The notes beneath the pieces were generated by a model. It made no database searches. It was not told where the DNA came from and worked only from the letters and a program-made list of their open reading frames with translations. Both the position numbers and the translations under genes were made by a program. 39,299 nt of DNA from Akkermansia muciniphila. Its GTDB lineage: Bacteria > Verrucomicrobiota > Verrucomicrobiia > Limisphaerales > UBA9464. Where the stretch lies: positions 1 through 39,299 of the forward strand of contig CAMDGV010000039.1 of NCBI GenBank assembly GCA_945898055.1. Direction: 5' to 3'. Below, in pieces: positions 1-39,299 of this stretch; position 1 is the stretch's first letter; every line of letters begins with the position of its first letter.

Positions 1-147
1 TATGAGCTCCAAGTTTCAACCGGGCTGAACCCGGCAAACTGGGTGGCAACAGGAGCTCCCTTCCAGGATGTTGACGGTTTCAACAAAATAATATTGCCCA
101 AGGCATCACAAGACGCAGCGTTTTACCGCCTGCGCAAGGCCCAGTGA
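1..147 (+). CDS. C-terminal end of a secreted protein (partial)
   Basis: The window opens inside a reading frame that runs from base 1 to a TGA at 145-147 and gives 48 residues. The end reads FYRLRKAQ and is preceded by a pattern of LQ, then NW, then a glycine-rich stretch. The same pattern closes the secreted proteins at 32170-33750 (SFFRMIKP) and 4150-6102 (SFFRVKQ). This short beta-rich tail is common at the end of large secreted proteins in Verrucomicrobiota; its role is not known to me. A strong hairpin follows, which fits a transcript end. The function of the missing upstream part cannot be read. Confidence 0.75.
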   Translation, partial: YELQVSTGLNPANWVATGAPFQDVDGFNKIILPKASQDAAFYRLRKAQ

Positions 148-169
148 GCCTGTAAGTGGTTTTGGCAAG

Positions 170-204
170 CTCTCATCCTGTGATGCAAATGGGATGAGAG
201 TTTT
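170..204 (+). terminator. Rho-independent terminator
   Basis: A perfect 9-bp stem (CTCTCATCC at 170-178, GGATGAGAG at 192-200) is followed directly by TTTT. It sits 22 bases after the stop of the gene ending at 147. The remaining sequence up to the insertion sequence at 410 shows no convincing gene. Confidence 0.75.
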
Positions 205-401
205 GCTTTATTGATTCAAGGTTCCCGCGCTGGCGTGAGCAGAGAGGGGCGTAACCCCGACCAAAGCGCGCAAGTGCGCGGCGAACACTGCCGCGCTTCC
301 GATATTCCAGCGACGAGTGCGCCGTGGCTTCGTTGTAATTCCGCCACCAGCATGTGGCCAGGACTGGTGGCGATAGGGATTTTGCACAAGAAACGACTCA
401 T

Positions 402-409
402 AAAACAGT
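402..409 (+). repeat. Left target-site duplication of the ISL3 element
   Basis: AAAACAGT lies directly outside the left inverted repeat. Its partner at 1815-1822 is AAAACCGT, a 7 of 8 match. ISL3-family elements make 8-bp duplications. Confidence 0.65.
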
Positions 410-430
410 GGTTCCTAGCTACTTTCAGTG
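410..430 (+). repeat. Left terminal inverted repeat of the ISL3 element
   Basis: 21 bases beginning GGTTCCTAGCTAC. They pair with the reverse complement of 1794-1814 with two mismatches. Confidence 0.85.
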
Positions 431-432
431 GG

Positions 433-1755
433 TCAGTGGCACGGTAGGGCGTTCTTTCCGGTGACCAAGTAGAGCATGGTGGTCATGTACTCCACCGAAC
501 GGCATCCACGGGCTCGCCGCTTCACGGCAGAGAACAGGCTGTTGAGCCCCTCCCTAATCGGTCCTCAGCCCTTGGGTCCAGTGGGTCAAAATACCCTCCA
601 AGTGCGATTCGCGTAGAACGACACTTACTTTTCCCTTCCCGTTGTCTCATTCCAAAATGTTACCAAGACTAGGGCTGGATAAAAGCTGCTTTTTCCTGTG
701 TCGCTGCGCGTTATTTCACTTGGTGCAGACACGACACCTGCAGGGTAGGTCACGCGGAGGCGAGCATAGCGAGCCGGGGCGTGGCCTACTCGGGCCGCCG
801 GTTCGAGCAACTCCCCGGGCCGCTCTCGCATCGCCTGCACCCATGCGCACCAGTTTCCAAAAAGCTTCCTGGCCTCCTCGGCATCCTTCCGTCCGTAAAT
901 ACCTTGAAGCGCCCGCCTCATTTCGTAAGCCAAGCCTGTCACGCACGGCTTCTGGGCCATCGACTGCCACTTCTAGGCTTCCTTCTCCGTCCAGTGCACC
1001 AGGTTCTTGAGCCACATCCAGCGCGTGCGCTCCAACTGTTCCCGCCTCCCAGCGTCGGCCCAACTTTCGGCCTTGCGGACTTGGTCGCACGCCTCCACCA
1101 CATTCTGAATGACGTGGAACTTGTCGTACACCACTCGCGCGTTCCCGAGGTTTCCATTCATCCCCTGAGTATCGGCGGCGCTCATGTCGATAGCCGCAGG
1201 TTGGATCGCCTTGGCAATCAGATCCGCGAACACCGTGAGGTAGTTGTGCCCCTTCCGCCAGTTCATCTCGTCAGCCCCCACCCATACCACGTTGTCGAAA
1301 CTCAGCCGCGCATCCGCCGCCTTCACGTGGGCAAATAGCATCGGCCACATCCGCGAGTCGCTTTCTCCGAGAACCTGGCCGGCACGCTTCACCGGCATCT
1401 CCCGGATGAGGACCAGAGCAAAGGCCTCGAACTCCTAGGTGAAGTGCTTGCTGCGCCCCTCCCACGGCGGGGTCAGACGGTACACCTTGCTGTCGTCGCG
1501 ACCTCGCCCTTGTTGCAAAGTGCACACGATCACACCCTCCTTGTTGAAGGGGTTCAGGTGCCTCCACTGCATCGGTTCGACAGGGTCGTGGCAGACAACC
1601 GTGGTGCCGGCCCGCGCACTTTCTTCCGGCCATAACTCGACCGTCGCCTCAACCTTTAGGACAAATGCCGAGGTCTCCGGTTCAAGCCGCGCCTCAACCA
1701 CCCGCCCGCTCTTCCCAAGCCCCAGCAACTGTCCAAACGTCTGTTCTGGTGTCAT
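433..1755 (-). pseudogene. ISL3-family transposase, disrupted
   Basis: The original protein can be followed from an ATG at 1755 down to a stop at 433-435. The N-terminal part has conserved cysteines and histidines as in the ISL3 zinc-binding domain (TTVVCHDP, CTLQQGR). The DDE part follows, with GADEMNWRKGHNY at about 1270 and IDMSAADTQGM at about 1200, and the end carries EGLNSLFSAVKRRARG and EYMTTMLYLVTGK. The frame has two in-frame TAG stops (about 1435 and 973), then about 178 bp of foreign sequence (611-788), then a stop plus frameshift near 560. The order of blocks leaves no doubt about the family; the gene cannot give a full-length enzyme. Confidence 0.88.
611..788. repeat. Nested insertion with a REP-like inverted repeat
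   Basis: On the minus strand, transposase homology stops after LEPAARV (about 789) and resumes at ESHLEG (about 610). The intervening sequence has no counterpart in ISL3 transposases. It contains an 11-bp inverted repeat with one mismatch (745-755 GTAGGTCACGC, 779-789 GCGTGGCCTAC) enclosing a GGCGAGC...GCGAGCC core, typical of short palindromic REP-like units. The exact borders are inferred from protein homology only. Confidence 0.45.
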
Positions 1756-1793
1756 CGCTCGGCATCACCCGCCACCTGTCAAGCCCCCCTTTT

Positions 1794-1814
1794 CACTGGA
1801 AGTAGCGAGGAACC
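1794..1814 (-). repeat. Right terminal inverted repeat of the ISL3 element
   Basis: Its reverse complement is GGTTCCTCGCTACTTCCAGTG, matching the left repeat at 19 of 21 positions. Confidence 0.85.
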
Positions 1815-1822
1815 AAAACCGT
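1815..1822 (+). repeat. Right target-site duplication of the ISL3 element
   Basis: AAAACCGT, directly outside the right inverted repeat and matching 402-409 at 7 of 8 positions. Confidence 0.65.
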
Positions 1823-1960
1823 TAACATTTTATCAAATACTGGGAGATGACGATTCCATTCTAGTTTAAATTCCTACGGTTAAAAGCCAAGAAAGCCTGT
1901 CGACGAAAGAGATCATTGGAGGGAGCGCAGTCGACCAATAAGACTAAATAACTGCATTTT

Positions 1961-2785
1961 ATGAAATATTTGAAGAGCCATATCAGGCGAACGCAGCGAG
2001 ATCCATCAGCTTGGCAGAAGGGGTTCACCCTGATCGAACTCTTGGTCGTCATTGCCATCATCGCCATTCTGGCGGGCATGCTTTTGCCGGCGTTGTCGAA
2101 AGCAAAACTCAAGGCGCAGGGCATTTTGTGCATGAACAACACTAGACAGTTGAACTTGGCCTGGCTGATGTATGCCCACGATAACACTGACCGGATAGCT
2201 GATGAATTTGTCCCAGGATTCCTAGACTGGGGGCTACGCCAAGACAACACCAATACACAGTATTTGGTGGAGGAGCAATATTCCCCGCTGGCCAAATACA
2301 TTTCGAAATCAAAGAATATTTTCAAGTGCCCAGCGGACAAATTCCTCTCGGGTCCCCAAAGGAAAGCGCGCTGGAATGAGCGGGCGCGTAGCATGGCAAT
2401 AAACGCCGTCATGGGCTTTCCTTGGGCTAAGGCAACACCTTGGTATAATCCAGCAAACTGCACGATCTATGAAAAGCTCTCGGACATGAGAAAGACTCCT
2501 CCGAGTAACGCATGGGTCTTTGCCGATGAACATCCGGACGTCATAAACGACAGTTACTTGGTCATTGACATGAATACCCATTGGTTTGCTGACATCCCGG
2601 CAAGTTACCATAACGGTGCCTGCGGATTTTCATTCGCAGATGGGCATTCTGAGATCCATAAGTGGCAAACTTCCGCCGTGATACAACCCGTGACTTATGG
2701 TGCAGGATCTGGCTTTGGCGGGCCCGACCCCAAATCAGTAGATTTCCGGTGGGTATTTGAGCGGACCACTGAAGCACCGGAGTAA
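1961..2785 (+). CDS. Prepilin-type protein with H-X9-DG motif
   Basis: A 274-residue secreted protein. Residues 20-45 carry the type IV prepilin/pseudopilin signal: a G before [19 protein letters not shown], then LLPALSKAK. Prepilin peptidase would cut after that glycine and the helix would anchor the protein in the inner membrane or a pilus-like fibre. Near residue 216 there is H-N-G-(x)7-D-G (YHNGA...FADGH), the H-X9-DG motif that defines this expanded family (DUF1559-like, GspG-like). The start ATG at 1961 gives a leader of normal length; no Shine-Dalgarno site is visible. The next reading downstream is a decayed GHL6-like hydrolase copy, and a GHL6-like gene also adjoins the prepilin gene at 33812-34537. 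The true cargo or binding role of these proteins is unknown. Confidence 0.85.
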
Positions 2786-2834
2786 CCTCGCCCTTTTTAT
2801 TGCCCGACTCATAATCATGACATCCGTTCACCAG

Positions 2835-4046
2835 CAGTTTAATCTCGGTGCGACCGTCGAGCATCAGGCCTCGACATTTCCGCGCAGTTGGTCCCACGGC
2901 GCCTCCTGGCAACCGCTCGCTCGAAACGATTTTCTCCAGAGTGATTTTTACGGTGAGTCCCTTCAAGGATCGTTCGTCCGCAAGGTGCTCGAAGATCTCA
3001 CGCCGCACCAACCCTTTGGCTATCAGACGAGCTTCTCCGTCGAACTTCGCGACCACAACGGCAAGAAATCCGAGTCGATCCTCGAAGCCAAAGCCAGTGC
3101 TGCCATCGCCGACGCCTCGGCGTTCATCTTTATCGACGCGATTTTGACCCTGTTGGCACGGGGAATCCGCACGCCCACGAACGTATGGCGGACCTAGCGG
3201 TGTACTACATCCTAGATTTCAAGTTCGACATGAAACAGAACAGCAAGTTGGCAATCCAGTGGATAAAAGTTGGCGGGAGGCCCGAGACTAAGTTTGACAT
3301 AATGAAAAACGGCAAACCCATCCCGCAAGCCGACACCGAAGCGGGCACGCACACCGACAGTTCTATGCTGGCCGCGCACTGTCTCATTGCCAAGCATCTG
3401 CTGTTCGGTGTCATCACGAAGAAGTCCCTCGCCACCAAACTGACGCGCGCGCAAGTGCTCGTTCTCTCCAACGTTCATTTCATGGATGCCGAGGAAGTCG
3501 GCACCATCCGCGACTGGGGGCATTCGGGCGGCGCGCTCTACGCTCGCGGCGGCACATCGCTCGTGAACCAACGCGGCCAGTTGCAGCCGGATTTCCTGCT
3601 GGCGGACGTCTTCGGCGTGTCCATTGCCAAGCCCGACGGGAGCGAACGCCAGCATTACATTGCGCCCACGTCAACTGACCGAGAACGCTTTCCTGGCTGG
3701 GACGCCAAATACCCGGCCTATATACGCGGCCCCGGCATGGAAGTGTGCGCCCGATCCGGTACGACGGCGCTCGCGACCACGACGATGCCCTGGCCTCCGT
3801 CCGCCCCGCGCGAATTCTTAAGCATCCACCGCAATCCACCGCAATCCACCGCAATCCACCGCAATCCGCCGTGGACGCCGACGGAGCAGCCCGAAGTTGT
3901 GCTGAATACCATCGGCAAAGGCCGCGGTATTTACTGCGCTCCTGCTCAATGGCAACGCACTGAAGTTCCGAGCATGCACCGGCGTAGCCACCTTCACAGC
4001 GCCGTGCCTAGAGTCGCCGTTAATGTGCGAACAAAACTTAGTCTGA
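2835..4046 (+). pseudogene. Decayed GHL6-like hydrolase copy
   Basis: This is a broken paralogue of the intact gene at 34563-36779. Shared blocks run in order: ATVEHQ, NDFLQ, SFVRK and SVELRDH (2848-3100); FIFIDAI; then, after a frameshift near 3150, HERM and DLAVYY; VLSNVH, GGTSLVN, HYIAPT and [11 protein letters not shown] (to about 3930); and finally, in a third frame, ALKFR and TFTAP ending at the TGA 4044-4046. Compared with the intact protein it lacks about the first 290 residues, about 20 residues after HERM and about 75 residues after IYCA. A 10-bp tandem repeat has also expanded in it. It follows the prepilin gene directly, so the pair may be a remnant of the same two-gene unit seen at 33.8-36.8 kb. 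Confidence 0.85.
3824..3870. repeat. 10-bp tandem repeat, about 4.5 copies
   Basis: The unit ATCCACCGCA is repeated head to tail four times and then decays. The intact paralogue has a single unit at this place (residues SIHSNPPW), so three extra units (30 bp, in frame) were gained in the decayed copy, probably by replication slippage. Confidence 0.85.
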
Positions 4047-4087
4047 AGATAAAACAAAAATAAAAAAAAACAGAAATCTTAAGGGCG

Positions 4088-4119
4088 ACTTTGTTGTAGT
4101 CTCCACATTAGAACAAAGT
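4088..4119. promoter_or_regulatory. Inverted repeat upstream of the repeat protein gene
   Basis: ACTTTGTT (4088-4095) and AACAAAGT (4112-4119) form a perfect 8-bp inverted repeat 30 bases before the ATG at 4150. It could be an operator or a leader hairpin. There is no T-run and no second copy, so this is a weak call. Confidence 0.25.
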
Positions 4120-4149
4120 AGTAGTACAGCAAAATATGAAACCACAATC

Positions 4150-6102
4150 ATGAAGAAATCTATCCTCTTGTTAGTTTTGGCAAAGGCTTTGGCCGTTGCA
4201 GCATTATCAGGTCTGTTTACGCTCCAATGTTTAGCCCAACCGAATATCAATGTACACAGCGGCAACGCGTCCCTAATACTTCACAATGCGCGTGCCAACT
4301 ATACCGGTCTCACCTTAACCTCGAACATCACTTATACCTTAAGTTATTGGGTAAAAGCACTGGCTGCAGGTACTAAAATTGGGGTTACATTGTCCACTAC
4401 AGTGCAAGGAAGCGGAACATTTACCGATGAAGGTTCCGCAGTTATGGCGGGGGGGTATCAATCATCCACAACTGCAGATGGCGAGTGGCACCAATACTTT
4501 GCAAAAATTACTCCCAATAAGACGTCCTCAATTTTTGCTTTCGGCATCGATGTAAGACCTTCACCAGCCTATATTGATGACGTTGTCTTGGTGTCAGCTG
4601 CTTCATCAGCCATAAATCTGGTTGCGGATCCAGGCTTCGAAGCCGCTTATCAGTCTCACTTTACTGGCGATGGGAATGGTTGGCCCACGGCAAACTGGGT
4701 GGACTTGCGCTGGACGAGTGAATATGCGTGGGACACTCACCAAAGTGGCCAACCGGATGGATCGAAAGCGCTTACTATTGAAGGAACCCCTGCCATTGCT
4801 CACAGCGGCTATGCGTCCCTCATTCTGCATACTGCGCGCGCCAACTATCATATCGGTTCCACCTTAACCTCGAATACGACATACACCTTAAGTTATTGGG
4901 TAAAAGCATTGGATGCAGGTGCTAAAATCGGGGTTACATTGGCTGATGACGTACCGGGAGTTTATCCCCCAATACTTCTAAATTTAAATTCAAAAGTTAC
5001 GGCGGGCGGCTATGGATCCTACACAAGTATAGATGATGAGTGGCATCAATATTTCGCGACTATTACTCCTACGGCGACGTCAGACCTTTTGACTTTCGGC
5101 ATTGATGTTAGACCACAACCAGCCTATATAGACGATGTAGTTCTGAGAGCAACTGGTTCAGCAGTAAACCTAGTTCAAGATGCCGGCTTTGAAACCGCCT
5201 ATCAGTCCCACTTTAATGGCGATGGGCAGGGTTGGCCCACAGCTAATTGGGTGGACCTGCGTTGGTACAGTGAATACGCTTGGGACACTCACAAATATGG
5301 CAATCCGAGTGGGCCCAAAGCGCTTTCTCTTGAGGGAATAAGCACCATTGTCAACCGCGGCAATAGGTCTTTAAGGGTTATTAAAGAGGCTGTCCGTGCC
5401 AACTATACGGGGCTCAGTTTGACGGCGGGCATAAATTACACGTTAACGTATTGGGTAAAGACCGAAACAGATGCTCCAATCGGGGTTACATTATCTACTA
5501 CAGTACCTGGAAACGGAACCTTCACGGACCTTGGTTCTGCCGTTATAGCTGGCGGTTACGCATCAAGCCGTGCGCCAGATGAAAACTGGAAGCAATATAC
5601 AGCAACCATCACTCCATCAATAACGACCAACATCTACGCCTTAGGCATTGATTGCAGACCGAAAATAAGTGATTTCTACATTGATGATGTGGTCCTGGTG
5701 GCGGAAGGATCAGCCTTAAATCTGGTTGGAGACCCTGGCTTTGAAACCGCCTATCAGTCCCATGTCAATGGCGATGGTAACGGTTGGCCAACGGCCAACT
5801 GGGTGGATCTGCGCTGGACGAGTGAATATGCCTGGCAAATTCACCAATACGGCAATCCAAGCGGACCTAGAGCCCTCTATATTGAAGCGGCACCACCAGC
5901 GGACGAAAGCCCGGTGCCGTCGACGGCGCCGACGCTTACCGTAACCAAGTCAGGCGCAAACTTGGTCCTGGACTGGTCCGGCGGAGGCACCCTGCAGTCT
6001 AGTAGCAGCGTGGACGGGACATTCAGTAATATCATTGGGTCCAGCAGTCCTTGGAATGTGGCGCCGACTAACTCTCAGAGCTTTTTCCGCGTGAAGCAAT
6101 AA
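4150..6102 (+). CDS. Secreted protein with three carbohydrate-binding-like repeats
   Basis: A 650-residue protein with a clear signal peptide (MKK, hydrophobic helix, cut near CLAQ, residue 30). The body is three copies of a 184-residue unit starting near residues 35, 217 and 401. Each begins with a SLIL/SLRV strand and RANY, then a jelly-roll-like block (TLSYWVK, IGVTL, AGGY, W.QY, IDDVVL) like CBM4/9-type sugar-binding modules. Each closes with NLV.D.GFE.AYQSH, GDG.GWPTANWVDLRW and SEYAW. The end is a short tail, LDWSGGGTLQ to SFFRVKQ, shared with other secreted proteins of this window. No catalytic domain is visible, so binding to a polysaccharide or the cell surface is the likely role. 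A fourth copy of the unit starts the next gene. The region looks richer in A+T than the operon that follows. Confidence 0.8.
   Translation: MKKSILLLVLAKALAVAALSGLFTLQCLAQPNINVHSGNASLILHNARANYTGLTLTSNITYTLSYWVKALAAGTKIGVTLSTTVQGSGTFTDEGSAVMAGGYQSSTTADGEWHQYFAKITPNKTSSIFAFGIDVRPSPAYIDDVVLVSAASSAINLVADPGFEAAYQSHFTGDGNGWPTANWVDLRWTSEYAWDTHQSGQPDGSKALTIEGTPAIAHSGYASLILHTARANYHIGSTLTSNTTYTLSYWVKALDAGAKIGVTLADDVPGVYPPILLNLNSKVTAGGYGSYTSIDDEWHQYFATITPTATSDLLTFGIDVRPQPAYIDDVVLRATGSAVNLVQDAGFETAYQSHFNGDGQGWPTANWVDLRWYSEYAWDTHKYGNPSGPKALSLEGISTIVNRGNRSLRVIKEAVRANYTGLSLTAGINYTLTYWVKTETDAPIGVTLSTTVPGNGTFTDLGSAVIAGGYASSRAPDENWKQYTATITPSITTNIYALGIDCRPKISDFYIDDVVLVAEGSALNLVGDPGFETAYQSHVNGDGNGWPTANWVDLRWTSEYAWQIHQYGNPSGPRALYIEAAPPADESPVPSTAPTLTVTKSGANLVLDWSGGGTLQSSSSVDGTFSNIIGSSSPWNVAPTNSQSFFRVKQ
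4252..5885 (+). repeat. Three 552-bp in-frame repeats
   Basis: Equivalent bases of the GDG.GW motif fall at 4669, 5221 and 5773, exactly 552 bp (184 codons) apart twice. DNA identity is visibly high over the conserved segments, so the copies arose by tandem duplication. A more diverged fourth copy has its motif at 6756 in the next gene. Confidence 0.85.
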
Positions 6103-6142
6103 GACGCTCGATCGGACCTGTCAGAAGCTGGTGAAGTCGTTT

Positions 6143-6171
6143 GGCCGTGTGAAAGATTCTCTCGCACGGCC
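6143..6171 (+). terminator. Possible terminator hairpin
   Basis: A perfect 7-bp stem (GGCCGTG 6143-6149, CACGGCC 6165-6171) starts 41 bases after the stop at 6102. There is no T-run, so it may act as a transcript-stabilising hairpin rather than as an efficient terminator. Confidence 0.35.
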
Positions 6172-6233
6172 TGCGACGAGTCGGAAATTAAATTTTTATT
6201 AATCTTATAGACGAGTCGAACAACGAAACAATT

Positions 6234-8000
6234 TTGAAAGGATTTATACTCCATTTAGTTACTGTGAAGGCCTTATTTGTAACAGCACTCTCGGTTCTGT
6301 TTACAATCATAGCCTTCACACAAACTGCCCACTGTGGTTTGGCGTCCTTAAGAGTGAACCAAGGGGCTGTCCGTGCCAAATGTACGGGTCCTAGCCTGAC
6401 AGCGGGCACAAATTATAATTTATTGTATTGGTTAAAAACTGAACCCGGGGCTCTGGTCGGGGTTAGATTTGCCACTTGGGTTCAAGGAGTTAACCCCGTA
6501 AAATCAGTTATTTACAACTCTGACGATATAGCTGGCGGTTACGCATCAAGCACAGCGTTAGATACTTATTTGAATTACTATTCAGCCATCATTTTTCCTA
6601 ATATAACGTCCAATATTTTCGCGTTCGGCATTGATTGCCGGGCGGTCACGAGTGGTTTTTATCTTAATGATGTTGTCTTGGTGGCCGACGGATCAACCGC
6701 AAATCGGGTGGCGAACCTCGGCTTCGAAACCGCATTTCAATCCCATTTCAAAGGCGATGGTACTGGTTGGTCGAATGCCAACTGGGTGAACCTGAGTTGG
6801 ATGAGTGCATATGCTTGGCAAGTCCACCAGTATGGCAATCCAAACGGGCCAAAAGCCCCCTATATTGAACGTACGCTGGTGCCAAGAGTGCTGCTGCTCC
6901 CCACGGTGGTTTCCTCCACATTGCGCGCGACTGGGACGGGAGTAACGGTTGTGTTTTCCGTGCCGGTCACTGCGTCCACGGCCGCCAATGTGAGCAACTA
7001 CGCCCTCAATAACGGCGGCACAATCAGCGGAGCGAGCATCAACCTTGATGGCACGACGGTGGTGCTGATCACTTCGCCGCTGTCGAATTCTGTAACCAAC
7101 ATTCTGACCACTAACAACGCGCAGGAGGAAACCGGCATTCCGACAATCGCCGTCAACGCTCAGGTCAGGATGACATCCCTCTCTGTTTGGGTTACCGCGC
7201 ACAACGGCGCACCGACCCTACGGGTCGATGACAGCCCGCAGACCGAGCCGGGTTATAGCCATTACGGAGTGGACTGGGGGTACATCACCAATTTTATCCA
7301 ATTTAGAACGCGCCTGTTTGACTTCCACAGCACGGCCAGCGCGTGGGACTGCGGCAACGTGCCGACCACGTCGGACTACTCCAACTTCGACCAGAGTTTC
7401 TGTTTCTCCCGCATATTGTCCGCCAACTCGAATGCCTTGATCATACCGTGCCTCGATATTGGGACGCCCACTTGGTGGCTGACCAACCCTCTTTCAGAAT
7501 GGGAACTCACCGAGAACGGAACCACTGATTACACAAATTCGAACGGCATCCGACCAATAAGCGGTCCGTTTCCCGGTCTGACCTTGACGCTCTGGCGTCA
7601 GGAAATGGGGGATGCCATTGATCGGTTGAACAATCCTATCGAAGCGAGGGGTTGGATGAATCACTTCGCTGGATTCAAGATTTCAGGGTTGATGACCGAG
7701 GAGTGGTATCGCTGGAGCAGTCGGGGCAATTCAGAATTAACTAGCTACAGCACGAACACGGTTAACGCCTTCCACGAATGGCTTAAGAACCATTACAATA
7801 ACGATCTCACTGCGCTGCGGCCCTCTTGGAACTCCCTAGTGGTTACTTTCGAAACAGCCCAAGTGCCCACGGCAGCAATGCGCCGGAACAATTCGGGCAC
7901 CCGCAATTTCCGGAACCCGCAACCCGCAGACCGAACACTACGAGCGGTAGCATTAAATTCTATGGAGCTAGGCAATAGGGACCAAAGGTATGATTCCTAA
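6234..8000 (+). pseudogene. Truncated secreted GH42-like hydrolase with CBM-like domain
   Basis: The frame starts with TTG at 6234; the following signal peptide (KGFILHL..., cut near FTQTAHC) parallels that of the preceding gene. Residues about 35-215 are a fourth copy of the carbohydrate-binding-like repeat (AGGYASS, FGIDC, GFETAFQSH, ANWV.LSW). Residues about 220-315 look like a bacterial Ig-like domain. From about 325 on the sequence matches the intact hydrolase at 23992-26340: TPTWWL against [18 protein letters not shown] against [12 protein letters not shown], then AFHEWLK, SWN, FRNP. Homology stops near 7920, about 300 residues into the catalytic region. The frame then runs as nonsense to 8000, overlapping the next gene by 11 bases. 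The catalytic half that is missing makes activity unlikely, though the binding part could still be secreted. Confidence 0.75.
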
Positions 8001-8772
8001 TCCGCTTCGCAAAAAGCTGCAGGATCGTCAGACCACTTATGGTCTTTTGGTCACGATCGAAAGTCCCAACGTCACCGAACTGGCCGACACGCTGGGCTTC
8101 GATTGGGTCGTCGTCGACATGGAGCACGTGCATTTTAATTACCGCGAAGTGATGGAACATGTGCGCACGGTCCGAGGCTGCGAGACTCCCGTCCTAGGGC
8201 CCGTACCCGAAGTTCAGCAGAGCCCCATTAATCGAGCGTTGGACATCGGGGCGCATGGCGTTTTGTTGCTCCTGGTGCGCAATCGCGCCGACTTGGAGAG
8301 GGGTTTTTGTTTTGGCCGGTATCCCACAAGGGGTGAGCGAGGTGTGGGCGGTGAACGCGCGGTGAAATGGGGATTGGGCTTTGACGAATATCTTGGTTAC
8401 GCAAACGAGGTGTTAATGATCACACCCAGTACCGAAACACGCGAGGCCGCCGAGAGCATTGACGACATCCTTGGTGTCCCCAGCTTGGAAGCCATCTTTT
8501 TTGGCCCGGCTCACCTCTCGGCCACCTACGGGCATCTCGGGCAATGGGAAGGGGCTGGCTTGGCGGAAAAGATTCTGGAGATTCGCGGCAAAGCAGCGGC
8601 CAAAGGCATTGCGTCCGGCGTGATGTCGCGCAGTGTCGAAACTTCACTTTTGCGCCGCGACCAGGGTTTCAACATGAACGCCCTTAGCCCCGTCCTTGAT
8701 CTGATGATTCGCGCGATTCGGGGAAACCTAGAAAAACTTGACCAACTGGTGACTCCGAAAGTTTGGTTTTAA
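7990..8772 (+). CDS. HpcH/HpaI aldolase family protein with altered active site
   Basis: A 260-residue TIM-barrel protein of the family that splits 2-keto-3-deoxy sugar acids or 4-hydroxy-2-oxo acids into pyruvate (or a relative) and an aldehyde. Family landmarks are present: DMEH at 43-46 (catalytic His46), RALDIGAHGV at 82-91, RYP.RG.RGVGG at 110-121, TETREA at 148-153 (metal ligand Glu149) and FFGPAHLS at 170-177. Two key residues differ from E. coli HpaI by gapless alignment: the substrate-binding Arg70 is Pro71 (8200-8202, CCC), and the second metal ligand Asp175 is His175 (8512-8514, CAC). It heads the catabolic operon, 18 bases before the aldehyde dehydrogenase gene that could take its aldehyde product. 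It may be an aldolase with altered chemistry or a losing copy. Confidence 0.85.
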   Translation: MIPNPLRKKLQDRQTTYGLLVTIESPNVTELADTLGFDWVVVDMEHVHFNYREVMEHVRTVRGCETPVLGPVPEVQQSPINRALDIGAHGVLLLLVRNRADLERGFCFGRYPTRGERGVGGERAVKWGLGFDEYLGYANEVLMITPSTETREAAESIDDILGVPSLEAIFFGPAHLSATYGHLGQWEGAGLAEKILEIRGKAAAKGIASGVMSRSVETSLLRRDQGFNMNALSPVLDLMIRAIRGNLEKLDQLVTPKVWF

Positions 8773-8790
8773 CTCAACACTGATAAGCTT

Positions 8791-10230
8791 ATGACCGAGT
8801 ATGGCATGTTAATCAACGGCAAGTGGACGACGACGAGGAAATCCTCTCCGGTTCTGTCGCCGGCCACCGAAGAAACCATTGCGACCGTCCCGATTGCCGA
8901 CGATCGCACCATCAACGCCGCTCTCGAAGCCGCAAAAAAGGCCCAACGAGATTGGGGTCGGCGAACCGGCGTCGAACGCGGCAACGTCCTTCGCAAATGG
9001 GCCGACCTCGTAGACCAAAATCGCGATCGCCTCGCGCGGCTTTTGTCGCAGGAAGAGGGCAAACCGCTCAGCGAAGCTCACGGCGAACTTGATCTCGGCA
9101 ACAGTTGGTTTCGCTACTACGCCGAGTTTGATCGTCGTATCGAGGGCGAGATTCTCGCCGCCGACAAGCCCAATGAGCAGCTCTGGATTTTCCGCCAACC
9201 CGTCGGCGTCGTGGTGGGCATTATTCCGTGGAATTACCCCATGGGCGTCGCGGTGCGCAAAATCGCCCCCGCGCTGATCGCCGGCAACGCCATCGTCCTC
9301 AAACCGCACGAAGACACCCCCTTGTCCGCACTGGAACTCGGCAAGCTTGCCAACGAAGCCGGGGTGCCGCCTGGCGTGGTCAATATCATAACCGGACCGG
9401 GGGAGACCGTCGGCGCCGCGTTGGTGCGTAGTCCGATTCCAGGCCTCATCACGTTCACCGGCAGTGTGGAAACCGGTAAGGCCATTGCCCGCAGCGCCGC
9501 CGACAACGTCACGCTCGTCTCGCTAGAACTCGGGGGCAAAGCGCCCTTTATCGTCATGGACGACTGCAATCTTGAGGAGGCGGTCAAGACCGCCGTGTTC
9601 TCGCGGTTCATGAACTGCGGTCAGGTTTGCATCTGTAACGAACGAACCTACGTCCACAAACGGGTCGCGAAAGAATTCACGGAACGGTTCGTCGCCGAAG
9701 TGCAGAAGCTCAAGGTTGGCAACCCGCTGCAGGCCGGCACGCAAATCGGTCCGAAGGTGAACCGGCAGGAGTTGGAAAAGGTCGAAGGCTACGTCCAGCG
9801 CGCCGTCAAGGCGGGCGCAAAAGTGGCGACCGGCGGCCAGCGCAAGACGGGACGCGGCTTTAGCAAAGGCTACTGGTATGAGCCGACAGTGCTCACCGAT
9901 GTCCGGCAGGATATGGAAATCATGCAGAAAGAAATCTTCGGTCCGGTCGTGCCAATCATGGAGTTCTCCGACTTTGAACAAGGTCTGAGCTATGCCAATG
10001 ATTCGCGCTACGGCCTCGCCGCTTACCTGTTCTCGAACGACGTGCATCGCATCATGCGCGCAATTCGTGACTTGGAGTTTGGTGAACTCTACATCAACCG
10101 CGGTCCGGGCGAATCCGTCCATGGCTTTCACAGCGGTTGGAAACAAAGCGGCACCAACGGAGACGATGGTCGGCACGGACTGGAACATTACCTCCGGAAA
10201 AAAACCGTCTATCTACGATATCAGGGTTGA
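8791..10230 (+). CDS. aldA: Aldehyde dehydrogenase, lactaldehyde/glycolaldehyde type
   Basis: A complete NAD-dependent aldehyde dehydrogenase of 479 residues. PWN at 146-148 and GSVETG at 225-230 bind NAD, Glu246 in LELGGK is the general base and Cys280 in NCGQVC is the nucleophile. The C-terminal run ELYINR, GFHSGWKQSG, DGRHGLEHYL and VYL follows E. coli AldA closely, which oxidises L-lactaldehyde and glycolaldehyde to lactate and glycolate. Its place right behind an aldolase gene (18-bp gap) fits a role in clearing the small aldehyde made by that enzyme. The exact substrate is inferred, not shown. Confidence 0.88.
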   Translation: MTEYGMLINGKWTTTRKSSPVLSPATEETIATVPIADDRTINAALEAAKKAQRDWGRRTGVERGNVLRKWADLVDQNRDRLARLLSQEEGKPLSEAHGELDLGNSWFRYYAEFDRRIEGEILAADKPNEQLWIFRQPVGVVVGIIPWNYPMGVAVRKIAPALIAGNAIVLKPHEDTPLSALELGKLANEAGVPPGVVNIITGPGETVGAALVRSPIPGLITFTGSVETGKAIARSAADNVTLVSLELGGKAPFIVMDDCNLEEAVKTAVFSRFMNCGQVCICNERTYVHKRVAKEFTERFVAEVQKLKVGNPLQAGTQIGPKVNRQELEKVEGYVQRAVKAGAKVATGGQRKTGRGFSKGYWYEPTVLTDVRQDMEIMQKEIFGPVVPIMEFSDFEQGLSYANDSRYGLAAYLFSNDVHRIMRAIRDLEFGELYINRGPGESVHGFHSGWKQSGTNGDDGRHGLEHYLRKKTVYLRYQG

Positions 10231-10246
10231 TGCTGGAATCGATTAC

Positions 10247-11536
10247 ATGAAACAGGGCATTCAAAAAATCCGTTACGGTATCATCGCCGATGATCTGACC
10301 GGTGCGACAGATACTGCAGCTGCCTTCGCCAGCTGTGGCTTCTCCGTCGCGGTTGCGCTTGATCCGCGCCGCCTTCGCTCGCTCACCGCGCAAGTCATCG
10401 TGCTCAGCACTCACAGTCGGAACGAGATGCCAACCAAAGCGCGCCGCAAAGTTAACCGGGCGTGCGCGCAATTGCGGGATGGCGGGTTATCCTTCGTCTA
10501 CAAGAAGCTTGATTCGACAGGGCAAGGCAACATCGTGGCGGAAGTGGAAGCGGCTCGCGACGCGGGCGAATTTGCAGCAGCGCTGGTCTGTCCGGCGAAC
10601 CCGGTTCAGGGCCGAACGATGCGCGGCGGCGTCCTGCGCGTCCGAGACGGCGATTCCGTAAATCTGCTTGAACGATTCCGTGTTCAAGGGCTGACAGAGT
10701 TTAGCTCGATCAGCTCACCGATTTCAGCACTGAAATTGACCCAAGCTACCGAACAAAACCGTCGCTTTATTGTCGCCGATGCGACGAGCGAACGCGACTT
10801 GGCATTCTTGGTCCGCGCCGTCTTGCAGTCCAAGCAGCGGATATTACTCGTCGGTTCGGCCGGCATGGCGGGTGAATTGGCGAAACTGCTGATGGGTAGC
10901 AAGTCTGCCCGCTCGAATCCAGACGGCAAAATGCCCCCGTCACGGGCTGGCAGGGTTGCCCGTTGCAAGACACTCGTCATTGCTGGTTCGAACAACCCGG
11001 TCACCGAACGACAACTGGAGAAACTCATTGGTAAAACGCTCGCCGCATCACTCACGTTGAATCGTCACACGAGGAGAGATGCCACCGCCGCGCTCGCGAG
11101 TGAACGCCACACCATCATCCGTGTGCCGATGCACCATCAACCAGACCACGCGATTCTCCGACTACTCAGCGCACTCACACCCTTGTTTCTCGCAGGTCAC
11201 GTTGACAGCCTTATGCTGGTGGGGGGCGACACCGCTTTGCTCGTTTGTCGCTTCTTGCGCCCACTGGCTATTGCCATCAGCGGCGAGATTGTTCCCGGCC
11301 TCGCGTGGGGAAGATTCATCGGCGGTCTGGCTGATGGTCTGGCCGTTTGCACCAAGCCCGGGGGCTTCGGCAGCGACCAAAGCCTTGTGCGGGCGGTGAA
11401 TTTTCTGGCGAGAGTAACAGCCGCGGTCTCGCTCGGCGAAACTTGTGCTCGGCCTCCTTGCGGCTTCGGCACTTCGCGAAACCATCCGGGCGGACGGCGC
11501 TCTGCCGCTACGAACCACACCAACCGTACCGAGTGA
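10247..11536 (+). CDS. Four-carbon acid sugar kinase (DUF1537)
   Basis: A 429-residue member of the DUF1537 kinases, which phosphorylate C4 acid sugars such as D-threonate, L-threonate or D-erythronate at O4 with ATP. The N-terminal substrate domain opens with IADDLTGATD (13-22). The C-terminal ATP domain shows GSNNPVTERQ and LVGGDTA, followed by PGG. The ATG at 10247 is chosen because it places the conserved first strand (IRYGIIADD) eight residues from the start; the open frame extends further upstream inside the preceding gene. Its last four bases (GTGA) overlap the start of the PdxA-type gene. DUF1537 kinase next to PdxA is the known D-threonate/D-erythronate arrangement (DtnK-PdxA2), which makes dihydroxyacetone phosphate and CO2. 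The residues after about 405 are low-complexity. Confidence 0.88.
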   Translation: MKQGIQKIRYGIIADDLTGATDTAAAFASCGFSVAVALDPRRLRSLTAQVIVLSTHSRNEMPTKARRKVNRACAQLRDGGLSFVYKKLDSTGQGNIVAEVEAARDAGEFAAALVCPANPVQGRTMRGGVLRVRDGDSVNLLERFRVQGLTEFSSISSPISALKLTQATEQNRRFIVADATSERDLAFLVRAVLQSKQRILLVGSAGMAGELAKLLMGSKSARSNPDGKMPPSRAGRVARCKTLVIAGSNNPVTERQLEKLIGKTLAASLTLNRHTRRDATAALASERHTIIRVPMHHQPDHAILRLLSALTPLFLAGHVDSLMLVGGDTALLVCRFLRPLAIAISGEIVPGLAWGRFIGGLADGLAVCTKPGGFGSDQSLVRAVNFLARVTAAVSLGETCARPPCGFGTSRNHPGGRRSAATNHTNRTE

Positions 11537-12498
11537 GCGCTTGCCCCACCATTGCCATCAGCATCGGCGACCCGGCTGGCGTCGGCCCGGAGGTCGCCCT
11601 AAAGGCACTCGCCGACGATGCCGTTCGAACACTCGCAAACTGGATTGTCATCGGCGATCGTGAAGCGCTTACGCTGGTCGAAGCCCAGACCGGCATCCAA
11701 CTTAATTCGCTGGCGCAAGTCACCCTGCAAAGTCTTGGTGCGCTCAAAACCACTCCACCGCTCGGCCAACTTAACGCCGATTGCGGGCGCGCCGCGCTCG
11801 CCTATGTCCGCCGTGCCGCCGAACTTTGTCTGCACGGCGAAGCTGACGCCATGGTTACCGCGCCGTTAAATAAGGAAGCCGTTACGCTGTCGGGTGGAAA
11901 GTTTACCGGCCACACGGAATTCATTGCCGAACTCTGTGGGGTTAAAGAGTCGTGGATGCTCCTAATTAATGAACGACTCCGCGTGCTCCACGTCACCACC
12001 CACTGCTCCATGCGGGAGGCATGTGACCTGAGTGCGGCCCGAGTGCTCAACACGCTCCGCATCGGACGCCAAGCACTCGAGCGGCTTGGACTGACGCGCC
12101 AGCGAATCGCGGTCTGCGGCCTGAACCCGCACGCGGGTGAGCACGGATTGTTCGGATCCGAGGAAATCCGAGTCATTGCGCCCGCCGTCGCTGAGGCGCA
12201 CGCCGACGGTATTGATGCGCACGGTCCATTCTCGGCGGACACTATTTTTCTGCGAACCCTGCGAGGCGAATTTGACCTCGTGCTCGCGATGTATCACGAC
12301 CAGGGCCACATCCCGATGAAATTGCTCGATTTCGACAGGACGGTAAATGTGTCACTCGGTCTGCCCATCCTACGCACCTCGGTGGATCACGGCACGGCGT
12401 TCGATATTGCCGGGCAAAATACAGCGAATGCTGAAAATATGAAGGCTGCGATGCGGCTGGCGGTGACGCTCGCGCAGAACGGGAGGAATCATGCGTAG
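11533..12498 (+). CDS. pdxA: 4-phospho-C4-acid dehydrogenase, PdxA family (PdxA2-like)
   Basis: A 321-residue protein with all PdxA landmarks: [12 protein letters not shown] (9-20), VTAPLNKEA (108-116), GHTEF (126-130), and the three metal-binding histidines His157 (VTTH), His200 (LNPHAGE) and His255 (YHDQG). The GTG at 11533 is the start that fits the family, leaving a four-base GTGA overlap with the kinase gene; an upstream frame extension is spurious. Classical PdxA oxidises 4-phosphohydroxythreonine for vitamin B6. Translational coupling to a DUF1537 kinase instead points to PdxA2, which oxidises and decarboxylates D-threonate or D-erythronate 4-phosphate to dihydroxyacetone phosphate. 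No other B6 gene is nearby. Confidence 0.9.
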
Positions 12499-13501
12499 AA
12501 AAAAGCCGCTTCGGATGGGCGTCATTGGTTGTGGAATGATTGGGGCGCTGCACGCGAATGCGATTCGGGAATCGAGTCATGCCAAACTGGTAGCAGTGTG
12601 CGACATCGACCCCCAACGGGCCACGGCGTTCGTCACGGGTTCCGAGGCAAGAGTTTTCACGAGCTTCGAGAGAATGCTGGCCGACGCGTCGCTGGATGCT
12701 GTCACTATCGCTACGCCCGACCACTTGCATGTGAAGCCGGCATTGGCTGCGTTGCGCTTAGGCGTACACGTTTTTTGCGAAAAGCCACTGGCAGGCACAG
12801 CCGCCGATGCCGCCCGACTCGTTCTCGCCGCGCGCGGAAGCGGCGTGCAACTCGCCGTAAATTACTTGCGCCGCTTCGCCTTTGGTTACCAGAAAGCGAA
12901 GCAACTCTTGCAAGCGGGTCGCATCGGTCATGTGAACAATGCAGTCTTGCATATTTGTGACGGAATTCCCGCGAAGGTCGCCACCCAACCCCACGCATTG
13001 TTGACGTCCCTCCTCTCGCATCACCTCGACCTGCTGCGGTTCCTTTGCGGAGAGATTGTTTTCATCCACGCCCTGTTTCGTGGGCCTTCGTGTGACCTTC
13101 CGCAAGACGTTTCGTTGGGGATACAATTCGCCAGCGGCGCGGTGGGCAGTATCACGGCTGGCTGGCGGGCCGGTCAGACGCGTACGGTGGAGCACCTGCG
13201 ATTGTCCGGCACCAAGGGGGTCGTAACGGTGGACGACGTGCAGCACTCCGTCACGCTCTGGCACACCAGTCCGGATGATGCACACTGTTTTCAGCCGGAT
13301 TATTTTGCGGGGGGGAATCGTTTTTATGACAGCCTCACGGCGCACCTCGAATCGTTCGTTGCCGCGTTGGCGGGGGGTAAGCCGGTGCCGGTAACCGCGG
13401 TGGATGGATTGGAAGGCCTCCGTCTCATTGAAGCCGCTATCAAGTCAAACGCCACTGGCCGACGCATCAAACTAACGCCGATGAATTCTTTAGAACCATG
13501 A
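12491..13501 (+). CDS. Gfo/Idh/MocA family oxidoreductase
   Basis: A 336-residue NAD(P)-dependent sugar or inositol dehydrogenase. The Rossmann motif is [13 protein letters not shown] (10-22), an Asp at the end of strand 2 (CDID) suggests NAD, and the catalytic EKP lysine lies in FCEKPLA (95-101). The C-terminal domain has the usual beta-sheet fold ([17 protein letters not shown]) and a closing [12 protein letters not shown] helix. It overlaps the PdxA-type gene by eight bases and the next gene by four (ATGA). Family members oxidise ring hydroxyls of sugars, inositols and inosamines, including MocA of rhizopine catabolism; the substrate cannot be read from sequence alone. Confidence 0.9.
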
Positions 13502-14154
13502 AATATAACATTATTGACCTCTCTCATCCCATCAGCACCGCGACCCCACCGTGGCCGGGTTGGCCGTCCGTCGAGACGAAGTTTCTCGACCGTGCGAGCT
13601 TGAATACTCCGGAAGAACGCCATGTGAATTCCGGCCGGATTGCCATGAACATTCACACCGGAACGCATCTGGACGCGCCCTTTCATTTCCTGGATGCCGG
13701 CAAAACCATTGATCAGGTGCCGTTGGAGCGAACCTATGGGCCGGCGACGTTGGTCGATCTGCGGAACAAGGGGGCTGGGTCGCACATCACACGCGCCGAC
13801 CTCGAGCAGTGGGCGACCGATTTGTGCCGCACCCGCAAAGCCATCCTGCGCACCGGTTGGGCAGCACGCTGGATGAAACATGATTTCTTTGTCGGGTATC
13901 CCGATATCACTCCCGACGGCGCGCAGTTTCTCGTTGAGTGCGGGGTAGAACTCGTCGGGGTCGAAACGGGTTCGGTGGATTATCATCCGAATGACACGCA
14001 CATCGTCTTACTCGGCAATGACGTGCTAATTCTGGAGGGCCTCACCAACCTCGACCGAATTCCGACCAACGAATTCCTTCTCTCCGCCACACCTTTAAAC
14101 ATTGAGGGCCATGACGGTTCGCCAGTGCGAGCGATGGCCATTTTCAACACCTGA
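13498..14154 (+). CDS. Cyclase-family metal hydrolase (kynurenine formamidase-like)
   Basis: A 218-residue protein of the cyclase family, a metal-dependent hydrolase fold with members that open amides, lactones or cyclic substrates. The motif H-x-GTH-x-D-x-P-x-H is complete at residues 53-63 ([11 protein letters not shown]), and DLSHPIS at 7-13 is the usual start. The later VGVETGSVD and [13 protein letters not shown] blocks are also typical. The ATGA overlap with the dehydrogenase gene suggests coupled translation. After an oxidoreductase that makes a lactone or a ring ketone, a hydrolase of this kind could open the ring; this is inference from gene order. Confidence 0.85.
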
Positions 14155-14157
14155 TTT

Positions 14158-15318
14158 ATGCCAACCATCAACGCTAAAACTCTCACCGACTTTGCGGCCG
14201 CGATTTTCGAGCGCAGCGCTGTGCCCCCCGCAGTCGCACGGCAGGTCGCCGACTCTCTTGTGCAGGCCAATCTAAAGGGGCACGACTCCCACGGCGTCAT
14301 TCGCATCATCGAATATGTCGATTGGGTTGCAAAGGGATGGGTGAATCCCAAAGGCCGCCTCACCGTGGTCCGCGAGCAACCGTGCATCCTCCTGCTGGAT
14401 GGCGATTTTGGTTTCGGTCAGGTCATTGGTCGTGAAGCCACTAATCTTGGCATTGCTAAGGCAAAGAAGGAAGGCGCGTGCATCCTTTCCTTGAAACGCT
14501 CCGGGCATTTGGGGCGCGTGGGTGAATTCATGGAAATGGTGGCGGAAGCCGGATTGGTCTGCTTCTCGTTCACCAACACGCACGGGGGCGGTGTGCTCGT
14601 CGCTCCGCACGGGGGCTGCGAGCGGCGCCTTTCCGCGAATCCACTTGGCGGCGGCGCGCCGATGCCCGACGGGTCGTCGCTCATCATGGATATGTCCACC
14701 TGCACCATTGCCGAGGGAAAAATCAAGGTCGCCCTTGTCAGAGGGGAAGAGTTGCCGCCTCGTGTCATCGTGAACGGATACGGCGAGCCTTCGACTAGTC
14801 CGGAGGAATACTACGCCCAACCGCCCGGCGCATTGCTACCGATGGCAGGGCATAAGGGCTTCGCTCTATCACTTTTCTGCGAGGTCATGGCGGGTGCACT
14901 TACGGGAGCGGGTTGCAGCAAGGCAGGTGTCGAGCGCGTGGCCAACGGGTTCATGGCCTTCCTGCTCGACCCAAGCGTGTTCTGCGGCCCCGATTTTTTC
15001 TTTACCGAGCTTAGCGATCTGGCGCAGTGGGTGAAGTCGAGCCGACTCACCCAGGGCTTCGACGAGATACAACTGCCGGGCGAACCCGAAGCTCGAGCCC
15101 AAGAAAAACATGAAAGTACAGGCGCGGTGATTGACGAGAAGACGTGGAAAAAAATCTGCGAAATCGCCGCAGTTAGACACGTGTCGATTCCCGATCTTGA
15201 GAAGAACGATGAAGGTAAAACCCACGGTATGGCGAAACGTAAGTTGACCAAACGCCCTGCCGCCACGGATGCCAGCGGGCATGAGACCCAAGGAACAAAT
15301 CACCCGTCGCGTCCTTAA
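14158..15318 (+). CDS. Malate/lactate/ureidoglycolate dehydrogenase (LDH2 family)
   Basis: A 386-residue NAD(P)-dependent 2-hydroxy acid dehydrogenase of the LDH2/YiaK family. Landmarks are KGHDSHG (40-46), SGHLGRVGEF (around 115-124, with the active-site histidine), THGGGVLVAP, NPLGGGAP, MDMSTC and GHKGFALSLFCEVMAGALTG. The core is complete by about residue 345. The last 40 residues are an unusual basic, low-complexity tail (AKRKLTKRPAATD...) absent from typical members and may reflect a lost stop codon. It starts 3 bases after the cyclase gene and would reduce or oxidise a 2-keto or 2-hydroxy acid in the same pathway. Confidence 0.85.
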   Translation: MPTINAKTLTDFAAAIFERSAVPPAVARQVADSLVQANLKGHDSHGVIRIIEYVDWVAKGWVNPKGRLTVVREQPCILLLDGDFGFGQVIGREATNLGIAKAKKEGACILSLKRSGHLGRVGEFMEMVAEAGLVCFSFTNTHGGGVLVAPHGGCERRLSANPLGGGAPMPDGSSLIMDMSTCTIAEGKIKVALVRGEELPPRVIVNGYGEPSTSPEEYYAQPPGALLPMAGHKGFALSLFCEVMAGALTGAGCSKAGVERVANGFMAFLLDPSVFCGPDFFFTELSDLAQWVKSSRLTQGFDEIQLPGEPEARAQEKHESTGAVIDEKTWKKICEIAAVRHVSIPDLEKNDEGKTHGMAKRKLTKRPAATDASGHETQGTNHPSRP

Positions 15319-15377
15319 ACAAGCGCGCGCGGGCAAACTCTGCCGTGGGATACCTACGAAACCAAAATACCAAGCGA

Positions 15378-16607
15378 ATGAACCGAGTTGATTCACGAAT
15401 CGAGGAACGACTTCAAAGTCAGGAATTCATTCAGGACCCGTATCCCACCTACCGCCACCTACGCGAGACCGATCCCGTCTATTGGAGCAACGCCTGGCAG
15501 TGCTGGGTGCTAACGAGATTTGCCGACGTGGCGGCGATGCTCAAAGACTCTGGATCGTTTTCGAGTGCGGGCCGACTCGCAGCGTTGATTGACCAACTGC
15601 CCCCGGATCAACGCGCGCGTTACCAAGCCATGCGCGATCATTTCAGCCGAGGCTTGATTCACTCCGACCCGCCTGACCACACGCGCTTGCGCAAGCTTAT
15701 CGGCATGGCGTTCACGTCGCACGTCGTCGAGAACCTGCGGCCTCGCGTCCACGAAATCGTCGCCCGCGCCCTAGCCTCTCGGCGCGGCGCCGGGACGATG
15801 GACGTGATGCAAGACCTCGCGTTCCCGCTGCCGACCATCGTGATCGCGGAGATGCTGGGTGCGCCGCCCGAAGATCGCGACAAGTTCAAGGCTTGGACGA
15901 CCGGAATTGTTGCTTTCCAAGGTACCGGGCGGCCCAAGGCGGACATGATGGACTATTCGCAAGAGAGTCTGTTGCAAATGCGCGCGTACGTGCGTTCCCT
16001 CTGCGCGCAACGCCGTTTCCAGCCACGCAAAGATTTACTCAGTTTGCTGGTGGCGGCCGAAGACGCCGGCGATAAACTTACTGAGGATGAACTCATCGGC
16101 ACGTGCGTAACACTTTTTATCGCCGGCCACGAGACGACAACTGGACTAATCGGAAACGCCGTAGCGGCACTGCTCCGTCATCCGGATCAACTGGAAATTG
16201 TACGCGAGAACCCGACGCGGATGGCGGATGCGATCGAGGAAACACTGCGCTGGAACAACTCTGTGCAGCGAGTGTTTCGGCGGGTAACCCAAGACCTGGA
16301 ATTTGCGGGACAGCCTATGCGGAAAAATCAGACCGTGGTGGGGGTGATTGGTGCAGCCAATCGCGATCCTGAAATCTTTGTCGAGCCGGAGTGTTTCGAT
16401 ATTTCACGGACTGGCAACCGACATATTTCATTTGGCTCCGGGGTACATTTTTGCCTTGGGGCGCCATTAGCCCGCTTGGAAGCCCCGCTAGCCGTAAGCA
16501 TGTTACTGCGCGAGTTTCCCAACGTCCATCTGGCTCATGACACGATTGACTGGCTGGGTGGCGGTCTATTTCGTTATCCCAAAACTCTGCCTATCTTGCT
16601 CCGTTAA
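15378..16607 (+). CDS. Cytochrome P450
   Basis: A soluble bacterial class I type P450 of 409 residues. The oxygen-activating I-helix motif is AGHETT (249-254), the ExxR pair is Glu288-Arg291, and the heme loop is FGSGVHFCLG (352-361) with the axial Cys359. FVEPECFDISR precedes it as usual. The ATG at 15378 gives a normal N-terminus (SQEFIQDPYPTYRHLR); an in-frame GTG at 15345 would add 11 residues. Such enzymes need electrons from a ferredoxin and a reductase. The only redox-partner modules visible are the Rieske and NqrF-like parts of the fusion at 20453-22735. P450s that demethylate O-methyl sugars are known in marine polysaccharide degraders, and this context suggests a similar role. Confidence 0.92.
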   Translation: MNRVDSRIEERLQSQEFIQDPYPTYRHLRETDPVYWSNAWQCWVLTRFADVAAMLKDSGSFSSAGRLAALIDQLPPDQRARYQAMRDHFSRGLIHSDPPDHTRLRKLIGMAFTSHVVENLRPRVHEIVARALASRRGAGTMDVMQDLAFPLPTIVIAEMLGAPPEDRDKFKAWTTGIVAFQGTGRPKADMMDYSQESLLQMRAYVRSLCAQRRFQPRKDLLSLLVAAEDAGDKLTEDELIGTCVTLFIAGHETTTGLIGNAVAALLRHPDQLEIVRENPTRMADAIEETLRWNNSVQRVFRRVTQDLEFAGQPMRKNQTVVGVIGAANRDPEIFVEPECFDISRTGNRHISFGSGVHFCLGAPLARLEAPLAVSMLLREFPNVHLAHDTIDWLGGGLFRYPKTLPILLR

Positions 16608-16651
16608 ACCGGCCCGTAAAACAATCAAACCACTGGCTTCTGAAACAAACT

Positions 16652-17446
16652 ATGACGCCGCTAATTGAACTACGAAACATCTACAAGTTTTTTGGAGGGC
16701 TTTGCGCCACGAACGACGTCTCACTCACCATTGGCAAGGGGGAGGTGATCGGATTGGTCGGCGACAACGCGGCTGGCAAGTCCACGCTGATGAAGATCAT
16801 TGCTGGTGTGCATAAACCGACTTCAGGCGAATACTTGATTGATGGGGAAAAATTTGTCGCCCACAGTCCTCGCTCTGCCCGCAATGCCGGCATTGAGATG
16901 GTTTTCCAGATTCAGGACATGGCGTTGGTGCCGGAGTTGGACGTGGCAGACAACCTGTTTCTGGGCAAGGAACTGTACCGCAAAACGCTCGGACTTAACC
17001 TCAACCTGGTGCTGGACCGTCGGGCGATGCAGGAACGTTCGCGGGTGTTGCTTCACGAACTGGGCATCAATATCCCGGCCGTGACGGAGAAGGTGAAGTA
17101 CTTATCTGGCGGGCAGCAGCAGTCCGTCTCAATTGCGCGCACGGTATTTTTCGACGCCCGTCTGGTCATCCTGGACGAACCGACATCTTCGATCTCCATC
17201 AAGGAGACCCGCAAGGTGCTCGACCTGATTTTGCAACTGAAGGCCAAAGGTATTTCGTCCATCATCGTAAGCCATCGGATGGATGACATTTTTACCACTG
17301 CCGATCGCATTCTCGTGTTGCGTCGCGGCAGAAAAATTGAGGACGTGCGCAAGGAGCACACTTCGATGGACGATATTATCAAGAAGATTATCAACGCGGA
17401 GAAGGAGAGCATGAGTCAAGAAACCCTGAACCAGCCAACGGCATGA
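16652..17446 (+). CDS. Sugar ABC importer, ATP-binding protein
   Basis: A 264-residue ATPase of the ribose/galactose importer class. Walker A is GDNAAGKST (37-45), the signature is LSGGQQQ (151-157), Walker B is LVILDEPTSS (171-180) and the switch histidine is in IIVSHRMDD. It holds one nucleotide-binding domain, whereas RbsA and MglA are fused doubles of about 500 residues, so the importer would use two copies of this subunit. The stop overlaps the first permease gene by four bases (ATGA). Confidence 0.92.
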   Translation: MTPLIELRNIYKFFGGLCATNDVSLTIGKGEVIGLVGDNAAGKSTLMKIIAGVHKPTSGEYLIDGEKFVAHSPRSARNAGIEMVFQIQDMALVPELDVADNLFLGKELYRKTLGLNLNLVLDRRAMQERSRVLLHELGINIPAVTEKVKYLSGGQQQSVSIARTVFFDARLVILDEPTSSISIKETRKVLDLILQLKAKGISSIIVSHRMDDIFTTADRILVLRRGRKIEDVRKEHTSMDDIIKKIINAEKESMSQETLNQPTA

Positions 17447-18411
17447 AGGACGTGAGTAAGCGTTTGGCACAACTATGCCTGAGCCACTCGATCGTGGCTG
17501 TGCTGATCCTCTTAAGCGTGGCCATGGCGCTTTTGAGTGACAAGTTTTTTACCGCGGCCAATTGGGCAAACGTGTTGAACAACCTCGCGGTGCCGGGAAT
17601 CGTGGCGCTGGGTGTGGCGTTGGTGGTCATCGCGGGTGGCATCGATCTTTCCTTTAGTTCCATGCTGGCCGCTTGCGCGGCGCTGGCGGCATGGTTGCAG
17701 CCGCAGAACTTCTGGTTGGCTCTGATTGGCCCCCTAGCGCTCGGTGCCGCGCTGGGGGCGTTCAACGGTTTGCTGGTCGTCAAGTTGGGCGCGAATCCGC
17801 TCATAAGCACGCTGGGCACTCAATGGCTATTTCTAGCCGCACTTTTCATAATTACGGGCGGGGGAATTGTGCAGGGCAACATGGAGGGCCCTTTTCATCT
17901 GATTGCCAATGGCCGGTTGGCGGGCGTGCCGCTACCGATTCTGCTGCTGCTGCTGCTTGCGGCGGCAACCTCGTTCTTGACCACCCAGACCTCGCTGGGA
18001 AAATACATTTATGCTCACGGCTCGAACAATTGTGGTCTGCGATTCGCCGGGGTGAATGCGAATGCAGTTTATCTGAAAACCTTCGTGCTAATGGGGCTGA
18101 TCGTTGGGGTTGCCGGAATTGTGCTCAGTTCGCGCCTAGGCGGCGTACGGCCTACGGAAGGCAACCGTTATCTTATCGTGGTGCTAACTGCAGTGCTACT
18201 CAGCGGGGTGAGTCTGAACGGTGGGGTGGGTTCGCTCTTTCATGTTCTGATCGCGACGGTCGTGCTCGGGGTCATTGACAATGGAATGGTGTTGCTCGCA
18301 GTGGAATACAAATACCAGCAGATGATCAAGGGCTGCGTGTTCATCTTGGCTATTCTCTACAACAACTACACGACCAAACAACTTGCGATGCTCCGCGTCT
18401 CCAAGCGGTGA
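17443..18411 (+). CDS. Sugar ABC importer, permease 1 (RbsC family)
   Basis: A 322-residue, very hydrophobic protein of the RbsC/XylH permease family with about eight to ten membrane helices. The family blocks GIVALGVALVVIAGGIDLSFSS (from about residue 46), GAFNGLLVVKLGANPLISTLGT and the late LLSGVSLNGGVGS are clear. It is flanked by ATGA overlaps on both sides. Together with the second permease it would form the membrane channel. Confidence 0.9.
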   Translation: MKDVSKRLAQLCLSHSIVAVLILLSVAMALLSDKFFTAANWANVLNNLAVPGIVALGVALVVIAGGIDLSFSSMLAACAALAAWLQPQNFWLALIGPLALGAALGAFNGLLVVKLGANPLISTLGTQWLFLAALFIITGGGIVQGNMEGPFHLIANGRLAGVPLPILLLLLLAAATSFLTTQTSLGKYIYAHGSNNCGLRFAGVNANAVYLKTFVLMGLIVGVAGIVLSSRLGGVRPTEGNRYLIVVLTAVLLSGVSLNGGVGSLFHVLIATVVLGVIDNGMVLLAVEYKYQQMIKGCVFILAILYNNYTTKQLAMLRVSKR

Positions 18412-19439
18412 ACAGCAAAACCAACATGCCTAAGGTTACTTTTCAAACTCTACTTTTTCGGGGAAGATTGCCGCTCATTATCGGCGCGCTTTTGCTATTC
18501 ATGGCGTTCAATGATCGCTCCTTTTTCATTCCTGAAAACTTGATCAATATTCTCTCCTACAGTTCGATCAATGGCCTGTTGGCCGTCGGCATGACCTTGC
18601 TCATGATCAGCCGTGAATTCGACATCTCGGTCGGCTCCAACCTTGTCCTCTCAGGCGTCATTGCGGTGCAAGTGGCAAATCACTTCGGTGCTGCCGCCGG
18701 GATTGCGGCCGGAGTCGCCTCGGGCGCGGTGATGGGTCTGATCAACGGTATCCTAGTAGCCAAGGCCAATATCAATTCGTTCATCTCCACCCTGGGGACC
18801 ATGGTCATCTTTCAGGGCGTTGCCTTCGCGTTGACCGATATGAAACCAGTAGCCTGTGACTTGCCTACGTTCCAAAGCTTGGCGGAATGGGAGCTTCTGG
18901 GTCTGCCTGCCCCGATCATCTACTTTCTGAGTGTGGCAATAATTTTATGGCTCGCCCTCAAGTTTACTCGTGTTGGCAAGAGCGCCTACGCCATTGGCGG
19001 AAACATCCAAGGTTGCCGCAATCTCGGTATCAACGTGGACGGCTGGCGGATCGGCTATTTTATCATCTGCGGTGCCTGCGCCTCGTTCGCCGGGGTTATC
19101 CTAGCCAGCCGGCTCGGCGCGGCCTCTGCCACGTTCGGAGAAAACGTGTCGATGGTCGTCATCGCCGCGATCGTGCTAGGAGGCGTGCCGCTGTCGGGCG
19201 GCGCGGGCAGCCTGCCGGGCGTAATCGGGGCCATTCTTTTGCTGGGACTGATTGATAGTATGACCGTTTATCTCAACGTCTTCGGCTACTATCAGAAACT
19301 TTTCTGGGCGCTGCTCCTCATCGGTGTGGTGGTGTTCGACGTAGTTTGTGCCCGACGCGAAAACCGCCGACTTGAGCTTGCCGAACTCCTGCGGCTCCAG
19401 CGCGAACCATTGAGAGACAACACCGAGGTCACTTCATGA
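18408..19439 (+). CDS. Sugar ABC importer, permease 2 (RbsC family)
   Basis: A 343-residue RbsC-family permease, paralogous to its upstream neighbour. Recognisable blocks are LLAVGMTLLMISREFDISVGS, LINGILVAKANINSFISTLGT and LGGVPLSGGAGSLPGVIGA. It overlaps the genes before and after it by four bases. Two different permeases imply a heterodimeric channel, while RbsC and MglC work as homodimers. The C-terminal cytoplasmic tail is arginine- and glutamate-rich. Confidence 0.9.
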   Translation: MNSKTNMPKVTFQTLLFRGRLPLIIGALLLFMAFNDRSFFIPENLINILSYSSINGLLAVGMTLLMISREFDISVGSNLVLSGVIAVQVANHFGAAAGIAAGVASGAVMGLINGILVAKANINSFISTLGTMVIFQGVAFALTDMKPVACDLPTFQSLAEWELLGLPAPIIYFLSVAIILWLALKFTRVGKSAYAIGGNIQGCRNLGINVDGWRIGYFIICGACASFAGVILASRLGAASATFGENVSMVVIAAIVLGGVPLSGGAGSLPGVIGAILLLGLIDSMTVYLNVFGYYQKLFWALLLIGVVVFDVVCARRENRRLELAELLRLQREPLRDNTEVTS

Positions 19440-20416
19440 TATTCCACGAAATTCTGCAGCGCGTCACCCTAGCACTTGCCGGCATCCTGATTATTACGGG
19501 CTGCGACTCACGCAGTCCGTCAACCGAAAAGCCCAAAATGACATTCGGGGTTTCGATGTCTGCCTTCACGTCACCCTACGCGTCGGCGGCCGTAAGGGAG
19601 TTCAAACGCTTCACGCAGGAGCAAGGTTATGGCCTCATCATCTTGGATGCGCAGAATGACATTCAGCGCGAAGCCTTTAATATCGACAACCTCATGGCTA
19701 AGCGAGTTGATGCCATCTTGGTCAACGCCGTGGACGCCAAAGGCAGCAGGGCTTCGTTGCGCAAGGCGGCGCGGCATGGCTTCATCGTGACCTGCTTCAA
19801 CGCAGCCGTGGACGATCCGGAAGTGCTCGGGGTCCGCGCCTACAGTGGACCGCAGTACTACGAGCAGGCCGTCAGTGCAGCGAAGGTGGTTCTTGCCAGA
19901 CGACCCAAAGGAAATGTGGTCATCATCACGGGCGACCCGGGGTACGACGCAGCCATCAAGCGCGAAAAGGGATTTACTGACACAATCGCCCGAGAGGCGG
20001 CCGGCACCATTTTGTTGGATATTCAGACAGCCAATTGGATGCGCGAGAACGCCCAGCGGGTGATGTCCGACTTCATTACGAAGTACGGGCGAAAGATCGA
20101 TATCGTTTACAGTCAAGATGACAATATGACCGCTGGTGCAGTGAACGCGCTAAAAGCCGCCGGCTACACGCTGGCAGACAAGCCCCTTGTGGTCAGTATC
20201 GGGGCCATGGCCGATGGTCTGCCACTGGTGGCGGAAGGGTGGATTGACTCCACCATTATGCAATCACCCAAGGAGGAAGCGCAATTGGCCATTGAGGTTG
20301 CGATAAAAAACATTCGGAAAGAGCAAGCTGAGCGCTATCGAAATTACTTTCTCGGAACCGCGCCGGTGACCAAGACCAACGTTCAGGAGATCTTGGCCAA
20401 GCACTTGTGGGATTGA
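19436..20416 (+). CDS. Sugar ABC importer, substrate-binding lipoprotein
   Basis: A 326-residue protein of the RbsB-type (Peripla_BP_4) binding proteins. The lipoprotein signal ends in LIITGC with Cys23 as lipid site. The mature part has two alpha/beta lobes: TFGVSMS, DAQND, VDAILVNAVD in the first; GNVVIITGDPGYDAAIKREKGF and YSQDDNMTAGAVNAL in the second. The D.N at the third site is typical for sugar or polyol ligands. It would catch the substrate in the periplasm for the two permeases. The same class includes MocB, the rhizopine-binding protein; the ligand here is not determined. Confidence 0.9.
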   Translation: MIFHEILQRVTLALAGILIITGCDSRSPSTEKPKMTFGVSMSAFTSPYASAAVREFKRFTQEQGYGLIILDAQNDIQREAFNIDNLMAKRVDAILVNAVDAKGSRASLRKAARHGFIVTCFNAAVDDPEVLGVRAYSGPQYYEQAVSAAKVVLARRPKGNVVIITGDPGYDAAIKREKGFTDTIAREAAGTILLDIQTANWMRENAQRVMSDFITKYGRKIDIVYSQDDNMTAGAVNALKAAGYTLADKPLVVSIGAMADGLPLVAEGWIDSTIMQSPKEEAQLAIEVAIKNIRKEQAERYRNYFLGTAPVTKTNVQEILAKHLWD

Positions 20417-20452
20417 AACACAACAATCGCTGAACCGCTCAATCGCAACGCA

Positions 20453-22735
20453 ATGCCTACGGTCAACACACTACGACTCTCTGACTACAGCCTCGTTGGC
20501 AAAGATACCGCCTTGGTAATCAAAAAGGGATTGGCCGAGGCAACGTGGTATACCTCACCCGTACCCAAGGAGAAAATGCGCGAACTACTGCGGCGGCGCG
20601 ATTGGCCCGCCATTCGCGACACTGTGATTTGGTTTGCTTTGATCATCGGTTCGGGTTGGACGGGTTACGAATTGTGGCAGGCCGGAAGCTGGTGGGCAAT
20701 CGTACCGTTCCTGATCTACGGTGTACTTTACGCCTCCACTTCGGATTCGCGCTGGCATGAATCCAGCCACGGCACTGCCTTCAAAACGGATTGGATGAAC
20801 CACGCGCTCTACGAGATCGCCTCGTTCATGGTAATGCGTGAATCCACCGTCTGGCGCTGGAGTCACACCCGCCACCACAGCGATACCATCATTGTCGGCC
20901 GCGATCCTGAGATCGCCGTTCCCCGGCCACCCGACCTCTTGAATCTCATTCTGAGTTTCTTCGCCGTTAAAGCGATTCCAAAATATTTTCGGCGCGTACT
21001 GTTGCATTGCACCAGACGGCTGACCGTGGAAGAAAAAACCTTCATACCAAAATCCGAAAATGGGAAAGTATTTATGCGCGCTCGCATTTGCCTCCTGATT
21101 TATTTGGGCGTCGTTGGCCTCGCGATTTACTACCGCAACATTCTCCCACTCATGTTCGTCGGGCTTCCTAACCTTTACGGCTCCTGGCTCATGCCGCTCT
21201 ATGGCTATACCCAGCACGCAGGTCTGGCCGAAAATGTTCTCGACCATCGGCTCAACTGCCGAACGGTCTATATGAACTTCATCAACCAATATCTGTACTG
21301 GAACATGAATTACCATGTGGAGCACCATATGTTCCCGCTCGTGCCTTATCACAACCTCCCGAGACTGCACGAAATCGCTAAGACGGACATGCCGGCGCCC
21401 TATACCAGCATCTGGGACGCTTGGCGTGAAATTGTTCCCGCCGTGCTACGGCAGGTGAAAGACCCGGCATATTGCATCAGACGAAAGCTACCTACGCCAA
21501 CGATTCGCACCGACGCTCCACCCACCGCGCACATCTTCACCGCCAAAGGCCAGTCGGTGAACGGCTGGGTTGAAATTTGCGTCAGTGAGTTCCTGAAGAC
21601 GGAGGACGTTATTCGCTTTGATCACCAGCAAAAAACCTACGCCATCTATCGAACGATCGAGGGAACGCTGTATGCCACTGACGGCATCTGTACTCACGGA
21701 AATACCCATCTGGCGGACGGGCTAGTGAAAGGGAATCTCATCGAGTGTCCCAAGCACAACGGACGTTTCGACCTCACCGACGGATCCCCGCAACGCCAGC
21801 CCGCTTGTTTCGCACTAAAGACTTTCAAGGCCCGCGAGCACGAAGGTAAAATCTTTCTCGACCTTACTTCTGCAGGTGGTTGCGGGCTCTCCCAGCCTCC
21901 CACCCGCTACAAGTTCCGCGTCGTGAGCAACGAGAATGTCGCCACCTTCATTAAGGAACTCGTGCTGGAAGCCGAGCATGGCTCGCCATTGCCGACTTAC
22001 CAGCCCGGTGATTACCTGCAATTCGACATCCCGGCTTATGGGGAAATCTCGTTCCGTGAAATCGCAATCAAACCGCCGTTCGCCGAAGTCTGGAGGGCAC
22101 AACACGTCTTCGATTTCCGTTCCAAAAATGGCACGCCCGTTCGCCGGAACTATTCGGTTGCCTCCAACCCTGCCACGGACCGACAGCTTTGTTTTAACAT
22201 CCGCATCGCCACACCCCCGCGCGGCCAGGATTGTCTGGCCGGCACCGGTTCCGCCTACGTGCATCGACTGAAATCCGGCGACAAGGTCACCGCGATTGGG
22301 CCTTTCGGCAGTTTTCACCTCAAACCCGGAACCTCGGAATTGGTTTATGTGGGCGGCGGGGCGGGCATGGCCCCGCTCCGCTCGCACATTTCGCACCTGT
22401 TTGAAACATTGCACACCGAACGCCGCGTCAGCTTTTGGTATGGCGCTCGCTCACGGCAGGAGATTTTTTACCAAGACTATTTCGAGGGGTTGGCCCGGCA
22501 ATTCCCCAACTTCAGATTCTATCTCGCGTTGTCCGAGCCGCAGCCAGAGGACCTCTGGACGGGCGCGACCGGATTCATTCACGAAGTGATCAAGAAAGAG
22601 TATCTGACCGATCACGCGGATGCTGCCGGTATTGAATACTACCTGTGCGGCCCGCCGCTGATGATCAAGGCCTGCACCGGGATGCTCGCTGAGTTTGGTG
22701 TCTCAGCCGACCACATTTCCTATGATGAATTCTAA
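20453..22735 (+). CDS. Fusion of MocD-like desaturase fold, Rieske ferredoxin and NqrF-like reductase
   Basis: A 760-residue three-part protein in one uninterrupted frame. Residues about 50-340 are a membrane fatty-acid-desaturase-like di-iron domain with its histidine boxes HESSH (102-106), HTRHH (138-142) and HVEHH (288-292), and hydrophobic segments near 58-95 and 212-245. Residues about 365-470 are a Rieske domain with Cys413-x-His415 and Cys432-x2-His435. Residues about 485-760 match the flavin/NADH module of Na+-NQR subunit F: RNYSVA (565-570) for FAD, GGGAGMAP (634-641) for NAD(P), then FWYGARS, EPQPED, TGFIHE and the terminal YYLCGPP. The plant-type 2Fe-2S domain of NqrF is absent and the Rieske domain takes its place. 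In rhizobia, separate mocD, mocE and mocF products (oxygenase, ferredoxin, reductase) demethylate 3-O-methyl-scyllo-inosamine. This protein would be a self-sufficient NADH-driven oxygenase. Confidence 0.9.
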   Translation: MPTVNTLRLSDYSLVGKDTALVIKKGLAEATWYTSPVPKEKMRELLRRRDWPAIRDTVIWFALIIGSGWTGYELWQAGSWWAIVPFLIYGVLYASTSDSRWHESSHGTAFKTDWMNHALYEIASFMVMRESTVWRWSHTRHHSDTIIVGRDPEIAVPRPPDLLNLILSFFAVKAIPKYFRRVLLHCTRRLTVEEKTFIPKSENGKVFMRARICLLIYLGVVGLAIYYRNILPLMFVGLPNLYGSWLMPLYGYTQHAGLAENVLDHRLNCRTVYMNFINQYLYWNMNYHVEHHMFPLVPYHNLPRLHEIAKTDMPAPYTSIWDAWREIVPAVLRQVKDPAYCIRRKLPTPTIRTDAPPTAHIFTAKGQSVNGWVEICVSEFLKTEDVIRFDHQQKTYAIYRTIEGTLYATDGICTHGNTHLADGLVKGNLIECPKHNGRFDLTDGSPQRQPACFALKTFKAREHEGKIFLDLTSAGGCGLSQPPTRYKFRVVSNENVATFIKELVLEAEHGSPLPTYQPGDYLQFDIPAYGEISFREIAIKPPFAEVWRAQHVFDFRSKNGTPVRRNYSVASNPATDRQLCFNIRIATPPRGQDCLAGTGSAYVHRLKSGDKVTAIGPFGSFHLKPGTSELVYVGGGAGMAPLRSHISHLFETLHTERRVSFWYGARSRQEIFYQDYFEGLARQFPNFRFYLALSEPQPEDLWTGATGFIHEVIKKEYLTDHADAAGIEYYLCGPPLMIKACTGMLAEFGVSADHISYDEF

Positions 22736-22790
22736 AACGCCACGTGGCTCGGTTGCCCTTTCAAACATGTCTTTAACAAACTGAAATACC

Positions 22791-23649
22791 ATGAGAAGCA
22801 GCCCACCCGTTCTCCGGCACATCGCCAACTTGTGGTCGCAGGTCGAGTATCCCAGAGCCAAACGCGAGGGGTCGCTCCAACATAAGATTGTCGACCTCGC
22901 CGAAGCCAGCTTCGACGGCTTCGCCACGTTGCCAACGAAGCAAGACGCCCGACTCGCACAGAAACATGGATTGATGGTCGTGGGTTACATCTCTTCGGGA
23001 AAGTCCTCCAAGTTCCGAGACTCGATCCAGCAAAACTTTGATTGCGGCGCGCATCCTATCAACGTCCAACTCGCGGACCATAACACGCCGGTGGAAAAGT
23101 CCGTGAAGTTCGCCGTGCAACTCTTTGAAATCAAAAATAAACTAAGACGCAGATATCTCTTTGGAAGTGCATCGCGACACCTGCAGCGAGACGCCCGAGA
23201 AACCCTACGCTATCGCCGCCGGTTACCACAAAGCCACCGGCAACCTTTTAACTATCACTTGGGATTTCTCGCACATTGCGGTCGTGAAGCATATCAATCC
23301 GCCGCATTGGGAACGCCTGCTTGTCGACGCGCAGTTCATCCAGCGCGCGCACCAGTTTCATTTTCGCCCGTTGAACGGCCATCACTGCCAAGTATCCGTC
23401 ACGGACGGCGAAGGTAAACTTTTTCCCGAATTGATTCGATGGCTCCCGTTCCTTGAAAAGACCCTCGCAATGTGGTTCGCCGGAAACCAAAGCGGACGCA
23501 AGATCTTTGCCGTCCCCGAGCTTGGGCCGCTCAATAGTAGCGCGGTGGGCAATTGCTTTTCGGCCTTTTCCCCCAGTTGGAAGGACGCCAAAGTGTTGCG
23601 TGGCATCATTGATCGAATTTGGCGAAAGGTGCTCGCGAACCATCGTTAA
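22791..23649 (+). pseudogene. MocC/IolE-like sugar isomerase-epimerase, single-base frameshift
   Basis: A TIM-barrel gene of the xylose-isomerase-like superfamily (285 residues if repaired). The first frame runs from ATG 22791 to FAVQLFEI at about 23136, and the second continues with DADISLEVHRDTCS from about 23145 to the TAA at 23649. Removing one A near 23144 restores a continuous protein. All four metal-site positions of the family are intact after the shift: E in LEVHRD, D in TWDFSH, H in the PLNGHH segment and E in VPELGP. That pattern fits a very recent mutation or a sequencing error rather than old decay. Its position behind the MocD-E-F-like fusion recalls MocC. Confidence 0.75.
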
Positions 23650-23682
23650 ACCTTATTGCTTTCGAACCATCCTGAACCTCCA

Positions 23683-23781
23683 ATGAGAGAAGCCATCACC
23701 TTTGTCTGCGTCGGTCGCTTGGGCGCAAACATGGCCCGTCGCTTCAAAGATCGGAACCATCGCATCACCGCCGTTTATTAA
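23683..23781 (+). pseudogene. N-terminal remnant of a 3-hydroxyisobutyrate dehydrogenase-like gene
   Basis: Only 32 codons remain, from ATG 23683 to TAA 23779-23781. They read as the Rossmann start of the beta-hydroxyacid dehydrogenase family: ITFVCVGRLGANMARRFKD with the G-x-G-x2-(G/A)-x3-A spacing, then HRITAVY. The usual family length is about 290 residues. L-threonate dehydrogenase (LtnD), a frequent neighbour of DUF1537 kinases, belongs to this family, so this may be the ghost of such a gene. Confidence 0.55.
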
Positions 23782-23826
23782 GGCAACAATCCGTTGCGGA
23801 TGATGGGGTCGCCCGAGGGGAAGGTG

Positions 23827-23835
23827 AAAGGAGAG
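23827..23835 (+). promoter_or_regulatory. Strong Shine-Dalgarno-like site
   Basis: AAAGGAGAG lies 7 bases before ATG 23843. It is one of the few convincing ribosome-binding sites in the window, so it draws attention to the short frame that follows. Confidence 0.35.
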
Positions 23836-23842
23836 AAAATTT

Positions 23843-23995
23843 ATGCATGACGCGGCTCTACCTCGTGCCCCTGCTCAATCGCCGGATGCTTGGCGAAATC
23901 TGCGACTGGATGGCAAGTGCCAAACAGCGCGTTATGCCGCGATTCAGTGGACTTTGACGAACCCTTGGCTAGCCGAACAAAAGAGCAAAGTATGA
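23843..23995 (+). CDS. Short frame coupled to the GH42-like gene (uncertain)
   Basis: A 50-codon frame that starts behind a good Shine-Dalgarno site and stops with a TGA overlapping the ATG of the GH42-like gene (ATGA at 23992-23995). I do not recognise the product. An overlapping frame from ATG 23847 (36 residues, [15 protein letters not shown]...) looks more protein-like and could be a remnant of a lost gene. The frame may serve as a leader that couples translation, or it may be chance. Confidence 0.25.
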
Positions 23996-26340
23996 ATTAT
24001 GAATTGAACAGACGTGAATTCCTTGGCCGGTCTATTGGCGCTACTACGGCGTTTCTTTCGCTTCGTGAACTGGCCGTGCTGGGCGCGAGGCAGCCCACTG
24101 AGTCGCGTGTGGTTCCGGGGCCAGTAACAACGGTCCGCCCACACCGGGGCAAGCCGCAGTTTTTTCTCGACGGTCAGCCGTACACGAAACCCGTTTTCGA
24201 GACTTATGTGCCTCAAACAAAGTTTTTCCGCCAGTTCGCGGAAGCGGGCACGGATGTTTTCTCGTTCTCGACCAACCTCGGCAGCGGCTTTAGCGAACCG
24301 ATCTGGCTGGGACCCGATAAATGGAATTTCAAATCCGTCGACGAAGTTGCGCGGCGGGTGTTGGAAGCGAATCCGCGCGGATTGCTGCTCCCGCGCATTT
24401 ACCTCACCACGCCCGAGTGGTGGCTGAAAGAGAACCCCGACGAGTGCCAGGTGCTCGCCAATGGTTCCCGCTTTTACTCGGAAAAGGTCAGCATGAGGCG
24501 CAACGCCAGGGCGTTTCCATCGCTCGCCTCGGCCAAGTGGCGCAATGACACGGCGATGGCCTTGCAACAGCTCATCCGCCACATGCAGCAGTCCGACTAC
24601 GGCGCACAAATGTTTGGTTACATGGTGACCGGCCTGATGACCGAGGAGTGGTATCACTGGAGCATTCACACGAACGAACTGAGTGACTACTGCCCGCATG
24701 CAACACACGCGTTTCGCGATTGGCTGCGGGCGAAATATCGCATCGCGTCCGCCTTGCGCTCCGCATGGAACGATCCTCGAGTGGATTTTGAAAGTGCGTC
24801 GGTGCCGTCCCAAGAGGCCCGTCAGCTTGACCGTGCTCGCACTTTCCGGGATCCACTCACCGAGATGGCGGTGATCGATTGGTATCTGTTCTATAACGAC
24901 ATTGTCCCTGACACGATTGACTATTTCTGCCGGGTGGCGAAGGAAGCGAGCGACTTCAAAAAGGCCGTCGGCGGGTTTTATTGTTACATGTTCGAGTTTG
25001 GGGGCGACCCGGAATTCGGTCACAACGCACTGACACGACTGCTCCGCTCGAAGCATCTCGACTTCGCCCTCGTGACCGCGAGCTACCATGACCGCGAACT
25101 GGGCCGGGGCGCGGATTACGCCCGCGCGCCCATTACGTCGCTGAGTCTGCACGGTAAGCTGTGGTATCACGACAACGACACCGTCTCGTTCCGCTACGAC
25201 GAAATGAACAAAGGGAGTCAGGACCGCGCCACGGTCGCCCGCTATCGCAAGGAACTGGGTATTACCGAAACGCCACAGGAAACCATCTGGCAATACCGGC
25301 GCGGTGCCGGGTTTGCTTTGGGCAATGGCGTCTATCAAAGTTTCTTTGACCTGCACGGCGGCTACTTTGATGACCCGCAACTTATGGCCGAAGTGAAGCG
25401 CCTTAACGGCGTGCTCACCGAGGCGAAAAACCATGACTGCTCGTCCGTGGCTGAAATCCTCGTCGTGTCAGACGAACCGTCGTGCAGCTATGCGACGTTT
25501 GAGAGCGGCTGGCTGGCGCAGACACTCCGTGCCGCGCAGGTGCAGTTCGCGAAACTGGGCGCACCGCACGACTCGATTCTCGTGGACGACCTCGCTCTGC
25601 TTGACGCGCGTCCCTACAAACTCGTCATTTTTCTGAACTGTTTTCACCTTACAGATATCCAGCGTAACCTCATCCGTCGCACGGTGCTTCACCGGAACCG
25701 CACGGTGCTTTGGTGTTACGCGCCCGGATACTTCAACGGCCCGCGCTGCTCGGCCGAAGCGATGCAAGAGCTGACGGGCATCCGCCTCATGCCAGGAGCA
25801 AGGTCCGACCGTGCGCGCGCACGAATCACGTTGAACGAAGCGGGCGTTGACTTCCTGAAACGTGGCGTTTACCCCACTGCCTCCGCTTCGCCCACGATCG
25901 CGCCGAAGCCGCCTGAAGTTTCCCCTTCAAAGAGAACGGTCATCGGCCATGAGCACGTCCGGGCGCAGTTGATCTCCGTGGAGGACCCGCAGGCCATCGC
26001 GCTCGGCACCGTTGAGGGGCGCACGGAAGTCGCGCTAGCACTCAAGCGGATGCCGCGCTGGACTTCGGCCTTCACGTTGAACCCGGTGCTTCCGGCCGCC
26101 TTTCTCCGCGCCTTCGCTCGTCATGCCGGCGTGCATCTCTACAATGACCACGACGACACGCTCTACGCGAGCCGCAGCTACCTGACGCTGAACGCGGACA
26201 GCCCCGGCGAACGCACGCTGCGTTTTCCAAAACCCGTGGACGTCTTCGACCCTTTTACCGGTAAGCGCCTGGCCCGCCGCGCGACCAAGTTGATCCGCGG
26301 GTTCGAGGACAAAGAAACGTTGCTGTTGCGGTATGAATAA
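23992..26340 (+). CDS. Tat-exported GH42-like glycoside hydrolase
   Basis: A 782-residue protein. The start at 23992 places a twin-arginine signal at the N-terminus (NRREFLGRS, residues 6-13, then a hydrophobic stretch), so it is folded in the cytoplasm and exported by Tat. The catalytic part resembles the (beta/alpha)8 barrel of GH42-type beta-galactosidases: [24 protein letters not shown] (132-144) and [11 protein letters not shown] (213-223), whose glutamates are candidates for the acid/base. A middle segment with [19 protein letters not shown] resembles the GH42 trimerisation-type Rossmann domain, followed by a beta-rich C-terminus. The related gene at 6234-8000 is truncated. The substrate is unknown; release of a sugar or glycoside for the nearby importer is plausible. 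Confidence 0.78.
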
Positions 26341-26455
26341 ACCTGTTTACACTCGGTTCCTGATACCACCTTTGCCGCCCGTCACTACGGGTAGACCGTC
26401 CACTGCCATATCCCTCCGACTTATGAATGACGTCTGAAAATTCAGCCGGCTACGG

Positions 26456-27649
26456 ATGCATCCAAACTATGAACGACTTGCAGATATGACGTGTTCCATT
26501 CATGGGCGAGGTCGGGCGCCCTCTGGAATCACCGAGCTTGACATCACCTTGGTGCGTCTGTGCGAACTTGCCCGTCGTGGGCAAGTCATCGGTGCCTTCG
26601 ATGCGACGCGCCGCACCCTCGATGCGATTCGCTCTGGTGATCGCGTGGCCGCCGCCCACCTCTTGCGTGCCGATGAACTTTTGGCCGACCTTGCGGATCG
26701 ATTCATGGACACCTTGGGTCACGACGTGCGGGCGCTCGTTGACCTTCCACCACTCTTGCACGCATGTGGCCCGGACGGCGGATGCACTCGACCTCGCCTG
26801 CGAGTTGGAAGGTTCGCCCGGGTTGTCCCGCATCCGCGACCTGTTCGTGCGGCAAATGGAGGCCATCACGGCGGGCAAAGGCATTCATCTCACGCAGAAC
26901 ACCGGTGCGCCCGAGCAAGGCAGTTTCTCTCTGCCGAGCCTTGGCATTACGATCGTGCCTCTGGTGTATGGGGCCCCCCATTCGTGGAACCCAGCCTGGC
27001 TCCATGGCGAACGTTCCGATGTGCCCTATCACCTCCATCGCGAAGGTGTAGAAATTCACCTCGGTTACAACCCTATGCACGGCTATACCGTGCTCGGTGC
27101 CGTCAAAGCGGATTGACCCAAAGCTATGCGATGCCAATTCCGTCCAACGCCCGCTACGGCTACACCAACATTGGCCACTATGTTCCGTTTATCTTCGGCT
27201 CGCTTACCTGGGGCGGCTCTGGGGTGTTCTTCGATGTCAAGCCGCAGCCGATAGAACTCGGCCGACTCGACACCGTTCCCGTGCTCAGCAACCAACTTAA
27301 CAGCACCGTCCTACTTGAGCGTGAATTTGAAAAGGCCGCGCAGAAATTCACATGCGTGCGGTACGCCATCATTCCCGCGGAGAGGACTGACGACGATGGG
27401 GTCGGAGGTTTGGAGCTGTCCGTCGCTCGCGTGACTTCCCACGGTCTGGAATTATGCACAGAGGGTTTCTGTGCTGACTCCGTCGTCCGCGGCCGAGGCG
27501 TCATCTCTATGGTTGGCGAAGAACGCGATCTAGCACCCCACGATCATTTCGGCATTCCGGTCGGCGTGAAAGCAACAATCCACCAAACTGGCACTGGCCC
27601 ACTGGTACTGCTTGACGCTGTGCTGAAGCCGGCGGCGAGCCGATTCTAA
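26456..27649 (+). pseudogene. Two-cupin protein with two compensating frameshifts
   Basis: The coding signal begins in the frame of ATG 26456 (helical stretch ATRRTLDAIRSGDRVAAAHLL). It moves to another frame near 26760 (LACELEGSPGLSRIRDLF..., SLPSLGITIVPLVYGAPHSW, VPYHLHREGVEIHLGY) and returns to the first frame near 27113 (NARYGYTNIGHYVPFIFGSL to the TAA at 27649). Net length stays a multiple of three. HLHREGVEIHLG and HDHFGIPVGVKATIH look like two cupin metal sites. I do not recognise a named family. Such bicupins often act as sugar isomerases or oxygenases. The shifts may be mutations or indel errors in the sequence. Confidence 0.55.
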
Positions 27650-27683
27650 TGCATGCAGCCAATCCCGATGCTTAACAACAAAT

Positions 27684-28081
27684 GTGAAGACCCTAAAAAA
27701 CAATACCAACTACCCAGCCGGAACTATAAATCATCCCATCTTCCGCTCGCTCGACCGCCTCGCCATAGTCGTGTCCGACACCGAGGAGGCGCTGATAATC
27801 TGGCGCGATCGGGTTGGGCTGACCGTACTCTATAGTGAAGAAGTTGACCTAGGCACTATCGGCCTCACACACCTCGATTTGGGTAATACGCAACGACAAC
27901 TTGTTCAACCACTCACGCCCGAGCACCCGATCCAGGCATGGCTCGCGAAGAACGGCTTCGGCTTGCGCAGCACGGCCGGCCCGTCGTGCCGGCGATCCAT
28001 CAGGGCACGCAGGGCAATCATACCCTGTTTCTTGGCCAGAGCGCCACGCACGGTGTGCAAGTCGAAGTTCCCGAAAAATGA
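27684..28081 (+). pseudogene. Glyoxalase/VOC-family protein with internal deletion
   Basis: The frame opening at GTG 27684 gives a typical first VOC module: LDRLAIVVSDTEEALIIWRDRVGL, then THLDLGNTQRQLVQPLTPEHPI.AWLA. The expected second half starts with an H-H-x-C strand but is missing. After about 27950 the last strands appear in another frame (RPVVPAIHQGTQGNHTLFLG, ATHGVQVEVPE) and end at TGA 28079-28081. The protein has lost its middle and one metal-binding strand. Intact relatives are epimerases, lyases or dioxygenases. Confidence 0.65.
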
Positions 28082-28137
28082 AACCACGCTCCTCAACCAC
28101 CCTTTCTCATGGATATGAACTCACACATTAACAAAAA

Positions 28138-30315
28138 ATGACCGCAAAATTAACCCCCATTCTCAACGCGCTCTTCCTGCTCGCCGCGCCGCTCTCCACC
28201 CTCGCGGTTGACCAACCGTGGTTCCAAAGATCCCTCGTCGGCATGGAAGTCGGCCCGACGGGTGCGCAGTTCGGGAACAGCGACAGCAACGACACCCGTT
28301 ACTGTGCGCAATTTAACGGACGAGAGATTGTGCGCCGCGCCGTCGCGGCGCACAGCGAGTATCTCGTGCTCTGGGTGCGCGACGGCGATTACGCCTACTA
28401 CGATTCGAAGCTGCTGCCCAAGGCGCCCGGCCTCGGGGTGCGTGACCCGCTGCGCGAGGCGATGGATGAAGCTCGCCCACGCAAGGTTCCCATCCTCGCC
28501 TACTGCGTCGTGCAGCAGGGCGGGCATTTCCTCAAAGCGCATCCCGAGTGGGAAATGCGCGGCGCGGATGGCAAGCCGATCGGGCGCTTTTGTCTGAACT
28601 CCGGCTATCTCGAGGCGATGAAACAGATCGTCGCCGAACAACTGGCTTACGGCATTGATGGCTTTCACATCGATATGCTCGACCAGGGTTTCGGTCCGCC
28701 TTACGGCTGCTGGTGCGACACCTGCCGCGGAGAGTTTGAGAAGAGATTCAGTCATCCGATGCCGAAGGGTGCGACTTGGGACGCCGCCTGGGATGACATG
28801 CTGGAGTTTCGCTATCGCACGAGCGAGGTGTTCGAGAAGAAATTGGCAGCTCACATCAAGTCCATCAACCCGCGTGCTACGGTGGATTTCAATTACCATG
28901 GCAACCCGCCGTTCTCGTTCGAGGTCGGCCAGCGTCCGGTGCAGCACGCTGGCAACGCGGACTTCGTGACAGGCGAGACGGGCGTGTGGGGTTTCAGTGC
29001 GCTAGGCGTCGGGCTGAACGCGCAATTTTACCGGGCCAGCACGCCTGGCCTTCCCTATCAGATCGCCATCCAGCGAGGGGTCCGGATGTATCACGACCAG
29101 ACCACGCGCCCACTGGCCGACATCCGCTGGGAGCTTTTCACGCTGCTCGCGCACGGCGCGTTCGTGACGATGGTGGATAAGACCGGTCTCGATGGCTGGC
29201 TGGATCCGGTGGCTTACGACCGTATCGGCGATGCTTTCAAGGAAGCATTGGCGAAGCGCGCACATTTTGTACAAAGGCCGGTTTACGAAGTGGGCCTTTA
29301 CTACAGTAGCCGCTCCCGCGACTGGATGGGCCGGGAGAAGCCGCTTCCGTGGATGCAGAGTTTTCTGGGAGCCCACAAGGCGATGGTTTATGACCACCTT
29401 CCGTTCGGAGTCGTGCTGGACGAGAGCGCGACGCTGGAAACACTGCAACAATTTCCCGTCGTGGTGCTGCCGAACACGGGCATTCTCTCGACGAACGAAG
29501 TCGCGCTGTTCCACCGTTACATCGAGGCCGGTGGCAACTTGCTCGTCACCGGACAGAGCGGCCAGTTCGACCGCATGGGCAAGCCGCTCGCGGAATCCAC
29601 GTTAAACGAACTCATCGGAGCGAAGGTGACGGGTCGGCTGCAGTCGGAGGATAACTGGGTGCGCTTTTCCAAAGGAGGCGAGAGTGATGGCGTGGTCGCG
29701 AGCGACTTGCGGCGTGACTGGCCCTTCCTCGTCAAAGGCCCCGCGAGCATTTACAAACCCACGACCGCACGCTCGGTCGGCGAACTGCTTAAACCCCACC
29801 GCACCACGCGCCAGCTAGCAGGCGAAGAGGGCACCGAGTGGCCCATGAGCGCCGATGGGCCGGTCGGCCCGGCTATACTCGTGAATCAAATCGGCAAGGG
29901 CAGGGTGTTGACTTTCGCCGCCTCGCCTGATTTTGCGACCGCGAGTGATCATCACACCGTCGAAGCGCGCCGGCTTCTCGCCAACGCAATTCGGTTCCTT
30001 CATCCCGTGCCGCGCGTGCGGATTGACGCACCGGCGAACGTCGAGGCTGTCGTCACAGATGACCCGACGAACCGCACGCTGCGCGTCCATTTTATCGCCT
30101 ACAACCCGACGCCGCAGACTATGCCCGTGAAGGAAAGGCCCTATGTGCTCCCCGGTTTGATCGAAGACGCACCGATTTATCGCGTGACCCTCGAAGTGAA
30201 CCGCCCCGTGAAGCGAGCCGAAGCTTTGAACAAGTCCACGTCGCTGAAGCGTCGCGGCAATCGCGTCGAAGCAGTTATTAACGACATACACGAGGTCTTT
30301 TTGCTTGGTTACTGA
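28138..30315 (+). CDS. Secreted GHL6-like hydrolase with GH42-type middle domain
   Basis: A 725-residue protein with a Sec signal peptide (cut near STLA, residue 23). Residues about 30-330 resemble the 'hypothetical glycosyl hydrolase 6' barrel related to alpha-amylase/fucosidase folds: LVLWVRDGDYAYY, VPILAYCVVQ, YGIDGFHIDMLD (171-182) with a candidate catalytic Asp, and a C-x-C-x2-C knuckle (Cys191, 193, 196). Residues about 395-600 form a Rossmann-like domain like the GH42 trimerisation domain (FPVVVLPNTGILS, YIEAGGNLLVTGQSG). The rest is a beta domain. It is a distant relative of the minus-strand protein at 34563-36779. It follows the catabolic locus in the same direction. A sugar substrate is inferred only. 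Confidence 0.78.
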   Translation: MTAKLTPILNALFLLAAPLSTLAVDQPWFQRSLVGMEVGPTGAQFGNSDSNDTRYCAQFNGREIVRRAVAAHSEYLVLWVRDGDYAYYDSKLLPKAPGLGVRDPLREAMDEARPRKVPILAYCVVQQGGHFLKAHPEWEMRGADGKPIGRFCLNSGYLEAMKQIVAEQLAYGIDGFHIDMLDQGFGPPYGCWCDTCRGEFEKRFSHPMPKGATWDAAWDDMLEFRYRTSEVFEKKLAAHIKSINPRATVDFNYHGNPPFSFEVGQRPVQHAGNADFVTGETGVWGFSALGVGLNAQFYRASTPGLPYQIAIQRGVRMYHDQTTRPLADIRWELFTLLAHGAFVTMVDKTGLDGWLDPVAYDRIGDAFKEALAKRAHFVQRPVYEVGLYYSSRSRDWMGREKPLPWMQSFLGAHKAMVYDHLPFGVVLDESATLETLQQFPVVVLPNTGILSTNEVALFHRYIEAGGNLLVTGQSGQFDRMGKPLAESTLNELIGAKVTGRLQSEDNWVRFSKGGESDGVVASDLRRDWPFLVKGPASIYKPTTARSVGELLKPHRTTRQLAGEEGTEWPMSADGPVGPAILVNQIGKGRVLTFAASPDFATASDHHTVEARRLLANAIRFLHPVPRVRIDAPANVEAVVTDDPTNRTLRVHFIAYNPTPQTMPVKERPYVLPGLIEDAPIYRVTLEVNRPVKRAEALNKSTSLKRRGNRVEAVINDIHEVFLLGY

Positions 30316-30428
30316 CCGCGGTCTGAAAAGCTCAGATTGAGATCAGCAACAACCGAAAGCCACTCGGCGAGAAAGGATTAAATTTCAGGTAATTACAAGC
30401 GGAAGAAGCTGCCATAAAACCATTCACA

Positions 30429-30478
30429 CCGAAAACCGAACATCCACCGTCCAGCCAACCCCGGAAAGTGGTTTTCGG
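30429..30478. other. Inverted repeat in the gap after the GHL6-like gene
   Basis: CCGAAAACC (30429-30437) and GGTTTTCGG (30470-30478) form a perfect 9-bp inverted repeat with a 32-base spacer, 20 bases before the next start. It could be a terminator-like or regulatory structure. The rest of the gap 30316-30497 shows nothing I can name. Confidence 0.2.
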
Positions 30479-30497
30479 ACGTCACCGAAAGAAAACG

Positions 30498-30716
30498 ATG
30501 TCGGATTTGGTTAGGTATTCTTTAGTAATTGCGGTGGCAGGTTTGTTTGCAGCGGAAGGCTCCCAAGCTAGTGATGGAAAAAGTCTTATCACAAGCTGGA
30601 ACGTATGCAGCAAGCAGTTCATCGATGCGCCGGGGTTTAAGCTGCTGCCCATTCCAGAGGCGAATTGCTATCGAGCGGAAGTGGCGCAGGGTGAAACGAA
30701 ATGGGCCGTTCAAGCA
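30498..30716 (+). pseudogene. Truncated secreted protein (N-terminus only)
   Basis: From ATG 30498 the frame encodes a signal peptide (MSDLVRYSLVIAVAGLFAAEGSQAS) and about 45 residues of mature sequence (LITSWNVCSKQF...). At about 30717 it runs into the 3' end of the minus-strand prepilin fragment, where the protein character is lost. The gene was probably cut by the rearrangement that brought in the AraC-prepilin fragments. The family of the original protein is unknown. Confidence 0.45.
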
Positions 30717-30887
30717 TTAGGTTTGTTTGGCTTTGGCTTTGGCACGACTCAGCGCCGGGAGCAGCATGCTGGCGAGGATCGCAATGGTGGCGATGACGAC
30801 GAGGAGTTCGATCAAGGTGAACCCCTTCTGCCAGGCTGATGGATCGCGCGGCGATCGCCTGAGCTCGCTTTTCAAAAGTTTCGTCAT
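30717..30887 (-). pseudogene. Prepilin-type gene fragment (N-terminus only)
   Basis: Starting at ATG 30887 on the minus strand, 56 codons encode a leader (RDPSAWQKG) and the prepilin helix [19 protein letters not shown], then LLPALSRAKAKAK, and stop at 30717-30719. Intact relatives here have 241-281 residues. The leader plus helix is nearly the same at DNA level as in the gene at 1961. Confidence 0.8.
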
Positions 30888-30984
30888 ATTCAAGGGTTCT
30901 CTCGCGTCGACAGAAATTCTTGGCTCGAATGAAAAGTAGCTAAACCGGAGTGGAATCGGCGTCTCCCGGTATTCAGGAGAAGCC

Positions 30985-31242
30985 TCACTGTTTTCCGAGC
31001 AGGCATTTGGGCACGATTCCCACCAGCGAGCGGAAGGTCGTGTGCAAATGACTGCGGCTCTCGAACCCGGCCGCGAAGGCGACCGAGGCAATCGTCTGCC
31101 TCGGTGCGCCAGCAACGCCAGCGCGCTCTGGATGCGCAGCTCTCGCCTATATGTCACCCATGAAAGTCCGAGCGGATCGCGGAACATCGCGTTGAAGTTC
31201 GCCTCGCTCATCCCGGTGATCGAGGCTAATTCAGGCCGTTAA
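30985..31242 (-). pseudogene. AraC-family regulator fragment (HTH end)
   Basis: This matches the last about 80 residues of the intact regulator at 36835-37815: ELASITGMSEANFNAMFRD, LGLSWVTY, LRIQSAL in one frame, then QTIASVAFAAGFESRSH, FRSLVG and LLGKQ in another, ending at the stop 30985-30987. A frameshift splits it and the N-terminal two thirds are absent. The sequence after the stop is also conserved with the region after the intact gene. Confidence 0.85.
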
Positions 31243-31248
31243 ATCGAT

Positions 31249-32094
31249 TCAACGTGGCCTCTGCGTCGGGGCCTGGTAATCCTTGTGCCATTCAAGATTC
31301 CAAAGCTGCTCAAGTTTCACCTTTTCGCAATGAAGATCATAGAAAACGACATTCACGGCGCCAGGCAAGCGCTCATTGAGCTCCCGGATGCTATTGACCC
31401 CTGGTTTACTGCCTGCCCCGTGACGCGGGATGGCGAATCTCGACATGCCGGTGTTCTCGAGCCCACCCCGGTAAAGGTTTATCGGCGGCTTGTCTGTCGC
31501 CTGCGGCCAGCCATCGACCCAAACGGAATCGAGATGGATCGGGGTTTGGGATGGCTTGCGGATGTCACCTTCAAGGCGAAACGCATTCTGTACGGGCGGA
31601 TAACCTCCAACTGGCGGCGGCCAGTCGCCCGCGAAAAGCCAGCCGTTCAAAGCGTAGCTGCCTTGGAGTTTTTCCCACATCCAAGCTTCGTCGAGCGTTC
31701 CGAGATAGACGTCCGTCCCGAGCATGTTCCCCAGTCGTTTGCCAGTGGGGGGCGGGGCTGAGGGACAAACCCGCACTTTTTCGACACTCGCGTAATTTTG
31801 CAAAAGCGGACGGAGCCAGATGCCCTCCTGAATGTTGTAAGGCAGCATTTTTCCAGTATCGTTCCCATACATGAAGTACGCCATCCCAAGTTGCTTTAAG
31901 TTGGACAAGCACTGGATTTCCTTCGCTTTGATCTTCGCACGACTCAGCGTCGGGAGCAACATACCGGCGAGGATCGCAATGATGGCGATGACGACGAGGA
32001 GTTCGATCAGGGTAAACCCGCACTGGGCCGGACGCCTGCAAAAATGAGAGGGGCAGGCTTGCGTTAGTTTCATAGTCAGTTTCATTAGTTTCAT
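31249..32094 (-). CDS. Prepilin-type protein
   Basis: A 281-residue protein of the same family as that at 1961. The signal [30 protein letters not shown] lies at about residues 25-54, with the cut after Gly26, followed by [16 protein letters not shown], the usual second half of the N-terminal helix region. Near the C-terminus RHGAG and [15 protein letters not shown] are in the place of the H-X9-DG motif, which here is imperfect. Three in-frame ATGs occur within the first eight codons (residues 1, 4 and 8) because of a short AATGAAACT-like repeat, so the start is not certain. It is the last intact gene of the minus-strand cluster. Confidence 0.82.
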
Positions 32095-32169
32095 GGGGGC
32101 GCTTGGAGCGCACTACCGCCCCGGCACCCTGCATGTCCCTGCTTCACCTCAACCGATCGCGTGCTTGAC

Positions 32170-33750
32170 CTAGGGTTTAATCATGCGAAAGAAGCTGGCA
32201 TTGGGGCCGGGGAGATCGTCCTTGGAGATCAACACTGCCCGCCCATTGCCGAAGTTGACGGGGTTGGTGAAGCCCGGATCAAACCAAGTGGTGGGCTTCA
32301 AGAGCGTGTTGGCCTGCAGCGTGAATCCGGAAGCGGGAAGACTCCAACCCAACCAGTAGAGGTCGTCCGCACGGACCACGGCAATGCCGGCAGGATCTTC
32401 GGCGAGCACCACCCAAATCAGGTTGTTGAGGTCGGGGTTGATTCCCGGACCAGGGAAGTGGTCGTCCAGCGGCGTGGCTACGCCCTGAATTTGAATCCGG
32501 CTGAAGGTCGCGTATTGGCCGGTGTTCAGACTTGCGCTCGGGTTGTTGGGCCGGGCTTCAAAATAGGCGAACAACGGATCGGTAAACAGGGCCGCCGCAG
32601 CCGCCGGGAGAAAGAAGTTGCTGCTATCGCCGCTGGGGGCCGTTAAAATGATGTTGGTGTCGTTCAGGAAGGTCACACTCCAAGTGCCCAAGGGACCGTT
32701 GGTCGAGGTGACGTTGCCCAGCCTGCCTTCGGGGGTGTCGAACATAGCATTATTGACCGGCTGGTTGGTCTTGTAAATGAAGTGGGCCGTCGCGCTGTCG
32801 TCGCTGTTTCTCACGACGTTGATCCACACGCAATGTGCCGAGTCCCATTGAATGCGACCGTTTCCGCTGGGGTCCCCGTTGAGCATGCCCGCCTGGGGGA
32901 CGAGGTAGATGTTGGCCTCGAAGCCGGGATGGTTAGTGCCGGGAAAGCTGGCGATGGTGAAGGAATAGGTCACCGGCGTGGTGCCGCGACCGATCCAGGA
33001 ATAGGTATTATTCTCGGCGTTGGCGGTGCGAATGCTCTGCTGAGGCGACTGACCTGTGGCGCTGGCGACAATCGTCAACCCCCGCGCTCTTACTGGGTCG
33101 AGGGTCATTCGCGGCGCCGGGATGGAGTCAGCAGTGGCCCTCAGAATGATATTGTCCACCCAGAAGGTCGTCTTGCCAGTCAGGTCGGACCCCACCCCCT
33201 TGCCGTACAATTTAAGGATGAGGCTGTTGACTTGATCGATCTTGGGCATGGCCGGATTAATTGGGGCCACCAAGTGAATCCAACTGTTGGTGACAGTTAG
33301 GTTAGTTTTGCCAAAAGCGTTGTCGCTCCAGTCGGTGAACCGGACGCCGTATTCAAATTTGCCGTAGTTACCGAAGGGGTTCTTCGGGGAGCCGGCGCCC
33401 CACATCAGGTCCATTTCCAGTGCTTTGTAGGGAAGCAGACTGAGCGGCAACGGATCGCTGATTGGGTACTTCCCGATCGACATCTGGTTATCAGTCGCGT
33501 GGCTCGTCACGTTGAAATCCACGGTGATCTTCATCGAGCCTAGTGTGGCCCCGCCCCCGGCGTCGACGGCAGAGTCCCAACTAATATCCTGGGGGGGGGC
33601 GCCCCATAAGCGCGACCAAGTGCTGAGTTCGCTAGCGTCGTCGAAGCGGTGGATGATGAAGTCTTGAGCCCAGCCCCAGTTCGCGAAGCAGGCCAGCGCC
33701 ACGCCGGCTAGGACCGCGAGCGTTGAATGTCGGTCATGATTTGTTCTCAT
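32170..33750 (-). CDS. Secreted beta-rich protein with C-terminal FFR tail
   Basis: A 526-residue protein with a Sec signal peptide (cut near GWAQ, about residue 29). Residues about 30-205 look like a carbohydrate-binding-type jelly roll (FDDASELSTWSRLWG, YGVRFTDWSDN, TTFWVDNIIL). Residues about 225-430 form a second beta-rich domain with TYSWIGRGTTPVTYSF and EANIYLVPQ, with no catalytic motif I recognise. The last 55 residues (LGWSLPASGFTLQANTLL to SFFRMIKP) are the tail shared with the genes at 1-147 and 4150-6102. It lies between two prepilin-type genes, 61 bp after the upstream one and 75 bp before the downstream one. A surface or extracellular sugar-binding role is likely. Confidence 0.75.
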   Translation of the reverse strand: MRTNHDRHSTLAVLAGVALACFANWGWAQDFIIHRFDDASELSTWSRLWGAPPQDISWDSAVDAGGGATLGSMKITVDFNVTSHATDNQMSIGKYPISDPLPLSLLPYKALEMDLMWGAGSPKNPFGNYGKFEYGVRFTDWSDNAFGKTNLTVTNSWIHLVAPINPAMPKIDQVNSLILKLYGKGVGSDLTGKTTFWVDNIILRATADSIPAPRMTLDPVRARGLTIVASATGQSPQQSIRTANAENNTYSWIGRGTTPVTYSFTIASFPGTNHPGFEANIYLVPQAGMLNGDPSGNGRIQWDSAHCVWINVVRNSDDSATAHFIYKTNQPVNNAMFDTPEGRLGNVTSTNGPLGTWSVTFLNDTNIILTAPSGDSSNFFLPAAAAALFTDPLFAYFEARPNNPSASLNTGQYATFSRIQIQGVATPLDDHFPGPGINPDLNNLIWVVLAEDPAGIAVVRADDLYWLGWSLPASGFTLQANTLLKPTTWFDPGFTNPVNFGNGRAVLISKDDLPGPNASFFRMIKP

Positions 33751-33811
33751 AATTGTGGGTTGTGGGTTGTGTTTTTTCCAGAATTACTCACGAATCATTA
33801 TAGACGAGCGA

Positions 33812-34537
33812 TCAGGCACTTCCACGCTTGAAGTCCGGCTTGTTTATCGTGGCCTGGAAGTAGCCCACATGCGTGTCCACGAAGGCGACGTTTGCCATAC
33901 CGAGCTTCTGTTTGTCGTGCCAGTATAAGCGCTGAAACGTCTTGGAGTTGTTAAAGTCTATGTTGAACGAGGTATCGTTCACGAGGATGGTGCAGACGGT
34001 GTTGCGGATCTGGTTGCCCTTCTTGTTCACCAATCCCTCGAGATCATCGTTGTGGTTGGCACTGCTGTTGTAGATGTAACTGCAGCCCAGCGTGTCGTAG
34101 AAAGTGGGCTTGCGGTCAGCGGGCCATTCGGCCGCCAAACCGCCGTTATCCCCGGGACAGAAAAACACCCTTGCCGCGCCTTCGGAATTCGTCGACACCT
34201 TGCCCGAAATCGCAACGTACGGATTCAGCACGCGCAACTGATAGGGGTACTCGCTGCCTTGTTTGCCACCGTAGTTGGAGTAGGCCCACACGGAGTCCGG
34301 AAGACCCGCGGGAGCGCCACCCGGGGAGGGAAATATGTCAAGGAAATCACCCATGTAAACCGCCACCGCCACCGCCACCGCCTGTTGCTTCAGATTGGAC
34401 ACACACTGCACCCGCTTGGCCTTCTCTTTGGCCCGCGCCAGCGCAGGGAGGAGCATCCCTGCGAGAATGGCGATGATGGCAATGACCACCAGCAGTTCGA
34501 TCAAAGTGAATCCCTGCTGGCGTTGCATTGTTTTCAT
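33812..34537 (-). CDS. Prepilin-type protein
   Basis: A 241-residue protein. The prepilin signal ([22 protein letters not shown], then LLPALARAK) starts at residue 7 and is cut after Gly9. It is followed by QCVSNLKQ and then an AVAVAVAV stretch encoded by a hexanucleotide repeat. The C-terminal [22 protein letters not shown] is an H-X9-D-like motif with T instead of G. It starts 25 bases after the GHL6-like gene ends, so the two are probably co-transcribed. Confidence 0.85.
34359..34382. repeat. Hexanucleotide repeat (ACCGCC)4
   Basis: Four perfect head-to-tail copies inside the prepilin-type gene at 33812-34537. On the coding strand they give alternating Ala-Val. Slippage would change protein length by two residues per unit without breaking the frame. 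Confidence 0.9.
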
Positions 34538-34562
34538 CCAAATATTTTTTTTGGTATCGCAT

Positions 34563-36779
34563 TCAGGCTACGTTCACCGCGCACATCCGCAGCGTCTCTA
34601 GGCGTGGCGCGGTGAAGGTGGTCACGCCGTCGCGCTCGCGGAACTTCAGCGCCTTGCCGTCGGGCAGCAGCGTAACCGACTTCACCCGGGCGGGGAGGCG
34701 CAGGGTCACTGCGATGCCGTCCACGGGAAGATTGGGCAGTTCTTTCTGGAAATTCACCAGACTCAATACATAGCGGCCACGGTCTCGCTGATGAAAGAGC
34801 GTGGCTTCGACCGCCGGATGTGCTTCAACCTCAAAGGTGTATTTCGCGTGCAGCAGATGGATGAGTTTGATGAAGGTCGGCGCCAGTCCTTCGACAGTTT
34901 CGAGCAGGCTCGCGCAGTAAATCGCGCGGCCTTTGCCGAATTGATTTAGGACGACTTCGGGCTGCTCCGTTGGCGTCCACGGCGGATTGCTGTGGATGCT
35001 GGAGAAAGCGCGCGGGTCGGACGTGGGCCAGGGCAAGGTCGCAGTGGCCAGCATTTCTGCCGCAGGGTGCGCCTTCACTTCCATGCCGTAACCTTTCACG
35101 AACGGCGGATACTTGACGTTCCAATTTCCGAAATACGGTTGGCCCGCAGCCGTGGGCGCGATATAGTGTTCCCGGGGTTTCCAGTCGGCTTTGACGAGCG
35201 AAACCCCCAGCACCTTCGCCAGCATGAAGTCCTTTTGCAATTGACCGCGCTTGTTGACGAGGGAAGTGCCGCCGCTCGCGTAAAGCGTGCCGCCGCCGCG
35301 AACCCATTCGCGAATGGCCATGACCTCCTCGTCATCCATCAGGTTGACGTTGGAAAGGATGAGCACCTTGCACTCCGCCAACCGAGACAACGAGTGTTTG
35401 GTGAGCACGCCGAACGGAAGATGATGCGCGATCAAGCAACCGCTGGCCGCCATCGCGCTCGCCGTGTGCGCGTCGGAACTGTCCGCCGCGTCCGTGGGCT
35501 TGCCGTTGCCTTGGAAACTAAATTTCGATTCCAGGCTATAATAAACGGCAATGTCCATGACGCGCTCACCACCGAGGTGCGGATAAAAAGGCATCAAGCG
35601 GTCAAAAACTCGGCCCATCCGTTCATGCGGATTCGGATTCACCGTGCCGATCGGATCAATCGCATCAATGAAAACAAACGCCGCGCTGTCGGCAATCGCG
35701 GCAGCGGCTTTGGCTGCAAGCAGTTCCTCGGATTTGCGGCCGGTGTGATCGCGCAATTCCACCGAAAAACTGGTTTCGTAAGCAAACGGTCGATTGGGTG
35801 TGAGGTCTTCGAGTAGTTTGCGCACGAATGAGCCTTGCAGCGAATCGCCGTAAAAATCTCCCTGCAGGAAATCATTCTGTGGCACGAGGGGCGACCCGAC
35901 GCCGAACGTCCAGTTCAACGGGTAAGTCGAAGATTGATGCTCCACCGTGGCGTTGGGCTTGAGCTTACGCACCGTTCCGGTCGCAATTGCGGCGAACTCT
36001 GCCAGCCACTCTTCCCGCTTTCGTTGCAACGTCACCCAACGCTCGTCCAGCCAGTTGACCGTCGTGGGCATTTTTCCGCCCACCTCGTCCGCGAACCGCT
36101 TCCGACAATGCGGGCAATAACAAACCCCCACCCAGAACGTCATGTCAAACCGCATGCCCTCGAAGTCAAAGGCGCGGCACATTTCCTCAACCCACGCGCG
36201 AACGTATTCGCGGTACGGTGAGTTGGGACAGACCACCCCGTAACGACCGCCCGCCCCGTATTGCGTGCCGTCGTGCTTCTCCATGCGCCATTCCGGATGC
36301 TGATCGAACGCCCAGCGGTCATGAATCAAACTAGTGTAGAGTACCACCGCAATGTTGTGAGCATGGCAACCCTTGATCATCTCCTGCACGATGTTGCGGC
36401 CTTTGAGACCGCGATGCTGCTGGCCGACCCTCGTGGGATAATTGAACAATCCGACGTGCGATTGCGCGTAGCAGACGATGGATTGCGCACGCGACGTGAC
36501 AAGTCGTTGCACGTATTCCTCGGCATCGAACTGGGAGAGAAACTTTTCATCCCAATCGGGGATGTGCATGTCAACCACCGCCCTTCGCCAAGCATGTTCG
36601 AACCACCGTGGATTGCCGACGCGGCTCGGCTCGGTTCGGGCGGCGGGCGCCGCGAAAAGACGCGGGGCCAGCGCCGGCAAGGCGCCGAGCGCGGTTACGC
36701 AGGCGGCAGTGCCGGTGAGGAAATCCCTTCGAGACACGGGCGCCACGCACTCGTGGCGAGATGATTCTCTTTCGTGCAT
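34563..36779 (-). CDS. Tat-exported GHL6-like hydrolase with GH42-type middle domain
   Basis: A 738-residue protein with a twin-arginine signal (SRRDFLTG, residues 16-23, hydrophobic run, AAPAA near 45). The barrel domain (about 55-400) has [29 protein letters not shown] (204-216) with a candidate catalytic Asp, and a C-Y-C-P-H-C knuckle (Cys220, 222, 225). A Rossmann-like domain of the GH42 trimerisation type follows ([35 protein letters not shown]), then a beta domain ending in [10 protein letters not shown]. It is the second gene of the minus-strand cluster, 55 bp after the AraC gene. A decayed paralogue lies at 2835-4046. The substrate is unknown; control by the AraC sensor is likely from position. 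Confidence 0.8.
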
Positions 36780-36790
36780 TGAAGAGACCG

Positions 36791-36834
36791 TAAGCCGGAA
36801 CGAAACCGTCGTCTCCCGTAATTCAGGAAAAGCC
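36791..36834 (-). promoter_or_regulatory. Conserved intergenic segment, candidate operator/promoter
   Basis: The stretch between the AraC stop (36835) and the hydrolase start (36779) is strongly conserved at 30941-30984, behind the AraC fragment. Its core reads GTCTCCCG(T/G)(A/T)ATTCAGGA, and in the fragment copy CTCC and GGAG form a small inverted repeat. Conservation outside coding sequence suggests a binding site or promoter for the downstream gene, though recent duplication alone could explain it. Confidence 0.35.
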
Positions 36835-37815
36835 TTACTGTTTTCCGAGCAGTTCCTTGGGCGACATCCCCACCACCGAGCGGAAAATCACATTAAAATG
36901 ACTGAGGCTCTCGAACCCTGCCGTGAAAGCAACCGAGGCAACCGTTTGCCCCGGGCGCCCCAGCAAGGTTAATGCTTTCTGGATGCGTAACCCTTGTAAA
37001 TACTTCACCCAAGAAAGTCCGAGCGCGTCCCGAAACATCACGTTGAAGCCGGATTCACTCATCCCGGCCAACCGCGCCAAGTCATGCCCGTAAATGGATT
37101 CAGCGTACTGTTGGTGCAAATGTTCCAGCACCCGGTCGAGGCGTTCCCAATCTACCGGGCGCAAAGTGGGCGCAGTCTGCCGTCGCACACCCTGTTCCCA
37201 GCGCACCAGCGTCACCAGCACCTGAAGTAAGGCAGACTGCAAGTGCAGTTCCCAACCGAATTGCTGCGATTCGAACTCCGTCACCGCGGAGCGAAACACC
37301 TGCGTAAACTCACGCAACAACGGTTCGGGCAGATGGACGTTCCGTTGTTTAATCGGTTGCGTGGCCGTGAAGCGCTGGAGCAACAAGAGACTCACCTCGG
37401 GCGCAACCCAATTCACGACTGCTGTCGGGAAAAAGTAGAGGGTCATATACTCGACCGGGTGAGACTTGATCTCCATCCAATGGGGCACATGTGCGCCCAT
37501 CAACAACAGGTCACCGGCCTTGCGCTCCACCGATTCACGCCCTGCCGAAAGGACGCCCTCGCCGCACAACTGAAGTGAGATTTCACAAAACGAATGCCGA
37601 TGCGGATGCGGAATGGTTGAACGCTCCGCGCGCGCACACCCGCTTTTGACCCAGAGACGGCAGTTCGGTCTTTCCGGCGGTTCCGCCTGTTCGATGTCCG
37701 CCATCCAGGCAAGATGCGGCGCAATGAGATTCTTCAAGGCGCGCGGTTCATGAATCTCTTTCCGTTTGTTCGACACGTTAGTCAGCTTTCTACAATCTCT
37801 TCCGGTCCGTTCCAA
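36835..37815 (-). CDS. AraC-family transcriptional regulator
   Basis: A 326-residue regulator. The N-terminal part has a cupin-like sensor domain (HPHRHSFCEISLQL, residues about 69-82; DLLLMGAHVPHW), suited to sense a sugar. The C-terminal 100 residues hold two helix-turn-helix units: LARLAGMSESGFNVMFRDALG, and VASVAFTAGFESLSHFNVIFRSVVGMSP, which is the typical AraC signature. The frame can start at TTG 37815; GTG 37776 or ATG 37704 are alternatives. It is transcribed toward the hydrolase and prepilin genes and is the obvious candidate to control them. Confidence 0.88.
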   Translation of the reverse strand: MERTGRDCRKLTNVSNKRKEIHEPRALKNLIAPHLAWMADIEQAEPPERPNCRLWVKSGCARAERSTIPHPHRHSFCEISLQLCGEGVLSAGRESVERKAGDLLLMGAHVPHWMEIKSHPVEYMTLYFFPTAVVNWVAPEVSLLLLQRFTATQPIKQRNVHLPEPLLREFTQVFRSAVTEFESQQFGWELHLQSALLQVLVTLVRWEQGVRRQTAPTLRPVDWERLDRVLEHLHQQYAESIYGHDLARLAGMSESGFNVMFRDALGLSWVKYLQGLRIQKALTLLGRPGQTVASVAFTAGFESLSHFNVIFRSVVGMSPKELLGKQ

Positions 37816-38017
37816 ATGTTAATCCGCTTTAACCGGTCGGTTAGAAAAGCAGACTGCAACGGGGTAAGAACTGAATTTGCCCAACGGCCTGAAAAAAACA
37901 AGTCGGTTGTTGGTCCAACAACAGCCATTTCACTGACCGGCCACCCTGCACGACGGATGTCCAAACAATACGCTCCGAGTGCGAATCCCCTTGGCTAAAA
38001 TTAGGATGATCTTCAAA

Positions 38018-38080
38018 CCTCAGAATTTTAGGGGTAAATCTCAAGAATTAGTTGAGACTTTAAATCCCTGAATTTAGGGA
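38018..38080. other. Cluster of small palindromes
   Basis: Three short dyads lie side by side between the AraC gene and the transposase remnant: a CCTCAGAATTTTAGGGG stretch (38018-38034), TCTCAA...TTGAGA (38039-38057) and TCCCT-GAATTT-AGGGA (38065-38080). They could be the end of the neighbouring insertion sequence or regulator sites upstream of the AraC gene. Confidence 0.25.
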
Positions 38081-38098
38081 GATTTTGCTGAGAATTGA

Positions 38099-39299
38099 TC
38101 AGGCTCCAATCCGAACTTTCAGGTCCAGTTCCGAACAGTGCGCGAGGCGAAAACGGAGTCGCCGGCCCGGGAGCTTCGGGTACTCCAGTTGCTGCTGGTT
38201 TATGGCTTCGTCCGCAAGTCCGTGGAGGAATTGCGGCAACGCGTCATCACCCTTTCGCCGCTCACCCGGGCCGGATCCCACGGCTCGGCGACGAAGCCCT
38301 TTTCCCCGGTTATAACCTGTAAATACGGGTCGGCCAGCACACGTTCGAAAACCTCATCGCCGTAGATGCCCCGATCCACGATCATTGTGAGCACCCGATT
38401 CAGCGGCCAGCCCAAGGTGGCGCGAGCCCGCTGCACTACGCCAAAGAAAAGTTCCTGTAGGTCGGCAAAATTGTCCGTGGTTTCGAAGTAGATCGGTGCC
38501 CCTCGGGCGGTGTGAATGAAATCACTTTACAGAATTTTATCGGCGAACCGGATCTTCGAGCACCAGCCCTTCAACCCATTCTGCTCGCCGGTGTGATGCT
38601 TGACGTGGGGATCGAAGTAGAGATCCGTGCCCACGGCATCGTCTAACCCTTGCGGATTGAAACCAAAAAGCGCCTAGATTAATCGGGGATCATCGGCCAA
38701 CGCCTGGTCCGAGGATCAATTCCAAATCCTCCCAATGGAGAAATTTGGTTCAATATTGGCTGCTCCCAGCCAGAGTGACGCCAGCCATTAGGCGAGGATG
38801 TCCTGGGTGTTTCCACTGACCTTCGAAATGGCCGCCAGCAACGGGGCGAAGATCAAAACTCCGGCGTGTTCGCACCAGTAATTACCCGGTTGGGGATCCT
38901 GAGGAAAAAAGGGAGAGCACTGCGGGTTGTGGGCGGGCGGCGGCGGCGGGGATTTCGGAACAACTCGCAGTGCTCTCCCTTTTTTCCAAATTTGCCCCGA
39001 GGGGTAAACCGATCTTTGCGGGCCCGGCGGCGGGGGCCGGATGTTTCAGCGCCTGAATCAACGGACGCACCCCGGAAAGCGAAAGCGTGATGCCGAAGAC
39101 GGTGTTGATTTCGCGGAGCAATCGACCGACGGCCCCGTAGCTGCGATGGACGATGAGATCGGGCCAGCGCATCCGGACAAAGGCGACCACCTCCGGGGTG
39201 CATTTGCGGGCGGCGGCACGCCCCTCTAGGAGGCGAACCATTTCTTCCGGAGAACTCTTCAAAGCCCGGCCGTAGCGACGCAGCGTCTTGGGATCGAGG
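38099..39299 (-). pseudogene. DDE-type transposase, decayed (partial at window edge)
   Basis: Homology runs on the minus strand from the window end to a stop at 38099. Blocks in order are a helix-turn-helix-like start (LDPKTLRRYGRAL, then WPDLIVHRSYGAVGRLL), the segment WCEHAGVLIFAPLLAAIS, then GTDLYFDPHVKHHTGEQNGL, KIRFADKIL, DFIHTARGAPIYFETTDNF, and TMIVDRGIYGDEVFERVL with a likely catalytic Asp. There are several in-frame stops (for example near 38788, 38680 and 38530) and at least one more frame change near the 3' end. A large hairpin interrupts the coding sequence at 38903-38987. I cannot assign the IS family; its right end lies outside the window. Confidence 0.75.
38903..38987. repeat. 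Long inverted repeat (28-bp arms), REP/MITE-like
   Basis: The arms 38903-38930 and 38960-38987 pair at 27 of 28 positions around a 29-base G-rich spacer containing GGCGGCGGCGGCGGG. Arm ends read GGAAAAAAGGGAGAGCAC. It sits inside the transposase remnant between the N-terminal domain and the catalytic domain, where transposase homology is interrupted, so it looks like an inserted palindromic element. Confidence 0.85.

Follow-up and report, generated by a model that had tools for sequence, protein, structure and literature searches.

The window, i.e., the whole stretch of 39,299 nucleotides that was analysed, carries a gene for an HpcH/HpaI-type class II pyruvate aldolase which, with a probability of about 0.8, is no longer under purifying selection, is decaying by missense substitution and has ceased to be functional. 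The gene is best read as part of a module that is being lost. Its features and those of its neighbours are provided in Table 1. The predicted protein matched PF03328 with 61.6 bits (cut-off, 25) versus 134.3 bits for the orthologue L066:14703-15476, and no second PF03328 match above the cut-off was found in the window genome, which is 95% complete; one match of 20.6 bits fell below it.

Table 1. Features of the window around the aldolase gene and of the broken genes on the same contig.
Feature	Position	Strand	Remarks
HpcH/HpaI-family aldolase gene, 260 aa, probably degenerate	7990..8772	+	PF03328 match
Pro71 (codon CCC), replacing Arg70 of HpaI	8200..8202	+	Arg in 75/75 other aligned homologues
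Codons 147-149, Ser-Thr-Glu	8428..8436	+	Glu149 (metal ligand, from 8434) kept; 147 and 148 changed
His175 (codon CAC), replacing the metal ligand Asp175	8512..8514	+	Asp in 75/75 others
Aldehyde dehydrogenase (ALDH), intact	8791..10230	+	90% identical to orthologue
D-threonate-kinase-like kinase, start inferred	10253..11536	+	Pfam SBD_N, NBD_C; NCBIfam D-threonate kinase below cut-off
PdxA-type dehydrogenase, start inferred	11485..12498	+	PF04166
Gfo/Idh/MocA oxidoreductase	12491..13501	+	
Cyclase-family protein	13498..14154	+	
Malate/L-lactate dehydrogenase family protein (Ldh_2)	14158..15318	+	
Broken 415-aa gene copy, middle third in another frame	26423..27649	+	Three separate matches that do not share a single frame
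Broken VOC (glyoxalase-like) gene, about 50 bases lost and frame changed	27702..28069	+	

The codons and the homologue alignment agreed with an earlier note on this DNA as to Pro71, His175 and the preserved His46 (8125) and Glu149; Glu45, Asp43 and Asp85 are retained as well. Glu is found at position 149 in 75/75 homologues, and 73/75 have Gln, Ile, Met or Leu at 147. Each of the two replacements had been described as a single G-to-C step at the first codon base. This is accurate for GAC to CAC, but in CGC to CCC the second base is the one that differs. Moreover, a single step per codon is sufficient only if the ancestor had CGC and GAC, as the G158 homologue does, whereas the three nearest orthologues have CGG and GAT. 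What had been overlooked is that R71P and D175H are two among many changes at conserved places.

Asp84 of HpaI is catalytic, and we take His46 and Asp85 of the window protein to be the counterparts of His45 and Asp84 (HpaI numbering), both thus being present. Glu149 is kept, while the equivalents of Arg70 and Asp175 are absent. According to PMC8560999, Glu151, Asp177, pyruvate and waters coordinate the metal of A. baumannii HpaI, Arg72 contacts the substrate, and Arg70 and His45 are important in the E. coli enzyme. Since the equivalents of Arg70 and Asp175 are missing, the window protein most likely lacks aldolase activity. The suggestion that the enzyme may be inactive is supported: two residues of known role, according to the same paper (PMC8560999), are both gone, together with further conserved ones.

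The protein resembles the HpaI enzymes (E. coli-type, PDB 4b5s and 2v5j; A. baumannii, PDB 7et8) in fold, length, Glu149 and the His45 and Asp84 equivalents, and differs from them in the replaced Arg70 and Asp175. It scored 117.1 bits against the HpaI equivalog TIGR02311, under the cut-off of 368.8, as any distant homologue would. The comparison of its structural model with known structures gave Z scores of 33.8 to 4b5s, over 249 residues, and 33.6 to 7et8, at about 26% identity. The top match was the R70A mutant of HpaI (PDB 4b5w; Z 34.1), which is tied with the wild type (33.8). This mutant lost the same Arg in the laboratory and by a single designed change, as opposed to many in the window; no published activity value for it was found in the literature search.

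Homologues were sought in the window's genome and in 58 related ones; of these 59 genomes, 25 had some aldolase homologue, the own one included. When 320 genomes of the order were searched at E ≤ 1e-45, a match was obtained in 26, again with the own genome included, which amounts to 26 places besides the window: three in genus g5 (66–67% identity), one in G158 (57%) and 22 at about 36–42%, one of these 22 in G022, a genome that also has a near copy. Within the window's genus, the 18 further genomes gave no match at this threshold; one of them, G016, has a distant homologue (31%). The alignment comprised the window and 75 homologues. L031-L033 were left out because they were regarded as identical to the genes L002-L004, and so were L021, L025 and L065, which are fragments, and those matches of the 59-genome search to which no locus had been assigned. 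The earlier note had proposed to compare close homologues at both sites, allowing that this copy would be simply damaged if they all had the canonical residues. Arg71 and Asp175 were canonical in all 26 other places of the order and in 75/75 aligned homologues, so that neither Pro71 nor His175 occurs in any of the 75, the three nearest orthologues included. The two changes together were also considered as the mark of a subfamily, which was rejected given the Arg and Asp of 75/75 aligned homologues.

Seven of the 22 distant homologues in the order are about 550 aa long (L006, L007, L075, L079, L081, L084, and L086). L007, the only long homologue scanned with Pfam, is an aldolase-cupin fusion in which the cupin forms the C-terminal part. 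At the E-values used, the aldolase, kinase, cyclase and Ldh_2 genes have close counterparts in g5 and in 0/18 other genomes of the window's genus. Such patchy occurrence may reflect lateral gain or repeated loss.

Relative to the orthologue, the window protein has an excess of private changes at conserved sites. Among 25 invariant or nearly invariant columns of the alignment, the window breaks five (R71P, P94L, P113T, G165S, and D175H), a number exceeded in one row only, and 47/76 rows break none; L018 breaks six, one more than the window, and keeps the Arg and the Asp. Some of the window's residues recur in homologues (Thr113 in 2/75, Leu20 in 2/75 and Ser233 in 8/75). At 31 sites the window departs from a residue shared by the orthologue and the G158 homologue, among them W20L, G47V, V70G, R71P, P94L, I145T, L147S, I148T, G165S, D175H, I230N, G233S, and D235V. 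In a relative-rate count at 111 sites invariant in six outgroup homologues, 19 private changes fell to the window and 3 to the orthologue (binomial p ~0.0009), and both differed at a further 24 of these sites. The result was 13 versus 2 at 85 sites with 22 outgroups, and 8 versus 1 at 44 sites conserved at ≥90% with 12 distant outgroups. Only ALDH and PdxA, each with six outgroup copies having loci, served as controls, the kinase, Ldh_2 and cyclase being unusable with one, none and one outgroup copy, respectively. The same count gave 4 versus 3 at 148 sites for ALDH and 0 versus 1 at 82 sites for PdxA. Expressed as ratios, 19:3 against the 4:4 of ALDH plus PdxA gives p = 0.06; per site, 19/111 against 4/230 gives p = 4e-7. 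With G158 as the outgroup the totals of private changes were equal (31 for the window and 29, or 31 and 27 on alignment A1). Therefore, the difference there is one of kind and not of number.

In this regard, the mean BLOSUM62 score of the window's private changes was −0.65 (n = 31), against −0.47 for random missense changes in the orthologue's gene, +0.67 for the orthologue's private changes (n = 27) and +0.27 for those of the G158 homologue (n = 52), with 254/260 sites used. Rank tests of the window against the orthologue and against G158 gave p = 0.003 and 0.01, respectively. The more conserved half of the sites takes 23/31 of the window's changes, versus 14/27 of the orthologue's (p = 0.10) and 19/52 of those of G158 (p = 0.001). 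Given scores like those of random missense and the bias to conserved sites, the window's changes have therefore accumulated without the filtering seen in its relatives. The pairwise codon-model dN/dS of the aldolase against the orthologue (0.027) is unreliable and uninformative because dS is saturated (8.0). A counterpoint to decay comes from a comparison of four-fold and third-position sites, in which third-position identity to the orthologue was 0.43, below that of the nine other genes compared whole (0.49–0.59). This could mean a split older than that of the neighbours or a loss of codon-level constraint. In a 14-row tree the end branch of the window measured 0.45 versus about 0.17–0.19 for the orthologues, with weakly supported placement (bootstrap 69–71). 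A 35-row tree gave an end branch of 0.33 and no definite order within the group of the window, g5 and G158.

The genes that follow the aldolase are shared with its nearest relatives. The g5 orthologues (L002, L003, and L004) have the same downstream cluster of ALDH, kinase, PdxA, Gfo/Idh, cyclase and Ldh_2, and differ from the window in keeping Arg71 and Asp175 and in having an intact 415-aa gene next to the aldolase. The g5 contig G034:C51 begins with an AraC regulator, a GHL6-type hydrolase and other genes, followed by the intact aldolase, the 415-aa gene and the VOC gene; only then come ALDH, kinase, PdxA, Gfo/Idh, cyclase, Ldh_2 and a further gene (24480-25469), which by its start is a putative binding protein. 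In the window ALDH lies directly 3' of the aldolase, and the kinase, PdxA, Gfo/Idh, cyclase and Ldh_2 follow. The aldolase had been placed first in its operon. This position is unsupported, because an upstream ORF of the same strand (6234-8000) overlaps the aldolase start by 11 bases and no plus-strand promoter-like site was found in 7500-9000 by a scan limited to the sigma-70 type. After Ldh_2, the window has a cytochrome P450 (15345-16607), which had no match among the tested ORFs of G034:C51. Genes of ABC importers lie in 16652-22735, as does a gene for a 760-aa protein that joins fatty-acid desaturase, Rieske and reductase domains.

The two genes that adjoin the intact aldolase on G034:C51 (415-aa and VOC) are both broken in the window, at a distance of about 18 kb from the aldolase. 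In 3/3 g5 genomes the 415-aa gene is intact and neighbours the aldolase; the VOC gene was examined on G034:C51 only. The frameshifts of the 415-aa copy, which make its dN/dS meaningless, could be recent or assembly errors, because the shifted part is still well conserved. This copy had no Pfam match in the window, and the orthologue had a weak cupin match below the cut-off. Since a BLASTP comparison of the 415-aa gene with the cupin part of the fused aldolase L007 gave no match (best E 0.51), it is gene order that speaks for a functional link between the 415-aa gene and the aldolase. The order of the locus differs from that of g5, and several broken pieces are present. A GHL6-type hydrolase is intact at 34563-36779 (−), with about 73% identity to the g5 orthologue, and a second GHL6-type copy upstream of the aldolase (2814-3940, +) is frameshifted and partial. 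An AraC-regulator fragment (31283-30988, −) lies in two frames, and an intact AraC copy is found at 36835-37815 (−).

With its private radical changes at conserved sites and the broken genes on the same contig, the aldolase resembles other bacterial genes decaying by missense. It differs in having no stop codon, frameshift or truncation yet, the frame being open over 260 codons and gapless against the orthologue over 258. This intact length had been taken as an argument against simple decay. For 16, 25, and 37 neutral missense hits, the stop codons expected are 0.7, 1.1, and 1.6, respectively (probability of none, 0.50, 0.34, and 0.20). Because only 0.7–1.6 stops are expected, the open frame is modest counter-evidence to decay. 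If indels are frequent, the missing frameshifts weigh more than the missing stops: at assumed rates of one indel per 20, 10, and 5 substitutions, the probability of no frameshift is 0.32, 0.10, and 0.01 for 16 hits, and 0.07, 0.005, and <0.0001 for 37 hits. The argument from length accordingly keeps a modest value, which becomes telling only with frequent indels, and the open frame is compatible with a retained protein without being decisive for one.

Such a protein would be a pseudoenzyme that has lost catalysis and keeps its fold for another role, e.g., by serving as a structural partner or by binding a ligand and regulating the enzymes that the operon encodes. Besides a frame without indels, which neutral decay would hardly leave if these were frequent, several features are consistent with it: a purine-rich AGGGA sequence lies 8 bases 5' of the ATG, the stop codon is only 18 bases before the start of the next gene, and AlphaFold2 predicts a confident barrel (mean pLDDT 93.9) which matches HpaI with the Z scores of 33.8–34.1 given above. 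However, AlphaFold2 is no measure of stability, and such a model is no evidence of activity. The private changes strike predicted strands (I145T, I148T, and I230N) and conserved Pro and Gly residues (P94L and G165S), they are as radical as random missense, and the two genes that adjoin the aldolase in a relative are broken too. We therefore consider it unlikely that a dead HpaI-family barrel has been kept in this tetronate-type sugar-acid cluster, e.g., as a ligand-binding or assembly partner. Among titles in the literature on pseudoenzymes and HpcH aldolases, no degenerate HpaI was the subject of a paper in the matches listed.

The second possibility raised in the earlier note, a different metal or substrate, found no support, and inactivity is the better of its two readings. 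An active enzyme of altered chemistry would hold another metal by His175 and Glu149 and use another group in place of Arg70. His can bind metals, and Glu149, His46 and Asp85 are kept. Nevertheless, the substrate Arg and a metal ligand are lost together, by changes that none of the 75 homologues has and among private changes that resemble random missense; residues 94, 147, 148, and 233-235 are changed too, and no compensating residue pattern was seen. This makes altered chemistry very improbable. A sequencing or assembly error is a similarly slight prospect: the sequence comes from a single draft assembly of 136 contigs in which the 415-aa frameshifts, with their well conserved shifted part, could be errors, but about 30 private substitutions without an indel inside the aldolase are not a usual error, ALDH and PdxA show no excess on the same contig, and the absence of a stretch of about 50 bases from VOC is not a base-calling error.

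Under decay by missense, the reading that we prefer, the aldolase would have come to lack purifying selection. Its product has already lost the Arg that binds the substrate, one of the pair of metal ligands that the protein supplies, and conserved Pro and Gly residues at several places. Such a protein would be unable to cleave or form 4-hydroxy-2-oxo acids. The gene order of the window would be the derived one, and the aldolase, 415-aa and VOC genes may once have served one pathway branch that the lineage has given up. That the frame has stayed open may be due to the low number of stops expected up to now, or to the disturbance that a stop would cause in the downstream genes.

By profile search the gene is annotated as an HpcH/HpaI aldolase, but pathway reconstructions for this genome should not assume that it is active. 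It is a case of a gene that seems to lose its function with its frame open, on a contig where its two neighbours from a relative's locus are broken altogether. Most likely, it is an ordinary instance of a gene wearing out.
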